From: Eubacteriaceae bacterium
Lineage (GTDB): Bacteria > Bacillota > Clostridia > Eubacteriales > Anaerofustaceae
Length of the DNA stretch: 64,000 nt
Assembly (NCBI GenBank): GCA_009782875.1
Contig: WRIE01000007.1
Span: forward strand, 1-64,000
Direction: 5' to 3'
The first letter of the stretch is position 1; every line of letters starts with the position of its first letter. Shown here one piece after another: positions 1-64,000 of this stretch. The notes under the pieces were generated by a model. It made no database searches. It worked only from the letters and a program-made list of their open reading frames with translations, and had not been told where the DNA came from. Made by a program: the position numbers and the translations under genes.

Positions 1-1
1 C

Positions 2-145
2 TTGAACCGTTATTGCTCCCTTTTTTCGTTTGTGTTTGGAAATGCCGAAGATGCAGCCGACAAGATATTTGAACTGGTGACTGCATGTGACGACTCATTC
101 TGGACTAGCGCAGAAGTCGAATCTATCGGACTGCTTTACCTATAA
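2..145 (+). CDS. C-terminal end of an unidentified protein (cut by window start)
   Basis: An open frame enters from the left edge and stops at TAA 143-145, giving the last 47 residues. The fragment ends in GNAEDAADKIFELVTACDD followed by about 20 more residues; it looks like a soluble mixed alpha/beta C-terminus. No start lies in the window and I do not recognise the family. Codon use resembles the neighbouring genes. About 260 bases separate it from the next gene, which has its own promoter, so it probably ends its own transcript. Confidence 0.45.
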   Translation: MNRYCSLFSFVFGNAEDAADKIFELVTACDDSFWTSAEVESIGLLYL

Positions 146-281
146 AATCAACACTATTTCCGACTATCACCATTCAATTTGGGATTTTTGCCCTATTGAG
201 TAGTTGCCAGATCCTATCTTGAGCTATTGATTCAGGCATTCATTATGCGTTTTAGATGTATGCGTTTTAGATGGCTTTAAG

Positions 282-310
282 TTGACAACACAGACCTGTG
301 AAGCTATAAT
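282..310 (+). promoter_or_regulatory. Sigma-A promoter of the 63-residue protein
   Basis: TTGACA (282-287) and TATAAT (305-310) are both perfect consensus hexamers with a 17-base spacer. Transcription would start near 317, leaving a leader of about 85 bases before the ATG at 405. A consensus promoter for so small a gene suggests high expression. Confidence 0.8.
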
Positions 311-404
311 ACGTTTAAAAGTCAATGTTTGGTGATTGTTTTTGTTTTTGCAAATGTTGCCAATGTGTATTGGCTGCAGAAACTAAAACCGGGGGAACTT
401 AATT

Positions 405-596
405 ATGAATGCGTCAGATTTGATCGTTGCAAAAAAAGAGCTTGGAAAAATCCAAAAGGCTTTGGGAAAAGAACTAGCCAAGGGCAAATATAAAGATACA
501 GTCACGATCATAGAGCTAAAGAAAAAGATCAAGGCGAAAAAGATTGCGGTTGGTGACATAACCAAAAGCATGTTGCTCCAGCTTGATACAGAGTAG
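405..596 (+). CDS. Small basic protein of unknown function (63 aa)
   Basis: This is a lysine-rich 63-residue protein, predicted to be mostly helical, with basic stretches such as ELKKKIKAKK near residues 42-51. It has no signal peptide, membrane segment or cysteines. A strong ribosome site (GGGGGAA) sits 8 bases before the ATG, a perfect sigma-A promoter lies upstream and a terminator follows immediately, so it is a complete single-gene transcription unit. I do not recognise the family. The charge and size would suit an RNA- or DNA-binding accessory protein, but that is only an inference. Confidence 0.7.
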   Translation: MNASDLIVAKKELGKIQKALGKELAKGKYKDTVTIIELKKKIKAKKIAVGDITKSMLLQLDTE

Positions 597-601
597 TTGC
601 T

Positions 602-627
602 AAAAGCTCAGAAATGGGCTTTTTTAT
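602..627 (+). terminator. Intrinsic terminator after the 63-aa gene
   Basis: Inverted repeat AAAAGCTC / GGGCTTTT with a six-base loop, then a T-rich run. It starts six bases after the stop codon of the small protein. Confidence 0.75.
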
Positions 628-852
628 TTAATCAAGACAGCGAAACTTTTCAAATAAACAAATTTATGTTCAAGCTTTGAGCGCTGTACAAAACGCTTCC
701 TCTACCGGTTTAGCGCATCAACGGGGATAAGAACCAACAAGGCTCAACTGGGCATCGGCAAGCTTGCATGGTCTTTTATGCATCGTGTCTAAAAAAGCAG
801 GCGGATTGCCGGGCTCGTTATAAATAAAGTAGAAAACTCAAGCAGGTGAAAA

Positions 853-2016
853 ATGTTTAAAATCAAGTTATTCAACCAAATCGATGAAGTCGGCCTAGCA
901 AGGCTTCCAGAGAATTTCGAAATTGTAGAAACAGACGATTATGATGGTATCATCCTTCGAAGCTTCAAAATGGATGACAGCCAAGTTATTCCATCCCTAG
1001 CGGCTGTCGCCCGCGCAGGAGCCGGTGTCAACAATATTCCGATCATCGACTATGCAGAGAAAGGCATTGTCGTGTTCAACACCCCTGGCGCAAATGCCAA
1101 TGCAGTTAAAGAGCTCGTAATACTTGGCGCGCTTCTCGCGTGCAGGCAAGTTGCAGCAGGTATACAATGGCTAAACAGTGTTGACCCATCCGCAGTTGAA
1201 GTAGACAAGCTTGTTGAGGAGCAAAAAGCCCAATTTGTGGGACCTGAAATACTCGGCAAAAAGGTCGGTGTGATTGGTTTAGGCGCAATTGGCGTTTTGG
1301 CTGCAAATGCTTTTGCCGACCTCGGCGCTGATGTCTATGGCTTTGACCCGTTTATTTCCATTGAACATGCGTGGGGTCTTAAATCTGATATACATCGCGC
1401 AAATAGTATGGAGTCCATATTCACAAGTTGCGACTTTGTGACATTGCATATCCCGTTTACCGACACGACAAAAGAGATCATAAATGCGGATTTGCTATCC
1501 CAAGCAAAACAGGGAATTAAAATCCTGAACTTTGCCAGGGCAGAGCTAGTGGATGATGCAGCTCTTCTTGAAGCCATCGAGTCCGGAAAAGTAGCTGTGT
1601 ACGTCACAGACTTCCCCAACAATAATGTTGCTGGAAAGCCTGGCGTTATAGCAATACCTCACCTTGGCGCATCAACCCCTGAAGCCGAAACAAATTGCGC
1701 GATAATGGCGGCTGACCAAATAGCGGAGTATCTTGACAGTGGCAATATAATCAACTCTGTAAATTATCCTGATTGCACCCTTGGAGCATTGACAGGAAAA
1801 GCAAGGCTTGGGTTAAACCATAAAAACATGCCAAACATGATCGGGCAAATCACAGCCGTGCTCGCAGTCGGCAACTTGAACATAGCCAACATGATTAACA
1901 AGAGCAAAGGCGAATTCGCTTACACCCTCATTGATATCGACGAGGAGTTTGGCGATGATATCATTGACGCCCTAGAGAAAATTGATGGAGTGCTCAAAGT
2001 CAGAAAACTTGGATAA
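853..2016 (+). CDS. serA: D-3-phosphoglycerate dehydrogenase with ACT domain
   Basis: It oxidises 3-phosphoglycerate to 3-phosphohydroxypyruvate with NAD, the first step of serine synthesis, in the cytosol. The 387-residue protein has the D-isomer 2-hydroxyacid dehydrogenase fold: substrate domain 1-95, NAD domain with VGVIGLGAIG (138-147), Arg229 in NFARAELVDD and His270 in IPHLGAST. From about 326 to the end there is an ACT-type regulatory domain, the usual site of serine feedback. Where the E. coli enzyme has its catalytic Glu, this sequence reads TDFPNN, which I believe is common in the clostridial branch. AGGTG lies 4 bases before the ATG. The next gene starts on the last base of its TAA, so the two are co-translated. 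Confidence 0.93.
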   Translation: MFKIKLFNQIDEVGLARLPENFEIVETDDYDGIILRSFKMDDSQVIPSLAAVARAGAGVNNIPIIDYAEKGIVVFNTPGANANAVKELVILGALLACRQVAAGIQWLNSVDPSAVEVDKLVEEQKAQFVGPEILGKKVGVIGLGAIGVLAANAFADLGADVYGFDPFISIEHAWGLKSDIHRANSMESIFTSCDFVTLHIPFTDTTKEIINADLLSQAKQGIKILNFARAELVDDAALLEAIESGKVAVYVTDFPNNNVAGKPGVIAIPHLGASTPEAETNCAIMAADQIAEYLDSGNIINSVNYPDCTLGALTGKARLGLNHKNMPNMIGQITAVLAVGNLNIANMINKSKGEFAYTLIDIDEEFGDDIIDALEKIDGVLKVRKLG

Positions 2017-3269
2017 TGGTGAAAGTAGCTATTATCGGGGGAGGGGCGTCAGGGCTCGCAGCTGCATACGCTGCGGGCATGTCTGGCGCCCAAGCTATCC
2101 TTTTTGAAAGAAATGAGAAACTAGGCAAGAAAATCTACATCACCGGAAAAGGCAGATGCAATTTCACAAATGTTTCAGAGGATTTTTTTGGCGGGGTATA
2201 TGAAGGCGAGCGCTTTGCACGAAGCGCGCTCAGCTTTTTTGATTGCGGATCTCTTATTTCACTCATTGAGTCAGCAGGGGTGCCGACAACAATCGAGCGG
2301 GGCAACCGCGCTTTTCCAATGAGCGGGAAGGCTTCTGACATAACTAAAGCTTTTGTGCGCTTGATACACCGAATGGTTGATGTCAGGCTCAACGAAGATG
2401 TAGAAAAGGTTGAAAAAATCGAAGGGCTAGGCTTCAATATCCATGCATCAAGTGGCATTGTCCTGGTTGACTCTGTCATACTGTGTTGTGGAGGCGCCAG
2501 CTATCCGTCAACAGGTTCTGATGGAAAAGGCTATGGGATCGCGATGAGCTTTGGGCATTCATTACAGGAAATTTCTCCAGCGTTGGTCTCGCTGGTATCA
2601 AAGGAAGAGTGGCCCAGGCAACTTTCCGGATTATCTCTAATTAATGTCAAAGCATCTCTTTTTGATGGCAATAAACTAATTTTCGAACAGGCTGGCGAGG
2701 CTTTGTTTACCCATACTGGCATATCTGGACCTTGCATTCTTTCTGCCAGCTGCCATGTGAAAAACTCGAGGGAGTATACAGTTGAGATCGACTTGAAGCC
2801 ATATATCTCTGAAGAGGAGCTTGCATTTCGCCTTGAGAAGATATTTTACAGCCCTGAGAATAAAAACAGGCAAGCCAGGCATTCCTTGGAAAAATCTGTG
2901 CCTAAAAGGCTTGCGCCAATTGTACTTATCTTAACGGGCATCGATGGAGAGCAAAAATCCTCCGCCCTCGCCCCAAAGAGCTTTTTGGCGATAGCCCAAA
3001 CTATTAAACGCCTTCGCATAACTATATCAGGCAAGGGCAGATTCACTGAAGCCATCATCACCGACGGAGGAATAACAGCTAGCGAAGTGCACTCGTCAAC
3101 AATGGAGTCTAGGCTTGTTAGTGGGTTGTACATTGCAGGCGAGATGCTTAACTGCCATGGATATACTGGGGGCTATAACTTGCAGCTTGCGTTTTCAACA
3201 GGCATCTTGGCAGGAGCGAGTGCAGGGAGCGGCAATTTGCCAAAAACTGTAAATCTATTCCCGATATAG
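2016..3269 (+). CDS. HI0933-family NAD(P)/FAD-dependent oxidoreductase
   Basis: This 417-residue flavoprotein belongs to the HI0933/BaiN-like family. The N-terminal dinucleotide site is IIGGGASGLAAAYAA (residues 6-20), followed by the family signature GKGRCNFTN near 44-52 and a C-terminal FAD-contact block ending GYTGGYNLQLAFSTG. Substrates are unknown for most members; BaiN, a bile-acid enzyme, is one relative, and I see nothing that assigns that role here. The start overlaps the serA stop by one base (TAATG), so its expression is tied to serA, although no metabolic link to serine synthesis is obvious. There is no signal peptide. Confidence 0.88.
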   Translation: MVKVAIIGGGASGLAAAYAAGMSGAQAILFERNEKLGKKIYITGKGRCNFTNVSEDFFGGVYEGERFARSALSFFDCGSLISLIESAGVPTTIERGNRAFPMSGKASDITKAFVRLIHRMVDVRLNEDVEKVEKIEGLGFNIHASSGIVLVDSVILCCGGASYPSTGSDGKGYGIAMSFGHSLQEISPALVSLVSKEEWPRQLSGLSLINVKASLFDGNKLIFEQAGEALFTHTGISGPCILSASCHVKNSREYTVEIDLKPYISEEELAFRLEKIFYSPENKNRQARHSLEKSVPKRLAPIVLILTGIDGEQKSSALAPKSFLAIAQTIKRLRITISGKGRFTEAIITDGGITASEVHSSTMESRLVSGLYIAGEMLNCHGYTGGYNLQLAFSTGILAGASAGSGNLPKTVNLFPI

Positions 3270-3957
3270 TTATACTTCCTGGTGGTGTATCCTAAATTTC
3301 TTTTAGAGCTTTTTTATTGCTACAAGACTTTGCAAGTTGAAGCAGCCAAATTCTTCTGAAGTAAGGATTTTATCCTGTCCATGTTTGCCAACCATTGCGT
3401 TGTAGGCAAGCCATAACTGCAACAGAATGGCTCTTTGCCTCTAGCATTCAGCCAAAGCATGCCAGCCAGTATTTATCAATTCCGGCCTCTTTCGTTTATC
3501 AGGCTTGCAAATTCATAATACTCGACTGCCATAATTCTCGCCGCAACCTTCCGAAGCAACATTCCATTTTGTTTTTGCTGGTGAATATGTTGCTTTAATG
3601 GCGCCTTTTTTTTACCCATCAATGGTTGACTGCATTTTAAGCTTAAAGCTGCAGTCCCTAAAAAACAGTTGGCAAATGCAGGCGCATTTGATTTGCTGTA
3701 TGTTTGGCTATTTGCGGATGAAGGTTCTATGAACCAACAAGGTGGACACTTTATGCCATTTCAATGCGCTTATGAAACTATAGCAGGTCGCAGCGAGGTA
3801 TGGGCAAGTGAAACCATAGTGGTTGAATTATAGAGGTGACAGGGGATAGAGTGAAATGGAAGTTTGAATCCTGCAAAAGCCTTGCACACAGTTAAACAGC
3901 CAGGAGCTGCTTAATAATACGGTTCCTGGCTGTTTTAGCCAATTGATGGCTAGCCTG
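3270..3957. other. Intergenic region, 688 bases
   Basis: No gene is supported here. The only clear structure is the hairpin at 3896-3933. The short open frame at 3395-3598 has no ribosome site and no recognisable protein. The word GAACCAACAAGG occurs at 3731-3742 and again before serA (731-742); I see no further shared structure around it. Confidence 0.5.
3896..3937. terminator. Bidirectional hairpin terminator
   Basis: ACAGCCAGGA and TTCCTGGCTGT form a stem of about ten pairs. The right arm runs into TTTT on the plus strand, and the minus strand has a shorter TTT. It lies just past the end of the minus-strand VOC gene and probably terminates it. Confidence 0.65.
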
Positions 3958-4296
3958 CTAATGGCCTTCGTACAATTGGATTTCAAGGCCGTTCAGGTCT
4001 GTAAAGAAAGCGAATCTGGAGCCTGTTATGTCGCTGTGGGCGATTCCCCGCTCCTCCAGCATAGCAAGTTTTTCGTCTAGATTATCTACAGCGAATCCGA
4101 TAGTGACGCCTTTTGAGTTGATTGGTAGGGCATTGTCGTCTTGTATCAGCTCAAATTTGGTCTCATCTTCTCCCAAAAAAAGGATATCCCCATTGGGCCT
4201 CTCAATTTTCCTCGAGACGGTCAATCCTAAAAGCCAATTATAAAACTCAAAAGTCTCATTTAGCTTTGATGTGTGGATAGTTACATGTGCAATCAT
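3958..4296 (-). CDS. VOC/glyoxalase-fold protein (112 aa)
   Basis: This is a one-module vicinal-oxygen-chelate protein with the usual paired beta-alpha-beta-beta-beta units. It opens with AHVTIHTSKLNETFEFYNWLLG and ends in the typical FFTDLNGLEIQLYEG. Possible metal ligands are His4 near the start and Glu106 in the last strand. Members include lactoylglutathione lyases, dioxygenases and antibiotic-binding proteins; the substrate cannot be told from the sequence. A strong site, AGGAGAGAG, precedes the ATG. It is a single-gene unit on the minus strand, ending in the hairpin described above. Confidence 0.85.
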   Translation of the reverse strand: MIAHVTIHTSKLNETFEFYNWLLGLTVSRKIERPNGDILFLGEDETKFELIQDDNALPINSKGVTIGFAVDNLDEKLAMLEERGIAHSDITGSRFAFFTDLNGLEIQLYEGH

Positions 4297-4811
4297 AATT
4301 CTCTCTCTCCTTTCGCTAAAATTGCCGAGAACCTCCGCCTTTTATAATAGGAGGCGACAGGTGGATCGGCATGGTATTTCTTTGGTTTTTAATTCAGGAC
4401 CATAATGCAATTCCCTCTTGTGCTTGGTAAACGTTTAATCTTTTGTTGGCAACTGCTTATATGGTTTTACCGATTTGGTTAGGTACTCGCTGGATTTCAA
4501 AGGCGTTTTGAAGTGGATGATTTGGCTTATGTCTTGTCCTATACCCATTATAGCATAGCCCAAGAGCAAGGCTGTTATTACTTCCCATATTTTTTGAATA
4601 GTTTCTCAAATGATCAAGCCGTTTAACCTAATACCATTAAAGGAAATTAATTCGCTGACTATCTTTTGGCTTTCTGGCCAAAATATAGCCAGTGAAACAT
4701 TTTTATGATGTAAATACTGGATGAAATGCATTATAGGATGCATAAACCTATTGCTCTTGTCAAAAATAGAACTGAACATACAAATAGCAAACATTGCCAA
4801 TCGGAGGATTT
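4297..4811. other. Divergent intergenic region, 515 bases
   Basis: It separates the minus-strand VOC gene from the plus-strand LytM gene. An inverted repeat (CCTCCGCC ... GGAGGCG, about 4332-4358) lies just upstream of the VOC gene and might be an operator or leader hairpin. No protein is supported in the rest. Confidence 0.4.
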
Positions 4812-5579
4812 ATGTCAAGAAGAAGAAATTTTACAGCGGCAGCGCTAATAACAGTATCATTTATTGTTATTGCAGCGGTTATTTTTTTCAGCGTTGGAAG
4901 CCGCAATAATAGAGAAAATGATGTCGCTGAACAAATCGTAGGGGAAGGGTTGCCAGGGATTGAAGAAATAATCAAGGTAGAGCCTGATGTGCCTGAAGTG
5001 GTTGATAGCCCGCAAACTGCAGAAGTAAATGATATGGGGGAGAGCCCGGCAGAAATCCAACAAGCTGCCGATAGCGTAGAAGCAAGCGGGCAAATCGAAG
5101 CTGCTGCCCAAAACAATGTAGCCCAAGAAACGTCTGCACAAACGCTTGTAGACACAAATAAAATGGTCAACCCAGTTGGCAGCAACGCAGTGACAATGAG
5201 CTACAGCTTGAATGGAAGCCCTGTGTATTCCAAAACTTTAGCTGAGTACCGGTCCGACCATAGAGGGATAGATTTGAAAGCAGACTTTGGAGCCCCAGTA
5301 AATGCGGCATATGAAGGAAAGGTTGTTTCTATCCACAATGACCAATCGCTAGGCTTAACAATCCGCCTCGAGCATGGAGGCAATATCTTCACAGAATATG
5401 CCAATTTGGATCCTGACAGTATAGCTGTCAGCATTGGACAGACTGTTGAGCAGGGAAGCCAGATTGCGAATGTTGGCAGGAGCGCAGTTGTTGAAATATC
5501 AGATCCTGGCCATCTCCATTTCGCATTGCTGATAAGAGATATTTTTACAGATCCTGCACCATACCTTGGAATAAAGTAG
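4812..5579 (+). CDS. Membrane-anchored LytM/M23 protein, SpoIIQ-like layout
   Basis: The 255-residue protein has a basic N-terminus, one membrane segment (about 7-28), an acidic Ala/Glu/Gln-rich linker to about 118, and a LytM (peptidase M23) domain to the end. Metal and catalytic residues visible are His150 and Asp154 (HRGID) and the HxH pair His234/His236. The further active-site His expected in the YxHL motif is Asn198 (TEYANLD), so hydrolase activity is doubtful. This architecture matches the sporulation protein SpoIIQ, where degenerate LytM domains are known, but it could also be a cell-wall hydrolase or activator. The start is ATG 4812 because GGAGGA lies four bases before it; an upstream in-frame TTG has no such site. 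Confidence 0.78.
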   Translation: MSRRRNFTAAALITVSFIVIAAVIFFSVGSRNNRENDVAEQIVGEGLPGIEEIIKVEPDVPEVVDSPQTAEVNDMGESPAEIQQAADSVEASGQIEAAAQNNVAQETSAQTLVDTNKMVNPVGSNAVTMSYSLNGSPVYSKTLAEYRSDHRGIDLKADFGAPVNAAYEGKVVSIHNDQSLGLTIRLEHGGNIFTEYANLDPDSIAVSIGQTVEQGSQIANVGRSAVVEISDPGHLHFALLIRDIFTDPAPYLGIK

Positions 5580-5603
5580 CTGCAATTAATTAAATAAAGC
5601 ACA

Positions 5604-5649
5604 TGAAAAAAAAGAGAGGCCAATGAAGGCGAGCCCTTCCTTGGCCTCT
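5604..5649 (-). terminator. Terminator for yebC (minus strand)
   Basis: AGAGGCCAA (5615-5623) pairs with TTGGCCTCT (5641-5649), extended inside by GAAGG/CCTTC. Read on the minus strand the stem is followed by a run of T (A-run 5606-5613 on plus). It sits between two convergent genes and may stop both. Confidence 0.75.
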
Positions 5650-5656
5650 AAATATT

Positions 5657-6400
5657 CTAGTCTTCATCTTCGTCAGGCAAAATAGCGTTGTGGTACACAT
5701 CATTTACATCATCGTTGTCGTCGAACATATCCAGCATTTTTAAGAACTTTTTGAGCTGCTCAGGGTCTTCAATGGCTGTCTCAGTTGTCGGGTTCATGGC
5801 TATCTCTGCCGATACAGGTTTGATGCCTGCATTTTCTACCGCCGCCAGCAAATCGCTGAACAACTCGGGCTCTGCAGTGAGGGCATACCCTTCTTCGTCA
5901 GAGTCGAAATCAGATGCGCCTGCGTCAAGCGCCAACTCCATTAGGGCATCCTCGCTTATGTCAGGGCTTGGTGAAACCAGAATAACCCCTTGCCTGTTAA
6001 ACAAGTATGAAACACAGCCGCTAGTCCCGAGGTTGCCGCCATTCTTGTCGAAAATATACCTCACATCGCCAGCAGTCCTATTTTTGTTGTCAGTCAATGT
6101 CTCGACAATGACTGCTATGCCGCCTACACCATAGCCTTCATATGTAATATTCTCAAACTGCCTGCCCCCAAGCTCCCCTACGCCTTTTTTGATAGCGCGG
6201 TCAATATTGTCATTTGGCATATTGTTGGCTTTTGCTTTGGCAATAGCTTCTTTGAGCCTCATATTTGTGCCTGGGTCCGGTCCGCCTTCTTTGACAGCAA
6301 CAGATATCAATTTGCCGATCTTTGTGTATACCTTGCCTTTTATCGCGTCCTGCCTGCCTTTTTTATGTTTGATATTTGCCCATTTTGAATGGCCAGCCAT
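5657..6400 (-). CDS. yebC: YebC/PmpR-family regulator
   Basis: The full-length 247-residue protein starts MAGHSKWANIKHKKGRQDA, the family hallmark, and has the conserved NMPNDNIDRAIKKG block near 58-71. The C-terminus is acidic. YebC-type proteins were long annotated as transcription factors; more recent work links members to relief of ribosome stalling on proline stretches. Which applies here is not visible. GGAGGCAC precedes the ATG. It lies 42 bases beyond iorB on the same strand, so it may be read from the ior transcript. Confidence 0.93.
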   Translation of the reverse strand: MAGHSKWANIKHKKGRQDAIKGKVYTKIGKLISVAVKEGGPDPGTNMRLKEAIAKAKANNMPNDNIDRAIKKGVGELGGRQFENITYEGYGVGGIAVIVETLTDNKNRTAGDVRYIFDKNGGNLGTSGCVSYLFNRQGVILVSPSPDISEDALMELALDAGASDFDSDEEGYALTAEPELFSDLLAAVENAGIKPVSAEIAMNPTTETAIEDPEQLKKFLKMLDMFDDNDDVNDVYHNAILPDEDED

Positions 6401-6442
6401 GAGTGCCTCCGAAAAGTTATTTTGGTTGTATGCCGAATAGAT

Positions 6443-7012
6443 TTAATTTGTGTAGCCCAAATGGAAAGCCCGCAAGTTGACATCAACATAGTTTGGTTTA
6501 ATGTTCTTCTTGATTGCATCTTCCCATTCATCTGGAGCCATCTCCATGCGTTTGGCCAGCGCGCCAAGCAATACGACGTTCATCGTCATAGCTTCACCAG
6601 CTTCCAATGCCAAGTCATATGCGGCCACAACTGTAGTGTCAACGCATCTGGCGATTCGCTCAATGACATTGGGCGGGTATTCGGCAGTTTGCGCAAGCAC
6701 CCCAACAGGATCTATCCTGAAGTCATTGACTACCACTGCGCCATCAGTCTTTAAATACGCCAAATTCCGCAGCCCTTCAAGCTTCTCGAAAGCAACAAGC
6801 AAATCTGCGCTGCCTAGCTCGATTACTGGGCAAGCCACATTTTCGCCATATCGTATTTGGGATGAGACGCTTCCGCCTCTTTGGCTCATGCCGTGTATCT
6901 CGCTCATTTTCACATCATGGCCTGCGTCCATCAAAACATTTGTCAAAAGTTTGCTGGCAGTGATTGTTCCTTGGCCGCCTACGCCAACAAGCATTATATT
7001 TTTAACGCTCAC
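6443..7012 (-). CDS. iorB: Indolepyruvate:ferredoxin oxidoreductase, beta subunit
   Basis: The 189-residue gamma-type subunit begins SVKNIMLVGVGGQGTITASKLL, the family signature. Together with IorA it oxidatively decarboxylates aryl-2-oxoacids such as indolepyruvate to aryl-acetyl-CoA, passing electrons to ferredoxin during anaerobic breakdown of aromatic amino acids. The start is GTG at 7012, whose G overlaps the last base of the iorA TAG; AAGGAGG inside the end of iorA serves as its ribosome site. The one-base overlap implies equal, coupled synthesis of both subunits. Confidence 0.92.
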   Translation of the reverse strand: MSVKNIMLVGVGGQGTITASKLLTNVLMDAGHDVKMSEIHGMSQRGGSVSSQIRYGENVACPVIELGSADLLVAFEKLEGLRNLAYLKTDGAVVVNDFRIDPVGVLAQTAEYPPNVIERIARCVDTTVVAAYDLALEAGEAMTMNVVLLGALAKRMEMAPDEWEDAIKKNIKPNYVDVNLRAFHLGYTN

Positions 7013-8793
7013 TAATTATCCTCCTTTAGCACTATAGCTTCTGAAGGGCAAATTTGGGCGCATATAGAGCATCCAACACAGCTGTCGTTGATTGACGCCA
7101 ACATCGTGTCGTTGTCTACACTGATTGCGGGGCAGCCAGCAGATAGGCATATCGCGCAGCTGCTGCATGCATCTTCGTCGACTGTATACTTTTCTGTATA
7201 CGCGCCTGTAAACTCGGTATTGTCAGATTCGGTCATCTTCTTGAGGACACATGGCCATCTGGTTATGATAACAGACGCTTCGTCTAAAGAAACTGCCCAG
7301 TCCAGGGCTTGTTCAACTTCATCCAGCATATTCGGGTTCACTGTCTTAATATGTTTGATGCCTAATGCTTTCGCTATTGCCGTCAAGTCTGCTATGGGCG
7401 CATCACCCATTGAGGCATTGAAACCGGTGCCTGGGTTGTGTTGGCCGCCTGTCATAGCTGTGATCCTGTTGTCGAGTATTATTGTGACTACTTTGGAGTT
7501 GTTGTAGGCCACGCTCATTAACGAGTTTAATCCTGTGTGCAGGAAGGTAGAATCCCCGATAATGGCTACCGCCCTCATTTTTGAGTCGAACATGTCAAAT
7601 ATTTTTTGGGCTCCATGGGCGCTGGATATGCTTGCCCCCATGCAAGTCACTGTGTCGATGGCGTTGAATGGAGGGGCGTATCCAAGGGTGTAGCACCCGA
7701 TATCTCCTGACAAGAATAATCCATCACGGCCCCCCAAGGCGTAGAAGAGCCCTCGATGGGGGCATCCTGCGCAAAGGGTTGGCGGCCTTGGCGGCACATC
7801 TTCCAGAGAGTGTTTCGGGCCGGACAGCTCTTCACCGTAAAAAGCGAGCCTGATCCGCTCTGGAAGCATCTCGCCTTCAGTGGGGAATAGCTCTTTTCCA
7901 ATTGCCTGGATCCCATATGATTTGATCATTGTCTCCATAATCGGATCATTCTCTTCAAGAACGTACAACTTGTCAACTTTTGAGGCAAATTCTTTTATGT
8001 TGTCAAGAGGCATGGGATGAGAAAACCCGACTTTGTAGTAAGACGCGTTTTCCATAAAAATTTCTTTGGCATAGTCAAAACAGACACCGCTGGCGACAAT
8101 GCCTATAGCGGTATCATACATTTCTGCGTAATTATAAGCGGTGGCAATAGAGTATTTCTTCAACTTTTCGTTGCGTTGCAATAAGTTGATTCGCAATTGT
8201 CTGGCAATTGCTGGAACAGTAACATATTTTTCCTGGTTTTTCTTGAAGGGAATGTTGAATTTTGATTTTGGCTCCTTAAGCTCGACAATTGATTTCGAAT
8301 GGCAAACCCTGGTAGTCATTCTGATGAGCACAGGGACATCAAAAGTCTCGCTTAGCTCAAAAGCGGTTTGCATCATATCATAGCATTCTTGTGAGTTTGA
8401 CGGCTCAAACATAGGGACATTCGCATGGTATGCATAATGCCTGTTGTCCTGCTCGTTTTGGGATGAGTGCATTCCTGGCTCATCGGCTGTTATTACCACA
8501 AGGCCTGCGCCAATTCCTGTGTAAGCATTTGTGAAAAAGGGGTCTGCTGCGACATTCAAGCCAACGTGCTTCATGGAAGCCATAGCTCGGGATCCAGCTA
8601 TTGCAGCGCCGATTGCGGATTCCAAGGCGACTTTTTCGTTAGGCGCCCACTCGGCGTAGATTTTATCGCTCTGGGCTGCTAGTTCTTGGAGTATTTCAGT
8701 GCTGGGTGTACCGGGATAGGCAGAGGCGAAACAAACGCCAGCGTCAATGGCTGACCGCGCAATTGCTTCGTCTCCTGTCAAAAGCTGCTTCAT
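7012..8793 (-). CDS. iorA: Indolepyruvate:ferredoxin oxidoreductase, alpha subunit
   Basis: This is the 593-residue catalytic subunit. The N-terminal part (1-180) is the pyrimidine-binding domain, starting KQLLTGDEAIARSAIDAGV. The middle holds the thiamine diphosphate domain (LCAGCPHRGLFYALG, about 342-356; GDIGCYTLGY, about 367-376). The last 60 residues carry two 4Fe-4S motifs, CSSCAICLSAGCP and CVGCSICAQICP. The complete set of cofactor motifs suggests an active, oxygen-sensitive enzyme in an anaerobe. GAGGTGAC precedes the ATG. The operon order iorA-iorB is the common one. Confidence 0.94.
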   Translation of the reverse strand: MKQLLTGDEAIARSAIDAGVCFASAYPGTPSTEILQELAAQSDKIYAEWAPNEKVALESAIGAAIAGSRAMASMKHVGLNVAADPFFTNAYTGIGAGLVVITADEPGMHSSQNEQDNRHYAYHANVPMFEPSNSQECYDMMQTAFELSETFDVPVLIRMTTRVCHSKSIVELKEPKSKFNIPFKKNQEKYVTVPAIARQLRINLLQRNEKLKKYSIATAYNYAEMYDTAIGIVASGVCFDYAKEIFMENASYYKVGFSHPMPLDNIKEFASKVDKLYVLEENDPIMETMIKSYGIQAIGKELFPTEGEMLPERIRLAFYGEELSGPKHSLEDVPPRPPTLCAGCPHRGLFYALGGRDGLFLSGDIGCYTLGYAPPFNAIDTVTCMGASISSAHGAQKIFDMFDSKMRAVAIIGDSTFLHTGLNSLMSVAYNNSKVVTIILDNRITAMTGGQHNPGTGFNASMGDAPIADLTAIAKALGIKHIKTVNPNMLDEVEQALDWAVSLDEASVIITRWPCVLKKMTESDNTEFTGAYTEKYTVDEDACSSCAICLSAGCPAISVDNDTMLASINDSCVGCSICAQICPSEAIVLKEDN

Positions 8794-9038
8794 TAGTCAC
8801 CTCGAAAATACGGTAATTGTTGTTGTGTTGAAAGCTGCTCCAAAAAAAGATATTTGCTTCAAAAAAATGCGCTTACTCAAGTGCTGGAGGCAAAACAATT
8901 TTTGGCAAGTTATTTGCATTTAAGCAATAGTAATATAAAATAGAAGTTAACTTGATAGCTTATTATGACTCTAGATCATTATAGTTTATTTACAGCTTTG
9001 CTGCAAGTTCTATTCTATTTCCAACGGGAGTTTACTTG

Positions 9039-9524
9039 ATGGCGCAACTTATATTGCGTGTTATTAATTTATATTTTTGGTATAGCTCCAATTTGGCAAT
9101 TTTGAAAAAGATGGGATTTGGAAGCGGAGATCTAACAACGCCAAATACCTTTAGGGCACAAGGCGCTGCTTGCAACTTGCTTGTGCAATCGTGTGGCAAA
9201 CCTGCAATCTTCGTGCCAGCCAAAATCCCGGCAAGTTTTCCATCCGCAGTGTTCATCTGCCCTTTTGGGGGCACATGCATTATATTGGCATTTGTCTCAC
9301 TCCGTTTGTTGGCAGGAACCGCAATAAGTGTATACAAAATTGTGCAGATGAAGTTTTTATCTGCATTGGCTGTATACCTGTATCGACCTTTGTCTTTTGG
9401 AATTTCGAACAATGGCCGGATCTTTTTTGGGGTTGGCCTTGTGCCATCTAGGTATAAACCAAATGCTCCGTATATGGCAAATGCTGAGGGATTCTGGCTC
9501 GGCAGCGGTAAAAGTTGCCCATGA
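9039..9524 (+). CDS. Diverged PlsY-like membrane protein, coupled to rarA
   Basis: The 161-residue hydrophobic protein keeps traces of three PlsY (acyl-phosphate:glycerol-3-phosphate acyltransferase) motifs in the right order: GSGDLTTPNTFRAQG for GSGNIGATNxLRxxG, PFGGTCIILA for KGGKGVAT, and RYKPNAPYMANAE for RHRxNIxRLLxGxE. Key residues of each are altered and the N-terminus is short, so acyl transfer is unlikely. The frame is nevertheless probably translated: GGGAG precedes ATG 9039, and its TGA overlaps the rarA ATG (ATGA, 9521-9524). It may be a decaying paralogue or a protein with a new role. The PlsY relationship is my inference from spaced motifs, not from an alignment. Confidence 0.5.
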   Translation: MAQLILRVINLYFWYSSNLAILKKMGFGSGDLTTPNTFRAQGAACNLLVQSCGKPAIFVPAKIPASFPSAVFICPFGGTCIILAFVSLRLLAGTAISVYKIVQMKFLSALAVYLYRPLSFGISNNGRIFFGVGLVPSRYKPNAPYMANAEGFWLGSGKSCP

Positions 9525-10855
9525 CCAGCCAAAGCTCATTTTTCGATTCACCTCCTGGCAACAATTCTGCACCCTTGGCAAACCGGATGAGGCCAGAAAC
9601 TTTAGATGAGTTTGTTGGCCAAAGCGAAATTTTAGGCGAGGGCAAACTGCTAAGGCGAATGCTGGTGGCTGACTCAATTAAATCTATTGTTCTTTTTGGG
9701 CCCCCGGGCTGTGGAAAAACAACCCTTGCCAAAATAATATCAAATACGACACAAAGCTATTTTGAAACAATAAACGCCACAGCCAGCGGCATTGCGGATA
9801 TCCGGGCTTGCATCGACAACGCGCTTAAAAGGATGTCTTCCCGCAACGAGAAAACAATTGTTTTCATAGACGAAATCCATAGGTTCAACAAAATCCAACA
9901 AGATGCGCTGCTTCCTTTTATTGAGAATGGCGTAATCACACTAATAGGCGCAACAACAGAAAACCCGTTTTTTGAATTGACCCCGGCTCTGGCTTCCCGG
10001 ACCACTATTTTTACCTTGAAGCCCTTGTCTGCCGCCGAGGTTGGGACTATTATTAATAATGCCTTAACTGATGCTAAAAAAGGTGTTGGCGGTAGAGGGA
10101 TTGTTGCTACTGAGGAAGCAATTTTGGCTTTGGCAGCGGCAAGCGACGGCGATGCCCGGGTAGCATTAAACGCTTTGGAGCTTGCGGCATTGACCACATT
10201 GCCTGACAGCAACGGCAAAATAAACATTACCTTTGATGTGGTTAGCGAATGCATCCAAAAGAGAATTGTCAAGTACGACAAAGGGCAAGATGAGCATTAC
10301 AACACCATAAGCGCATTTATAAAATCTATACGGGGCAGCGACCCTGACGCTGCCCTATATTGGCTTGCCAAAATGATTTATTGCGGCGAGGATCCCAAAT
10401 TTATCGCGAGGCGGATGGTAATTCTTGCAAGCGAAGATATTTCAAATGCCCAGCCTTCTGCGCTCACATTAGCCGTGGCAACTTTTAATGCAGTGGAAGT
10501 GATCGGTTTGCCCGAATGCCAGCTAAATCTGGCACAGTGCGCTGTTTTTCTTGCCTTGAGCCCCAAAAGCTCTACTTCGATGGACGGGCTTTTCGCAGCA
10601 ATGGAGGATGTTAAAAAGATGCCTAGGGCCAGTGTGCCCGCCCATCTTACGATTAGCCCCTCCCAAGAGGATAAGCCAGAATACAAGTACCCACATAATT
10701 ATCCGGCGGGATATGTCAGACAGCAATATTTACCGGATGCCCTTGCCGGCAAAAAGTACTATGTCCCCAAAGAGATTGGGTACGAGAAACGGCTTGCAGA
10801 TTATCTAAAAAGCATCACCTTGCAGAGCGAGATGAAGGGGGGAGCCAATAACTAG
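9521..10855 (+). CDS. rarA: Replication-associated recombination protein A
   Basis: This 444-residue AAA+ ATPase of the RarA/MgsA/WRNIP1 family has Walker A GPPGCGKTT (about 60-68), Walker B FIDEIHRFNK, sensor 1 GATTENPFFE and the C-terminal tetramerisation region with YKYPHNYPAGYVRQQYLPD. It acts at stalled replication forks and single-strand gaps. The ATG at 9521 overlaps the stop of the PlsY-like gene (ATGA), and no independent ribosome site is strong, so it is probably translated by coupling. An in-frame TTG at 9515 lies within the upstream gene and is less likely. Confidence 0.93.
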   Translation: MTSQSSFFDSPPGNNSAPLANRMRPETLDEFVGQSEILGEGKLLRRMLVADSIKSIVLFGPPGCGKTTLAKIISNTTQSYFETINATASGIADIRACIDNALKRMSSRNEKTIVFIDEIHRFNKIQQDALLPFIENGVITLIGATTENPFFELTPALASRTTIFTLKPLSAAEVGTIINNALTDAKKGVGGRGIVATEEAILALAAASDGDARVALNALELAALTTLPDSNGKINITFDVVSECIQKRIVKYDKGQDEHYNTISAFIKSIRGSDPDAALYWLAKMIYCGEDPKFIARRMVILASEDISNAQPSALTLAVATFNAVEVIGLPECQLNLAQCAVFLALSPKSSTSMDGLFAAMEDVKKMPRASVPAHLTISPSQEDKPEYKYPHNYPAGYVRQQYLPDALAGKKYYVPKEIGYEKRLADYLKSITLQSEMKGGANN

Positions 10856-11303
10856 CGTCTGGCGGCGCTTGTGAAAGCTTGATTGGGTAGCTTAAGTGCG
10901 TTTAGCGCTGTATTGCCCAAGTAATAGGCGACAAATTTGTACCGCTATCCCCTTGCGCAAAGGTTTGTGTTTAAAAGACAGGAGGGAAAGCAGCAGGGAT
11001 GCAAACAACAGCAAACCGCTATAGCAACGTGCGATTTGCTTGCTGGCATGCCTCGATGAATATGCGAATTGGACAGGGACAAGCGCTCATTGTCGCCAAC
11101 AACATGCAAGCGCTACGCGATGGTGTGTGGCACTCCAACAGAAATTTTTCCACGTTGACAACTGCAGCTTGCATAAGCGAATCCATAACCATTATAAAAA
11201 TTCAATTATCAGAAACTAGCAATACACTATTGGCTTTGAGGAAGGCTACATAAGGAGGCGCGATTCCTCCCCCGCCAAGAGTAAGGGGCACCCTCGCGTA
11301 GAA
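10856..11303. other. Leader region of the FecCD importer, 448 bases
   Basis: No protein is supported; the open frame at 10999-11253 resembles nothing known. Near the end, 11249-11290 contains GGCGCGATTCC followed by CCCGCC and GTAAGGGG, which resembles part of a cobalamin riboswitch core (GGTGCGATTCC ... CCCGCCACTGTAA). The usual downstream B12 box is not found and the spacing is compressed, so this is either a degenerate element or chance. GGAGG/CCTCC would form a small hairpin around it. Confidence 0.3.
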
Positions 11304-12329
11304 ATGATGAGAAAATACATTGCAATAACCCTCGCAATACTGGTTTCAGCCGCAGCGATTGTTTTTTTTACTTATTTCGGAGCAGCTAATATCACATTTG
11401 CAGAGACATCCAAAATAATTCTTTATAAAATTTTCGGTGTTTTTTCTAGTGAAGTGGCGCTGTTGGCTTCAAAAGAGACGATAATATGGCAATTACGCTT
11501 TCCAAGGGCATTGTTGGCGTTTCTAGTTGGAGGCGGCCTTGCATTGTCCGGGGCAGTATACCAAGCGATATTCAAAAACCCTATGGCAGATCCATATATT
11601 CTCGGAATATCTTCTGGGGCGGCGTTTGGAGCGACAATTGGCATCATTCTGAAAATCCCTGGTTCCTATCTTGGATTGAACCTGACAAATTGGCTGGCGT
11701 TTGCAGGCTCAATCTTGACTGTTTTTTTTGTATACAACATAGCAAAAGTGGGGAGGAGCGCAATGCTGACCTCCTTGTTGCTGACTGGCACTGCTGTGAG
11801 CCAGTTTTTAACAGCGTTTATTTCTCTTGCAATGATGCTGTCGGCAAATGAGATGAGGCGGATTTATTATTGGACATTAGGCAGCTTCAATTCAAAAGGT
11901 TGGTCCCATGTCGGGATGGTATTGCCATACATTGCCATCTCAGTGATATATATTTATATTTTCTCGAGGGACTTGGATATCATAATGCTTGGAGACGACA
12001 CAGCTGTGCGTTACGGTATTGATGTTGAGAAGGTTAAAAGCCGGATGTTTGTTGTGACAGCGCTGTTGATGAGCGCTTGCGTCTCTGTCAGCGGGATAAT
12101 CGGTTTTGTTGGTCTTGTATCGCCCCATATTATGCGCCTTTTTACCGGTCCTTTGCATAAAAAGCTAATGCCGGCAGCATTTTTCTTCGGGGGCGCCTTG
12201 CTGTGCATGTGCGACACGATCGCCCGCAGCGCAGCTAACTCTGAAATCCCTGTTGGCATAGTAACAGCGCTTTGCGGAGCGCCTTTTTTCATATATTTGC
12301 TGCGCGCTAAGCGCACGGAGGTTATTTGA
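11304..12329 (+). CDS. FecCD/BtuC-family ABC importer permease
   Basis: The 341-residue polytopic membrane protein has about ten predicted helices. Family landmarks are LRFPRALLAFLVGGGLALSG (54-73), NPMADPYILGISSGA and the ATPase-contact block VSGIIGFVGLVSPHIMRL. These permeases carry ferric siderophores, haem or corrinoids when paired with an extracellular binding protein. The ATPase gene overlaps it by one base (TGATG). No substrate-binding protein lies nearby, so it must be encoded elsewhere. Two consecutive ATGs (11304, 11307) are possible starts and neither has a strong ribosome site. Confidence 0.9.
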   Translation: MMRKYIAITLAILVSAAAIVFFTYFGAANITFAETSKIILYKIFGVFSSEVALLASKETIIWQLRFPRALLAFLVGGGLALSGAVYQAIFKNPMADPYILGISSGAAFGATIGIILKIPGSYLGLNLTNWLAFAGSILTVFFVYNIAKVGRSAMLTSLLLTGTAVSQFLTAFISLAMMLSANEMRRIYYWTLGSFNSKGWSHVGMVLPYIAISVIYIYIFSRDLDIIMLGDDTAVRYGIDVEKVKSRMFVVTALLMSACVSVSGIIGFVGLVSPHIMRLFTGPLHKKLMPAAFFFGGALLCMCDTIARSAANSEIPVGIVTALCGAPFFIYLLRAKRTEVI

Positions 12330-13585
12330 TGGAGCCTTTGCTTTCATTTGACCATGTTAGTGTGGGATACGATGAGCGTATTGTGTTGGATGATTTCTGT
12401 TTCGATTTGTTTGAAGGAGAGTTCGTTAGTGTGCTGGGGCCTAATGGGGCAGGGAAGTCTACGCTGATTAATGCAGTCCTCAATACAATAACCCCTACAT
12501 CAGGAACGATCTACCTGTCTGGGAAAGACAACCGATCCTATTCCTACAAGGAGCGGGCATGTATCACTTCTGTAGTGCCCCAGCAGTTCTCGACATCTTT
12601 TGCCTTTACTGTCTATGATATAGTGTTGATGGGCAGAAGCCCTTTTTTGCGCAGGCTCCAGTCAGAGACGCCAGAAGACTTTGAGATTGTGGACCGTGCA
12701 TTGCGCTTGACCAACACTTACCAATTCAAAGACAGAAAAGTCACAGCCCTTTCAGGCGGGGAGCGGCAGAGAGTCGTCATTTCAGGCGCTTTAGCCCAAA
12801 CCCCAAAATTGCTGATACTCGATGAGCCGACCAGCCAGCTTGATATGCACCACACATTGGAGATTATGCAATTGATCAGGCGCCTCAACCAAGAAGAAGG
12901 GTTGACAGTGTTGGCTGTCCTCCACGATATCAATATGGCTTGCAGGTATTCAGACAAGCTATTAATGATAAAAGATGGGAAAAAAGTCATCGAGGGGCCT
13001 GTTGACCAAGTAGCAACTGAGGATGTGCTTACACCTGTTTACAAAGTTGATATGGTTGTAAGAACTAACAGGCTGACGGAATCTATTGAAGTTGTGCCAA
13101 TTAAAAAAACTGATGATGAAATCCTGCCATACCGAAAACAGGTTTGTTTGGTGTGTGGAGGGGGCAGCGGACAGTCACTGATGGTTGAGCTGCGCAACAA
13201 CCGTTACAAAACATGCGCTGCTGTATTGAACAGCTCTGACAGTGATGCAGAGGCTTGCCAGGATATGGGTTTTGAATTCGTGTTGGAAGCGCCGTTTTGC
13301 CAAATTTCTGATGAGAAATTTGAAGAATGCGTTGAAATAATAAAAAAATGTGATGTTGTCATAGTTGCTAGTGTGCCTTTCGGCTCAGGCAACCTGAAAA
13401 ACCTGGAAGCAATCAAAAAAGCTGCAGAATCGAAAAAGTTGGATGTATACTTGATTGAATGCGGCAAAAGAGATTTCACAGGCGGTTTGGCCGATGCTAT
13501 AATGGATGGAATGGTCGATGAGGGATATGCGAAAAAAGTGCTCTACCATGATCTTACAGGCCTTATTGCCCAAAATGTGCTCTAG
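12329..13585 (+). CDS. ABC importer ATPase with extra C-terminal nucleotide-binding-like domain
   Basis: The 418-residue protein has ATPase core 1-255: Walker A GPNGAGKS (37-44), signature LSGGERQRV and Walker B LLILDEPTSQLD, as in FepC/BtuD. After a short linker comes a separate alpha/beta domain (about 262-418) starting QVCLVCGGGSGQSLMVELRN, with further blocks DVVIVASVPFGSGNLKNLE and VYLIECGKRDF. Its glycine-rich first loop resembles a Rossmann-like nucleotide site. Such C-terminal additions occur in other anaerobes' iron/corrinoid importers; the function is not known to me. ATG 12329 overlaps the permease stop, with GGAG eight bases upstream. The gene is about 160 codons longer than an ordinary importer ATPase. 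Confidence 0.88.
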   Translation: MEPLLSFDHVSVGYDERIVLDDFCFDLFEGEFVSVLGPNGAGKSTLINAVLNTITPTSGTIYLSGKDNRSYSYKERACITSVVPQQFSTSFAFTVYDIVLMGRSPFLRRLQSETPEDFEIVDRALRLTNTYQFKDRKVTALSGGERQRVVISGALAQTPKLLILDEPTSQLDMHHTLEIMQLIRRLNQEEGLTVLAVLHDINMACRYSDKLLMIKDGKKVIEGPVDQVATEDVLTPVYKVDMVVRTNRLTESIEVVPIKKTDDEILPYRKQVCLVCGGGSGQSLMVELRNNRYKTCAAVLNSSDSDAEACQDMGFEFVLEAPFCQISDEKFEECVEIIKKCDVVIVASVPFGSGNLKNLEAIKKAAESKKLDVYLIECGKRDFTGGLADAIMDGMVDEGYAKKVLYHDLTGLIAQNVL

Positions 13586-13606
13586 CCAAACTTGGAGGTG
13601 GCAAAT

Positions 13607-14572
13607 TTGAGGATTTCAGTTCAAGGATGCGGAAGATGGGGCAGTTTTATCGCTTGGTACTTAAGCAGGATAGGTTATGATGTTTGTCTATGGGGGCGAA
13701 AGACTTCAGCAAGCTTGGAGCAATTCAAGCAAACGAGAAAAAACACTTATCTTGAGCTTCAAGACAATATTCATTTGACTGACGACCTTGACGAATCATT
13801 GTCTTTTTCTGACATTATAATTGTAAGCATTTCAGCCCAGGAGCTGAGATCCCATGCAAAAGTGTTGTCGATGGCAGAAGGGATCGAGGGCAAAACCCTA
13901 GTTTTGTGCATGAAAGGACTCGAGGACGGCACAGGCTTGCGGCTAAGCCAAGTTGTCAGGGAAGTATTGGGCCAAAGAGTCAAAGTTGCCGTATGGCTTG
14001 GACCTGGCCATGTGCAGGATTTCTTGAATGGCAATCCAAATTGCATGGTGATCGACTCTGATGACAATGATTTGGTCACAGAGCTTGTTGAAATATTCAG
14101 TTCAGACCTAATCCGTTTCTATTACGGCCATGACTTAATAGGAAGCGAAATTGGCGCTGCCGCTAAAAATGTTATAGGCATTGCGTCCGGGATCTTGGAC
14201 GGCTTGGAAATGAGCGCGCTGAAGGGCGCGCTGATGGCGAGGGGCTCAAGGGAGGTTTCGAGGCTGATTAAGGCCATGGGCGGCAATGAGCTTACAGCTT
14301 ATGGATTGACACACTTAGGTGATTATGAGGCGACTGTGTTCTCAAAGTATAGCCATAACCGCAGTTTTGGAGAAGCGTATGTGAGGGGCGACCACTTTGA
14401 GCTGCTAGCGGAGGGAGTTGCGACCAGTTCAGCGTTGATGGCTTTAAAAGACAAGTACAATGTTGAGCTGCCCATTAGCTCTGCAGTTTATGATATTGTA
14501 ATACACCAAAAAGATCCAATACAGACACTTTCAAATTTGTTTTTAAGAAGTATTAAAGGCGAATTTGTATAA
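13607..14572 (+). CDS. gpsA: NAD(P)H-dependent glycerol-3-phosphate dehydrogenase
   Basis: It makes sn-glycerol 3-phosphate from dihydroxyacetone phosphate for phospholipid synthesis. The 321-residue form starts with the nucleotide site RISVQGCGRWG, has the conserved VWLGPGHVQDF block (usually GPSHAEE) and the catalytic Lys in GAAAKNVIGIASGI. The preferred start is TTG 13607 because GGAGG (13594-13598) lies eight bases upstream; the longer frame from 13592 would place that site inside the coding sequence. The GPSH-to-GPGH change is slight and probably tolerated. It follows the importer ATPase by 21 bases and may share its transcript. Confidence 0.9.
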   Translation: MRISVQGCGRWGSFIAWYLSRIGYDVCLWGRKTSASLEQFKQTRKNTYLELQDNIHLTDDLDESLSFSDIIIVSISAQELRSHAKVLSMAEGIEGKTLVLCMKGLEDGTGLRLSQVVREVLGQRVKVAVWLGPGHVQDFLNGNPNCMVIDSDDNDLVTELVEIFSSDLIRFYYGHDLIGSEIGAAAKNVIGIASGILDGLEMSALKGALMARGSREVSRLIKAMGGNELTAYGLTHLGDYEATVFSKYSHNRSFGEAYVRGDHFELLAEGVATSSALMALKDKYNVELPISSAVYDIVIHQKDPIQTLSNLFLRSIKGEFV

Positions 14573-14774
14573 AAATACAATAAAAAACATTGGCTATTGC
14601 AGGAATCGGTCTGTTTTTGTTTTCTGCCAGCCTTTTTTCCATCTCTTAGGGGCAGTCACGGCCAATTGGGGTTTGTAGCCTCGTTTTTTTTGCGGGCATT
14701 TTCCGCCACATTATCGGCAATCATATGCCGTCGCCGTCGCAACCCCGAAAACTTGCTGCTGCATGCAATTTGAC

Positions 14775-15768
14775 GCTATAGTGCAATATCCATCGCTGTG
14801 TATTGGCTGAGCCTCGCTTAAGTTGCAGTCAACAAGCCTGTTTCTTTCCATAAGTAGCGCTATTGGAGTGGGATTATGAAAAAAGAGGCAACAAACCGCA
14901 TTAATGGTATTATGAGTTTGCATAAACAAAATGCCTGGCAGGCGGGTCTCATGAAGAAAATACCACTAAACGAGCGGGTTGCATAGTTCCTTGAAGGATT
15001 AGCCGCCAATGAAGGCTAAAGAAGGCGATGTTGTGGCCAGGATGATAACAGCGAAGGTTTTGCCGGCATATTGCGGAAAGCTTGCAGGCATTGGGCGCCG
15101 CACAGGATCGAGCCGGGAGGCATATGGCTGTTTTTATTCGTGGTGGCAGCTGGGGCGGCAGCGCGCTGGGCGGTTGTGCAGGCGCTGTCTCGGCGAAAAC
15201 GGCTTTTTGCCAGGGCAAAAGAGGCCGGCAAGCCGGTGGTTGTGCCTCTGGACGGCGCCACCGACACAAAATAGCTGCCCCAGTCCGGGGCGGCGAGTTT
15301 TGTGCTATGTCTCCAGGATATGCGGCAAGGCAAAATCCAAAATAGGGCTCGCCCAGGAATTGGCCCCATGCCTGCAAAAAGCCGAGACAGCTAGTTGCGC
15401 GGTTTTCGGCTCTTGGCAGCTAAACAGGTATGTTAACCCGCACTTTTGGGCGGAAGGCTATGGGCTGGTGTGCGCATTGGGGGCAAACAGGGCAATCTGC
15501 CCTGCGGACCACAGGGTCCAAATCAAGGAGTTTTCGAGGCTGGCAGAGAAAATAGAGTGTTGCCTGGTTGCAGCAAACTCGAAAAGTACTATATCACAAG
15601 CCTGTGACGCGCTTGAAAGGCATTGCAAACCCGGCGGCGCTTATAAGATGGCCTGAAGATGGGTTTGTAAACGGGAAAGCAATATTGCCTCCCAACAGAT
15701 GAATTCACAGAGTTCTATAGTAAAATTGCGTAGTGTGCAATTCGAGATGTTCTTTTTGCAATTACTGT
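14775..15768 (+). mobile_element. Decayed copy of the transposon that is intact at 33159-34533
   Basis: This is a degenerate relative of the 33 kb element. It retains the block at 14876-14923 (47 of 48 bases identical to 33252-33299), scattered transposase similarity over 14943-15656, and a right end reading TCTTTTTGCAATTACTGT, close to the intact element's terminal repeat. The left end is eroded; GCTATAGTGCAATATCC near 14774-14790 is the best match. Many frameshifts, stops and deletions make it non-functional. Confidence 0.75.
14943..15735 (+). pseudogene. Broken IS4-superfamily (IS701-like) transposase
   Basis: Fragments in several frames match the transposase at 33327-34499: the N-terminal KIPLNERVA, the middle AYCGKLAGIGRRTGSSRE, the segment CAVFGSWQLNR ... 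FWAEGYGLVCALGANR, and the C-terminal end TEFYSKIA. There are several frameshifts and stops, and about 370 bases of the C-terminal coding region are missing after 15654. No protein of useful size could be made. Confidence 0.8.
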
Positions 15769-15991
15769 TCAATGTTATATATCCAATGCCGAACACTCCA
15801 ATAAGGCAAGGAGAGTTTGAAAGCACTTTTTCGTTGAGCCAGGTGAATTAGTTGCTAAAAGTTGTAAAAATGGTTCTCGATGTATTTTTTGCCATGTTTT
15901 TTGTGGATTAGTGTAATTTCTCTAAAACGGTTATTCTATGTACTTTTGTTAAATGTAAGCATTCTTTTTCAATTTTTATTGAATTAGTTGT

Positions 15992-16021
15992 TTGTCTAGT
16001 ATAGATTATTAATGGTATAAT
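15992..16021 (+). promoter_or_regulatory. Promoter of the TetR-family regulator
   Basis: TTGTCT (15992-15997), an 18-base spacer and TATAAT (16016-16021), about 30 bases ahead of the coding start. The short leader places any TetR operator on or beside the -10 element, as expected for an autoregulated repressor; no clear palindrome is visible there. Confidence 0.65.
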
Positions 16022-16057
16022 ACATACAATATTATTTGCAGGCAGAGGTACACCAAA

Positions 16058-16708
16058 ATGGCAACATATAAAAAGGGAATTGAAACTAAAGAGAAAATTT
16101 TCCAGTCAGCAAAAAAAATGTTTTACGAATACGGCTATAAGTCTGCGACCATCGAAAGGATTGCAGATGAGGCTAAAGTTCCAATTGGGTTGGTGAACTA
16201 TTATTTCAAGAAAAATGATATCCTTTCACTTGTTTATTTGCAATTTATCGAGAATATACGCAAAGCAATTGATGACCAAGTAAGCGACACCATAGAGAAC
16301 CCTTTACAGAGGCACATAATTTTCACTCGCATTTTTTATTCTATCATGCTAAACAATAATAGGAACAGGGAGTTATATAAAGAAATATTTATCAACCAAC
16401 TGGTTCAAGCTGATGGAAGCGATCTGATAGGCAATGACTTTATGGATATTATCCGCACCTTTGATATCGACATTACAGAATCGATCTTCCGCAGATTGAT
16501 GATAGCAGAGTATGGCGCTAGGCGTGAATTGTTGATTGACCGGTATGATGTGCTTGATCCCCAAAAGAGCAAAGATTTTATAAACTTCTTAGCCACAATA
16601 TCAGTCAGATTGGCTGGTGTTGATATTAAATTGGTTATGAATAATATAAAGAGGGCTGAAGAGATACTTCGTTCAGTCGATTATTCGAGTATTAAGTTTT
16701 TAATATAA
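16058..16708 (+). CDS. TetR/AcrR-family transcriptional regulator
   Basis: The 216-residue protein begins with the TetR helix-turn-helix, GIETKEKIFQSAKKMFYEYG ... SATIERIADEAKVPIGLVNYYFKKND (about 5-50). The remaining 165 residues form the helical ligand/dimer domain, which is not conserved enough to suggest an effector. AGAGG precedes the ATG. The flanking genes are a transposon remnant upstream and a small membrane protein 220 bases downstream, beyond a terminator, so no target is obvious. Confidence 0.88.
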   Translation: MATYKKGIETKEKIFQSAKKMFYEYGYKSATIERIADEAKVPIGLVNYYFKKNDILSLVYLQFIENIRKAIDDQVSDTIENPLQRHIIFTRIFYSIMLNNNRNRELYKEIFINQLVQADGSDLIGNDFMDIIRTFDIDITESIFRRLMIAEYGARRELLIDRYDVLDPQKSKDFINFLATISVRLAGVDIKLVMNNIKRAEEILRSVDYSSIKFLI

Positions 16709-16737
16709 AATTTAACTATAGTACAGTAGGCTACATT

Positions 16738-16760
16738 GCCCCTCATTGGGGCTTTTTCTT
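16738..16760 (+). terminator. Terminator after the TetR gene
   Basis: GCCCC-tcatt-GGGGC followed by TTTTTCTTTTTTTT, thirty bases past the stop codon: a compact, strong intrinsic terminator. Confidence 0.85.
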
Positions 16761-16928
16761 TTTTTTGTGCTGGAGTTGGGTAAAAAAAAGCCTTTGATAT
16801 TATGGTTTTGATTTTTGCTATGGTGGAAGTGAAGCAAATCATATACTGTAAATTCATATTTGCCTGTAGCGGATAACTGGGGCAAGCTGAGCAAACTACA
16901 ACAATAACTGCGCTTTTTATGATTTACT

Positions 16929-17411
16929 ATGGATAAAAAAAGGAACAGGCGGATGAATAGGCAAATTGACAGTAGAGTCGCAATTTGTTTGTTGCTTATA
17001 CTAGCGTCACTAGCTGCTATTTGTCTTTCTGTAGGAATACAGGAAGGTTTCGGCAGCACTCCAGCCTATGTGGCTGGCGCCCTGCTAGTAGCCTCAGTTT
17101 TAAGTTTCGCGTTCTGCCTGAATGAGTCCAAGGAAGCTACCTTAAAGATATCCAGAATAAAGTTTGTTTCTTTGCGCGCGCCGTTAAGTGTGAAAAAGGA
17201 GAATGTGATCATGCTCTCTGATGCCCAAAGCGTTTTGGCAGTGGCGAAAAAGCGGAACCGGGAAGTGCTGGTCCATGAAGGAGAGCATATTTCTGGCTGT
17301 TATGTTATAAGCGACGGTTTCACATTTGCTTTTGAAAAAGAAAAAACTGAGCAAATTTTTAGTCGAGGCATACAAGAAGAAGCTGGAGATTCAGCGCAGT
17401 TTTCAACTTAA
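16929..17411 (+). CDS. Small two-helix membrane protein, unknown function
   Basis: The 160-residue protein has a basic N-terminus (KKRNRRMNRQ), two predicted membrane helices at about 18-36 and 45-63, then a soluble C-terminal domain of about 95 residues with several beta strands. The topology would put the tail in the cytoplasm. I do not recognise the family. No good ribosome site precedes the ATG, and an internal ATG at 16953 is an alternative start. It lies between the TetR terminator and the convergent peptidase operon. Confidence 0.6.
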   Translation: MDKKRNRRMNRQIDSRVAICLLLILASLAAICLSVGIQEGFGSTPAYVAGALLVASVLSFAFCLNESKEATLKISRIKFVSLRAPLSVKKENVIMLSDAQSVLAVAKKRNREVLVHEGEHISGCYVISDGFTFAFEKEKTEQIFSRGIQEEAGDSAQFST

Positions 17412-17431
17412 AACCACATAGAGAGGAAGGG

Positions 17432-17482
17432 ATGCGATTAGAAAAAAACAAGCGCAGGTTCTCAATCAACTATGTAGAGTAG
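17432..17482 (+). CDS. Possible 16-residue micro-ORF
   Basis: A good ribosome site (GAGGAAGG, 17423-17430) lies immediately before an ATG that opens a 16-codon frame encoding MRLEKNKRRFSINYVE. It is too short to judge by codon use and may be chance. The rest of 17412-17640 holds nothing I can identify. Confidence 0.2.
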   Translation: MRLEKNKRRFSINYVE

Positions 17483-17640
17483 CTAATGTGCCCTCTGGCT
17501 GCTGCTATAGCGTCATACCGTGTACAATATCACGATAAAGAAAGATACTCGCAAAATCCAGGAAACACTACCAGCAATAGCAATTGGGCAGGAGGATCCT
17601 GTAGCGGGATTGTCGCCTCCAAGCTGTTGCCTATCAGGCA

Positions 17641-17688
17641 CACAAAAAAAGGCAGTGGGGCTCCTGCCCACCTTGCCTTTTTTTGTGC
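17641..17688. terminator. Bidirectional terminator between convergent genes
   Basis: CACAAAAAAAGGCAGTGGG pairs with CCCACCTTGCCTTTTTTTG. It is a long A/T-tailed palindrome that works in both directions, lying nine bases from the end of the minus-strand peptidase gene. Confidence 0.9.
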
Positions 17689-17696
17689 TCCAGTTG

Positions 17697-19142
17697 TCAG
17701 TGCTTGATAACTATATCGCTTTCGTAAAAGGCTTTTGCGCCTTGGTAAGCGCTGTAAAGGTCGACTTTGCTAATGACTTCCATAGGAGCGTGCATTGACA
17801 GCACAGGCACGCCGTAATCAACGGTGTTTGACCCCTTTTGGGCGAGAATGAAGGCGACTGTGCCTCCTCCGCCTTGGTCAACCTTGCCCAGCTCGGTCAT
17901 TTGCACAGGCACCCCATTTTTTTTGAACAAGTCAAATAGGGCGCGGATGTACTCTGCATCAGCATCGTTGCTAGATGATTTGCCTCTCGCCCCGGTGAAT
18001 TTGGTCATTGCAGACCCGCTGCCAATTACAGCGCTGTTCTTGATCTCAAAAGCGCTCGAGAATGTCGGGTCGTATGCGGCATCAACATCCATTGACAGTA
18101 CGTTTGTCAACTCCAACGATCTCCTGAAAGCAAGTTCGTCATATGAGCCGTTGCACTTGGCAAAAAGACTTGCGATAAAGTTCTCATACAACCGGCTTTG
18201 CAAGCCTGTGGCCCCAAGGCTGCCAATCTCCTCTTTGTCTGCCAATATGCATATGCAAGTGCGTTTGGGGTCGGTTGCAGACAAGATTCCTTTAAGCGCA
18301 GCAAAGGAGCAAACCCTGTCATCGTGGCCATATGCGGCAATCATAGAGGAGTCGAATCCGACATCCCTTGGCTTTCCTGCGGGAACTGCTTCGATCTCTG
18401 CAGTAATAAAGCTGTCTTCATCTATACCATATTTTTCGTTTAGAATTTTTAGGATATTAAGCTTGATCTTCTGGCTGACATCACCATCCCCTTCTATGGG
18501 CATGTTTCCGATGGCAATATTGAGCTGTTCTCCTGTAATGACTTCAGAAGCTTTCAAGCCCATCTGTTCGCTGGCCAAATGCACAAGCAAGTCCGATACA
18601 ACAAATACGGGATCGTTCTCATCTTCGCCTATGCACACCTCTACTTTCTGAGAGTCTTTTGTATAGATCACGCCATGAAGGGCAAGCGGTATAGTTGCCC
18701 ACTGGTATTTTTTGATTCCCCCATAATAGTGGGTTTTAAACAGTGCAAGGGCAGCGCCCTCGTCCTCATAAAGAGGGATTTGCTTCAGGTCGAGGCGCGG
18801 AGAGTCGAGATGGGCAGCTGTGATGTTGTAGCCGTCCATGCCCCCGCTTTGGCCAATAATAGCAATAGTTACGCCTTTTCCTCGAATGCTCTTGTACACT
18901 TTGTCATTTGGTTTCAGCTCGCCTGCGTCATCAATGTCGATGAAGCCGCAACTCTTTAGCATGTCTACAGTAGCTTTTGCAAACTCCCTTTCTGTCTTGT
19001 TAAGCAAAAACTCCTTGTATTCCTGTGCAAATCCAAAGGCGGCCTGCTTGTCAAGTGATTCCCATGCGCTTGTTTTTTTATAGGAAAGCTCTTTTTGCAG
19101 GTCTTTAAGCTCGTTGCCGTTTGTTTTTTCTGTTTCCATCAT
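17697..19142 (-). CDS. M18-family metallo-aminopeptidase
   Basis: The 481-residue zinc aminopeptidase is related to aspartyl aminopeptidase. Co-catalytic metal residues are visible in AHLDSPRLDLKQ, DKEEIGSLGATG (Glu-Glu pair), SMDVDAAYDP and the closing HAPMEVISKVDLY. It removes N-terminal residues, often acidic, from peptides in the cytosol. The start is ATG 19142; its first four bases ATGA contain the stop of the upstream peptidase gene, and GGGAAG lies just ahead. It forms a two-gene peptide-degradation operon with the gene at 19139-20386 and ends at the bidirectional terminator. Confidence 0.9.
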   Translation of the reverse strand: MMETEKTNGNELKDLQKELSYKKTSAWESLDKQAAFGFAQEYKEFLLNKTEREFAKATVDMLKSCGFIDIDDAGELKPNDKVYKSIRGKGVTIAIIGQSGGMDGYNITAAHLDSPRLDLKQIPLYEDEGAALALFKTHYYGGIKKYQWATIPLALHGVIYTKDSQKVEVCIGEDENDPVFVVSDLLVHLASEQMGLKASEVITGEQLNIAIGNMPIEGDGDVSQKIKLNILKILNEKYGIDEDSFITAEIEAVPAGKPRDVGFDSSMIAAYGHDDRVCSFAALKGILSATDPKRTCICILADKEEIGSLGATGLQSRLYENFIASLFAKCNGSYDELAFRRSLELTNVLSMDVDAAYDPTFSSAFEIKNSAVIGSGSAMTKFTGARGKSSSNDADAEYIRALFDLFKKNGVPVQMTELGKVDQGGGGTVAFILAQKGSNTVDYGVPVLSMHAPMEVISKVDLYSAYQGAKAFYESDIVIKH

Positions 19143-20386
19143 TTTACTTCCCAAACATCCATAAATTCTTCAATCTCGTGTGGATCCTTGACTATGTCGG
19201 ATGTCAGCACTTCGCATCCATTTTGTGTCACTAATACATCGTCCTCAATCCTGATGCCTATGCCGTATTTTTCGAAGTATAGCCCTGGTTCGACGGTTAT
19301 TACCATGCCATCTTCCAAGGGCATAGCTTTATCAATCACATCATGGGTGTCAAGCCCAAGGGAGTGGGAAACCCCATGGTAATAGTATTCACTGACTTCC
19401 TCGTCAGATGATACCAATCCAGCAGTTTTAAGCTCTGCTTTGTAGTACTCAATCAACAGCTCATTAAGCTGGTTGCAGGAAATCCCTGGCCTGACTTTGC
19501 TGATTATATAGAGGTTCGCATTCAGCACGATGTTGTAGATTTCTAGCTGCCTCTCGGAAAAAGAGCCGCTTACAGGGAAAGTCCGGGTCACATCGGAGCT
19601 AAACCACTCATAACTAGCTCCACAATCCATCAAAAGCAAATCGCCATCATTCATTTGGGATTTGTTCTCATCATAGTGCAAGCATGTTGCGTTGGCACCT
19701 GATGCGACAATTGTGTTGAAAGCAAGCCTGCCTCCGTGGCGTTTGACAACATACTCAAAAGCGGCTTGGACTTCATACTCCTTGAGGGAGGGCTTGATGT
19801 GTTTAAGGCTCTCTTCAATTGCTTGCTTAGTAATCCTGGCTGCAGTCCTGATCAGGTCAAGCTCCTCTGGGCTTTTGATAGCCCTCATAGGCATGGTTAG
19901 TGGAAACAGGTCTCTTATTGTTGCTGTAGGGAACATCCCGGAGAGTTTGCCGAGCAGTTTGTTGCTTACGCTTGTTGGCTCATCTATTTTGGATGGCTCG
20001 CTGTAAAGGTACATTTCAGACAATCCGGTCGTATTGTGGCTGATTAGGCAATCATCAATTTCGTCATTGAACCGGACATTTGATATGCCCGTTATAAAAG
20101 TGCATTCCTTGGGTTGGTACATCTTGCCAGTCCATTTCTCTTTTGTTTTGTCTGGACGGGGTATAAACAGTGTCTCGCCAAGGGTATTCTCATGGCGGTA
20201 AAAAAGCAAGTACATTCCTGGATAGGCAATTCCTGTGAAATAGTAAAAATTGCGGTTTACTTCGTAAGGATAAGCAGTATCATTGGTTGATTTGATTATT
20301 GGCGCGCTATGGATAAGTGCGATGGAGTTTTTTGGCATTAACCGTAGTAGCTGCATCCTTTTGCGGACATAAAAATCTTGGTTCAC
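19139..20386 (-). CDS. Xaa-Pro aminopeptidase (M24 family)
   Basis: This is an aminopeptidase P-type enzyme of about 415 residues that cleaves X-Pro peptide N-termini. The N-terminal domain (about 1-155) is of the AMP_N type. The pita-bread domain shows the dinuclear metal ligands: Asp in LLMDCGASYEWFSSDVTRTF, His in HGVSHSLGLDTHD, Glu in ITVEPGLYFEKYG and Glu in GIRIEDDVLV. The preferred start is GTG 20386, because GGGAGGAA lies five bases upstream; an ATG 13 codons earlier (20425) has no ribosome site. Its stop overlaps the start of the M18 peptidase gene by four bases. Confidence 0.9.
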   Translation of the reverse strand: MNQDFYVRKRMQLLRLMPKNSIALIHSAPIIKSTNDTAYPYEVNRNFYYFTGIAYPGMYLLFYRHENTLGETLFIPRPDKTKEKWTGKMYQPKECTFITGISNVRFNDEIDDCLISHNTTGLSEMYLYSEPSKIDEPTSVSNKLLGKLSGMFPTATIRDLFPLTMPMRAIKSPEELDLIRTAARITKQAIEESLKHIKPSLKEYEVQAAFEYVVKRHGGRLAFNTIVASGANATCLHYDENKSQMNDGDLLLMDCGASYEWFSSDVTRTFPVSGSFSERQLEIYNIVLNANLYIISKVRPGISCNQLNELLIEYYKAELKTAGLVSSDEEVSEYYYHGVSHSLGLDTHDVIDKAMPLEDGMVITVEPGLYFEKYGIGIRIEDDVLVTQNGCEVLTSDIVKDPHEIEEFMDVWEVK

Positions 20387-20584
20387 AAACTTCCTCCCAA
20401 TACGATTCGAAAATACAGTTATCATACATTATAGCATGACTAGACGATAGCTGGCTTCTTAATATATTGATTGCTGGTGAAAAATCTTATTTTGGTGAAA
20501 AGACGTTCAAAAAAGCATTTTCTATAATAAAACCAACCCAATCGGGCAACACTATTGGTGAAATAAAAAACAATGAGGTAAGAC

Positions 20585-20818
20585 ATGGCCAAAAAAGATA
20601 AGCGCAAGGCAAAAAGCTCTAAAGATCTTAATGGATCTTCAAGTTCATCTAGCTCAAACTCATCATCAAGTTCTAGCTCAAGCTCTTATTCTGATTCGTC
20701 AAGTTCAAAAAGCAGCAGCTCAGATTCAAAAAGCAGCAGCTCAGATTCAAAAAGCAGCAGCTCAGAGCACGGGTCGGACAACTCTTCAAAAAGCTCAAGC
20801 TCAAACAAAAGTCGATAG
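20585..20818 (+). CDS. Poly-serine low-complexity protein (77 aa)
   Basis: The protein is MAKKDKRKAKSSKD followed by an almost unbroken Ser tract interspersed with Lys and Asp. The DNA contains three tandem 21-base copies (about 20704-20766) encoding SSSSDSK units. GAGGTAAG precedes the ATG and a hairpin terminator follows, so it looks like a real transcription unit. It has no membrane segment or cysteine and is certainly disordered. I know of no function; a surface-charge, adhesion or phosphorylation substrate role would be guesswork. Confidence 0.6.
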   Translation: MAKKDKRKAKSSKDLNGSSSSSSSNSSSSSSSSSYSDSSSSKSSSSDSKSSSSDSKSSSSEHGSDNSSKSSSSNKSR

Positions 20819-20834
20819 GGCAAGAGAATTCTAA

Positions 20835-20868
20835 ACATGGTGGGCCACAGCGGTCCACCATGTTTTAG
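20835..20868 (+). terminator. Terminator after the poly-serine gene
   Basis: ACATGGTGG pairs with CCACCATGT around a short GC-rich loop and runs into TTTTAG, 16 bases past the stop codon. Confidence 0.75.
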
Positions 20869-20969
20869 ATATTATCTTTTTCCCATTGTTACCGATATAA
20901 CTCAATTTATAATTGAATCATATTGGCAGAAACGAAACATAAACCATAATAAAATAGCAGGAGCAAAAA

Positions 20970-21236
20970 ATGAAAAGAGTTACAATATATACTGTCCAAG
21001 GCTGCCCTTACTGTTCAAAGGCAAAGAACCTGTTTGAGAGCCAAGGAATTGAATACCATGAAGTCCAGTTGAGATGGGACACTCCACAAATGAATGACCT
21101 TATTGCAAGGACAGGGCATCAAACAGTCCCCCAGATTTTTTTTGGCGAGCAGTTCATTGGAGGATATGACCAACTGAATGCTTTCCATAAACAAGCTAAT
21201 CTGAAAGTGTTTTTATATGAGCCTACCAAACAGTAG
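20970..21236 (+). CDS. Glutaredoxin
   Basis: The 88-residue thioredoxin-fold oxidoreductase has the dithiol site CPYC (about 11-14), the cis-proline motif TVPQIFFG and the GG pair in FIGGYDQL. It reduces disulfides or glutathionylated proteins, or in glutathione-poor Firmicutes may use another thiol. GGAG lies seven bases before the ATG. Monocistronic as far as can be seen; no ribonucleotide reductase is adjacent. Confidence 0.92.
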   Translation: MKRVTIYTVQGCPYCSKAKNLFESQGIEYHEVQLRWDTPQMNDLIARTGHQTVPQIFFGEQFIGGYDQLNAFHKQANLKVFLYEPTKQ

Positions 21237-21942
21237 TGCGCATAATATACATGAAACCGCAAACTCGGCTCTTAATATTCTGAAAGTTTAGTTTTGCCCA
21301 AAATGTCGGCTTTTGCTGGTATTATTATTGATTAATGGAATTAAACATGGGATGATACATACAAACGACAATGCCATATCTAGTATTTAGCAGTGAATTT
21401 TCGGTAACAATTGACCTGAACTGTTCCATTCCACCCTGTAGAGAACTAAATATTATAAATTGCTAGCGCTGGCAGCTAATTTATCAAGATACTTGAAAAC
21501 TGCCAGGCTGTAAATCGCCCGGAGGTTTTTTAGTATCGTAAACGCTTGGCTTGAGAAATTTTGATTAATAGACAGGTTGTAGCAGCAGCAAAAGAGAGGG
21601 CGCTGTTTTTTCTTGATTTAGGCAAGCTCTCTTTAGAGTTTTTCAAATCCCAGCTAGCCTTTGTTGGGTATCTTCGGCAGGAATATAGTTAGTTTTGCCG
21701 GCCAGTTGTTGGGAGGTAAATGGTGCCTGCTTTTGCCTGAAATGTAAACGTTTGCGTGCAACGTATAGCAAAGCAGTTGTGCCAACTTTTTAGAGATTGG
21801 TTTTCAACTAACTGGATCTTATTGTTTTGAAAAATCAGAAAACTGCTATTCAGCAAGCCCAATGAAATATTAGGCTTGCCGAAGGAATCGAGGAATAAAA
21901 AACGGGGATCAAAAAACGATTGGCTGGTTTGGAGGTATTGTT
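21237..21942. other. Intergenic region, 706 bases
   Basis: No protein, tRNA or repeat could be supported. The stretch is AT-rich with several short T-runs; none has a convincing stem before it. Confidence 0.4.
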
Positions 21943-22395
21943 ATGTATTCTGACGTTTTAGTTGTGATTAGTGGAATGGTTGCCCTGATGTTTTTGCTGG
22001 CTATCATAGGGGTAATTGCTACTGGGCAAAGCAGAGGCGCCATTATCGCCGTGATTGGCGTATCGGCTTTATTTATCGTAGCTGCGATATTTTTCGAGTG
22101 CGTGTTGGAAATTGGGTGGGAACAAGGAATTGGAGTTTTTAGTGTCGTCATCGGCTCTGCGCTTTTATGCTGGATCGCGGCTTGTTTCGGTTTTAAGACA
22201 AAGCAAAGTTCCGGGTCGTTGATGGGAACTTTGTCATTGCTGGTGCTTATGCTGTTTATGGCTATAGTATTAGCCTTTGGGGCTTTGCCATGGGTTTGCG
22301 TGGGGTTTTCTTCTCTGCTTGTTGGAAGTTTTGTATTATTGATGCGCATCAACGCAAAAAAAATATTGTTTAATAGTAGAAAAGCAAATAGATAA
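21943..22395 (+). CDS. Polytopic membrane protein, unknown function
   Basis: The 150-residue, very hydrophobic protein has four or five predicted membrane helices (about 5-27, 31-53, 63-83, 93-112, 115-135) and a short basic tail, KKILFNSRKANR. An ideal ribosome site, GGAGGT, lies six bases before the ATG. There are no recognisable motifs or charged residues within the helices that would suggest transport. It is a single-gene unit. Confidence 0.65.
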   Translation: MYSDVLVVISGMVALMFLLAIIGVIATGQSRGAIIAVIGVSALFIVAAIFFECVLEIGWEQGIGVFSVVIGSALLCWIAACFGFKTKQSSGSLMGTLSLLVLMLFMAIVLAFGALPWVCVGFSSLLVGSFVLLMRINAKKILFNSRKANR

Positions 22396-22509
22396 AAAAA
22401 ATGCGTATCTCGCTAAGCGGCTAAGTTGCTAAGGCGGCTGATGTTGCCATAGAGTAGAAGGTTCTTGATAATTGCAGCGATCCGTGAATAGGATATCATC
22501 CCCTTAGGA

Positions 22510-22569
22510 TAGGCCCTCCTCAAAAGAGGACAAGCCTAGCCCTATGACAGGCGCGCTAACAGCATAGGG
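22510..22569. repeat. Two adjacent hairpins between genes
   Basis: Hairpin 1: TAGGC/GCCTA outside and TCCTC/GAGGA inside around an AAAA loop (22510-22538). Hairpin 2: CCCTATG/CATAGGG around a 16-base loop (22540-22569). Neither has a T-run, so these are not simple terminators. They could be part of a structured RNA or a relic; nothing else is seen in 22396-22669. Confidence 0.4.
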
Positions 22570-22669
22570 GAACGAGCCGGTGATTGGCCTATTGCGCTGC
22601 CCGAAGAAACATATGATGGACATGTGATCCTCGGCTGCATGGGGCTATAGGAAATCTATAGCGAGAATA

Positions 22670-23221
22670 TCACTTTTTCCACTCCTCTTTTAATAAGCCG
22701 GTAATACACTCGTCTTTTAATTGACCGTCGGCCATGCATTTATATCTTTTACGTTTCACGCCCTCAATTTTATATCCAAACTTTTCTTGCATTTTAAATG
22801 ACGCATTGTTGCCGGTAAAAAAACCATTTTCTAATCGTCTCAAACCTAGATTTTCAAAAGCAAACTCGATTCTCTTGCCAAAAGCCTCAGAACCATAACC
22901 TTTGCTGTGGTATTTTGTATTTAGCCAAATACCGCCCCCACCAGAAGTACCGTGAAACTTGTCAATTCTATCAATACTTGTACCACCAATTACTTTGTTT
23001 TCACTTTTAAGCACAATTGCAAACTCGTATGATTTTCTATTATCGCCATCGTTGGTATTTTCCATACAATAACCGACCCATTGTATGGCCATCTCTTTTG
23101 TATAAGGGTGTGGTATAGACGCCAGCCATTTTGATACATCGATGTTATTTAACCCCTCAACAATATCGTCAATATCTTTTTGCTCCCAATCTCTTAAAAT
23201 CAATCTATCGCTTTCTAACAT
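22670..23221 (-). CDS. GNAT-family N-acetyltransferase (RimJ/RimL type)
   Basis: The 183-residue protein begins MLESDRLILRDWEQKDIDDI, typical of ribosomal-protein alanine acetyltransferase relatives. Acetyl-CoA-binding segments are GGGIWLNTKYHSKGYGSEAFGKR (pyrophosphate loop) and NFxxGNNASFKMQEKFGYK near the C-terminus. The substrate could be a protein N-terminus, an antibiotic or a small amine. The start is ATG 23221 because GGAGGT lies eight bases upstream; the frame is open for 36 more codons but without a site. Confidence 0.9.
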   Translation of the reverse strand: MLESDRLILRDWEQKDIDDIVEGLNNIDVSKWLASIPHPYTKEMAIQWVGYCMENTNDGDNRKSYEFAIVLKSENKVIGGTSIDRIDKFHGTSGGGGIWLNTKYHSKGYGSEAFGKRIEFAFENLGLRRLENGFFTGNNASFKMQEKFGYKIEGVKRKRYKCMADGQLKDECITGLLKEEWKK

Positions 23222-23809
23222 TATAAGTAACCTCCATAAAAATAGTCTGAATTTAAATAGTGCCGTTTTCGCTAACTTGACCAAAGATAATATTTTGCCA
23301 CTCACCACTACTGCAGCCAGGAGATTCAAAATGGGGACAAGCTTTAGTTCAGAGAGCTAGACATCCTCTAGGGCGAGTGGAGCCTGAACACAGTTGCATC
23401 ATTTCATTGCAAATATTAAACCTGGCAAGCAGATAGAAGATTAATTTAAATAATTGCCACCAAGTATTTGAAGGCGCAGACAAAACTGTTATAGAAAAAT
23501 GCAGGAGAGCTTGAGGAGGCTTGTTGCCGGCTAGGGAAGTCAGCTGTGATGTTTAGGTTGCATAAAATCTGGCAGAGAGCCTTAGTTAGCCATGGCGGGC
23601 AGGCTGTAGTGGCTGAAAATCCCGTTGCCTTAGTGGCGGAGGCGATGCAGGCGAGCGACTCTTCGCCTTTTATCACATATACCTCGTTGTGCAAGCTTCT
23701 TGTCTTGGGGCGATAACGGATTGGCACTGCGAGCTCGACCTGACAGGGAGCTCGATGGCTCAATCCCGTTTGCCACCAATTTTATTTGGCGCACATGATC
23801 CCATTAAAC
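23222..23809. other. Intergenic region, 588 bases
   Basis: Holds only short open frames without recognisable protein; 23446-23763 on the minus strand has no ribosome site and an atypical composition, and I do not accept it. An inverted repeat GAGCTCG ... CGAGCTC occurs near 23731-23756. Confidence 0.35.
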
Positions 23810-24733
23810 CTAGTCTTGCTCATTAGCATAGTGGTAGTCAGGTGGCACTAACTCAGCTATTTTCTGCAAGATATAGAGATCAGCTGAACGTTTTGCTTCG
23901 TTATTCACTAACGCAAGATCAGAGGCAAGTATTGGAACGCCAATATTTAGCGAATATTTACAAAATGGATTCAACTTAGGTTTTGCGCTAAGGCTGTGGG
24001 GGGTGACACCTACAGGAACAAAGTAAGTTTGGTCAGCTAACTTGGCGCGGCGGATATTTAACAGAACCAGTGAGATAGTGGAGAGTATGTTTTCTCCTGT
24101 GATTGATTGGTTTTTATCAGCAAATACATAACGCTGGCGTGTCGCTTGCTGGGCAACGACAGCAAGGCCGCCACCAGAAATGGTCTTAGCGAACTCGCTT
24201 GAATAATTTGCTACTAATGATGTCTGCAAAGCGGAAACCCTGTCATTGGCGCCAAGTCGCAAAGCAGTGGCAGGCGTTAATATTGGAACAAGATTTACTC
24301 CTATTTTAAACAATTTTGTTCGATAACGGCAGATACTTTCAAACCAAGGCAAATTGACAGGCACAATTATCTCCCGCTCTGGGAAAATACTGAAAGCATA
24401 GAGTATTGCACAAATAGGGTCATTCAAGGTGGGATGGTTTGTCACCATTATATGGCCGCAGGGCGATGCAGCAAGCTCATAGCCGTTAACGCTATAGGGA
24501 AAAATCAAACGCACAAACCGCAGTGCATTCAGCTTTTTGCGGTACCAGATATTGGGGTTGAATTTCTCGTGAATCAATACAAACGGATTGAAAATAAAAA
24601 AAAGAAGAATCCTGCAAAAGAAACCTGTCAGCATCATTTTGCGTTTCAACACCCGGCCTGGTTCCCCGAATGTCAACAAGACAGATTTGCCGTTCTCCAT
24701 ATCATTTATGATATTCGATGCATTAGTTGACAT
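23810..24733 (-). CDS. PlsC-like lysophospholipid acyltransferase
   Basis: The 307-residue protein has one hydrophobic segment (about 34-54) and the acyltransferase motif NHPTLND (HX4D). Further blocks are FPEREIIVPVNLPWFES, a motif-II-like NRVSALQTS region and ISGGGLAVV/VFADKNQS. It probably transfers an acyl chain to a lyso-lipid at the inner membrane face. It is longer at the C-terminus than classical PlsC. GAGGT lies just before the ATG. There is no partner operon, although other phospholipid genes (gpsA, the PlsY-like gene) lie elsewhere in the window. Confidence 0.7.
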   Translation of the reverse strand: MSTNASNIINDMENGKSVLLTFGEPGRVLKRKMMLTGFFCRILLFFIFNPFVLIHEKFNPNIWYRKKLNALRFVRLIFPYSVNGYELAASPCGHIMVTNHPTLNDPICAILYAFSIFPEREIIVPVNLPWFESICRYRTKLFKIGVNLVPILTPATALRLGANDRVSALQTSLVANYSSEFAKTISGGGLAVVAQQATRQRYVFADKNQSITGENILSTISLVLLNIRRAKLADQTYFVPVGVTPHSLSAKPKLNPFCKYSLNIGVPILASDLALVNNEAKRSADLYILQKIAELVPPDYHYANEQD

Positions 24734-25199
24734 ATATACCTCAAAAAAGCATAATTCTTATGGGACATTACCTAATTGTGCTTTAAAACCGATGTAGATA
24801 ATGCCGCATTCTGCAATGGAAAAAAAGTAACTTGTTATAATAGAAATAATTTCTCTGGATTCTAGCATCTATCAATGGTATAGCCATTGGCGTTGATCCA
24901 ATAGTAACACAAGCAATTGTAATTCTCAAATGTTAAAAAGGATACTATTTTTTAGAGCAACATTTTTTTGTGTATGCTTGCGGTTCTATTGTCCAAGGGA
25001 AGTTTTTTAAGCTCTCTTGAAGTGATTCTGAATGTAAAAGGAATAGAACAATTGCACCAGAAAGAAAAGCGTTTCTGGCTTGCAGATAATATTATTAGCA
25101 AGCGGCCAATCTCTAAAGATCGATCATTATTGGATTCTTTGTGAAATAGTCTTGGCGCTACGATAATTGTTCGTTCAATCTAAGGCATCCAATCCTGCT
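24734..25199. other. Intergenic region, 466 bases
   Basis: AT-rich; no coding frame or RNA gene is recognisable between the PlsC-like gene and the tRNA-Val terminator. Confidence 0.4.
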
Positions 25200-25233
25200 C
25201 AAAAAGAAAAACCGCATTGTTACGCGGTTTCTG
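25200..25233 (-). terminator. Terminator after tRNA-Val
   Basis: On the minus strand, AAACCGCG-TAACAA-TGCGGTTT is followed by TTCTTTTT; it starts 15 bases past the tRNA 3' end. Confidence 0.85.
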
Positions 25234-25247
25234 TTTTGTTTTGTGAA

Positions 25248-25321
25248 TGGAGACAGCGGGATTCGAACCTGCGACCTCTCGCGTGTGAAGCGAACGCTCT
25301 AACCAGCTGAGCCATGCCTCC
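25248..25321 (-). tRNA. tRNA-Val (anticodon CAC)
   Basis: A complete cloverleaf on the minus strand: acceptor GGAGGCA/TGTCTCC, D arm GCTCAGCTGGTTAGAGC, anticodon loop TTCACAC (CAC at 34-36, reading GTG), T arm GCAGGTTCGAATCCCGC, discriminator A. CCA is not encoded. It is followed by its own terminator. Confidence 0.93.
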
Positions 25322-25844
25322 TTCTTTTTTAAATAATAGCATAAAACAAGCAGTGAATCAAGAAATGCGAATGCATGGAAAAAAATAATCAATTTCAGCT
25401 GAATTGCTGTGAATTGTAGCAAACCAGCAAAGTTGCTGAAAGCTAAGGGAAACCACATCATTTCGATTGTTTGTAAAGAACAGGTGTGGCTACCGCCTCC
25501 AGTCGTTATTGTTTCAAATAAACGCTTCTTTTTGCGTATCATTGCCTACCCCTGCCAGGCATTTCTTCTTGAAATATTCAGAATGCCCAAATCGGCATTT
25601 ATCAGAGCCAAAGCCCAGTCAACCGTTCAAAGCTGTGTCAATGACTGTAGTGGTCCCCTTTGTCAAGACATTTTTTCATACATTTTATAGTTGGATCAGA
25701 GCGGTATCAAATCCCTTGACTTGTCCTTATCCTTGAGCTGTCCTTGACCTGTCCTTCGGGGGCGGTGGGTGTAGCCCACCGCGATTTTTGTTTAAACAGG
25801 CAACGTATTTTCGCTGTGAATGAGCTTTAGTGGGACAACGCCGG

Positions 25845-26650
25845 TTATTTCCTGTAATGCGCTTGTGCTGGCGTTATGTAGCCAAGGCTTTGGTGGAGCC
25901 TTTTATTATTGTAAAACTCAAAGTATTCCCTAAGCCCAGACCTGCATTCCTTTGTAGACTGGCAATCTGACAAGTATACATTCTCATACTTCACGCTCCT
26001 CCATAGCCGCTCAACCATTATTTTGTCAAATGCGCAGCCTCGGTGGTCCATGCTTATATGGCTTCCAGCTTCTATGAATGGCTCGTAAAACTTCGGGCTT
26101 GTGAACTGCCCTCCTTGGCCTGGGTTCATTATCTGCGGGATGCCTTTCAGCCTGGCAGCCTTGCCCGCCTCCAGGACAAAGCCTATATCAAGCGTGTCAT
26201 CGAGCTCCCATGACAGCACGAGCTTGCTGTGCCAATCCATTATCGCTACAAGGCACAAAAGCTTCCACGCAAAGGGATGTATGTGATGTCGACACACCAG
26301 GCTTGGTTGGTCTTGCAGATCTGCAGCCCTTCCAACAAGCACGGGAAAATGTTGCTTTCAGCCCCTGGCTTGCTGGTGCGTGGCTTCGGGTATATAGCCT
26401 CAATGCCCATTTGCGCAATATGGCCCCTTACAGCCTTCCTTCCCGCTTCCAGCCCATATTCCGCCTTCAAGGTTTTAGAAATGCGCCTGGAGCCGGAAAA
26501 TGGGCTTGCTGTGTAGATTTTGTCTATATTCCTGCGCACAAGTGGGCTATAACTTGGGAGCCCTATTGGCGTATAATAGAGGGAAGAGCGGCTCGCTGAC
26601 AATGCCTCTGCTTGCCAAGACAAAGGGATTTCGCCACCCTTTTCAGCCAT
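25845..26650 (-). pseudogene. IS3 transposase orfB, frameshifted
   Basis: The N-terminal half runs from 26650 with SWQAEALSASRSSLYYTP (HTH_21 region) and reaches the DDE core at WCVDITYIPLRGSF. Near 26260-26275 the frame shifts, and a second frame continues with LVAIMDWHSKLVLSWELDDT, then NPGQGGQFTS (second Asp replaced: usually HSDQG) and VERLWRSVKYENVYL with the Glu, ending YNNKRLHQSLGYITPAQAHY. One indel plus a Gly in the HSDQG motif makes an active product unlikely. Confidence 0.85.
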
Positions 26651-26669
26651 TCCAGCACGGCTGCTGTGG

Positions 26670-26945
26670 CTAAGGCTCTCTGCCAGATTTTTTTTTAAGC
26701 CACTCGCACATTGCAGTGACCTTCCCCAGCTGGCAATACGCCTCGTCTAATTCATCCTGCATTTTCCTCTCCTTCTCTGCAGCTTTCTCTGCCCCTTCAA
26801 ATGCCATGTGGCAATTCTTGAGAAATTCACTCTTCCATCTGATTGCTTGGTTATGGTTTGATGCAACTTCGCTTAATGTCCTGTCGCCCTTTATTATGTC
26901 TAGCACAACTTTTGTTTTAAACTCTGAACTGTAGCTTTTTCTCAT
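26670..26945 (-). pseudogene. IS3 transposase orfA, with small internal deletion
   Basis: The 91-residue protein MRKSYSSEFKTKVVLDIIKG ... LKKKSG is the usual IS3-family helix-turn-helix plus leucine-zipper subunit. Compared with intact relatives a few residues are missing within the HTH (ASNHN-QAIRWKSEF, where ASEYGVHPNQLSRWKKEF is expected). An A9 run near its end (26688-26696 on plus) is a potential -1 slippage site, but orfB lies in the other frame, so a productive OrfAB fusion is not supported here. Confidence 0.75.
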
Positions 26946-27140
26946 TGTTGAATCTCCTGCTTGCATTATCGGTGATCCAACTAAAATTACGCTGTTTTTT
27001 TATCCAGATTTCTGGGACCATTATAGACAGCTTGCTGGCTGTTGAAAGAGAAACTGCAATGGCAAAGAATACGTTGGCTATTGATGGCACATTATCTCGC
27101 TGGGAGCGTCATCAAAACTACCACATAAGTAAGCAAATAC

Positions 27141-27186
27141 AGCAGCCAAAGCAATGGCGTGTAAAAACGCTATTGCTTTGGCTGCT
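27141..27186. repeat. Long hairpin past the end of the monooxygenase gene
   Basis: AGCAGCCAAAGCAATGGCGT pairs with ACGCTATTGCTTTGGCTGCT, 20 pairs with a single G-T, around GTAAAA. It lies 22 bases past the stop of the minus-strand gene at 27209. The T-run after the stem is weak, so it may be a terminator, an mRNA-stabilising stem or a small repeat element. Confidence 0.65.
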
Positions 27187-27208
27187 TGTAGTAAAGATAG
27201 TAGCTTAA

Positions 27209-27493
27209 TTACTTGATTTCGTAGGATTTGATATCAGGGTCTTTATCGGTGAGTTCGACCAGTTGGGGCAAAATTGTTTGGAAGTGGTCTGTTTCGCCGT
27301 GGAGGTCAAGGGCTTCTTGTGATGCCCAACCTTCGACAAACCTAAATAGACATTCGTCTACTGTGTCCCTGAAAAGACTGTAGAAAAGACACCCTTCTTC
27401 TTTTAGTGTCCCATCTATAAGCGGTTTGGCCTTTTCAATCATTTCTTTTTCTTTGCCGGGAACGGCATGGAGGTCAGCATGGACTATGATCAT
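27209..27493 (-). CDS. Antibiotic-biosynthesis-monooxygenase-fold protein
   Basis: The 94-residue dimeric ferredoxin-like (ABM/YgiN) protein begins MIIVHADLHAVPGKEKEMIEKA, with typical core residues in GCLFYSLFRDTVDECLFRFVEGWASQEAL. Relatives act as quinol monooxygenases, haem-degrading enzymes or have no known activity; the sequence does not decide. AAGGAGAG precedes the ATG. Single-gene unit on the minus strand. Confidence 0.87.
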   Translation of the reverse strand: MIIVHADLHAVPGKEKEMIEKAKPLIDGTLKEEGCLFYSLFRDTVDECLFRFVEGWASQEALDLHGETDHFQTILPQLVELTDKDPDIKSYEIK

Positions 27494-28174
27494 TATTATT
27501 CTCTCCTTTTATATTAATATGGTTAATCCAATAACGCTATTATACTGTAGTTACATGTCATCTACACATAACTACTTTATTAAGCTTTGTCTGCATTTGT
27601 CTTCATTGGCATTTTGGCCTGGTAAGAAAAAATGGGTTGATTTCAATGATATTTGTTATAATAAAGAAATTACAGATAGTGCCTTGATGAAAATTTTCAT
27701 TTTCGCTTCGATTGCTTGTATTTTAAGACAATTTTTGATATGGTTGTTGCATAGTAACTGTAATGAAATATGAAAACATATTCAATACAACTTTAGTTGA
27801 CAATAGATTTTATCACGTGTAATCTAATAACCAGGCATGGGTAGTCGATTAGTTTCGCAAAACTCCAATTAGCAGCAATCTTAGACATTAAATTCGCATA
27901 AAATTGAGCAAATTTCACCTAAACCACAGTATTGCAGAAAAAATAGCACGCCACAGCCCTTTATTGGTTGCTAATGTGAAAGACATTATATAAAGATGGA
28001 AAATGTCAATATGTGTAATTTCATTTTAGCCTTGATATCAAATATTGGCGGCTAGTATAGAAGCCAATAGTAGTTAGTTGCGCTATTTCAAAGATCAATG
28101 TAACTATAAAATACATACAAACAGCAATATATATTAAGACGTAATCATTCTTAGAAACTAAAGGGGGATTTCAA
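27494..28174. other. Intergenic region upstream of the VWA/kinase cassette
   Basis: A 681-base AT-rich region with no supported gene. The TATAAT-like words at 27658 and 28106 (TATAAA) could belong to promoters of the flanking genes, but no pair with a good -35 element is convincing. Confidence 0.35.
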
Positions 28175-28837
28175 ATGACCAGCTTTGTAATGTCAAAGCA
28201 TCAAATGGTAGTTCTTTTTAGCCTTCTTAGCAAAAGGGCAATTCCAATTGGATTTGTTGATTTGCTGCCTGTCTGCAACAATGACAGGATAGCAATTGTT
28301 AGAGGTTTTATCGAGAACAAGATATTGATTCCATCAGATAACAAACTAAACACTGACAAAAACTTAGAGGCTTACCTTGAACCAATATTCACAAGTGAAA
28401 AGGTTCTTATTTTAAGCTATGGCATAAGCGAGCTGGGCCATTTGTTTAATGCGACATTTTATACATCAAAAGGCAGCTTAGTCGCGCTTTTGGACTTGCC
28501 TGACAACATGGTCCAAATGGTGAAATTCGACAACTATTCCGAACTGGATATTTTTCTGCCTTCATTAAGCCAATCACGCGAGATGAATGGCGAGTATATT
28601 AATTACGTTTTATTCCGCAGAGACACACAAACCGTCCATAGTGCAAAAAAAGCAAATGGTTTGGTGGATGTGGAAGAGCTTGTAGCGGATGTATCACAAA
28701 CACTGGCAAAACAAATTTTTACAACCTCCCTTAAAGACTATCAAAAGCTGTTTGCAAATAAGGCAAGAGAAGTATTTGATGTATTCAATCAGCAGCCTGT
28801 AGCAGTCCATGTTAACTCCTGCAAGTATTGCATGTGA
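28175..28837 (+). CDS. Unrecognised 220-aa protein, first gene of VWA/kinase cassette
   Basis: A soluble protein without signal or membrane segment. Residues 1-60 read as helices resembling a small winged-helix-like unit (MSKHQMVVLFSLLSKRAI ... IVRGFIENKILI). About 70-130 is a beta-rich part with TFYTSKGSLVALLDLPDNMV, and 165-205 is helical. The last residues, NSCKYCM, hold a CxxC pair. The overall plan is faintly like the chaperone-type accessory proteins of type VII secretion, but I cannot show homology. AGGGGG lies before the ATG. The next gene starts 68 bases downstream, and the three genes run in one direction up to the terminator at 31628, so a joint function with the kinase-like and VWA proteins is likely. 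Confidence 0.7.
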   Translation: MTSFVMSKHQMVVLFSLLSKRAIPIGFVDLLPVCNNDRIAIVRGFIENKILIPSDNKLNTDKNLEAYLEPIFTSEKVLILSYGISELGHLFNATFYTSKGSLVALLDLPDNMVQMVKFDNYSELDIFLPSLSQSREMNGEYINYVLFRRDTQTVHSAKKANGLVDVEELVADVSQTLAKQIFTTSLKDYQKLFANKAREVFDVFNQQPVAVHVNSCKYCM

Positions 28838-28905
28838 GATGGTTTTGCTGTGGCGCTTAATGGTTGAATTTTTGTGTATATCAGAGTTACAATAGAAGAA
28901 TGGCA

Positions 28906-30780
28906 ATGGAAGAAAAAAACCGTATCGAGAGTAAAGCTCCTATTGAAAACTTTGAAGACATTGAATTTGAATCTTATGACTACCTTGTTGTTGACTTTAG
29001 TGCATTTTTTTCCGATATTAGCCAAAAGTTGGCATATGTATTAAACAACAGCAACAGAGTATTGATATCGACAACCTTTCATGAAGAATGCATGCAAACA
29101 AGGCTGGTGGCTAGCCTATCGAGAAGGAAACTGTTCGATTTAAATAATTCTCGAGTTCCAATAACTGGGCTTACCGTGGCATCTTCAAAAATAACCAATG
29201 TGAATGGTAGAATCGACACTTACAGGTTGGCAAGCTCCCTATGCCAGCAAGGCAAAAAATTGTTGGTTGTTGCAGATAACTCGACCCTTGCGGAAAACAT
29301 ATTCTCGAATGGAATTGATTGTGACATTTTTGATTTATCTATAGAATCGATGTTAAGCAAGGCAGATCTAAGCCTAAAGACACTTTGGCTAGAGAATACT
29401 ATGTATGCTACAACCGAGACGCCAAAAGGGCCTGAGCTATACACAGCCACAGGGAGCATCACTTTAAGCTCGATTTTTAATGATTCTGGCCGGGAGGCCT
29501 TGATATGCAACATTTTAGGCAATGAGCTTTTGTTTGCAAAGATATATAAAAGTGTTTCGTTGACAAAGGAAAAAATAAGCAATGTAGAAAACCTAGTCGA
29601 AGTTGGAAGAGATTTGGGTGTTAGCTGGGCAGCCTTTCCATTGGAAGTAGTATATTCTGATACTGGATTGTCGGAGCCAGTCGGATTCACAATGCGCCGA
29701 CTACCCGAGGCAATGAAAACATTAGACAAAATCGAGCTCTTTTCTGGTAGAAACGATGACGTGCTGCCAAAATATTCCTTAGTCCCATTCTTGTTTCCAT
29801 ATGTGCTTTGTCTTGATATTGTAAGCAAGATAAACTGGATGAGCACAAAAGGCGTGTTGGCAACAGATATGAATGATGGCAATTTCGCAGTATTGCAGTC
29901 AGATGTGTTTTTTATGGATGTAGATAGTTTTGCTTGTGGCAGCTATGTCAGTGACACTATTGCCCAAAACAATACAACTCGGGAATTTGATTTTACCCAA
30001 AAACAAGAAATCATCCAATTTGCCACAGAGTCTCTATTGATACTGTGTTTCAAGCTAATCACTTTAGGTGTGCAGCCAATGTACAAGGGGCGCTTCAGGT
30101 TCCGCACAAACAGGGTTAACAGGCAACTGGATTATAAATGGAATTTGATACCTAAGAACTTGAGGGATTTGTTCTCTAAAGTTTTCGAGAATAATGAGGT
30201 TTGCCGAATTGGTGAATTAGCCAACGAACTTGCCATTGCCATCAGGACTTTAAAAGAGAATGGGATAGGTTCGACATTGATGAGAGAAGCAGTAGGCGAG
30301 CATATTTTTATGACAAGAAGCGACGATTTAGGCCAAGCTTTCTTCTGCATGATGTCACTCTCAGCCGATGAATCAAACGATTTGCTCTACTTTAATTTTA
30401 ATGTAGATGCTTCGCTGCCGATAATGGTTGCCGCAGATTCAAATCCAAACAAGCTGTTCTTTTTTTATAGAAATTCTGACCAAACATATAGTATTGCTGC
30501 ATTTGATGGAAATTCGTACAAATATTTAAGCGCAGAGAAAAGCCCAGGTGGAAAGATCACACTGCACTTAGTCCAGAATGGGCAACAAAATTCTGCAAAA
30601 TGGAGAATCGAGTCGTTGGAAGCTGGGAATCCTGGCTGTTTAGAGTGTGTGATTGGTTGTGAAGCATATCCTTCATTAGTCTTGGAAGTCGACCAACACT
30701 CGTCTAGCCTAACTCTGGCAGACAGGCTGAATTTCCCGCATGCTAGCCGGCAACAGTTCATGTTGTCGATATGCTCTTAA
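28906..30780 (+). CDS. PIN-like / divergent kinase / beta-trefoil fusion protein
   Basis: The 624-residue protein reads as three parts. Residues 22-150 look PIN-like: YDYLVVDFSAFF (Asp30), then GKKLLVVADNSTLAENI (Asp124). Residues about 195-455 resemble a protein-kinase fold: GNELLFAKIYK (Lys212 or Lys215), a catalytic-loop-like ATDMNDGNFAV (Asp321, Asn326) and FMDVDSF in the DFG position (Asp338). Residues 475-624 look like a ricin-type beta-trefoil, with QTYSIAAFDGNSYKYLSA and a QNSAKWRIES end-of-repeat. TerY-linked kinases have a similar core. The start is ATG 28906 (AGAAG at 7 bases); ATG 28900 is possible. Domain calls were made by eye. It may be an active kinase with atypical motifs or a pseudokinase. 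Confidence 0.65.
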   Translation: MEEKNRIESKAPIENFEDIEFESYDYLVVDFSAFFSDISQKLAYVLNNSNRVLISTTFHEECMQTRLVASLSRRKLFDLNNSRVPITGLTVASSKITNVNGRIDTYRLASSLCQQGKKLLVVADNSTLAENIFSNGIDCDIFDLSIESMLSKADLSLKTLWLENTMYATTETPKGPELYTATGSITLSSIFNDSGREALICNILGNELLFAKIYKSVSLTKEKISNVENLVEVGRDLGVSWAAFPLEVVYSDTGLSEPVGFTMRRLPEAMKTLDKIELFSGRNDDVLPKYSLVPFLFPYVLCLDIVSKINWMSTKGVLATDMNDGNFAVLQSDVFFMDVDSFACGSYVSDTIAQNNTTREFDFTQKQEIIQFATESLLILCFKLITLGVQPMYKGRFRFRTNRVNRQLDYKWNLIPKNLRDLFSKVFENNEVCRIGELANELAIAIRTLKENGIGSTLMREAVGEHIFMTRSDDLGQAFFCMMSLSADESNDLLYFNFNVDASLPIMVAADSNPNKLFFFYRNSDQTYSIAAFDGNSYKYLSAEKSPGGKITLHLVQNGQQNSAKWRIESLEAGNPGCLECVIGCEAYPSLVLEVDQHSSSLTLADRLNFPHASRQQFMLSICS

Positions 30781-30865
30781 AAAATATAATCGCTAAGACC
30801 GAAATGGAAAAAACATACGGCGCATTGGCAAAAAAAGTTTAAGTGCGTTGCGATAGGTGGCTTTT

Positions 30866-31609
30866 ATGAACACAAACATTTTACAAAATTCGGCAAAACG
30901 CATGCCGATTGCACTCTGTCTCGATGTGTCGCCTTCGATGGGGATGAAAAAGAGGATCGAGCATTTGAATATAGCTGTTAAAATGTTTTTCAAATCGTTG
31001 AAGGATGACCCTAAGGTTCTGTCTTCTGCTGAGATTGCCATTGTTTGTTTTAGCACTGGTGTTGTCGCAGACAGAGACTTTCGGTACCTAGACGCTTTCC
31101 CAATCCCCCGTTTTGCGCCAGTGAAAAAGGGCAGGACAAATATGGCTGCTGGCATACAAAGGGCTCTTGAAAAAATTCGTGACCACAAATATATTTTGGA
31201 CACATCCGAAATTGAGTATCATGTACCATTTTTGATTGTCATCACTGACGGCAACCCGGACAATAACGATGACAAAGAGTTGTTGGGCAAAGTTGTAGAA
31301 GAGTTGAAGGAACTCGGCCACTTGCCTGAGTCAGAGCAAATAGTCCCCATAATCGTTGGTGTTGGAGACGAGTCGGATTCTGACAAGTTGGATGAGATAG
31401 CAAGCGGGTTTGCCGTGAAAGCGTTGCGTGTCAACTCATTGGATGAGGAAGAAAACCTCTTTACAGACATCTTCACTTTCATAAGCAAATCAGTGCTGTA
31501 CAGTGTCAAGGGAGACCGCAATGCCTCCGAGCAGATCAAGGCCACATTGGCAGGATACAATCAACTGCAGGAACAATTTGAACAAGCGAAACTGCGAAGT
31601 GTGTTTTAA
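30866..31609 (+). CDS. TerY-like VWA-domain protein
   Basis: The 247-residue stand-alone von Willebrand A protein has a complete MIDAS: Asp20-Val-Ser22-Pro-Ser24 in LCLDVSPSMG, Thr91 in GRTNMAAG and Asp128 in VITDGNPD. It has no signal peptide, so it acts in the cytosol, probably as a metal-dependent protein-binding partner. Single-domain VWA proteins beside a kinase and a phosphatase are known from TerY modules of tellurite-resistance-type loci; here the phosphatase is absent. The start is ATG 30866, with AGGTGG five bases upstream; the in-frame GTG at 30857 overlaps that site. It is followed by a terminator. Confidence 0.87.
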   Translation: MNTNILQNSAKRMPIALCLDVSPSMGMKKRIEHLNIAVKMFFKSLKDDPKVLSSAEIAIVCFSTGVVADRDFRYLDAFPIPRFAPVKKGRTNMAAGIQRALEKIRDHKYILDTSEIEYHVPFLIVITDGNPDNNDDKELLGKVVEELKELGHLPESEQIVPIIVGVGDESDSDKLDEIASGFAVKALRVNSLDEEENLFTDIFTFISKSVLYSVKGDRNASEQIKATLAGYNQLQEQFEQAKLRSVF

Positions 31610-31627
31610 AAACAAAAATTGCTATTG

Positions 31628-31656
31628 AACCCCTTCTGTGAGGATGGGGTTTTTTT
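31628..31656 (+). terminator. Terminator closing the VWA/kinase cassette
   Basis: AACCCC (31628-31633) and GGGGTT (31646-31651), with a run of seven T, 19 bases after the VWA stop codon. Confidence 0.85.
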
Positions 31657-31937
31657 GAGGTCAAGTTGATAAAACGTGCCGCAAGTAATTTCTTTGCTGC
31701 TAGAATTATTCCACAGCAACAAAGCCATTCTTGTTGAAAATGCTCTCTGCTTGCATGTCGCATTCGGGAAGTGAAAAACTGCCTAGGCTATCCATGCGTT
31801 ATGAATAGCCTACAGCATGCTGGCTTTTTTGTGGAGCATCCTACAAACTTGGCAATAACTCGAGGATTTGGGTTATCAGGTTGTGTAAAAACGAAAGAAA
31901 AAGCCCAAATAGAGGCGAAAGAAAGTATGGTTTAAGT

Positions 31938-33149
31938 ATGGATCTTGACAGAATTAGAGTAGCAACTAACGAAATAAGAAATGTACACCCCTCCTTCCTT
32001 GGCGATACCACTAAAGCATTCGAATATATAAAAACTTTGCCAATGTATGCCCAGACCCCTCTAATCAGCTTGGACAACTTGGCGGCTCAAGTTGGGATCG
32101 GAAAACTGCTTGTAAAAGATGAGTCAAACCGGTTTGGCCTAAAGTCATTCAAACCAATTGGAAGTGTTTTTGCAGTTTCAACGCTGCTTTCCGAGTTGGT
32201 GTCTGGTTGTGAGCCACACTTCTTTGATAGTCTTGAAGAAAACCTTTTGGATTTTGCCAACAAGCCGGTTTTTGCCACTGCATCTGACGGAAACCACGGC
32301 TATGGGCTGGCATGGGCGGCAAATATCTTTGGATGCAAATCAACAGTTTTTTTGCCTGCGGGCACTGTGGAAAGCCGGATTTCGGCAATCGACTCGATAC
32401 CCAATGGCAAAGCTGTTTTGACGACTGTTGGTTATGATGAAACAGTTAATCATGCAAAGGAATATGCCCAGTCCAGCGGGGCTGTGTTGGTCCAAGATAC
32501 ATCCTTTGAAGGATACGAGGATGTCCCAAAGTTGATTATGCAAGGATATTGCGCAATTGCATGCGAGATAACCGAACAAATTGAAATTCTTCAAGTTATG
32601 CCAACCCATGTGTTTTTGCAGGCAGGAGTCGGCTCATTTGCTGCTGCTGTGTTATTGGGGCTAAAGAGCTTTTTTGAAGCTAAAGCTCGCCCAATGCCGG
32701 AATTCGCTATCGTCGAACCTCTTTCAGCCGCTTGCTTATTCGAGTCTGCCATATCCGCTTGCAAGGAAATCGTAAGTGTGGTGGAGGAGGAGACGATAAT
32801 GGCTGGTTTGAAATGCGGCACTCCTTCTAGGCATGCGTGGGAGGTGCTTAAGGATTGTGCAAGGTACTTTATTGCGTGCCCGGATTCTGTGAGCGCACAT
32901 GGGATGTGGGTTTTGGCTCATCCGGCAGGGGAGGATGCTCGAATTGTGTCAGGCGAGTCAGGGAGTGTTGGAGCGGGGTTGGTTAGCGCGCTAAGACACC
33001 CTAGTTGTGCGGGGATTAAGGAAACACTAGGTCTTGGCAAGGATTCTGTCGTTCTTGTTATAAACACTGAAGGGGACACAGATCCGTCGAACTACCACCA
33101 AATTATAAATGATATCTCAAACAAGCAATTCAATATGCTTGGTATTTGA
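31938..33149 (+). CDS. dpaL: Diaminopropionate ammonia-lyase
   Basis: The PLP enzyme (403 residues) converts 2,3-diaminopropionate to pyruvate and two ammonia. The Schiff-base Lys is Lys72 in GLKSFKPIG. The cofactor and family blocks are FATASDGNHGYGLAWAA, GYDETVNHAKEYAQ and DTSFEGYEDVP, followed by QAGVGSFAAAVLLG and a glycine-rich GESGSVGAGLVSAL phosphate loop. Length fits the family. ATG 31938 gives the typical N-terminus; the frame stays open to a TTG at 31881 without family similarity. No neighbouring diaminopropionate biosynthesis gene is present, so a catabolic role in amino-acid fermentation is likely. A transposon lies nine bases after the stop codon. Confidence 0.92.
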   Translation: MDLDRIRVATNEIRNVHPSFLGDTTKAFEYIKTLPMYAQTPLISLDNLAAQVGIGKLLVKDESNRFGLKSFKPIGSVFAVSTLLSELVSGCEPHFFDSLEENLLDFANKPVFATASDGNHGYGLAWAANIFGCKSTVFLPAGTVESRISAIDSIPNGKAVLTTVGYDETVNHAKEYAQSSGAVLVQDTSFEGYEDVPKLIMQGYCAIACEITEQIEILQVMPTHVFLQAGVGSFAAAVLLGLKSFFEAKARPMPEFAIVEPLSAACLFESAISACKEIVSVVEEETIMAGLKCGTPSRHAWEVLKDCARYFIACPDSVSAHGMWVLAHPAGEDARIVSGESGSVGAGLVSALRHPSCAGIKETLGLGKDSVVLVINTEGDTDPSNYHQIINDISNKQFNMLGI

Positions 33150-33158
33150 ATCTATGTT

Positions 33159-34533
33159 ACTGTAATTGCAAAGCCAACACGAGGAATCCTCAAAGCATAA
33201 ACTTGTGCTTGTCGAAATATCAAGAATTACGTTGAAAATTGACATCATATTATGAAAAAAGAGGCAACACACCGCATTAATGGTATTATGAGTTTGCATA
33301 CAAAAATACCAATCAGGTGAAGCCTCATGATTAATATACCACTAAACAGCCAGATTGCAAAGCGACTTGAAAGGCTAGCCATTTATGAAGCCTCCCAGCA
33401 GAAAAAGGCAATGCTGGCGGGCAGGATAATGGCAGCGATGATTTTGCCGGGATATTGCGGAAAGCTCAGTGGCATCGAGCGGAGGACTGGATTGAGCCGG
33501 GAGACATATGGCTATATGCTGAGGGACAATAGCTGGGACGACAGCCCGCTTGGCGGCTATGCCGGAATAACTGCGGCGGAAAAGGCTTTTTCTGCCGCTC
33601 AAGGGGCTGGCAAACCGGTGGTTGTGTGCTTGGACGGCACCATCAACACAAGGGAGGCTCCCCGGAGCGGGACAACCAGCCCCTCGGAGGGGATGGGCTT
33701 CCACTACTCGCACAAGGACAAAAAGAAAGTTTACGGCTGCCAGACTGCCGGGATGCTTATTGGCGCCATGGGCAGCGATTTTTTGTGCCATGGCTTCAGG
33801 ATATATGGCAAAACAAAGTCCAAAATAGAGCTGGCCCGGGAATTGATATCATGCTTGCCAGAGGCCGAAACCGTTAGTTGCGCGGTTTCCGGCTGCTGGT
33901 ATGCAAATAAAAACATAATCCCGGAATTTTGGGCCAAAGGCTATGAAGTGGTTTGCGCATTGAAAACCAACAGGATAATCTATCCCGCAGGGCACAGGAT
34001 CCAAATCAAGGATTTCTCAAAGCTGGTTGAGAAAAACGAGTGTTGCCTCGTTACAGCAAACTCGAAAAAGTACTATATCTACAAGCTTGAGACCCGCTTG
34101 GCGGGCATTGAAAACCCGGCGGTGCTTATAAGCTGGCCTGAGGATGGGTTTGGCAACGAGAAAGCGATGAGAGCCTTCCTCTGCTCTGATGTCTTCTTGA
34201 GCGGACAGGAGATAATTCACATCTACACCCAAAGATGGGACATCGAGGTATTTTTTAAAGAGTGCAAAAACACATTTGGAGCAAAAAAAATCATGCTCCG
34301 GACAATATGCGGGATAAGGAGGCGCTGGCTGATTGCAGCGCTTGCCCACAATTTCTGTGTATCAGAGGGAGGCTCGTTCTTGGAGGGCAGGGCAGAGTTT
34401 ATTAAAAATGAATTTGAAAATCGAGGAGATTTGCTCTATGAACTGGCATACACCCTCCCCAAAAATGAATTTGCAGAGCTCTATAGTAAAATTGCGTAGT
34501 GTGTAATACTAGAATCTCTTTTTGCAATTACAG
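33159..34533 (+). mobile_element. Insertion sequence with intact ends (1375 bases)
   Basis: The ends are ACTGTAATTGCAAA (33159-33172) and its inverse TTTGCAATTACAGT (34520-34533). The 5-base direct repeat ATGTT flanks the element (33154-33158 and 34534-34538), a clear target duplication. One transposase gene fills the element. A second, degenerate copy of the family lies at 14775-15768. The right end is 54 bases from the start of the following lipoprotein gene. Confidence 0.92.
33327..34499 (+). CDS. IS4-superfamily (IS701-like) DDE transposase
   Basis: The 390-residue transposase shows the DDE core: Asp103 in VVVCLDGTINT, the region SGCWYANKNIIPEFWAKGYEVV where the second Asp is expected, a TNRIIYPAG block, and the Glu in YTQRWDIEVFFKE. 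At the second position this protein has Gly189 (codon GGC, 33891-33893) in SGCWYANK, where relatives I know read DSWYANK; the decayed copy also has Gly. The gene is open throughout and has TGAAGCC before its ATG, but activity is uncertain because of that residue. Confidence 0.85.
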   Translation: MINIPLNSQIAKRLERLAIYEASQQKKAMLAGRIMAAMILPGYCGKLSGIERRTGLSRETYGYMLRDNSWDDSPLGGYAGITAAEKAFSAAQGAGKPVVVCLDGTINTREAPRSGTTSPSEGMGFHYSHKDKKKVYGCQTAGMLIGAMGSDFLCHGFRIYGKTKSKIELARELISCLPEAETVSCAVSGCWYANKNIIPEFWAKGYEVVCALKTNRIIYPAGHRIQIKDFSKLVEKNECCLVTANSKKYYIYKLETRLAGIENPAVLISWPEDGFGNEKAMRAFLCSDVFLSGQEIIHIYTQRWDIEVFFKECKNTFGAKKIMLRTICGIRRRWLIAALAHNFCVSEGGSFLEGRAEFIKNEFENRGDLLYELAYTLPKNEFAELYSKIA

Positions 34534-34587
34534 TATGTTAGAAGTACTAACTATTCAGCCAAAATTTTAAAAACATTAGAGGTTAAC

Positions 34588-35982
34588 TTGACAAAAAAGT
34601 ACATGAAAAAACTCATCGGCATCCTCATTCTAGCCATCTTGCTCTTTATGGCTCCAGCCTGCTCAAGCCCACCCGCTCCTGTTGACAGCCGTACCTTTGC
34701 AGAGGTCCGCGCAGAATTCACTACAGCATTGACAAAGCAGACGACCAGCGACTATGATGTGCCCGAACCGCCCGCTGGCATTTTCGAAACAGTTTATTAC
34801 CAATCAAGCGTCGGCGACTTGGCTGCTTATGTTTCCTGCGACCCGCAGGACGGCAAGCAACATCCCCTGATTATTTGGGTGGTCGGCGGTTGGGGCAACA
34901 GTATTAGCCCTGTCTTTTGGTCATATCCGGATTGGGACAACGACCAGACTGCTTGCGCTTTCCGGGAGGCTGGCATGCTCATGATGTATCCATCTTTTCG
35001 AGGCGGCAATAAAAATCCCGGCTATCAGGAATCGCTATATGGCGAGATCGATGATATCGCTGCGGCATATGAGTTCGCTGCGTCCCTTCCTTATGTAGAC
35101 ACAAATCGCATCTACCTTGGCGGACATAGCACAGGCGGCACCCGGGCGTTGCTAGCCGCGGCGTATACTGACGTGTTTAGGGCGGTTTTTTGCTTTGGCC
35201 CGGTAGGCGATATCAAAGAGCACAACCAGAGCCAATTCACTTTTGACTCGAAGGACGCGGCAGAAGTCAAAATGCGTTCCCCAATCAATTGGCTAAAAGA
35301 CATCAACTCGCCCACATTTGTTATTGAAGGGTCTTGCAATTCTTCGGAGGTTAGGAAGATTGAAAAAGCCTCGCAAAATGGAAATCTTCACTGTTTTGTT
35401 GTTAATGACACAGACCACTATGGCGTACTTGCCCCCGTTACCATCTTGATCGCCGAAAAGATGAAATATGATACTGGCACTGAGTGCAATATCACCCTCA
35501 CAAGCTCAGATATCCAAAGCGTGATGAAGATGCAGCCTATTACGCCGATGCCGGTCATGAAGCAATTTGTTGCCGATGAGATCGGAGTCCAGTTCCTCAT
35601 TCCTGCCATCTGGAGTGCGTATTTATCGCAAGATGAAACCGGATTGGTTTTCTACTCCGATGACTATGGCTACGAGGACAATTTCTGGGATACATCAATG
35701 ATTCTCATGAGACAGTTTAACCCAAACAACAACTTGACATGTGAACAGCTTGCCGCCGAGTTGGGCTTGGACTGGTCTACGGTCAGCGCACAGGAAAAGA
35801 CAATAAACGGCTGCCGAACACTTTGGCTTGATTATTATGATGATGTTGAATTCACCAGGGTGCTGGCATTTTTGAGCAAAGAGCAAATCACCCTCTTCTC
35901 TTTTTGGCTTCCCCTCGAATACACTGACGCCGGATCCTTATTGTTTAATAGTATTATCAACAGCATTCACATTGGCACGTAG
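34588..35982 (+). CDS. Surface lipoprotein with alpha/beta-hydrolase domain
   Basis: The protein of about 464 residues has a lipoprotein signal, KKLIGILILAILLFMAPAC, with the lipid-modified Cys followed by SSPPAP, so it is anchored outside the membrane. The middle is an alpha/beta hydrolase of the prolyl-oligopeptidase/dienelactone type: oxyanion region WVVGGWGNS, nucleophile elbow GGHSTGGTRA and His in NDTDHYGVLAP. The last 140 residues are a separate beta-rich domain with FVADEIGVQFLIPAIWSAYL. The substrate is unknown; ester or peptide cleavage at the surface is likely. TTG 34588 has GAGG five bases upstream; ATG 34603 is the alternative. The transposon end lies 54 bases before it, so its native promoter may be disrupted. 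Confidence 0.82.
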   Translation: MTKKYMKKLIGILILAILLFMAPACSSPPAPVDSRTFAEVRAEFTTALTKQTTSDYDVPEPPAGIFETVYYQSSVGDLAAYVSCDPQDGKQHPLIIWVVGGWGNSISPVFWSYPDWDNDQTACAFREAGMLMMYPSFRGGNKNPGYQESLYGEIDDIAAAYEFAASLPYVDTNRIYLGGHSTGGTRALLAAAYTDVFRAVFCFGPVGDIKEHNQSQFTFDSKDAAEVKMRSPINWLKDINSPTFVIEGSCNSSEVRKIEKASQNGNLHCFVVNDTDHYGVLAPVTILIAEKMKYDTGTECNITLTSSDIQSVMKMQPITPMPVMKQFVADEIGVQFLIPAIWSAYLSQDETGLVFYSDDYGYEDNFWDTSMILMRQFNPNNNLTCEQLAAELGLDWSTVSAQEKTINGCRTLWLDYYDDVEFTRVLAFLSKEQITLFSFWLPLEYTDAGSLLFNSIINSIHIGT

Positions 35983-36633
35983 TTGAAATCGGGATATTTG
36001 TGTAGATGTACTTTTTCCACCCTCGGCGCAACAGCCAAGGATAGCGCAAGTCGACTTCTACTTCAAAATGAAGTTTTTAATGCGCGAGCTCGCTAATCCC
36101 AAATCACACTCATCTCATACTATTACGCCTACACCAAGTTCGATGGCTGCTTTTGCGAGATAGTGATTTGTGGAATAGGATGTGGAACTGAAACCAACCC
36201 CAAGAGGTTGGTTCCCAGTTGAAGCCAACGGCGGACTGACGTGCTTGCGTACAGCCTCTGCGCAGCTGGACACCGAATCGTTCCATTTATGCCGTACCTT
36301 CATGCCAGAGGTTTTGACGCAGTGGATCAGCCAAAGTGGAAACGTGTGCAGACAAGGCTTTCCAACTAGAAAAGGCTAGGAATAGATCCAGGAACTGAGA
36401 GGCTTGGGATTGTTTCAATACAAACAAAGGCTACTGGCGAATAGCCAGTAGCCCAATATTACATTCTGCCCCAAAGAAAGAAGCTGTGATACCTGGTCTT
36501 CTTTGGCACTGCCAGAAGGCAATGGCATGAACTTCAGGTAGCGCCTGTCCGAACGGTATTCAAAAGGGTGAGGGAGCCTCGGCAGCCCAATTTGTAATGG
36601 GCGGCTTCTACCCGCTTGATTAGTTAGAGCTTT
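35983..36633. other. Intergenic region with two hairpins, 651 bases
   Basis: No gene is supported. Two perfect stems are visible: AACCAACC/GGTTGGTT flanked by AACTG/CAGTT (36186-36220), and GGCTACTGGC/GCCAGTAGCC around GAATA (36429-36453). Neither has a strong T-run. They could be transcript 3' ends or small mobile repeats. Confidence 0.45.
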
Positions 36634-37974
36634 CTATGGCAACCAGAATCCTTGGTCTTTCAGGGTTTGTTGGATTTTTGCCACATCTGCATCGCGTGGC
36701 TCTACACCAGAGTTTATTGAGACGTAGGCAGCCGCTCCTGCCGCTTCGCCTGTAGCAACACTGTGGGGTATGAGGTTTAGCCAGTTATGCGCCTTAACAT
36801 CAGCAGAAACACATCTTCCAGCAGCAATGATGCCGTCAATTTTTTCTGGGATTAGAGCCCTGTAAGGTATTTGCATTGCAATTTCGTCCCCAGGTCTGTT
36901 AAACAAGTGTTGGGCAGGGGTGACTGCAATAACATCATCATACTCTTTGCCTTCAAGGAAGTCAGTGTAGTTGATTGTGTACAGTCCTTTGACTCTTCGG
37001 GAATGCCTTGAACCGATTACTGAAGCTGTGTCCATCAGATAGACATTTTCAAAACCAGTGACATTCTTTTTCAAGTATTGGATAACAGGCAGCAAGGAGG
37101 AGCGGATTTCTATCTCTGTATTTGTAAGATCTGCGACTTTCATGCTGTCCCTGCCTACGATCCAGTTATTTACGAAAACATTATCGTTTCTGGGAAGGGG
37201 CAGTGGGAGAAGCCGGAAACCGGCTATCTTGACCAGCTCTGCAAGCTGTTGGGGCCATTTGTCAGGATCAGCCTCCCTGGAATCCATCCACGCAGAATAA
37301 TCCACATTTGCCAAACGGAAAGGTACGGACATGTTCGAGTTGCGAATCTCCAAATCCATGTCGCTGTAGAAATCTGCTCCTGCTGACGCGAAAATATCTC
37401 CCTCGCCAGTAGCGTCAATTACCATTTTGCCCAAGATTGCTCTTCGACCTTCTTTGGACTCGAAGATGACACCGGTGGCTTTATTGCCTTCTGTAATTGC
37501 CTTGCATCCCCAGCAATGGAACATCAGTTTTACATTTGACTCAATCGCCATTTCTAGAAGGACAATTTTCAGCCATTCAGGATCCACAAGTGTTGTGTAA
37601 GATATTTTACCATCATAAACAGCACCAAGGTATCGTTTCCAATGGCGCACCAGTTCTGGGTCGCTTGATCCTGCCTCGGAAAGCTTAGGTCCATAGACCC
37701 CATCCGGTTTGTGGGCTAGCCGATCCATCCATTCTTGTTGTATACCTCTCACTGCTGGACCGGTCCCATTGTCTAGGTTGGGAACAACAAGAACTAATCC
37801 TCCAGATGCTTGGCCGCCAAGAAATCCATAGCGTTCAAGCAGTGCAACTTTTGCGCCATTGCGGGCAGCAGAGATAGCTGCTGCTGAGCCAGCAGGTCCG
37901 CCACCAACAACAATAATGTCGACTTCGTCATGAATCGGGATATTTGATGCGGGTTCAAGAATTGTTTTTTCCAT
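36634..37974 (-). CDS. FAD-dependent oxidoreductase (FAD_oxidored family)
   Basis: The 446-residue flavoprotein has an FAD site VDIIVVGGGPAGSAAAISAA (18-37), followed by the family's LLERYGFLGGQASGG block. A second dinucleotide-contact block is KMVIDATGEGDIFASAGAD, and the C-terminal GIIAAGRCVSADVKAHNW closes the FAD fold. These proteins resemble fumarate-reductase flavoproteins and tricarballylate/succinate-type dehydrogenases; the substrate is unknown. No signal peptide. GGGGGAAAG precedes the ATG. A perfect 13-base palindrome lies 102 bases upstream and could be an operator. Confidence 0.85.
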   Translation of the reverse strand: MEKTILEPASNIPIHDEVDIIVVGGGPAGSAAAISAARNGAKVALLERYGFLGGQASGGLVLVVPNLDNGTGPAVRGIQQEWMDRLAHKPDGVYGPKLSEAGSSDPELVRHWKRYLGAVYDGKISYTTLVDPEWLKIVLLEMAIESNVKLMFHCWGCKAITEGNKATGVIFESKEGRRAILGKMVIDATGEGDIFASAGADFYSDMDLEIRNSNMSVPFRLANVDYSAWMDSREADPDKWPQQLAELVKIAGFRLLPLPLPRNDNVFVNNWIVGRDSMKVADLTNTEIEIRSSLLPVIQYLKKNVTGFENVYLMDTASVIGSRHSRRVKGLYTINYTDFLEGKEYDDVIAVTPAQHLFNRPGDEIAMQIPYRALIPEKIDGIIAAGRCVSADVKAHNWLNLIPHSVATGEAAGAAAYVSINSGVEPRDADVAKIQQTLKDQGFWLP

Positions 37975-38075
37975 CTCTTTTCACTTTCCCCCAAACTGGG
38001 TATGGTTTTAGCGAGTAGTTTGGGATTTGTTTTTTTTGATATATTTTTTCGATCTTGGTTTTTCTTAATAATATA

Positions 38076-38106
38076 ACCATTTTATCATATACGATGATAA
38101 AATGGT
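38076..38106. repeat. Perfect 13-bp palindrome upstream of the flavoprotein gene
   Basis: ACCATTTTATCAT and ATGATAAAATGGT are exact inverse copies around ATACG. No T-run follows, and the site lies 102 bases ahead of a minus-strand start codon, so a regulator-binding site is more likely than a terminator. Confidence 0.6.
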
Positions 38107-38260
38107 GCCTGTAAAAGTGTTGGAAAAAGATTGGTGATTGATTACAATCGCAAAGCTGAATACAGTTATTCTAGCAGGAGTTTAAAAAATAAGTGGGTAT
38201 CTACTTAGTGCCCCCTAATGATATAATTCACATAAATACACGAATTTAAAAGTTTAAGGA

Positions 38261-38756
38261 ATGTATGGTGAAAAGGAATATCCTGATACAATTCGAGAGT
38301 TCTATCAAATGTTCCCCGATGAAGAATCTTGTTTGGGTAAATTAATACGTTTACGTTGGCCAACAGGCTTCATCTGCCTTTCATGCCAACAGGCATCCAC
38401 TCCTTGGCGCCAAACAAGGAATAGGCTGGCATGCCCGTATTGCCGCCACAAGAATACAATTGCCGCAGGCGCTATCTGTGAAAAAAACCGAACACCCCTG
38501 ACAACTTAGCTAGATGCAGCATGGCATGCCACTACTGCAAAAAACGGCATGTCTGCGAAGGCGCTTGAGCTAACACTCAGGACAAGCTGCCATGTGGCAT
38601 GGATGATGCTGCAACGCTCCACGGTTGCGATGGTCAACTCTGAAAGGGCTAAGCTGGCGGGGGGACAGTTGAAGTTGATGAAACGCGCGCCGGCGGCGAG
38701 GAGCAAGGCGGAAAACATGGCAGGGGGGCAGGCAAGGACATAGCAGTTATCGCTGT
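38261..38756 (+). pseudogene. 5' half of an IS1595-family transposase
   Basis: The first frame gives the transposase zinc ribbon: EFYQMFPDEESCLGKLIRLRWPTGF then CLSCQQ ... CPYCRHKNT. A frame change leads to SAKALELTLRTSCHVAWMML (the helix-turn-helix part) and then to GTVEVDETRAGGEE, the first DDE Asp. The reading frame is broken at least twice and is interrupted at 38757 by an IS66-type remnant; the 3' end continues at 40105. Confidence 0.82.
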
Positions 38757-40096
38757 GTAACTATTCAGACTGCCCTGAGAAACTTAACTCAACCCCTTGA
38801 AAAGCATCAAGAAGGAGCTGGAAAATACCCATGCCCTGTTTCTTTGCTGTATAGAGGCATGTAAGCGCCGTCGCGAAATCTTTGGCTCCCTTTTCGGTGT
38901 GCATACCGCCTGAGACTTTTGCTTGACCTTCAGCACTCGTATATCCCTCTCGGCGGCTGAGTTGTCAAAGGGCACATCAAAATTTGTCATAAACCTGCAA
39001 ACGCCGTCTTGGCGCTCCAAGAGCCTGTCTAGCAGGGCCTGTGTCTTGCCTTTTCTCAATAGCCCCCTCCCTCTTCCCTGGTGCCCTTGGCGGGATGGGG
39101 TTGGCCAAAATGCCTTTCTGGACAATCGCGTTGTACCCGTCCATGAAAGCGCCGGCCACCAGCCCGCTGGCACCTGTTTTCCCCAGCTACAGCAAACTGC
39201 CCTTTTTCTCTTTCATCCCAAGCAGCAGCTTGATGGGCTTGGCGGCCCATTCTTGGCCCATCTCCTCATGCATATGCACAAGCTCCCTGATGATGTGGGC
39301 ACTGCATATGGAATGGACCATCTTGGCGAGTTTGAAATAGGCGGGGATGCAGCCGTGGGGGAGGATGCCTCCAAACTCCCCCACGGCTGCATCCCCGCAT
39401 CGAGGTCTGCCTCGTGGTCCCGCTTGCTGTAGGGGTAGAACCATGTGGGCATATCAGAGCTAGCCGCATGCATTCATGATAGGGCGCCGCCGACCCGCTG
39501 CCCTGTCTCGCCGGCGTTAAGCGCGGCAGCCTCTGCAAGCAGCTTCTTTATGGAATTGCAGGCGCCTTCCAGCTGCTTGGGAGCCTAGGCCGCCATTGAG
39601 TGGACAGCCCATGGAGACAGGCCCAGGGAGGTTATGTGCTCTGTGGCCACTGGGGCTATTGGGATATCTATGGCTATCTTTGGCGCAGAAACATGCAAAT
39701 TTCCGCAAATGCCGCAGTTTGGGCATGGCACACATTCCCCGGGGAGGTGGATGGCTTGGGCCTTTGGGACATCCGGGACCTTTATGCCATGGCCTTCGCG
39801 CCCCCCTTGGGCGCCCGGCTTTTTGCCTGCTTCACCCGCCGGCTTTTAGGCTTGGGTTTTGGCGCATGGGGAGGCTCGAAGGACGGCGGCTTGTCCGAGT
39901 TGCTTGAGTTCTTGCCCAGCCGCCCTTTAAGCGCGGCATTCTCCCCGGCAAGCGCGGCGTTCTCCTGGGCGGGCCTGTCCCTTTCCCCAGCAAGCGCAGC
40001 ATCCTCCTCCGGGGCTTGGGAAAGCTGGCTTTCCAGTGGGGAGAGCCAGGCGGCTTTGCGCATGTGCTTATGCCAGGCGCGCATCGAATAGCCAAC
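38757..40096 (-). pseudogene. IS66-family transposase remnant inserted in the IS1595 gene
   Basis: On the minus strand, fragments in different frames match the IS66 transposase in order. The N-terminal coiled coil and GRLGKNSSNSDKPPS come first (39790-40084), then the C-rich zinc segment. HIIRELVHMHEEMGQEWAAKPIKLLLG follows (39190-39320), and the C-terminal FDVPFDNSAAERDIRVLKVKQK with the Glu is last (38890-38990). Many frameshifts are present. The left end GTAACTATTC (38757-38766) and right end GAATAGCCAAC (40086-40096) are imperfect inverse repeats starting GT, as in IS66. It is GC-richer than the host genes. Only the large transposase is represented; small accessory genes are missing. Confidence 0.82.
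39341..39398. repeat. 23-bp perfect inverted repeat within the IS66 remnant
   Basis: The arms 39341-39363 and 39376-39398 are exact inverse copies (GCGGGGATGC...GGGGGAG and CTCCCCC...GCATCCCCGC) with a 12-base loop. Intact IS66 transposase genes have no such palindrome at this place, so it most likely arose by inverted duplication (template switching). Confidence 0.8.
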
Positions 40097-40104
40097 TTTT
40101 AAAA

Positions 40105-40341
40105 CGATGGATTCTTGGTGCCCATCAAGTCTCAGTCTGTGGCGTTCACCTGCGAGCGTATCTCGAAGAGTTCACTTTTCGGTTTAACCGGAGAAACTCG
40201 AAAAGCTGTGGATTAGTTTTCAAACGACTTATAAAATATTCACTTTTATCTGAACCTATAACACAAAAAGATATTGTGGGCGGTTATTGGAACAATGAAG
40301 ATTTTAACGTACTTGACAAGGGTATCACGCGAACAAAATAG
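40105..40341 (+). pseudogene. 3' end of the split IS1595-family transposase
   Basis: The frame encodes WILGAHQVSVCGVHLRAYLEEF and then FTFRFNRRNSKSCGLVFKRL, the unmistakable C-terminus of IS1595/ISXO2 transposases. Together with the 5' half at 38261-38756 it brackets the IS66 remnant. The middle of the gene (second Asp region) is missing, so a deletion accompanied or followed the insertion. Confidence 0.82.
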
Positions 40342-40760
40342 TCGGACAATATCAATCCCGATCAACAGAAACGCTATGAATGAATATCTCAATATTGAAT
40401 GTAGCGCGCTTTCAAGGGAGTTGTCCTATATGAAACGCGATAGATAGATTATCATAAAAATAGTTTTAGCTTAATCTAATGTAATCGCGACACGAAAGAT
40501 AACAATTACGAGCGAGCAAGCAAGCATAGGAATTGCAGACGCAGACGCGCCACAATTCCTTCACCGCTACTCCTCGCCCTGCGATCGAGGGAACCCCTGC
40601 GGTTTACTTGTCGGGGGTAATATCCCCGAACTTCTCAACTCTTGGGCTGCTGCCCAAACCCGCCGTATTTCCTTGAATATCCAGAATCGCGTAGCACTGT
40701 ATAGATATCCAGAGTTTATTAAAAACCGTGTTATGGCATAGCTCTGTCATCAGTTTGTCT
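40342..40760. other. Non-coding region, 419 bases
   Basis: No gene supported. The composition shifts to GC-rich near 40540-40640, and the word GGGGGTAATATCCCCG (40614-40629) forms a short hairpin. This may mark the edge of an imported segment that includes the next two minus-strand genes. Confidence 0.35.
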
Positions 40761-42275
40761 CTAATTTTCCGACCCTGTTAAGGTCAACTTGAGGCCCATT
40801 CCATCGCACTGCGGGTTAGTTGGCATATAATCAGCATCGAGGGCAGGATCGACCTCAAGCGAACCGCTGTCGCCACTGATGTGGGATTGCCACGCGGAAA
40901 GCCCCGCGTTTTCGAAGGTGCTGTCCGGTCGGTAATCGGCAAACAATGCACTTTTACTAGCAAGGTAATAGCAGTTATTGTTCATCACCGGATTGCCGTC
41001 GAGAGCGGACATACCGCCAAGTTCATTGGCATAACGGATTTCTATCATCGGACGGACGATGCCGGATGGCTGGCACACAATGTTATGGTGCATATTTGGG
41101 TTAACGTTAGCAGGTCGCCCCGCATAATCTTCCCAATCCTGATATGTGAGTCCGAAATAAATCGCGCTGTGATACTGTCCGCCGTTGGCTACATTGACCA
41201 GGGTGTTGTTGTAAACCTGGGCATCTTTGGAACCATAGAAACCAATACCCTCCCAACCCGTGTCTACGATCAGGTTGTTTCGTACAACTCCCCGGATGTT
41301 TTCATAATACTGCGGATTCACGGCAATATTAAAAAATTTCGGGCTGGTATCAAAGCCCACCATGATTCCGGCTCCATACGCAACTTCAATCCGGTTGTTT
41401 TCGATCAGCACATCGGTCGCACCGCCTTTAGCGTAGATTGCATTGGAACAGATATCGTGGATATAATTGTTGTGTACCACCATATTGTTGCCGTTGACGT
41501 TATCAATACCTTCAGCGTTATCTTCTCCGTTATGAGGTCTGCCGTCAAACGCCCGCCCCGATTTGTATATTTCGTTATATCGGATGGTGACGTTATTACA
41601 ATTAGGTTTGACTTTTACTACGTCGTATCTGGAATCATGCAGTACACAGTCTTCGATGATAATATCAGATGCTCCGGCGCGGTCAGCGGGATCGCCCCAA
41701 TCCCATTTGGTTTCCATGCAAACAGCGTAAAATCCGCCCATCACTTCGACACTTTGTAATTTGCCGCCCGATGAGTCGACATCGAAATAAACTCCGGAGT
41801 CCTCATCAGCGCCGGAATCATAGGTAGTGAGGTCAATAACCGCCCATTCGCCTTTTGCGGACCTTATGGTGATATTGGGTATTCGTATACGAACATTGAT
41901 TCCCTCACGATACGTCCCGCCGCGCAGAATGATCGTGTCGCCGGGTTGGGCAGCTGCTAAAGCCGTATTAATACTCTTGTAAGGGGCGTCAATAGAGCCG
42001 TTTGCTGTAGCGTCATTGCCATTTGAAGAAACATAGACGCCGTTTGCGTGGTCTTCGCCCAAATTAGCGCGCGGTCCAACTTTACCGTAAGCGCCTAACG
42101 GCGGGGTGGTGTTACTATTGGTTGGGCTTGCGCTGCTGACACCGTTATCCGAAGAAGATGGGACGCTAATTCCGGGGCTATTTCCACTTTCGGAATTGAT
42201 GTTGCCGCCACATGCGGTCAGCAAAGAGACTGCCAGTATAAGTGCCAGCATTTTGGTCGTCATCATTTTTCTCAT
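40761..42275 (-). CDS. Surface lipoprotein with right-handed beta-helix
   Basis: The 504-residue protein has the lipoprotein signal MRKMMTTKMLALILAVSLLTAC, cleaved before Cys, then a Ser/Asn-rich linker to about 75. The rest is a parallel beta-helix of the pectate-lyase/DUF1565 type: VYVSSNGNDATANGSIDAPYKS and PGDTIILRGGTYREGI, followed by many NxxI-type turns such as NNYIHDICSNAIYAKGG and IENNRIEVAYGAGIMVG. Proteins of this build bind or cleave polysaccharides at the surface. GGGAGGG lies before ATG 42275; a longer frame upstream lacks a site. Codon use differs from the core genes, consistent with transfer. Confidence 0.85.
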   Translation of the reverse strand: MRKMMTTKMLALILAVSLLTACGGNINSESGNSPGISVPSSSDNGVSSASPTNSNTTPPLGAYGKVGPRANLGEDHANGVYVSSNGNDATANGSIDAPYKSINTALAAAQPGDTIILRGGTYREGINVRIRIPNITIRSAKGEWAVIDLTTYDSGADEDSGVYFDVDSSGGKLQSVEVMGGFYAVCMETKWDWGDPADRAGASDIIIEDCVLHDSRYDVVKVKPNCNNVTIRYNEIYKSGRAFDGRPHNGEDNAEGIDNVNGNNMVVHNNYIHDICSNAIYAKGGATDVLIENNRIEVAYGAGIMVGFDTSPKFFNIAVNPQYYENIRGVVRNNLIVDTGWEGIGFYGSKDAQVYNNTLVNVANGGQYHSAIYFGLTYQDWEDYAGRPANVNPNMHHNIVCQPSGIVRPMIEIRYANELGGMSALDGNPVMNNNCYYLASKSALFADYRPDSTFENAGLSAWQSHISGDSGSLEVDPALDADYMPTNPQCDGMGLKLTLTGSEN

Positions 42276-42352
42276 TCGACTATCCCTCCCATTATCATTA
42301 CGCCTTTGCCGCGGCATTTAACCTACTCTTATGCTGTGTGGTCAAACCGGGG

Positions 42353-43288
42353 CTATTCAACCAATTCCTTCTCATTTCCTCGAAAATCGTGTCCGGGTTT
42401 CAGCGGTTTCATTCTCTGCTCGATATAGCCGTTCGCTATGAGATAATTGGATGTGATGAAAGCAAGGTCATTTCCCAAAACGTATTCCATTATAGCAAGC
42501 AGTTTCTCTATATTACGGCTCGCACCTTTGAAGCTATCGCCAATAAACGGCATATCATTTTCTATAATCTTTTTAAAAGTGTACAGCAGGTCAGGATCGA
42601 TTGTCAGCGAATACCCATCAGCCGTGACCTGTGTCAATTGGGACTGCGATAATATCCTGCTCGTCGCTCTCGCCTATGCCGATAAATCTTATATTGGAGT
42701 TTATTTCTTCAACTGTCAAATCCTTTTCTACTTGTTGCGCGAGTATGATCTCGCGGCTCTCACACACATGAGGCAGTCTGCGCGCCACCGCAATCGCCCT
42801 TTCTTTTTCGCCAGCTTTCATGTAGATAAAGCACAGTGCGGCGCGGGTCGTGTGATGAACCTTATCACCTTGGTTGCTCGATAACACACGTTCGCATAAT
42901 GAAACAGCATGGGTTAACTTAGCCGGATCATCTTCAAGGGCAAGCGCCATGTCTGACATGATGCCTTCGTCATTCGGAAATGTTTTAAGTCCTTCTGAAA
43001 AAACTTCGATGGCGGCGGTTATGTCACCGCTTCGCCAATGGTTGTGCGCGTTGGTGAAAACAGCGGTTCTCGTCTGCCGGTCATTGATTTTGTCCATGCC
43101 GATGAGTGCATCTCGGTGACTTTGTATAGGTTTGCAAGAGCGGGTAGTAGCGTGATGTCACGCAGCGTATCACTACGCTCCCACTTGCTCACGCTCTGAG
43201 TGGAAACGCTTAGCTTCTCCGCAACTTCCTCTTGCGTAAGGTCTTTTCCTTTGTGTAGGTTTTTCAAATTTTCAGCGATGAATAACAT
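42353..43288 (-). pseudogene. XRE-family regulator broken by two frameshifts
   Basis: The start at 43288 encodes a Cro/C1-type helix-turn-helix, NLKNLHKGKDLTQEEVAEKL and VSTQSVSKWERSDTLRDITLLPALA. A shift near 43110 continues the usual GMDKINDRQ linker and a TPR-like helical region (DITAAIEVFSEGLKTFPNDEGIMSDMALALE). A second shift near 42635 continues with ADGYSLTIDPDLLYTFKKII. Read through, it would be a regulator of about 300 residues with a sensor tail. Two independent shifts argue for decay rather than a sequencing slip, but resequencing would be decisive. Confidence 0.75.
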
Positions 43289-43477
43289 GTTAGGTTCTCC
43301 AAAAAAGTATTAGCGCGCTTGAGAGTATTATAACTGCAAGCGCGCCAATGTTCCATATCTCGTTAGGTGATAAAAATTCTATTGTCAGGCGAATTTAATT
43401 TTGAACCAAATAACATAGCCGAACCCATCACCGACGAGTTTGATGTCGTCGGGACTGGTTCGACTACGTTTAGTGGA

Positions 43478-43553
43478 TGGTGGAGAATAGGGGGATCGAA
43501 CCCCTGGCCTTGTGATTGCGAACCACACGCTCTCCCAGCTGAGCTAATTCCCC
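43478..43553 (-). tRNA. tRNA-Ala (anticodon CGC)
   Basis: Minus-strand cloverleaf with acceptor GGGGAAT/ATTCTCC, D arm GCTCAGCTGGGAGAGC, anticodon loop TTCGCAA (CGC at 34-36, reading GCG), T arm CAGGGGTTCGATCCCCCT, discriminator A and an encoded CCA. The GGGGAATTAGCTC start is typical of tRNA-Ala. Confidence 0.93.
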
Positions 43554-43725
43554 ATTGCTTTTGCTACGAAAGGTATTTTATCACTTGCTACAAAGAAAAA
43601 CAAGCTGAACATAGATTTTTTCACAACTCATATGACTGAGTAAATTCCCAAAGTAAGTTCCACAGTGGAAAACCAGGTGGCGTTTAGTCCAGGACGGCAA
43701 ATGATGTAAAATTAAGCCTAGGAAG

Positions 43726-45009
43726 TTGGGAAATTTCATTTTTGAAAGGAAACACAAAAATGCCAGACAAAAAACAAACAAACATAGGCACATGGCCAGC
43801 GAAGACAGGCAAGAGATACATGAATGCCTTGACAATGGGATGACTTTCAAGGCGATTGCAAAACGGATCGGCAAGGATCAAACCACCGTCTCCAAGGAAG
43901 AGGGGAAACACATGGGGATCCGGCCATACATCATAAAGCCCTCTAACGCAGACGGGCCGCCAGCTGTGGAAAAGCAGCGCCCGTTGCTGCTGCGCGCCCC
44001 TTATGTTTGCAACTCTTGCGTGTAGCGGCGTGGTAACTGCGGGTTTCGCAAACAGCTCTACAACGCCAATAAGGCGCAAACAAAGCACAAAGCGCTGCTA
44101 AGCGGGGTCCGGGAGGGCATCCCCTTGGACAAGGACGGGTTCCGGGAGGCGGACGCAGTGACCAATGAGAAGATGAAAGAGAGCCAGCACCTCTACCATA
44201 TAATGGAGCCCAATGACATCCCGTTCTCAAAATCCCCGGCATGCCGCCGCCTCCGCCAGGGGCGCCTGTCCGCCGGAAAGCTTGATTTTCCCAGGACCGT
44301 AAAGCTCAAGAGCCGCAAGAAGCCAATGGGGCAGACAACCCCCAAGGCTGCTAGGGCTAGCCGGGAATACGCCGATTTCCCCAGCTTCATTGAGGAAGGC
44401 GTCATAGGCTCCTCGGTTGGGATGGACACTGTCACCAGCAGGCTTGGCGGCAAAACCATTATGACACTGCATTTCACCAACTGCAACTTCATGTCTGCGC
44501 TGCTTTTGGACAACAAGACGGCAGCGGAAGCCGCCTCCAAAATCAGCGGCTTCAAGGGGCCGCTTGCAGCCAACGGGCTCAATTTTGGCGATATATTTCC
44601 AGTATTGTTGACTGGCAACGGAGCCCCCCATGTGGCGGCGTTGGGAAAGGCGTTGGCGGAGAGCTGGAAACCAAGATGTTTCTTTGCGGCCCGTGCAGCT
44701 CCAGCCAAAAGCCCAAGGTGGAGAAAAACCAAACCATTTGCAGGGGCATAGCGCCAAAAGGGGAAAGCTTTGACAGTTTCTCCCAAGAGACAGCCAACTT
44801 GGCGTCCTCGCATATCAACAGCGTGAAGAGGAAATTATTGAGCATTCGAGCTGTACTCCTTCATGTATGGGGACGCTTTGGCGGCTGAGTCGGGTGTGAG
44901 GCCCATCCCAGCCGCTGACGCCGTCCAGTCGCCATTGTTGTTGAAAAACAAGGAGAGGTGGAACAGCTGCTTTAAAATATTATCCTTAGTTCCCGGGTGT
45001 AAATTCTAA
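43726..45009 (+). pseudogene. Broken IS30-family transposase
   Basis: Successive fragments match an IS30 transposase: helix-turn-helix HRHMASEDRQEIHECLDNGM (43789-43848), an in-frame TAG at 44023 in a Lys-rich stretch, HLYHIMEPNDIPFSKSP, the DDE region DTVTSRLGGKTIMTLHF, and LTGNG where LTDNG is expected. A frameshift near 44670 leads to KPKVEKNQTICRGIAPKGES, and another near 44850 to FMYGDALAAESGVRPIPAAD. The stop, two shifts and the lost catalytic Asp make it dead. GC content is above that of the core genes. Confidence 0.85.
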
Positions 45010-46549
45010 CCACACTCTACTGTTTCCTCGGGATTATCTCAGGGCACTTTATCTTGAACAGCTTGTAGCAGTCTTTCGCTTTTTTGAAAGCTTCCTGGGT
45101 GACAATCCTGTCATCAAAAACCTTGCATTTTTGGTTGCGCAAGTTGAGCAGCAGCGATATAGGGTTGTAAGCGGTTTCTAGCAGCGCGTCCTGCAGCTTT
45201 TTGATGACAACAGCCACAATGAATGTGAGCAGCAAGTGCCCCCTTAGCGCCTCCTCCGTCTGGACGCGCAGCGGGAGCAACCCGGCGTAGTTTTTGCCTA
45301 TGTCAAACATTTGCTCAATCTGCTGCCTTGTGTAGTACAGCGGCAGCACTTTAGAGATGGCAATCCGGCGCGACGAGACAAGGATGAATATGCTTTTCTT
45401 GTTTATCTCGTCATATACCTGCCCAGTGTCCATGTTTTTGTCCTTTGCCCGCTGGAATGTCTTGCGCGCCCCAAGGGACCTTTGTTCGATATCGAGGCCT
45501 ATGTATGCATGCGCGTTGTGGCCGTCCAGCTGGACTTTGGCGTGCTTGAGGTAGACATGCCTCCCGTTGTATTCGACAAGGTTCTCCTTGGCCTCAAGCG
45601 ACCCTAGGTGCTCCTCCAGCAAATCTTTGTATAGGACAAGGTTGGGCTTGAGCCTTGTGACAAAAGATATCTTCCTGGCAAAGAGGTCTTGGATATTGTC
45701 CGAAGTGTAGTAGCCAGCGTCCAGAATGGCGAACTTCACATTCACCCCTTGCGCCTTGAGCTCCCCAAGCGTCCTTATAAGCGTGGAAGTGTCAATCATA
45801 TTGCCGGGGCAGTAGCGGAAGTACAGGGGCAAGCCTGTGTTTTGCTGGACCACGCAAATAAGCCTTGTCTCCTTTGAAACCTCGCCGTCTTGGCTTCGCA
45901 ATGCGGTCAGCGGCAGGTGGATGCTGTTTGGCAGGCCAGTGCTGTCGACCAGGATGTTCTCTGCGTTTCCGGCGTCCACCTCCGCCATCCCAAGCATTTT
46001 GAAGTACTCCTTGAAGAACTCTCTTTGCGAGCCCTCGTCCCCGATCGCCGCCAGGAAATCGCTGACGCGCTGGCTGGAGAGGCTGGCGCCTGGGTACAGC
46101 ATCCTGGCGTAGCTGCCTTCCCACCAGCTAAGGGCGTGGGTGTTCGCCAAGGGGCATAGCGCATAGAAGCAAACCATCGCCATGAGCGTGTCGAGGTTGC
46201 CATAGCCGACAGCTGAAATCGGCGCGATCAAGCCGTTCCCGTTTATGAACTGGTCCAGGAAGAAAACGTCGCCGAAGTCCAGCACAAGGGACTCCTTGCG
46301 GCTCCTCGACGGCGGGCTGAAATCGGCAGGCGCGCTCCCGTAAGCGCCGCTTTCAAGGTCGTATGTGAAGACTCCACGCTCGCGGTTGCTATAAATCCCG
46401 CGCTCCTCGTCGAGCACCCTGCCAAGGTTGGTGTAGTTCTTTGAGATACCGTTCCCGATTCTTTTTGAGACGCAGAGTTTCGCGTACTTGATGCCGTTTT
46501 TGATGTCGTATGCGATAAACAATGTGTAGCCCATCCTCGTGGTTAGAAT
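45003..46549 (-). mobile_element. IS1634-type insertion sequence (ends tentative)
   Basis: The inverse 11-base words ATTCTAACCAC (45003-45013) and GTGGTTAGAAT (46539-46549) closely bracket the transposase gene. I see no target duplication, so the true ends may lie further out (a second TAACCAC word is at 46560). It sits inside the IS30-type element. Confidence 0.55.
45017..46534 (-). CDS. IS1634-family transposase, intact
   Basis: The 505-residue IS4-superfamily transposase starts MGYTLFIAYDIKNGIKYAKL. The DDE residues lie in ILVDSTGLPNSIHLPL (first Asp), KFAILDAGYYTSDNIQDLF (second Asp) and YYTRQQIEQMFDIGKNYAGL (Glu), all present. The reading frame is unbroken, which contrasts with the decayed genes around it and suggests a more recent arrival. 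The frame extends 20 codons upstream of ATG 46534 but that would cross the proposed terminal repeat. Confidence 0.88.
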   Translation of the reverse strand: MGYTLFIAYDIKNGIKYAKLCVSKRIGNGISKNYTNLGRVLDEERGIYSNRERGVFTYDLESGAYGSAPADFSPPSRSRKESLVLDFGDVFFLDQFINGNGLIAPISAVGYGNLDTLMAMVCFYALCPLANTHALSWWEGSYARMLYPGASLSSQRVSDFLAAIGDEGSQREFFKEYFKMLGMAEVDAGNAENILVDSTGLPNSIHLPLTALRSQDGEVSKETRLICVVQQNTGLPLYFRYCPGNMIDTSTLIRTLGELKAQGVNVKFAILDAGYYTSDNIQDLFARKISFVTRLKPNLVLYKDLLEEHLGSLEAKENLVEYNGRHVYLKHAKVQLDGHNAHAYIGLDIEQRSLGARKTFQRAKDKNMDTGQVYDEINKKSIFILVSSRRIAISKVLPLYYTRQQIEQMFDIGKNYAGLLPLRVQTEEALRGHLLLTFIVAVVIKKLQDALLETAYNPISLLLNLRNQKCKVFDDRIVTQEAFKKAKDCYKLFKIKCPEIIPRKQ

Positions 46550-47246
46550 ATGAATTACTAACCACATTATGGCAAAAATCGATAAATAATGCAACTATTA
46601 TTTGAGATATTTAACCATTTTAGGATGTATTCTGGTTTACAATTAGCTTGTTTCATTGTTATATATCGCTACAATTTATAGTGGATAGAATTTTAGATCG
46701 GGAATTACGGATCATACTTTCCAGGCGCTAAATTACTAGCGGGAATTTCCCAACTAAAATTCAAAACCAGTGCCGTTTAACCTGAAAGACGCTTTTTAAA
46801 GGCTTGTTTGCTATGCCCTTTTCCTGGCGCCCAGGCTTCCCAGGCTTTCAGAGCCTGCCTGTTTGGATCACCATTATATTAAAACATTATTTTCCATATT
46901 AAATTCTCTTTATTGTTTCGCCCTTTCACAGAGTAAGGTCCAGGCGGCCACCACTGTGGCGCTTGCTTTGGGAATTTACACTCATATGACTGGATATGAC
47001 CATGGTGAATTGAGAAACTCTAGTCGGGTTTATCTGTAATGGAACAAACCATGATGGCATTGCAGAAGATATGCAACAAGACAATATCGGTATCGACGAG
47101 TTTTCGGCACTTTAAGCGACTGCCGGCGCAATACTTGAATACAGAGCTTTCCGGCGGTTGTGGTTCAGGTTCGTATTGCGTATGTAATTAATAATTCCCG
47201 GTATTTTTTTTGATTTTTTCGGTATATGTTCAGCCCAAGTCATCTC

Positions 47247-47275
47247 TTGAAAAAACAACAAAATTATGTTATGAT
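47247..47275 (+). promoter_or_regulatory. Promoter of the 258-aa lipoprotein gene
   Basis: TTGAAA (47247-47252), a 17-base spacer and TATGAT (47270-47275), 43 bases before the ATG. The rest of 46993-47246 holds no recognisable gene. Confidence 0.65.
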
Positions 47276-47318
47276 TTTTTTGTTCGATTAATTATCTAGC
47301 ACCAAAGAGGGGTGAAAA

Positions 47319-48095
47319 ATGATAAAAAAAATCGCGTTATTCCTTACTCTCATCATTCTTTTATCTAGTTGTGGTGGAGGAAGCAACAATGCAAGCATAA
47401 CGGATCCGGCCAAAAATGGTGGTGAAGAAGAAAATGGCAAAATCGAAGAGGATGTTGTTGATTATGAGGACAATGGCAAAGAAATCTTTACATACGACGA
47501 TATCGAGCCATTAATTGATGCCTACAAAGACTATACAATTGGTCAGCTTGATGAGTTAATCATGCCAACAAGCTACTCTTATATTTTCATTGGGGAAGAG
47601 ACTAACGAGACAGAGTTGACATTGATTAGCAATGATGGCGATTTATCAGTCATGTTTGTTTCTGAGGAAGGCGATTTGTTTGGCGATGGAAGGGATGAGA
47701 TTGACACTATCCCATCTTCAGTCAAATCGTTGAAAGGGAAAATTGTTGGAGTGGTGTGGAAAAACGAAAATTATCCAATCAAAACTCCAAGAGGTTTAGG
47801 AATTGGAACTAGCAAGGATGATGTTATCGATGCTTTCCTCAAGTACATCGGGCATCCTCAAAGCCATGTCCTATATGACATAAGGGCAATCAACAAAGAT
47901 GCGAGAGATTCTTGGACAAAGTCTTTTGTCGGGGCGTTTTTCTCGGGCGATGAGATTTACTATGTATGGACAAACATCACCCAGAAGGAAGAACAAAGGG
48001 ATTATTGTGAGTTGAACTATTGGCTTGATGAAAACCAAAAGGTGGAGTCGCTTTTCTTTCATGCGTTTTCAGACCCACCAATTAAAGTTGAATAA
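47319..48095 (+). CDS. Lipoprotein of unknown function (258 aa)
   Basis: The signal peptide MIKKIALFLTLIILLSSC, with the lipobox LSSC, is followed by a GGGSNNAS spacer and an acidic Glu/Asp-rich linker (about 35-65). The mature part (about 70-258) is a mixed alpha/beta domain ending WLDENQKVESLFFHAF. A motif GIGTSKDDVIDAFLKYIG (about 167-184) resembles segments seen in clostridial surface proteins with small beta-lactamase-inhibitor-like folds, but I do not claim the family. GAGGGGTG precedes the ATG. Single-gene unit. Confidence 0.72.
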   Translation: MIKKIALFLTLIILLSSCGGGSNNASITDPAKNGGEEENGKIEEDVVDYEDNGKEIFTYDDIEPLIDAYKDYTIGQLDELIMPTSYSYIFIGEETNETELTLISNDGDLSVMFVSEEGDLFGDGRDEIDTIPSSVKSLKGKIVGVVWKNENYPIKTPRGLGIGTSKDDVIDAFLKYIGHPQSHVLYDIRAINKDARDSWTKSFVGAFFSGDEIYYVWTNITQKEEQRDYCELNYWLDENQKVESLFFHAFSDPPIKVE

Positions 48096-48596
48096 AGGCA
48101 AAGACTATCAGCAGCTGAGTGTCAATTGTTTTGGACAAGCGCCTATTGGTAATTAGACAATATTTATTGTTTCTTTAGTTTGCAAAGATGAGTGCGAAAT
48201 TCTTTTGACAAAACAAGATAGTGCATACTGCTGAAAGAATGAATTCTTAGCTATAGTAGAATAACGTTACAATTTGCAGCTTTAAGACACTAGACGCCAC
48301 AAATATGCGAAAAAAGTGTATTTATGGCGTTTTTCCTTCTTTGGATTGCTAATTATTACTATCACTGTGGCATTGGCTCATTGATGAAAATTAACATGGA
48401 AGGATCCTTTGTAAACAAAGATCCAGTTTATTGTTGCCTGTCAGCATACTAGCCAGCGAGTGCAGGTTGCAAGATTTGGGTTAGGGATTGTGCTCGTCCG
48501 GGTGTTTTCTAGTTGATAGAGCAGCGGAGTCCTAGCCTCTTCTACAACCACTAAGAATAATTGGTTTTATAAGCTAGATACTTCAAGGTCTCCAAT
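48096..48596. other. Intergenic region with a terminator-like hairpin, 501 bases
   Basis: No gene supported. At 48293-48338, GACGCCACAAATA and TATTTATGGCGTTTTT form an imperfect stem followed by T5, which could terminate transcripts from the lipoprotein gene some 200 bases upstream. Confidence 0.45.
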
Positions 48597-49160
48597 TTAG
48601 CTGTCTTGGTTTGGCTCGGATTCATATTGGTTGCTGATCACTTTTTGGAATTCATCGAAATTAGGCAGATCCTCTAATTTGTCCAAGCTAGCCAGTTTCA
48701 AAAATTCTAAGGTTGTCCGGAAGGTTTTGGGCCTGCCTGGCACATCAAGACGCTCCGACTCATATACAAGGCCACGTGCAATCAGCAAATCTAATGAGGA
48801 TGTAGATTGCACACCCCTAATCCGCTCAATATCAGAGCGTGTGGCTGGTTGCCTGTAAGCTACTATTGCCAAGGTTTCTAACGCCGCTTGTGATAGGCTT
48901 GAAGGAGCGTCAGTCCTTAGCGCTCTTTCCACAAATTCAAAAAGCTCTTGCTTTGTGGCGAGTTGGACTGAGTCTTGCAGCCGAATGAGAGAGAGCCCCC
49001 TTGATTCAGAAGATGCATAGTGGTCTTCCAAGTAATCTATTGCATTTTCTAGCGCGTCAATTGTGACTCCGATGGCCAGGCACAGTACTCTTTTGTCTGT
49101 AGGCTCTCCTGCAGCGAAAAGCACAGCCTCAAGCGCGGCAACCAGTATATTGTCATCCAT
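48597..49160 (-). CDS. scpB: Segregation and condensation protein B
   Basis: The 187-residue winged-helix protein forms the SMC-ScpA-ScpB condensin with ScpA and SMC, compacting and segregating chromosomes. It starts MDDNILVAALEAVLFAAGEP, with the family block LETLAIVAYRQPATRSDIERIRG at about 105-127 and GRPKTFRTTLEFLKLASL near the end. ATG 49160 has GGGAGG seven bases upstream and overlaps the end of scpA by eight bases; the longer open frame upstream lies within scpA and is not used. Translation is probably coupled to scpA. Confidence 0.93.
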   Translation of the reverse strand: MDDNILVAALEAVLFAAGEPTDKRVLCLAIGVTIDALENAIDYLEDHYASSESRGLSLIRLQDSVQLATKQELFEFVERALRTDAPSSLSQAALETLAIVAYRQPATRSDIERIRGVQSTSSLDLLIARGLVYESERLDVPGRPKTFRTTLEFLKLASLDKLEDLPNFDEFQKVISNQYESEPNQDS

Positions 49161-49902
49161 TAGCGCCTCCCGCCATTTTTTGGTTTTCCGGCTTGGATAT
49201 GTATATTTCTGAAAATGGCTGGTCTTGCATAATTTGGGCTTGGTTTTGCTTTGACAACTCAAGCATTGCGAGGAAAGCCGCAACAACTTGGCTTCTGGCT
49301 GTTTTTTCACCCAAGAAAGAAGAAAGGGAGAAAACCCCTTCAGTTGAAAGCCTGGTTAACATCTGCTCGATCCTGTCTTGGACACTAGCCTCCTCCAGGC
49401 TAAGCGTTATGATATTGGGCTGCTCGCCTGGCGTGCCGGTTTTTCTCAACAATACCTTTTTTAGAGCCCCGGCGAGAATTTCTGTCTCCAACTCGCCGGC
49501 AAAGCTGCCAGCCACAAGCTGGGGATAGAAAGATGGTTCCTTAGTGTAGATTTTGTAAAGAGAATCTTCTCCCCTTTGTAGAAAACGTGCAGCCATTTTG
49601 AAAGCTGCGTATTCCTGGAGCTGCTCTGCAAGCAGTAGCCTTGGATCGTCATCTTCTTCATCAACCGGCTTGCTGGAGGGTAACATCATTCCGGATTTGA
49701 TTTCCAACAGCCTTGCAGCCATTGTTACAAAGTTGCTAGCTATCTCGACATCAAAAGCGCCAAGCATATAAATGTATGACATGTATTGCTCAGTAATCTG
49801 GGCAATAGGTATATCAAAGATGTCAATTTTGTTCTTTTTTATTAGTGCGAGAAGCAGGTCAAGGGGTCCTTCATATTTCTCAATGGCAATTATCTTCTCC
49901 AT
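49153..49902 (-). CDS. scpA: Segregation and condensation protein A
   Basis: The 249-residue kleisin subunit bridges the SMC heads. The N-terminus IEKYEGPLDLLLALIKKNKI is diagnostic, followed by DIPIAQITEQYMSYI and LLEIKSGMMLPS; the C-terminal winged helix lies after about 170 (EGVFSLSSFLGE ... VAAFLAMLELSKQNQ). ATG 49902 overlaps the stop of the M50 peptidase gene by one base (TGATG). The operon order peptidase-scpA-scpB is common in Clostridia. Confidence 0.94.
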   Translation of the reverse strand: MEKIIAIEKYEGPLDLLLALIKKNKIDIFDIPIAQITEQYMSYIYMLGAFDVEIASNFVTMAARLLEIKSGMMLPSSKPVDEEDDDPRLLLAEQLQEYAAFKMAARFLQRGEDSLYKIYTKEPSFYPQLVAGSFAGELETEILAGALKKVLLRKTGTPGEQPNIITLSLEEASVQDRIEQMLTRLSTEGVFSLSSFLGEKTARSQVVAAFLAMLELSKQNQAQIMQDQPFSEIYISKPENQKMAGGANG

Positions 49903-50558
49903 CAGACAATTATTATCGAGTAGACAATGAAATTCAAAATATAGTTGATTGGACCCGTGATAATTTTGTCAATCACCCCTGTAACCATAAGCACTATAAA
50001 GATTATTGAGAAATAACTCTGGTACTTATAAAAGGCGATTTCATAATTCTCAGGAAAGAATGAAGCCAGAATCTTCGATCCATCCAGCGGAGGGAATGGC
50101 AGCATATTAAAAAAAGCGAAACCCAAGTTTATGCCTATCCCTTGGAACACCAGATTCATTAGTGTATACATCCTCGCGCTGTACAGGATTTTAGCAATGA
50201 TAATGAAAAGAGCCATCATGCATAGATTCGAAGCTGGACCAGCAGCAGAGACAATCCTGATCCCCTGCTTTCTATTTTCAAAATTTGAGGGATTGACTGG
50301 CACTGGCTTTGCCCACCCGAACCGGAAGAAAACAATGCATAGAAATCCCACAAAGTCGATATGGGCAAGCGGATTAAGCGTAAGCCTGCCTGATTTATGC
50401 GCAGTTTCGTCGCCCATTCGGAAAGCAGCATAGCCATGGCTATATTCATGGACAGTAACTGCCATCAAACCTATGAGCAAAACTGCAACCAACTCAGGGA
50501 GCTCCGAAAAGCTGTACCCCACAATCCTGCTAAAAATCGTATCCCAAATTGTTCTCAA
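49902..50558 (-). CDS. Site-2-protease-family (M50) membrane peptidase
   Basis: The 218-residue polytopic protein has five or six predicted helices. The zinc motif is VHEYSHGY (HExxH, about 37-41), and the third ligand Asp lies in MLPFPPLDGSKI. It belongs to the small YwhC/YdcF-like group of site-2 proteases near scpA in many Firmicutes; the substrate is unknown. The start is TTG 50558, with AAGGAGGA six bases upstream. It ends on the scpA start codon. Confidence 0.9.
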   Translation of the reverse strand: MRTIWDTIFSRIVGYSFSELPELVAVLLIGLMAVTVHEYSHGYAAFRMGDETAHKSGRLTLNPLAHIDFVGFLCIVFFRFGWAKPVPVNPSNFENRKQGIRIVSAAGPASNLCMMALFIIIAKILYSARMYTLMNLVFQGIGINLGFAFFNMLPFPPLDGSKILASFFPENYEIAFYKYQSYFSIIFIVLMVTGVIDKIITGPINYILNFIVYSIIIV

Positions 50559-50581
50559 TACAAATCCTCCTTATAGACAAA

Positions 50582-51856
50582 TCAAAGCCAAGAAGCTACA
50601 ACATCATTTCTTGCAATCTGCTCATAAGTGTCGCGTTTCACAATTAATTCATCTTTGTCCCCTGAAAGCAGAACCACACTTGGGCGGCAAATCCTGTTGT
50701 AGTTTGAGGACATGGCGTAGTTGTAAGCGCCTGTGTTGAACACGACAACAATGTCCCCAAGCTCGACAGCCGGCAAAAGTATATCCTTTATCAGTGTATC
50801 GGTCTCGCAGCATTTTCCACTGATAGTCACCAGGTCATTTTTTTCCATATCATATTTGTTTGCGAGGGCGGCATTGTGCACTGCGCCATACAGCGCAGGC
50901 CTTGGATTGTCTGTCATGCCTCCGTCAACACTTACATATTTGCGGATAAATGGGATCTCTTTAACAATGCCTACAGTATATAGAGTAATGCCTGCAGGCC
51001 CGATTATATACCTGCCCGGCTCTACAATTATCTTGGGCATCTTGATGCCCAGCTGGGAAACTTGGTCGTTGATCACTGAAGCCATGGTTCCTATTGTTGT
51101 ATCTACATCAATCCCTGGCTCGTCCTGCAAATAGTTGATCCCAAAGCCTCCGCCTAGATTTAGCTCTGAAAGCTCCACACCCATTTCTTTAATGTTGTAG
51201 ACAGTTTCGATCATTGCGTTGGCTGCAATCTCAAATGGCTTGGGGGAGTAGATCTGCGATCCAATATGGCAATGGAGCCCCTGCAAATTCAAATTTGAAC
51301 AGTCTATGACCCTTCTGGCTGCCCTGGTAGACATGCTGATGGGAATTCCAAATTTTGAGTCGACCCTTCCTGTTTGCACATATTCATGGGTGCTAGCCTC
51401 CACGCCGGGAGACAGCCGCAAGTGGACCTTTTGCATTATACCCAGCTGTTTCGCGGCTTCGTTTAGTATATCGATTTCTGTGATGCTGTCGATTGTTATT
51501 GTGCCGACGCCTGCGCCCAACGCCTCTTTCATTTCTTGCCATGATTTGTTGCTTCCATGGAATGTGATCCTTTTGGGGTCGAAGCCTGCAGCAAGCGCAG
51601 TATAAAGCTCTCCACCTGACACGACATCAAGGTCAAGGTCCAGCTTGTCTGCTATTTTGCACATAGCAATGTTCAAAAACGCTTTTCCAGCGTAGTTGAT
51701 TCGGTAATCAGTAATTCCGTGTGTAGCAAAGGCTGCCCTTATTGTGTTCACAGATCTTGCGATTTTATCTTGGCTCACAACGTATAGCGGGGTGCCGTAC
51801 TTTTGGGCTAGATCAACCGTATCGTGCCCTTCAAAAATGTAATGTCCATTGCTCAT
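50582..51856 (-). CDS. lysA: Diaminopimelate decarboxylase
   Basis: The PLP enzyme (424 residues) converts meso-diaminopimelate to lysine, the last step of the pathway. The Schiff-base Lys lies in YRINYAGKAFLNIA, with the TIM-barrel blocks FHGSNKSWQEM, GLHCHIGSQI and NLGGGFGINY. EPGRYIIGPAG and the Cys-containing GKCCETDTLI are also conserved. The C-terminal beta domain ends with the tyrosine-rich GAYNYAMSSNYNRI. GGGAG precedes the ATG. It is 23 bases upstream of the M50 gene and probably shares its transcript. No lysine riboswitch is recognisable in the 300-base upstream region. Confidence 0.95.
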   Translation of the reverse strand: MSNGHYIFEGHDTVDLAQKYGTPLYVVSQDKIARSVNTIRAAFATHGITDYRINYAGKAFLNIAMCKIADKLDLDLDVVSGGELYTALAAGFDPKRITFHGSNKSWQEMKEALGAGVGTITIDSITEIDILNEAAKQLGIMQKVHLRLSPGVEASTHEYVQTGRVDSKFGIPISMSTRAARRVIDCSNLNLQGLHCHIGSQIYSPKPFEIAANAMIETVYNIKEMGVELSELNLGGGFGINYLQDEPGIDVDTTIGTMASVINDQVSQLGIKMPKIIVEPGRYIIGPAGITLYTVGIVKEIPFIRKYVSVDGGMTDNPRPALYGAVHNAALANKYDMEKNDLVTISGKCCETDTLIKDILLPAVELGDIVVVFNTGAYNYAMSSNYNRICRPSVVLLSGDKDELIVKRDTYEQIARNDVVASWL

Positions 51857-52157
51857 ATAATAAATCTCCCGAGTTTTAGCAAATGCTATAATTATTGATA
51901 AGATCCTACAGGATCAAAAATGATTTTAACATATAGCGCATCTATTTGACAATCAACAACAGGCTTTGAAGAAAAATACATGCGCAAAAGCGAGTTTTTT
52001 TATAGTCGAATTTGATTCATTTCGCAAAGCTAGCTAATTCAGGATATAGGCGGGCAAACTAATGCTTAAAAGAAAAACAAGTGTATAATAATTGGAGCAT
52101 AGCTGGTGTTGGCCCTTAGTGGAATTGTGTTATTTTGGTTGCTGATAAGGAGAGATA
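51857..52157. other. Divergent promoter region, lysA / rluB
   Basis: A 301-base AT-rich gap between divergent genes. TATAAT occurs at 52084-52089 on the plus strand, about 70 bases before rluB, without a good -35 partner. No riboswitch motif is recognised. Confidence 0.4.
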
Positions 52158-53099
52158 ATGAGAATTAATAGATATTTGGCAAAGAGCAATGTCGCAGCTC
52201 GCAGAAAGTGTGATGAGCTGGTCACTTCTGGCAGAGTCAAGGTTAACGGAGAGGTTGTTGTCCAACTTGGCTTTGATGTTTCACAAGGAGATATCGTAGA
52301 GGTGGATTCCAAGGTAGTCTCTCCAGATTTAAACTATGTGTACTACATGCTGAACAAACCAAGAGGTGTGATCAGCGCATCCAGCTCTACCCATGGGGAC
52401 ACAACTGTTGTCGATTTGATAAAGGGCGGGTCGGGCCAAAGGATATATCCAGTCGGCAGGCTGGACAAAGATTCGGAAGGGTTGATCTTTTTGACAAATG
52501 ACGGGGATTTTGCCTACCAGCTTACCCATCCAAAATTCGAGAAAGTTAAAGAGTACGATGTTGTTGTGTCAGGCCCCGTGGACCACGCAATGGCCACGAG
52601 GCTCAGAAAAGGCGTAAGCGACAAAACCAATGAAAAGCTCCAGGCCAAGGTGCGTATCGTAAAAACAGCCCCGGACAAAAGCCTTTTGCATATCACTCTG
52701 AGGGAAGGAAAGAACAGGCAGATAAGAAGGATGGTCGAAATTGTCGGCAGGACTGTTATCTCCCTCAAGCGTGTGAGTGAAGGCGGCTTGCGGCTGGAGA
52801 GCCTTGGGGTTGGCGAATATAGGCAGCTTAGCAATGCAGAGGTGGATTCCCTCCTGCGCAGCCAAGTTGTCTCGACAAAACAAGCCGCCCAAAGAGGAAA
52901 ACGTGGAGCTTCGGCGACCCGAAAACCTGAATGGCCAAATAATGCGGAGGGCAGTGCTAAAAAACATCCCAATCCCAACACACGATCCTGGGAGGGCAGG
53001 GCTTCTTCAAGACTGCGCCAACCAAGCGAATCGCCTAACCCTGAAAGGCGAGGGCAGGCAAGAGGTCCTGCAGCAAATTCAAGATCGAAAAGAAGTTGA
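52158..53099 (+). CDS. rluB: RluB/RsuA-type 23S rRNA pseudouridine synthase
   Basis: The 313-residue protein has an S4 RNA-binding domain (1-60: MRINRYLAKSNVAARRKCDE) and a catalytic domain with the active-site Asp in GRLDKDSEGLIFLTNDG; LREGKNRQIRRMVEIVG closes the fold. Family members modify U2605 or neighbouring sites of 23S rRNA. The last 80 residues form a disordered, basic, Pro/Arg/Ser-rich tail that many relatives lack. AAGGAGAG precedes the ATG. Single-gene unit facing the zinc-ribbon gene. Confidence 0.92.
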   Translation: MRINRYLAKSNVAARRKCDELVTSGRVKVNGEVVVQLGFDVSQGDIVEVDSKVVSPDLNYVYYMLNKPRGVISASSSTHGDTTVVDLIKGGSGQRIYPVGRLDKDSEGLIFLTNDGDFAYQLTHPKFEKVKEYDVVVSGPVDHAMATRLRKGVSDKTNEKLQAKVRIVKTAPDKSLLHITLREGKNRQIRRMVEIVGRTVISLKRVSEGGLRLESLGVGEYRQLSNAEVDSLLRSQVVSTKQAAQRGKRGASATRKPEWPNNAEGSAKKHPNPNTRSWEGRASSRLRQPSESPNPERRGQARGPAANSRSKRS

Positions 53100-53271
53100 A
53101 TTTGAAGTAGCGTTTATGAGGATATAGCGCGATCGAATTAAAAATGTGGTAGTATAGCATTGACAGGTTGTGATGTCTGCAAAATCCAATATGTTTGCAG
53201 ACAAATTGTCGCCTGGATTATTAAAACAAAATAACCGCTTTAAGGCAGTGTTAATTGAAAGGAGTTGAATT

Positions 53272-54018
53272 ATGGCATTTGCAGAATCTTCAAAGATGTT
53301 CCCGATTAATCCCGATGTAAGTTTGGAATTGTTGTCTAGAGGCATTGAACAGTTTCTAATCCAGAGGGAGGGGATGGTGTGCCAGTCTTTCCAAACACCC
53401 GATGGATACAGCATCCAAACAAGGAAACAGGATGATTGGAAAAAATTCGCAATGCTTGACAATGCTATGCAAGTCAATGTCAGCATAGCCGGAGACTATT
53501 TCTCTGTGTCAACCGGCGGGGCAAAGTGGGTTGACAAAGCTATAGCGGGAGGTATGGGCATGATCTTGATGTGGCCGCTGGCGCTTCCTTTGCTCACTTT
53601 TTCAAGTGTAGGCTGGTGGCAAACAAGGCAGCTTCCCGAGAAGATAATGGAATTTGTCCAGCAGTTCCTCATGTCAAGCGGGCAAAGCATCTATATCCCG
53701 CCAGCTTATGAGAATCCTTACCAGCCCCAGGAAGACTCTTTTGCGCAATACAATGCCCAAGCGCAAAAATATGAGCCCACACCGCCATATGCGCCGCAAG
53801 CACCTGGTTTTAGGGCGCCACAGTATGGAACTACACAAAGGGAGCAAGAAAAAACATGCCCGGTTTGCAACGCGTTGGTTCCCGCTACAAGCAAGTTCTG
53901 CCCCGAATGCGGAAACTCGCTAGAGGCGCCAAAGTTTATTTGTCTTGCATGCAATGCAGAATTAGACAAGGAATATAAGTTTTGCCCTGACTGCGGGGAG
54001 AAGACAGGTATAGAATAA
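53272..54018 (+). CDS. Double zinc-ribbon protein with hydrophobic hairpin
   Basis: In this 248-residue protein the N-terminal 85 residues are a compact alpha/beta unit. A hydrophobic stretch (about 88-112: MGMILMWPLALPLLTFSSVGWW) could be a membrane hairpin, and a Pro/Gln/Tyr-rich linker follows. The C-terminus has two zinc ribbons, CPVCNALV ... FCPECGNS and CLACNAEL ... FCPDCGEK. Such double zinc ribbons often sit next to kinases and other signalling proteins, and a kinase-like receptor follows 450 bases downstream. No enzyme motif is visible. GGAG precedes the ATG. Confidence 0.75.
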   Translation: MAFAESSKMFPINPDVSLELLSRGIEQFLIQREGMVCQSFQTPDGYSIQTRKQDDWKKFAMLDNAMQVNVSIAGDYFSVSTGGAKWVDKAIAGGMGMILMWPLALPLLTFSSVGWWQTRQLPEKIMEFVQQFLMSSGQSIYIPPAYENPYQPQEDSFAQYNAQAQKYEPTPPYAPQAPGFRAPQYGTTQREQEKTCPVCNALVPATSKFCPECGNSLEAPKFICLACNAELDKEYKFCPDCGEKTGIE

Positions 54019-54470
54019 TCCCGATTTCTACTTGACCTCGATAAAACCGCTTAACAAGCTCATTTCCAAGTACAAGAAGAAGTGGGCTTGTTGTTTTATG
54101 TCAAAAATCATTGTTAATTTGTTAATAGTACTAAAACTTTGCAAAGGACGCATTCATACCATTTTTTCCAAGAGATTTCCGCAATCGTTATATTGTAACT
54201 TTTTTGGTATTGAAAACTGGCAATATAGTGATATTATTATAATTAAGGTATAATATCGGCTTAGCATTAAAATATGTTCATATTATAATGGAAGTCGAGC
54301 TAAATTTAAACCTGATTTCAATAAAATCAAATAATCACCGTAATTTATTAAAATTGGTTTGTATCTTAATTAGATGCGTTGTCTTTAAAAATAAAACGGT
54401 ATAAAATTGACAAAAAAGAAGTTTTTGAAGAAAGTAGCAATTCAAGAACAGATTATTAGGGGATTTTTGT
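54019..54470. other. Intergenic region before the kinase-like gene, 452 bases
   Basis: Very AT-rich. TATAAT words at 54236 and 54249 and a TATAAA at 54400 are possible -10 elements. No gene or stable RNA was recognised, and no terminator is clear after the zinc-ribbon gene, so read-through into the kinase gene is possible. Confidence 0.35.
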
Positions 54471-56993
54471 ATGGACGAAAATACTATCCAATCACTATGG
54501 CCTGAATTGGAGATAGTGGAAAAAATCGGTCAAGGAATACATAGCGAAGTATATAAAGCTGTCATGAGAGGCACTGCTGGACAGAACCAATACTATGCTG
54601 TCAAAGTTTTGGAGATACCAAAACAAGCGACAAATCCACCCTCATCTAGCGCTTATAACGCAGCCCAAGTCATGAATTCAATAATAGCTGAGTTAAAGAC
54701 TCTGAAAGACATCCAATCTGACTACATAGCAAAACCGCTGGATTATTCAGCTCAGCCAAGAGAGGATGGAGGATGGGACATCTACCTCAAGCTTGAACTG
54801 TTGCGAAGCCTGGAAATCTACATGGGTGCGCGGGGGTTGTCTGAGCGGGAGGCAATCAAGCTTGGGCAAGATATTTCTGACGCTTTAGTGCATGCCCACA
54901 AGAATAACTTGGTTCATGGCGAGATTAAGCCCCAAAACATTTTTGTTGATCCCCAGGGGGGATTCAAGCTCGGGGATTTTTCTGTTTCCAAGAATGCCAG
55001 GATAATGGATAGGCTTGTGTCGAGGCCTAGGCGGATGATTTTTGCTGCGCCTGAGACCTATAATTCAAACGCAAGCACGCAATCATCAGACATATATTGC
55101 TTGGGTCTGGTTGTTTACTATAGCTTGAATTACTGTTTGTTGCCATTTGCGACAACAAATATCCCAGGAGAGAGAGAACTCCAAGAGCTTCCTATCAAAA
55201 GGATGACAAGCGAAATTCCACCCCCAGAGGGAGCCAGCGGCGAAATAGCGCAAGCAGTTTTGAAAGCAATTAACCCTATGACTGTAAACAGGTATATGGA
55301 CGCTTTAAGCTTCAGCAAAGAATTGCAAACGGCATTGATGGAGATGCTTGACCCAAGGAATATTGGCCCCCGAAACGAAGCGATAGGCGGTGTCATTGAC
55401 GGGTTCTTTCAAAGATCAGCCGAAATGCTTTCCGAAACTAAAAAAAGCATTAGCCGCTTTGGCGCCATGAAACGTATTGATACGCCAACGTATGGGAATT
55501 TTTCAGGAAAAACAGGGAAGATAAACGCTTCAGAATTTGAGGAAGAAAATATCCAAGGCGTTGTCGAAACTCCAGAGCCGGCAGGGCATGGAGCAGGCTT
55601 TGGGTTAGAGGATGTGCCGGATGGCTTTGGAATGTTTGAGTCAATAAGCGATATTGACCTCTCTGAAGATACTGGCAGTTTCAACCCATTCGGCTCGGAC
55701 TTGGATGATATAGACTTGCCAGACACCCAAGGTGGCTATGGCAACCTTGAAGAAAGCGGGGACATTAATCTGCCGGAGGCATCAAGCAATTTAAGCCACT
55801 TTGATGATTCGGCAGTGGATAGCAGCCGCCTGGATGCTGACACCAACTACAACCCTTTTGATGCAGCCGGCGCTGTAAACTTTTCTGACACAACTGATGG
55901 TTTTTATCTAAGCGAGCAAGATGAGGAGCCTCTTATCCAACAGATGCCGCTTGCTGCTTCTTCGAGTTTCCAGCAAGCAGCCTCGAAAGGCGCATTTCAA
56001 TCTGTGCCAATAACAGGCAGCTACAATGGGGGGACTTGGGGCAGCCCGAAAGACGAAATAGCCGAGCCGCCGCCAAGAAAGACTCTAAGCCGCTCAGTCC
56101 CCAGAAAAAGCCAGGCTCAGCAAAATATATATTCAGATGATGGCGAGGATGATCTTCTCCTCGATCCAAGCCCAGTACCCAATGCGCAATCCGATCTCGC
56201 TGGCAGCGGCCAAAACGCTTTTATGGGCAATGCGGCTTTTGACGAAGAAGAGGATGAAGAAGAGTTTGATTTCACCCCTGCAAGGAAGAGAGGCCGCCCG
56301 GAGCGGAAAGAATCGAAGTTTATCAAAGCAGGAGTTATAGCTTTGGTTGCGATTTTGGTTATATCGCTGCCAATTATGCTCTTTGATGTCAGAGGGTTTG
56401 TGGATTCGCTGTTTTCAAAAAAAGCCGCAGAGGCTACAGAGCAAACTACTAACCTTCCTCCTGACAATTCGCAGCAAGCCAGCTCTGGGGACGACGAGCC
56501 AACAATAGAAAACAGTCATGGCGAACAGAACACAAATGCAAATGAAGGCAACCAAAGTGTAGACCCGCCTGTGCAAACAGTTGCCCAGCCAACATATGAA
56601 GGCGCCAACAGGCACTTTGTCGAATTTTACGAGAGCTACATTGCTGCTTTGAATGCAAGTGACGCAAATTTGTTGACCGGGTGCAACAGCACAGCGAAAA
56701 GCAGCATGCAAGAACGGTTTAAATACAATACAAACAGCACATATTCGCTAAAGACAGTCGAACTGGATCCGTCAAGGAAAAAGCAAGACGGCCAGGATTT
56801 CACAATGAGCTACAGATGCACTACTAGCTATACCAGCAATGGATCATCGACTCCGAAAAGCGCAGTTGCTGTTTGGGATGTCAAGATTAGCTATTCCAGC
56901 CTAGATCAAAAATATACTGTTGTCAGCGCGTCAAGGCGAGACAACAGTGAGGAAATCAGGATCAGCAACCCAGAAAGCATTTACCCAGAATAA
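54471..56993 (+). CDS. Transmembrane Ser/Thr-kinase-like receptor (840 aa)
   Basis: The kinase domain (12-290) has the Gly loop IGQGIHSEVYKA, ATP-binding Lys45 in YAVKVL, a helix-C Glu74, and the catalytic-loop sequence VHGEIKPQN, where the Asp of HRD is Glu151 (codon GAG 54921-54923). Lys153 and Asn156 are kept; the DFG motif is DFS (169-171), then APE. Next come an acidic, disordered linker (about 300-610), a basic RKRGRPERK patch, one membrane helix (about 622-643) and an external domain (about 690-840) with an NTF2-like pattern. The Asp-to-Glu change suggests weak or no phosphotransfer. AGGGG precedes the ATG. There is no PP2C gene adjacent. Confidence 0.85.
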   Translation: MDENTIQSLWPELEIVEKIGQGIHSEVYKAVMRGTAGQNQYYAVKVLEIPKQATNPPSSSAYNAAQVMNSIIAELKTLKDIQSDYIAKPLDYSAQPREDGGWDIYLKLELLRSLEIYMGARGLSEREAIKLGQDISDALVHAHKNNLVHGEIKPQNIFVDPQGGFKLGDFSVSKNARIMDRLVSRPRRMIFAAPETYNSNASTQSSDIYCLGLVVYYSLNYCLLPFATTNIPGERELQELPIKRMTSEIPPPEGASGEIAQAVLKAINPMTVNRYMDALSFSKELQTALMEMLDPRNIGPRNEAIGGVIDGFFQRSAEMLSETKKSISRFGAMKRIDTPTYGNFSGKTGKINASEFEEENIQGVVETPEPAGHGAGFGLEDVPDGFGMFESISDIDLSEDTGSFNPFGSDLDDIDLPDTQGGYGNLEESGDINLPEASSNLSHFDDSAVDSSRLDADTNYNPFDAAGAVNFSDTTDGFYLSEQDEEPLIQQMPLAASSSFQQAASKGAFQSVPITGSYNGGTWGSPKDEIAEPPPRKTLSRSVPRKSQAQQNIYSDDGEDDLLLDPSPVPNAQSDLAGSGQNAFMGNAAFDEEEDEEEFDFTPARKRGRPERKESKFIKAGVIALVAILVISLPIMLFDVRGFVDSLFSKKAAEATEQTTNLPPDNSQQASSGDDEPTIENSHGEQNTNANEGNQSVDPPVQTVAQPTYEGANRHFVEFYESYIAALNASDANLLTGCNSTAKSSMQERFKYNTNSTYSLKTVELDPSRKKQDGQDFTMSYRCTTSYTSNGSSTPKSAVAVWDVKISYSSLDQKYTVVSASRRDNSEEIRISNPESIYPE

Positions 56994-57028
56994 GAGCCTT
57001 AGCAAATTTTTATCTAGCGAGGAGACAT

Positions 57029-58162
57029 TTGAAATACAGATACAATTTTGGAGTCGACATTTCACAGTTCGGTTTTGGCGCAATGAGGCTGCCCACTTTG
57101 GGCAGCCCTGCTGATATAGACAGAGAATTGACTGAAAAATTGCTGCTGGAAGCATATAATAACGGAGTTAATTATTTCGACACTGCATATGTCTACCATT
57201 TCGAGCAGTCAGAAGTTGTTTTGGGAGAGGTATTTGACAAACATAATATCCGAAATAGAGTGTATTTGGCCACAAAACTGCCAACAACAAGCAGGCACGC
57301 TGATAAACCATTCACTACCGCGTTTGGAGAGCAGCTGAGCAGGCTGCGTACAAATTACATTGACTTTTACTTGATACACAGCTTAAATTCAAAAAAATGG
57401 GCATCTCTAAAAGACCGTGGTGTTGTCGATTTTATGAACAGCATTCGGAATGATGGTGTCATCAAGCATCTCGGTTTCTCTTTCCACGGGGAATTTGAAG
57501 AGTTTCAAGAAATTATTGAAGATTATGACTGGGAGTTCTGCCAAATACAATATAATTGGATCGATATCGATTACCAAGCAGGTGAGCGGGGCATACAGCT
57601 TGCCTCATCAATGGGCATTCCGGTTATTGTAATGGAACCGCTGCGTGGAGGCATGATCCCCGCATTAAGCGATCCGATAATTGGCGAATTGAAAAAAAAG
57701 CATGGGCTGGAAGGGTCAAGCTTGGCAAGCCTGTCTCTTGAATTCGTTTTGGACAACCCCCACGTAATGACAGTGCTAAGCGGTGTTAACCGCAAGGACC
57801 ACTTGGATGAAAACATCTCTGTGGCAAGCGCGATCCAGCCAGAAAGCCTGGGCAGCAACAAGCGGGCATTCTTGGGTGAGCTGCGGGAATATTTGCTAAA
57901 CAAGCCTACTGTCCAATGCACAGCATGCAATTATTGCATTGATGGCTGCCCTTCACAGATAAATATTCCAGCAGTTTTCGAATGCTATAATGAATACTTG
58001 ACTTATGGGGAAGCTGCAAAAAGCGGGGCAGCAAGGTATGTGAGGATGATCACCGCCAATTCCGAGGAATGCAGCGGATGCGAAAGCTGTGTGGGCGTGT
58101 GCACCCAGAGCCTTGATATACCCAATTTGTTGGAAAACGCAAAATCTGATCTTGCAGTATAA
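57029..58162 (+). CDS. Aldo/keto reductase with C-terminal 4Fe-4S domain
   Basis: The 377-residue protein has an aldo/keto reductase barrel (1-275): FGFGAMRLPTLGSP, NYFDTAYVYHFEQSE (Asp and Tyr of the tetrad), ATKLP (Lys) and FYLIHSLNS (His). The C-terminal ferredoxin-like part shows CTACNYCIDGCP and CSGCESCVGVC. Such fusions are typical of strict anaerobes and may couple the reductase to ferredoxin. The start is TTG 57029, since GGAG lies four bases upstream. It follows the kinase-like gene by 35 bases and could be co-transcribed. Confidence 0.92.
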   Translation: MKYRYNFGVDISQFGFGAMRLPTLGSPADIDRELTEKLLLEAYNNGVNYFDTAYVYHFEQSEVVLGEVFDKHNIRNRVYLATKLPTTSRHADKPFTTAFGEQLSRLRTNYIDFYLIHSLNSKKWASLKDRGVVDFMNSIRNDGVIKHLGFSFHGEFEEFQEIIEDYDWEFCQIQYNWIDIDYQAGERGIQLASSMGIPVIVMEPLRGGMIPALSDPIIGELKKKHGLEGSSLASLSLEFVLDNPHVMTVLSGVNRKDHLDENISVASAIQPESLGSNKRAFLGELREYLLNKPTVQCTACNYCIDGCPSQINIPAVFECYNEYLTYGEAAKSGAARYVRMITANSEECSGCESCVGVCTQSLDIPNLLENAKSDLAV

Positions 58163-58251
58163 GAGCTTTTACGAGCGCCAAAGCAGACCCTTGCTTGCGA
58201 TTTGCGTTTCTTGGATATTGCATGAAAAGATATTTGAAACGCAAAACAATG

Positions 58252-58279
58252 TTGACATTCCCGGCCAGGTGTGTATAAT
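58252..58279 (+). promoter_or_regulatory. Promoter of tRNA-Asn
   Basis: TTGACA (58252-58257), a 16-base spacer and TATAAT (58274-58279); the tRNA starts 17 bases downstream, close to the expected transcription start. Confidence 0.85.
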
Positions 58280-58295
58280 AGATCGAGTAAGGCAT

Positions 58296-58371
58296 TCCTC
58301 AGTAGCTCAATCGGTGGAGCAATCGGCTGTTAACCGAGAGGTCGTAGGTTCAAGTCCTACCTGAGGAGCCA
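58296..58371 (+). tRNA. tRNA-Asn (anticodon GTT)
   Basis: Acceptor TCCTCAG/CTGAGGA, D arm GCTCAATCGGTGGAGC, anticodon loop CTGTTAA, T arm GTAGGTTCAAGTCCTAC, discriminator G and an encoded CCA. A perfect promoter precedes it and a terminator follows. Confidence 0.95.
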
Positions 58372-58387
58372 TTTTTTTATCTACAAT

Positions 58388-58412
58388 CCGCATGCCAATG
58401 CGGTTTTTTTTT
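58388..58412 (+). terminator. Terminator after tRNA-Asn
   Basis: CCGCAT-gcca-ATGCGG followed by nine T. It lies between the tRNA and trmK, so trmK either relies on read-through or has a promoter that I cannot see in the 22 bases left. Confidence 0.9.
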
Positions 58413-58434
58413 ACTCGAAGTTTAGGAGAAAGTT

Positions 58435-59154
58435 ATGAGGCTGGATTCAAGGCTTTCATTGGCTGCATCATTGATTGAGCCTTGCAACAAAATCGCCGAC
58501 ATTGGCACTGACCATGGGTATTTGCCGATATTCATGATTTCTACCGGCAAGGCAAAGCGGGCAGTAGCCACAGACGCAAAAGCCAATCCCCTGGGAAGGG
58601 CAAGAGCAAATGCCGAAGCCTTTGGAATGTCTTCGTCAATTGATTTTAGGCTTGGTTTCGGGTTGGAGCCAATTAGCGAAGGAGAGTGTGAAGCGGCATT
58701 TATTTGCGGTATGGGTGGTGACACAATAAATTCGATCATCATGCGCTCATTGCCAATCGCAAAAAGTTTCGCCGAGCTTGTTTTGCAGCCGCAAAGCCAT
58801 ATTTTCAAAGTCAGGCATATATTAGACAGCCAAGGATTCAGCATTATGAGCCACTACGCATTTGAACGGGGGAAGTTCTACGAGGCGATAAAAGCGACTC
58901 CAGGCCTCAGGATCCAAATGCCTTTTAATGGAGATTCCAAAGAAATCGCTTATGTCTACCCAGTCGACCCATGCCTTCGAAATGACCTAGTCTATAAGGA
59001 TTATCTTGATTACCATCTAGCTGCCCGCCTCCAAATCCAGGCGGCAATTCTGGGGAGGGCATCAAAAGGGGAAGGCAGGGATAAGGCATTCGAAGACAAT
59101 GCCTGTCATATTACAGCAATTAAAGAGAGGTTGTGCCTTTATGGTAGTCAATGA
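58435..59154 (+). CDS. trmK: tRNA (adenine-22-N1)-methyltransferase
   Basis: The 239-residue SAM-dependent enzyme methylates A22 in tRNA. The SAM site is ADIGTDHGYLPIFMI (about 21-35), with the family blocks FRLGFGLEPI and FICGMGGDTI. The C-terminal helical part is typical of TrmK. AGGAG lies six bases before the ATG. The nif3 gene begins 14 bases before its stop; trmK-nif3 pairs are conserved in Firmicutes. Confidence 0.94.
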   Translation: MRLDSRLSLAASLIEPCNKIADIGTDHGYLPIFMISTGKAKRAVATDAKANPLGRARANAEAFGMSSSIDFRLGFGLEPISEGECEAAFICGMGGDTINSIIMRSLPIAKSFAELVLQPQSHIFKVRHILDSQGFSIMSHYAFERGKFYEAIKATPGLRIQMPFNGDSKEIAYVYPVDPCLRNDLVYKDYLDYHLAARLQIQAAILGRASKGEGRDKAFEDNACHITAIKERLCLYGSQ

Positions 59155-60142
59155 CGTGGTGTCAAACATTCTGGAGATGGCTGATGCTGACTTTGCCTTT
59201 GAATGGGATAATTCCGGCTTGCAAGTTGGAGACATGTCTTGGGAAGTCAGCGGAGTCCTTATATGTGTAGACATAAATATGGATGTCATCATGGAGGCAA
59301 TCCAGCATGGGGCAAACTTGATAATCTCACACCATCCATTTCTTTTCTCACCCATAAAAAAGGTTACAGAAGACAATGTGAAAGGCCAGTGCATCATCAA
59401 GTGCATCAAAGAGCAAATCGCTTTGTTCTCTGCCCACACAAACATGGATGTTTCCCCAAACGGACTCAACACTTATCTAGCAAGCCAATTTGGGCTAGCC
59501 AATATAGAAAGCTTGGATGATGGCCATAGCCAACTCATGGAATTCTGGGGCGCTTTCCCCACTAGCGCAACAGCAGTCGAGGCAGGCGCAAAACTGGAAA
59601 ACTTGGCATTTGGTGTCCAAAGCTTTGGTGTTTCTGGCAGCAGCTCCTTTCTTGCAGGCAAACTGCTTAAGGGGAAAAGAAAGGCTACAGAGCGAATATT
59701 GGCAAGTTTGGCTACCGACTATTCGATTAAGCTTATTGAGGCTACAAAGCTTGGATATGGCTTAGGTGTTGTGGGCGATTTGGATGCCGCGATGGGATTC
59801 GAAGAGCTTGCCAGCGCAGCAAAAGGAGTGTTCGGTTGCGGGCGCCTTAGGGTTTCCTCTGGTATAGGCGGCAAGAAGCTCAAGCGGATTGCAATTGTTT
59901 CAGGAAGTGGATGCGATTACATTGGCGCTGCGGCTTCGAAAGGAGCAGATTGCTTGATTACATCTGATTGCAAGCACAAGGATTTTTTACAAGCTGCTGA
60001 CATGGGAATAGCGCTAGTCTGCCCAAGCCATTTTGACAGCGAAAAGTGTTTTTTGCCTATAGTTCGGCAGCATTTGGAGAATAGTTTTCAAGATAATATG
60101 ATTTTTGAATCTAAGGCGAAAGATGTTGAAATCGTAATTTGA
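59141..60142 (+). CDS. Nif3-like dinuclear metal-centre protein
   Basis: The 333-residue member of the Nif3/YqfO (DUF34) family forms a toroidal hexamer with a two-metal site. Ligands are visible in SHHPFLFSPIKK, AHTNMDVSPNGLN and the C-terminal HFDSEKC. A middle insert (about 125-215) is shorter than the PII-like insert of Bacillus YqfO. The physiological role is uncertain; an older annotation as GTP cyclohydrolase I type 2 is not well supported. ATG 59141 has GAGAGG upstream and overlaps the trmK stop. Confidence 0.92.
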   Translation: MVVNDVVSNILEMADADFAFEWDNSGLQVGDMSWEVSGVLICVDINMDVIMEAIQHGANLIISHHPFLFSPIKKVTEDNVKGQCIIKCIKEQIALFSAHTNMDVSPNGLNTYLASQFGLANIESLDDGHSQLMEFWGAFPTSATAVEAGAKLENLAFGVQSFGVSGSSSFLAGKLLKGKRKATERILASLATDYSIKLIEATKLGYGLGVVGDLDAAMGFEELASAAKGVFGCGRLRVSSGIGGKKLKRIAIVSGSGCDYIGAAASKGADCLITSDCKHKDFLQAADMGIALVCPSHFDSEKCFLPIVRQHLENSFQDNMIFESKAKDVEIVI

Positions 60143-60227
60143 TTAATCAATATCGTATTTTCGCGTAATAAAATTAAGCTAAATAACGAAATTGGCTAAA
60201 AAAAAGAAACAAAAATTGAATTGTGGA

Positions 60228-60256
60228 TTGAAGAGAAGGTTGTTTTTTGGTATGAT
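60228..60256 (+). promoter_or_regulatory. Promoter of rnpB
   Basis: TTGAAG (60228-60233), a 17-base spacer and TATGAT (60251-60256); the RNA begins seven bases downstream. Confidence 0.8.
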
Positions 60257-60262
60257 CTTCTG

Positions 60263-60606
60263 AATAGGCAAGCCGGTTGGCCGCTGGCGCAAGCCAGAGG
60301 AAAGTCCGGGCTCCATAGGGCAGGATGCCTGGCAACACCAGGTGGAGGCAACTCTAAGGAAAGTGCAACAGAAAGGAAACCGCCTGCCTTAAAGGCAGGC
60401 AAGGGTGAAAGCGTGCGGTAAGAGCGCACGTCTTGGCTGGCAACAGCCCAAGTGTGTAAACCCCATCCGGAGCAAGACTAAGTTAGGGCATTTAGCAGCG
60501 GCCCGCTGTGCCCGTGGTAAGTCGCTTTAGCCCGCCGGCGACGGTGGTGCAAGATAGATGGCTAATTAAACAGAACCCGGCTTATGAGCTTGCCTATCTA
60601 TTTTTT
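60263..60606 (+). ncRNA. rnpB: RNase P RNA
   Basis: This is the catalytic RNA of RNase P, about 344 bases, which matures tRNA 5' ends. Conserved blocks are GAGGAAAGTCCGGGCTCC (60297-60314) and ACAGAACCCGGCTTA (60570-60584), with the P4-forming segments in the usual places. The P1 helix pairs AATAGGCAAGC at the 5' end with GCTTGCCTATCTATT at the 3' end, and the 3' strand runs into T7, which also serves as the terminator. GAAAG and GCAACAG loop elements agree with a bacterial RNase P; A-type versus B-type needs a covariance model. Confidence 0.97.
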
Positions 60607-60858
60607 TCAAATTGCCAGCTAAAATCCTGCATATTTAAACTACTTGGCTGGCAAACTTTATAGTATTGGTCATATACCTATTATGGCGTTCTCTTGCGCA
60701 ATCTGTTGCTATAGCCGCAAGTGAAGGTTATATACCTATAATGAAAGATGCCTTGCAAGAACACGCAAGGCGTTTGTGCCCCCTTCGCGTATATTCCGCA
60801 TACTGAGGGGCAGTGGCAATCAGAATAATACATATCAAATTTTAAGGAGGCTCCTGTT
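60607..60858 (+). promoter_or_regulatory. Leader region of nifJ
   Basis: Two near-identical words, TCATATACCTATTATGG (60669-60685) and TTATATACCTATAATGA (60728-60744), lie 59 bases apart; the second contains TATAAT. A hairpin GCCTTGC/GCAAGGC (60750-60771) and a longer imperfect stem CCCCCTTCG ... TGAGGGG (60779-60811) follow before the ribosome site. They could be regulator boxes plus a leader structure controlling pyruvate:ferredoxin oxidoreductase. Confidence 0.45.
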
Positions 60859-63800
60859 TTGCCAAAGAAAATGAAGACAATGGATGGTAATACCGCTGCC
60901 GCATATGTGTCGTACGCTTTTACGGAAGTTGCAGCGATTTATCCAATAACCCCTTCGTCAAATATGGCCGAGGCTGTAGACGAATGGTCTGCCCAAGGCA
61001 AAGAGAATGTGTTCGGCCAGAAAGTAGAAGTAGTGGAGATGCAATCTGAAGCAGGAGCGGCTGGCGCTGTGCACGGCTCATTGAGCGCCGGTTCTTTGAC
61101 TACGACATACACAGCTTCCCAAGGCCTGCTATTGATGATCCCGAATATGTACAAAATTGCCGGAGAAATATTGCCGGCAGTGTTCCATGTGTCTGCCCGC
61201 GCAGTCGCAGGGCATGCCCTGTCAATCTTCGGAGACCATTCAGACGTAATGGCAACCAGGCAGACAGGCTTTATCATGCTTGCATCCAACAGTGTGCAGG
61301 AAGCGATGGATTTGGGGTCAGTAGCCCATCTTTCAGCAATCAAGTCCTCGATGCCTGTGCTTCATTTCTTTGACGGGTTCCGCACATCCCATGAGACACA
61401 AAATATCAATGTCATCGAATATGAGGATCTTGCGAGATTAATAGACAAGGATGCCTTGGCAAGTTTTAAAGCGCGGGCGATGAATCCTGAAAACCCGTTC
61501 ACTAAAGGCACTGCCCAGAACCCGGATATTTTCTTCCAAGCCAAAGAGGCGTCAAATAAATTCTACGATGCCATCCCCGATATAGTAGTTGAATACATGT
61601 CCAAAATTTCCGAATTGACAGGCAGGGAATACAAGCCTTTCCAGTATTACGGCGACCCTGGCGCAGAAAACATTATAGTCGCTATGGGATCTGTTTGCGA
61701 AACAATTGAGGAGACCATTGATTATCTCGCGGAGAAAGGCGAAAAAACTGGCTTAGTCAAAGTGCGCCTATATAGGCCTTTCAATGAAAAGATGTTTCTA
61801 GACTCTATGCCAAAAACAGTCAAAAAGATCGCTGTTCTTGACCGCACCAAAGAGCCTGGGGCGCCAGGGGAACCATTGTACCTTGATGTCAGAAACACGC
61901 TTTATTCCCAACCCAACCATGCGATTGTAGTGGGTGGCAGGTATGGGCTTGGCTCAAAAGACACGAAGCCAAACCAGATCATCGCAGTATTTGAGAATTT
62001 GAAGCTCGATACTCCAAAGAATGGGTTTACCATTGGCATAGTAGATGATGTCACCATGCTTTCGCTTGAAGTGGGAGAGAAAATTGACACCACGCCTGAG
62101 GGAACGAAAAGCTGCATGTTCTGGGGTTTGGGCTCTGACGGGACAGTGAGCGCAAATAAAAGCGCGATCAAGATTATAGGCGATAACACAGGGATGTTCG
62201 CCCAAGCATATTTTGACTATGACTCTAAGAAATCAGGCGGGCTGACAAGTTCACACCTTCGATTCGGCAACTCTCCAATCCGTTCACCGTATTTGATAGA
62301 TGCGGCTGATATTGTCAGCTGTTCTATGCAAAGCTATGTGTACCAATATGACATGGTTTCCAACTTGAAGGATGGAGGTATCTTCCTGCTTAACACCCAT
62401 TGGAACCAACAAGAGCTGGAAACGAACTTGCCTTCAGACTACAAACGGATCATTGCCGAGAAAAATATCCAATTTTATACAATTGATGCTACAAAGATTG
62501 CTGAGGAAGTGGGCCTCGGGCGCCGAACCAATATGATAATGGAATCGGCTTTCTTCAAGTTATCAGATGTTATCCCCTACGATATAGCGGAAGCGAACCT
62601 CAAAGAGGAGGTTGTTTACAACTACGGCAAGAAGGGAGATGATATTGTCCAGATGAACTACAAGGGCATTGACCAGGCTATAGCCTCCCTTGTTGAAATC
62701 GAAGTGCCTGCAGACTGGAAACTAGCTCGTGACTCCATCAAGACAGATACCGATGTGCCGGAATTTATCGAGCAAGTGCTAAGGCCAATGACAAGGAAGC
62801 TCGGTGACTCTTTGCCAGTGTCGACATTTGCAGGCATTGAGGATGGAAGGTTTCCTGCAGGGACTTCGGCATATGAAAAACGCAACATTGCTATCAATGT
62901 CCCGACTTGGATTGCTGAGAATTGCACCCAATGCAATTTCTGCTCCATGGCATGCCCGCATGCGGCCATCAGGCCAATCCTTCTTGACGAGGATGATAAA
63001 AAAGATGCCCCTGAGGGCTTCAACTCTATAAAGGCTGTAGGCAAGGACTTGGCATCCTACTCCTTCAGGATGCAAGTATCCCCCATGGATTGCACTGGAT
63101 GCGAAGTATGCGTCGAGATATGCCCGTCGAAGAAAAACTCGCTAAAAATGGAGCCTGTGGCTAACGTTGAGGGCGAGAAGGCAAATTGGGATTATTCAGT
63201 CAATATTGGCGAGAAGAAAGTTGACACAAACCGCTTCACCGTCAAGGGAAGCCAGTTTTTCCCGCCATTGCTGGAATTCTCGGGCGCTTGCGAAGGATGC
63301 GGGGAAACCCCATATGCGAAACTTGTTACCCAGCTTTTTGGCGAGAGGATGTATATAGCAAACGCCACAGGGTGCACATCGATTTGGGGCGCGTCAGCGC
63401 CAAGCACCCCATACACCAAAAACAGCGATGGAAAAGGCCCCGCTTGGGCAAACTCCTTGTTTGAGGATAACGCTGAGTATGGATACGGCATTTACCTGAG
63501 TGTGAAAAAGCAGCGCGATTTGTTGGCGATGAAAACAAGGGAGCTGGCCGAAATTGTTGAAGACAGCGGGGTTGCCGCAGCTGCTAACAAGTGGCTAGAG
63601 TTGATGGAAGACCCGCAAGGGTCAGCAGATGCGGGAGAAGAGCTTGTCAAAGCGCTAGAAGCTTTCGACGCCAAGGGAGGCCTCCAAGAAGAGCTGAAAG
63701 GCTATATATTGCATTCAAAGAGCCACATGGCGAAAAAGTCCGTGTGGATATTTGGCGGGGACGGCTGGGCGTATGACATTGGCTATGGCGGGCTTGACCA

Positions 63801-64000
63801 TGTCTTGGCTTCTGGCGAGAATGTCAACATCCTCGTTTTTGACACTGAAGTATACTCCAACACTGGCGGCCAGTCATCCAAAGCGACACCGACAGCGGCT
63901 GTAGCCAAATTTGCGGCTCAAGGCAAAAAGACCAAAAAGAAAGACCTAGGCATGATGGCAGCCGCTTATGGCTATGTCTATGTGGCGCAGGTGTCCATGG
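60859..64000 (+). CDS. nifJ: Pyruvate:ferredoxin (flavodoxin) oxidoreductase, cut by window end
   Basis: The first 1047 codons of the large homodimeric PFOR (usual length about 1170), which turns pyruvate and CoA into acetyl-CoA, CO2 and reduced ferredoxin, the central step of clostridial fermentation. Domain I: YPITPSSNMAEAVDEW. The CoA/intermediate domains run to about 670. Two 4Fe-4S motifs follow, CTQCNFCSMACP and CTGCEVCVEICP, then the thiamine domain with CEGCGETPYAKL, GDGWAYDIGYGG and NTGGQSSKATP. TTG 60859 is the start because AAGGAGG lies eight bases upstream; ATG 60871 would be too far. The frame is open to the last base. Confidence 0.97.
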   Translation, partial: MPKKMKTMDGNTAAAYVSYAFTEVAAIYPITPSSNMAEAVDEWSAQGKENVFGQKVEVVEMQSEAGAAGAVHGSLSAGSLTTTYTASQGLLLMIPNMYKIAGEILPAVFHVSARAVAGHALSIFGDHSDVMATRQTGFIMLASNSVQEAMDLGSVAHLSAIKSSMPVLHFFDGFRTSHETQNINVIEYEDLARLIDKDALASFKARAMNPENPFTKGTAQNPDIFFQAKEASNKFYDAIPDIVVEYMSKISELTGREYKPFQYYGDPGAENIIVAMGSVCETIEETIDYLAEKGEKTGLVKVRLYRPFNEKMFLDSMPKTVKKIAVLDRTKEPGAPGEPLYLDVRNTLYSQPNHAIVVGGRYGLGSKDTKPNQIIAVFENLKLDTPKNGFTIGIVDDVTMLSLEVGEKIDTTPEGTKSCMFWGLGSDGTVSANKSAIKIIGDNTGMFAQAYFDYDSKKSGGLTSSHLRFGNSPIRSPYLIDAADIVSCSMQSYVYQYDMVSNLKDGGIFLLNTHWNQQELETNLPSDYKRIIAEKNIQFYTIDATKIAEEVGLGRRTNMIMESAFFKLSDVIPYDIAEANLKEEVVYNYGKKGDDIVQMNYKGIDQAIASLVEIEVPADWKLARDSIKTDTDVPEFIEQVLRPMTRKLGDSLPVSTFAGIEDGRFPAGTSAYEKRNIAINVPTWIAENCTQCNFCSMACPHAAIRPILLDEDDKKDAPEGFNSIKAVGKDLASYSFRMQVSPMDCTGCEVCVEICPSKKNSLKMEPVANVEGEKANWDYSVNIGEKKVDTNRFTVKGSQFFPPLLEFSGACEGCGETPYAKLVTQLFGERMYIANATGCTSIWGASAPSTPYTKNSDGKGPAWANSLFEDNAEYGYGIYLSVKKQRDLLAMKTRELAEIVEDSGVAAAANKWLELMEDPQGSADAGEELVKALEAFDAKGGLQEELKGYILHSKSHMAKKSVWIFGGDGWAYDIGYGGLDHVLASGENVNILVFDTEVYSNTGGQSSKATPTAAVAKFAAQGKKTKKKDLGMMAAAYGYVYVAQVSM

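Follow-up and report, generated by a model that had tools for sequence, protein, structure and literature searches.

Organization and surroundings of the cassette

The window, i.e. the whole stretch of 64,000 nucleotides that was analysed, contains three intact open reading frames, designated P1, P2 and P3, which lie on the plus strand and are followed by a terminator, as a preliminary description of this DNA had proposed. P1 (28175-28837) encodes a protein of 220 aa and is preceded by the ribosome-binding site AAAGGGGGA at 28160-28168. P2 (28906-30780) begins with an ATG at 28906 and codes for a kinase-containing protein of 624 aa, which would become slightly longer if one of the alternative in-frame starts, ATG at 28900 or TTG at 28864, were used. 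P3 (30866-31609), starting with the ATG at 30866, encodes a stand-alone VWA protein of 247 aa; its ribosome-binding site TAGGTGG is located at 30854-30860. Both ribosome-binding sites, like the genes situated on the plus strand, were read from the sequence and rated good. The Rho-independent terminator closing the cassette (31627-31656, plus strand) is composed of an AACCCC/GGGGTT hairpin and a subsequent T run, with a folding energy of -13.4 kcal/mol. It was found by reading and folding the sequence and is absent from the list of the automated scan. The GC content of the cassette is 0.41, compared to 0.45 for the window.

The cassette is flanked on either side by transposase genes, in keeping with the IS-rich surroundings described earlier. 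We identified an IS3-type gene at 25845-26966 and two DDE transposase genes at 33327-34499 and 45017-46594. Between the cassette and the first of the DDE transposase genes, the gene of a PLP-dependent enzyme (31881-33149, plus strand; Pfam PALP, 7e-41) is situated, which we take to resemble diaminopropionate ammonia-lyase. Outside the cassette, the window contains the gene of a separate Ser/Thr kinase of 840 aa with an apparent transmembrane segment (54471-56993, plus strand; Pfam Pkinase, 8e-26), and ahead of it, at 53272-54018, the gene of a protein with a zinc ribbon. Among the open reading frames of the window that were scanned with Pfam, no further Ter or defence genes were recognized, and PADLOC gave no match for P1, P2 or P3.

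Relationship of P3 and P2 to proteins of TerY-P triads

TerY-P triads occur widely and, according to published reports, protect against phage; to our knowledge, it has not been described how their kinase, VWA protein and phosphatase work jointly. Passages of PMC11090510 and PMC7699616 citing Anantharaman et al. 2012 and Gao et al. 2020 define the triad as a TerY-like VWA protein, a PP2C phosphatase and a Ser/Thr kinase. A role as a phosphorylation switch that senses metal has been hypothesized for it (PMC11090510), and protection was found against T7-like phages (PMC7699616).

P3 matches the Pfam VWA family at 3.1e-07 and a profile of triad VWA proteins at 8e-33 (HMMER). In a profile-profile comparison with these proteins by hhalign a probability of 99.5% was obtained. 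The five MIDAS residues (D20, S22, S24, T91 and D128), whose presence had been noted before, did not vary when P3 was aligned with 12 VWA proteins of triads. Judged from its sequence, P3 is a TerY-like VWA protein with a complete MIDAS.

P2 did not match any Pfam family. Nevertheless, an HMMER profile of 39 triad kinases, from which P2 had been left out, recognized aa 167-391 of the protein at 9e-22, and hhalign, again with P2 omitted from the profile of the triad kinases, gave a probability of 98%. The TerY-type kinase/VWA module suggested in the preliminary description was thus recovered by matches of both proteins to neighbouring triad genes. The Ser/Thr-kinase-like catalytic domain of P2 comprises aa 177-450 (29434-30255, plus strand), as indicated by conserved residues, the structure model and fold matches in the PDB, and harbours the two motifs that had first drawn attention to this protein, ATDMNDGN at aa 319-326 and FMDVDSF at aa 336-342. 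In an alignment of 40 sequences, sixteen columns never vary, and P2 conforms to every one of them, including K212, D321, N326, D338 and D340. The AlphaFold2 model, calculated from an alignment of P2 and 39 relatives, shows pLDDT values mostly of 75-94 across most of the kinase domain, and its best matches among PDB structures are protein kinases. P2 is therefore confidently predicted to contain the Ser/Thr-kinase fold that had been expected. The glycine-rich loop, however, is degenerate (SGREAL where triad kinases have SGGEGxV) and the APE region is altered to TTRE. Because of these two changes, kinase activity of P2 is plausible but not certain, and it may be weak or absent.

Terminal regions of P2

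The kinase domain is bordered by additional regions on both sides, as had been proposed. At the N-terminus, an alpha/beta region (aa 22-155; 28969-29370, plus strand) with alternating strands and helices in the AlphaFold2 model occupies the position at which triad kinases carry a PIN domain. The N-terminal extension is therefore not new. By alignment, D30 and E61 of P2 fall in conserved columns of the PIN region of the triad kinases, while the third acidic position appears to be N instead of D. Direct comparisons with the PIN profile were negative: 178 out of 449 shuffled sequences scored as well as the P2 N-terminus, and hhalign yielded 0.3%. Since in addition the alignment underlying the model included the PIN-kinase relatives themselves, a PIN domain in P2 is a guess.

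The C-terminal domain (aa 470-624; 30313-30777, plus strand) is predicted to be beta-rich, with strands of low confidence. Triad kinases carry a zinc ribbon or OB fold at this end; for P2, neither Pfam nor the PDB returned a substantial match. A ricin-type beta-trefoil was also considered for this region and dismissed, as neither Pfam nor the PDB supported it.

P1 has no detectable relatives

The first protein of the cassette had been described as unrecognized, and this did not change in any collection searched. Pfam, PADLOC and NCBIfam do not assign P1 to a family, and no relative is present in the PDB. Homologues were found neither in 67 genomes of the order nor in samples of 391 genomes of the class and 399 of the phylum, where weak matches at class level (E 0.002-0.007) seem to be fortuitous. 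Nor was a homologue present in plasmids, phages, viral contigs or the related triad loci. A single-sequence structure model of P1 was unusable (mean pLDDT 35).

The only resemblance of P1 to a triad component was a local match of 31 residues to triad PP2C proteins (NGEYIN..LF against NGEFVN..VF) at a near-colinear position. It was equalled by 2 of 442 shuffles with a profile of seq­uences numbering seven and by 26 of 851 with one of 43 sequences, while hhalign gave 2.7%, a score reached by 2 of 40 shuffles. The PP2C metal-binding motifs ADGAG, GDG, SDG and DDCS are absent from P1. A diverged PP2C was hence rejected as an identity of P1, the local match not being convincingly above the shuffles. 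P1 appears as an orphan and is not a detectable PP2C, so that the earlier suggestion of a protein replacing the phosphatase could not be upheld.

A further candidate, based on a pattern impression, was a type VII secretion protein like EspG/DUF5081; it was discarded in view of the missing Pfam match. The DUF5081 profile found nothing in the genome of the window, which says little because the control genomes were silent as well, and no WXG100 protein scored above the cut-off in this genome.

Related loci and the missing phosphatase

The single plasmid match obtained with P2 by tblastn was a kinase of Lysinibacillus capsici, encoded in a plasmid operon whose gene order is kinase, VWA, PP2C and DnaJ-like. 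From 84,980 species genomes, 46 loci were recovered by a scan keyed on one nine-residue pattern. These loci and relatives from other genomes encode a kinase with an N-terminal PIN-like domain (in the triad kinases of Bacillota, Pfam PIN_4 at 0.0035, below the cut-off), one or two VWA proteins and a PP2C. The scan did not disclose a close relative of P2, which is not a proof of absence as it relied on a single pattern. Within the same order as the genome of the window, an uncultured Eubacteriaceae bacterium (G061) possesses a classical triad on a contig of 4606 bases (L025). Among phages and viral contigs, neither P1 nor P2 nor the VWA alignment produced a match, and the kinase alignment detected one ordinary triad (L022). 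VWA matches on proteobacterial, actinobacterial and cyanobacterial plasmids were discarded; those inspected turned out to be VWA–PP2C–kinase triads or a Ter cluster.

The closest sequence relatives are PIN-kinase/VWA/PP2C operons of Bacillota, e.g., on the Lysinibacillus plasmid pFN9B (L004) and in Peptostreptococcus russellii (L039), together with that of Fusobacterium vincentii (L007). The identity to proteins of these operons amounts to about 20-29% for P2 and about 26-32% for P3. The cassette shares with the Bacillota operons the order of kinase and VWA genes; unlike them, it does not contain a PP2C gene after the VWA gene, and P2 possesses neither the zinc-ribbon-like cysteine motifs nor the CFI-box present at the C-termini of their kinases. 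In quick trees, which included the kinase and VWA homologues of E. coli (YegI/YegL), P2 was placed beside the PIN-kinase group and the placement of P3 was unsure. The end branches were extremely long, with 5.0 (P2) and 4.2 (P3) changes per column. The genes yegI and yegL of E. coli K-12 are homologous to P2 and P3, but the YegI–PphC–YegL set includes the phosphatase PphC, and YegI is membrane bound and lacks a PIN-type N-terminus. YegI autophosphorylates and is dephosphorylated by PphC (PMC13232886).

A joint occurrence of the three genes in other genomes had been proposed as a test. Homologues of P2 and P3 do occur together, with a PP2C as companion and not P1. A second copy of the complete set was not found, as P1 turned up neither in the sampled genomes nor in the related loci; the cassette is a single orphan case from one genome.

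The lack of a phosphatase gene, one of the features pointed out at the beginning, was borne out by comparison. Of the 27 related loci in which at least 3.5 kb follow the kinase gene, 25 encode a PP2C, whereas the cassette contains none. A TerY-type PP2C profile built from the triads was silent in the whole genome of the window and gave matches in all five control genomes. The search covered this profile and a draft genome of 109 contigs (92% complete), for which reason a distant phosphatase could be missed. The two loci devoid of PP2C are L031, the kinase of which is of another sort, and L065 (CAJOMI010000012.1, 553-10305) of an uncultured Lachnospiraceae bacterium. The latter, a Zorya-like locus, harbours genes for an SNF2-type helicase, a TerY-type VWA protein, a PIN-kinase and ZorA-like (3e-35) and ZorB-like (2e-77) proteins. 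Like our cassette, it combines VWA and kinase genes without an adjacent PP2C gene, which shows that the genes of kinase and phosphatase do not have to be neighbours. It differs by a classical-looking kinase and VWA protein, by the helicase and ZorA/ZorB-like neighbours and by the absence of P1.

Interpretation of the cassette

Taken together, the cassette probably represents a highly diverged VWA–Ser/Thr-kinase core of TerY-P-type triads, in which the dedicated PP2C is missing. That two adjacent genes match two adjacent genes of one and the same module is more than would be expected by chance. As in TerY-P triads, a stand-alone VWA protein with MIDAS lies, within an accessory stretch, beside a Ser/Thr kinase that is extended at its termini by further domains. 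The cassette deviates from them by the missing PP2C, the orphan P1, the C-terminus of P2, which could be recognized neither as a zinc ribbon nor as an OB fold, and the extreme divergence of P2 and P3. In such a unit, P3 would use its MIDAS to bind a divalent metal and serve P2 as a partner for docking or sensing. In response to a signal of stress or phage, P2 would autophosphorylate and then phosphorylate a target, for which P3, P1 and its own output regions are candidates; P2 would accordingly be the kinase and possibly also the output. P1, whose connection to the module is derived from its co-orientation and the shared terminator, may be an accessory partner or a substrate. As no phosphatase is co-encoded, the switch would work one-way or be reset by a host enzyme. 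We regard it as doubtful that P1, P2 and P3 are the first example of a rare VWA–kinase class operating in signalling or defence as a one-way switch without a phosphatase of its own, with P1 as dedicated sensor, substrate or effector. As a natural unit that has kept kinase and VWA protein and lacks the phosphatase, the cassette makes it possible to address directly which of the components are indispensable and if a reversible switch is required.

The long branches of P2 and P3, the degenerate glycine loop, the IS elements close by and a P1 that was found nowhere else could also be explained by decay: a classical triad would have lost its phosphatase and be drifting, and P1 would be an unrelated co-transcribed neighbour. 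Drift would not have preserved the catalytic and MIDAS residues, though, and three intact frames equipped with ribosome-binding sites and a terminator argue in the same direction, making a remnant unlikely in our opinion. It is very improbable that P1 is a functional substitute of the phosphatase, be it a degenerate PP2C-like protein or an unrelated antagonist of the kinase. Its size is similar to that of short triad PP2C proteins and the local match is near-colinear, but this match was unconvincing against shuffles and in hhalign, and the metal-binding motifs are lacking. With neither a detectable relative nor a convincing PP2C match, P1 does not qualify as a stand-in for the phosphatase.

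A narrower version of the diverged-core explanation, and compatible with it, is a unit for phage defence or abortive infection: phosphorylation would release the PIN-like region of P2 as an RNase effector, and P1 would be the phage sensor. This would fit the protection conferred by TerY-P against T7-like phages (PMC7699616), the PIN-like N-termini of the Bacillota triad kinases, detected below the Pfam cut-off, and the VWA–PIN-kinase pair that shares its locus with ZorA/ZorB-like genes in L065. We nevertheless judge it rather unlikely, because the N-terminus of P2 fitted the PIN profile no better than shuffled sequences, its third acidic position is apparently N, and neither a PADLOC match for the three proteins nor recognized defence genes nearby were obtained.

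Variants of the triad in other genomes

Some of the loci collected deviate from the simple triad. Long operons of Bacillaceae (L056, L057, L067 and L068; about 5400-14700) start with genes for a PIN-kinase, a VWA protein, a PP2C and a multi-pass membrane protein and continue with a second PIN-kinase, a second VWA protein and a DnaJ-TPR-like protein. In the second PIN-kinase GDIN is replaced by GNVN, suggesting that it is likely a pseudokinase. Triads of Synergistales (L045, L049) and Treponema (L023, L026) contain two divergent VWA genes, and those of Synergistales two more PIN-like genes upstream of the kinase gene. Finally, two sites on one contig of Campylobacter gastrosuis (L035 and L036, NZ_JANURM010000001.1) show an identical gene layout and identical locus coordinates, possibly reflecting a duplicated triad.
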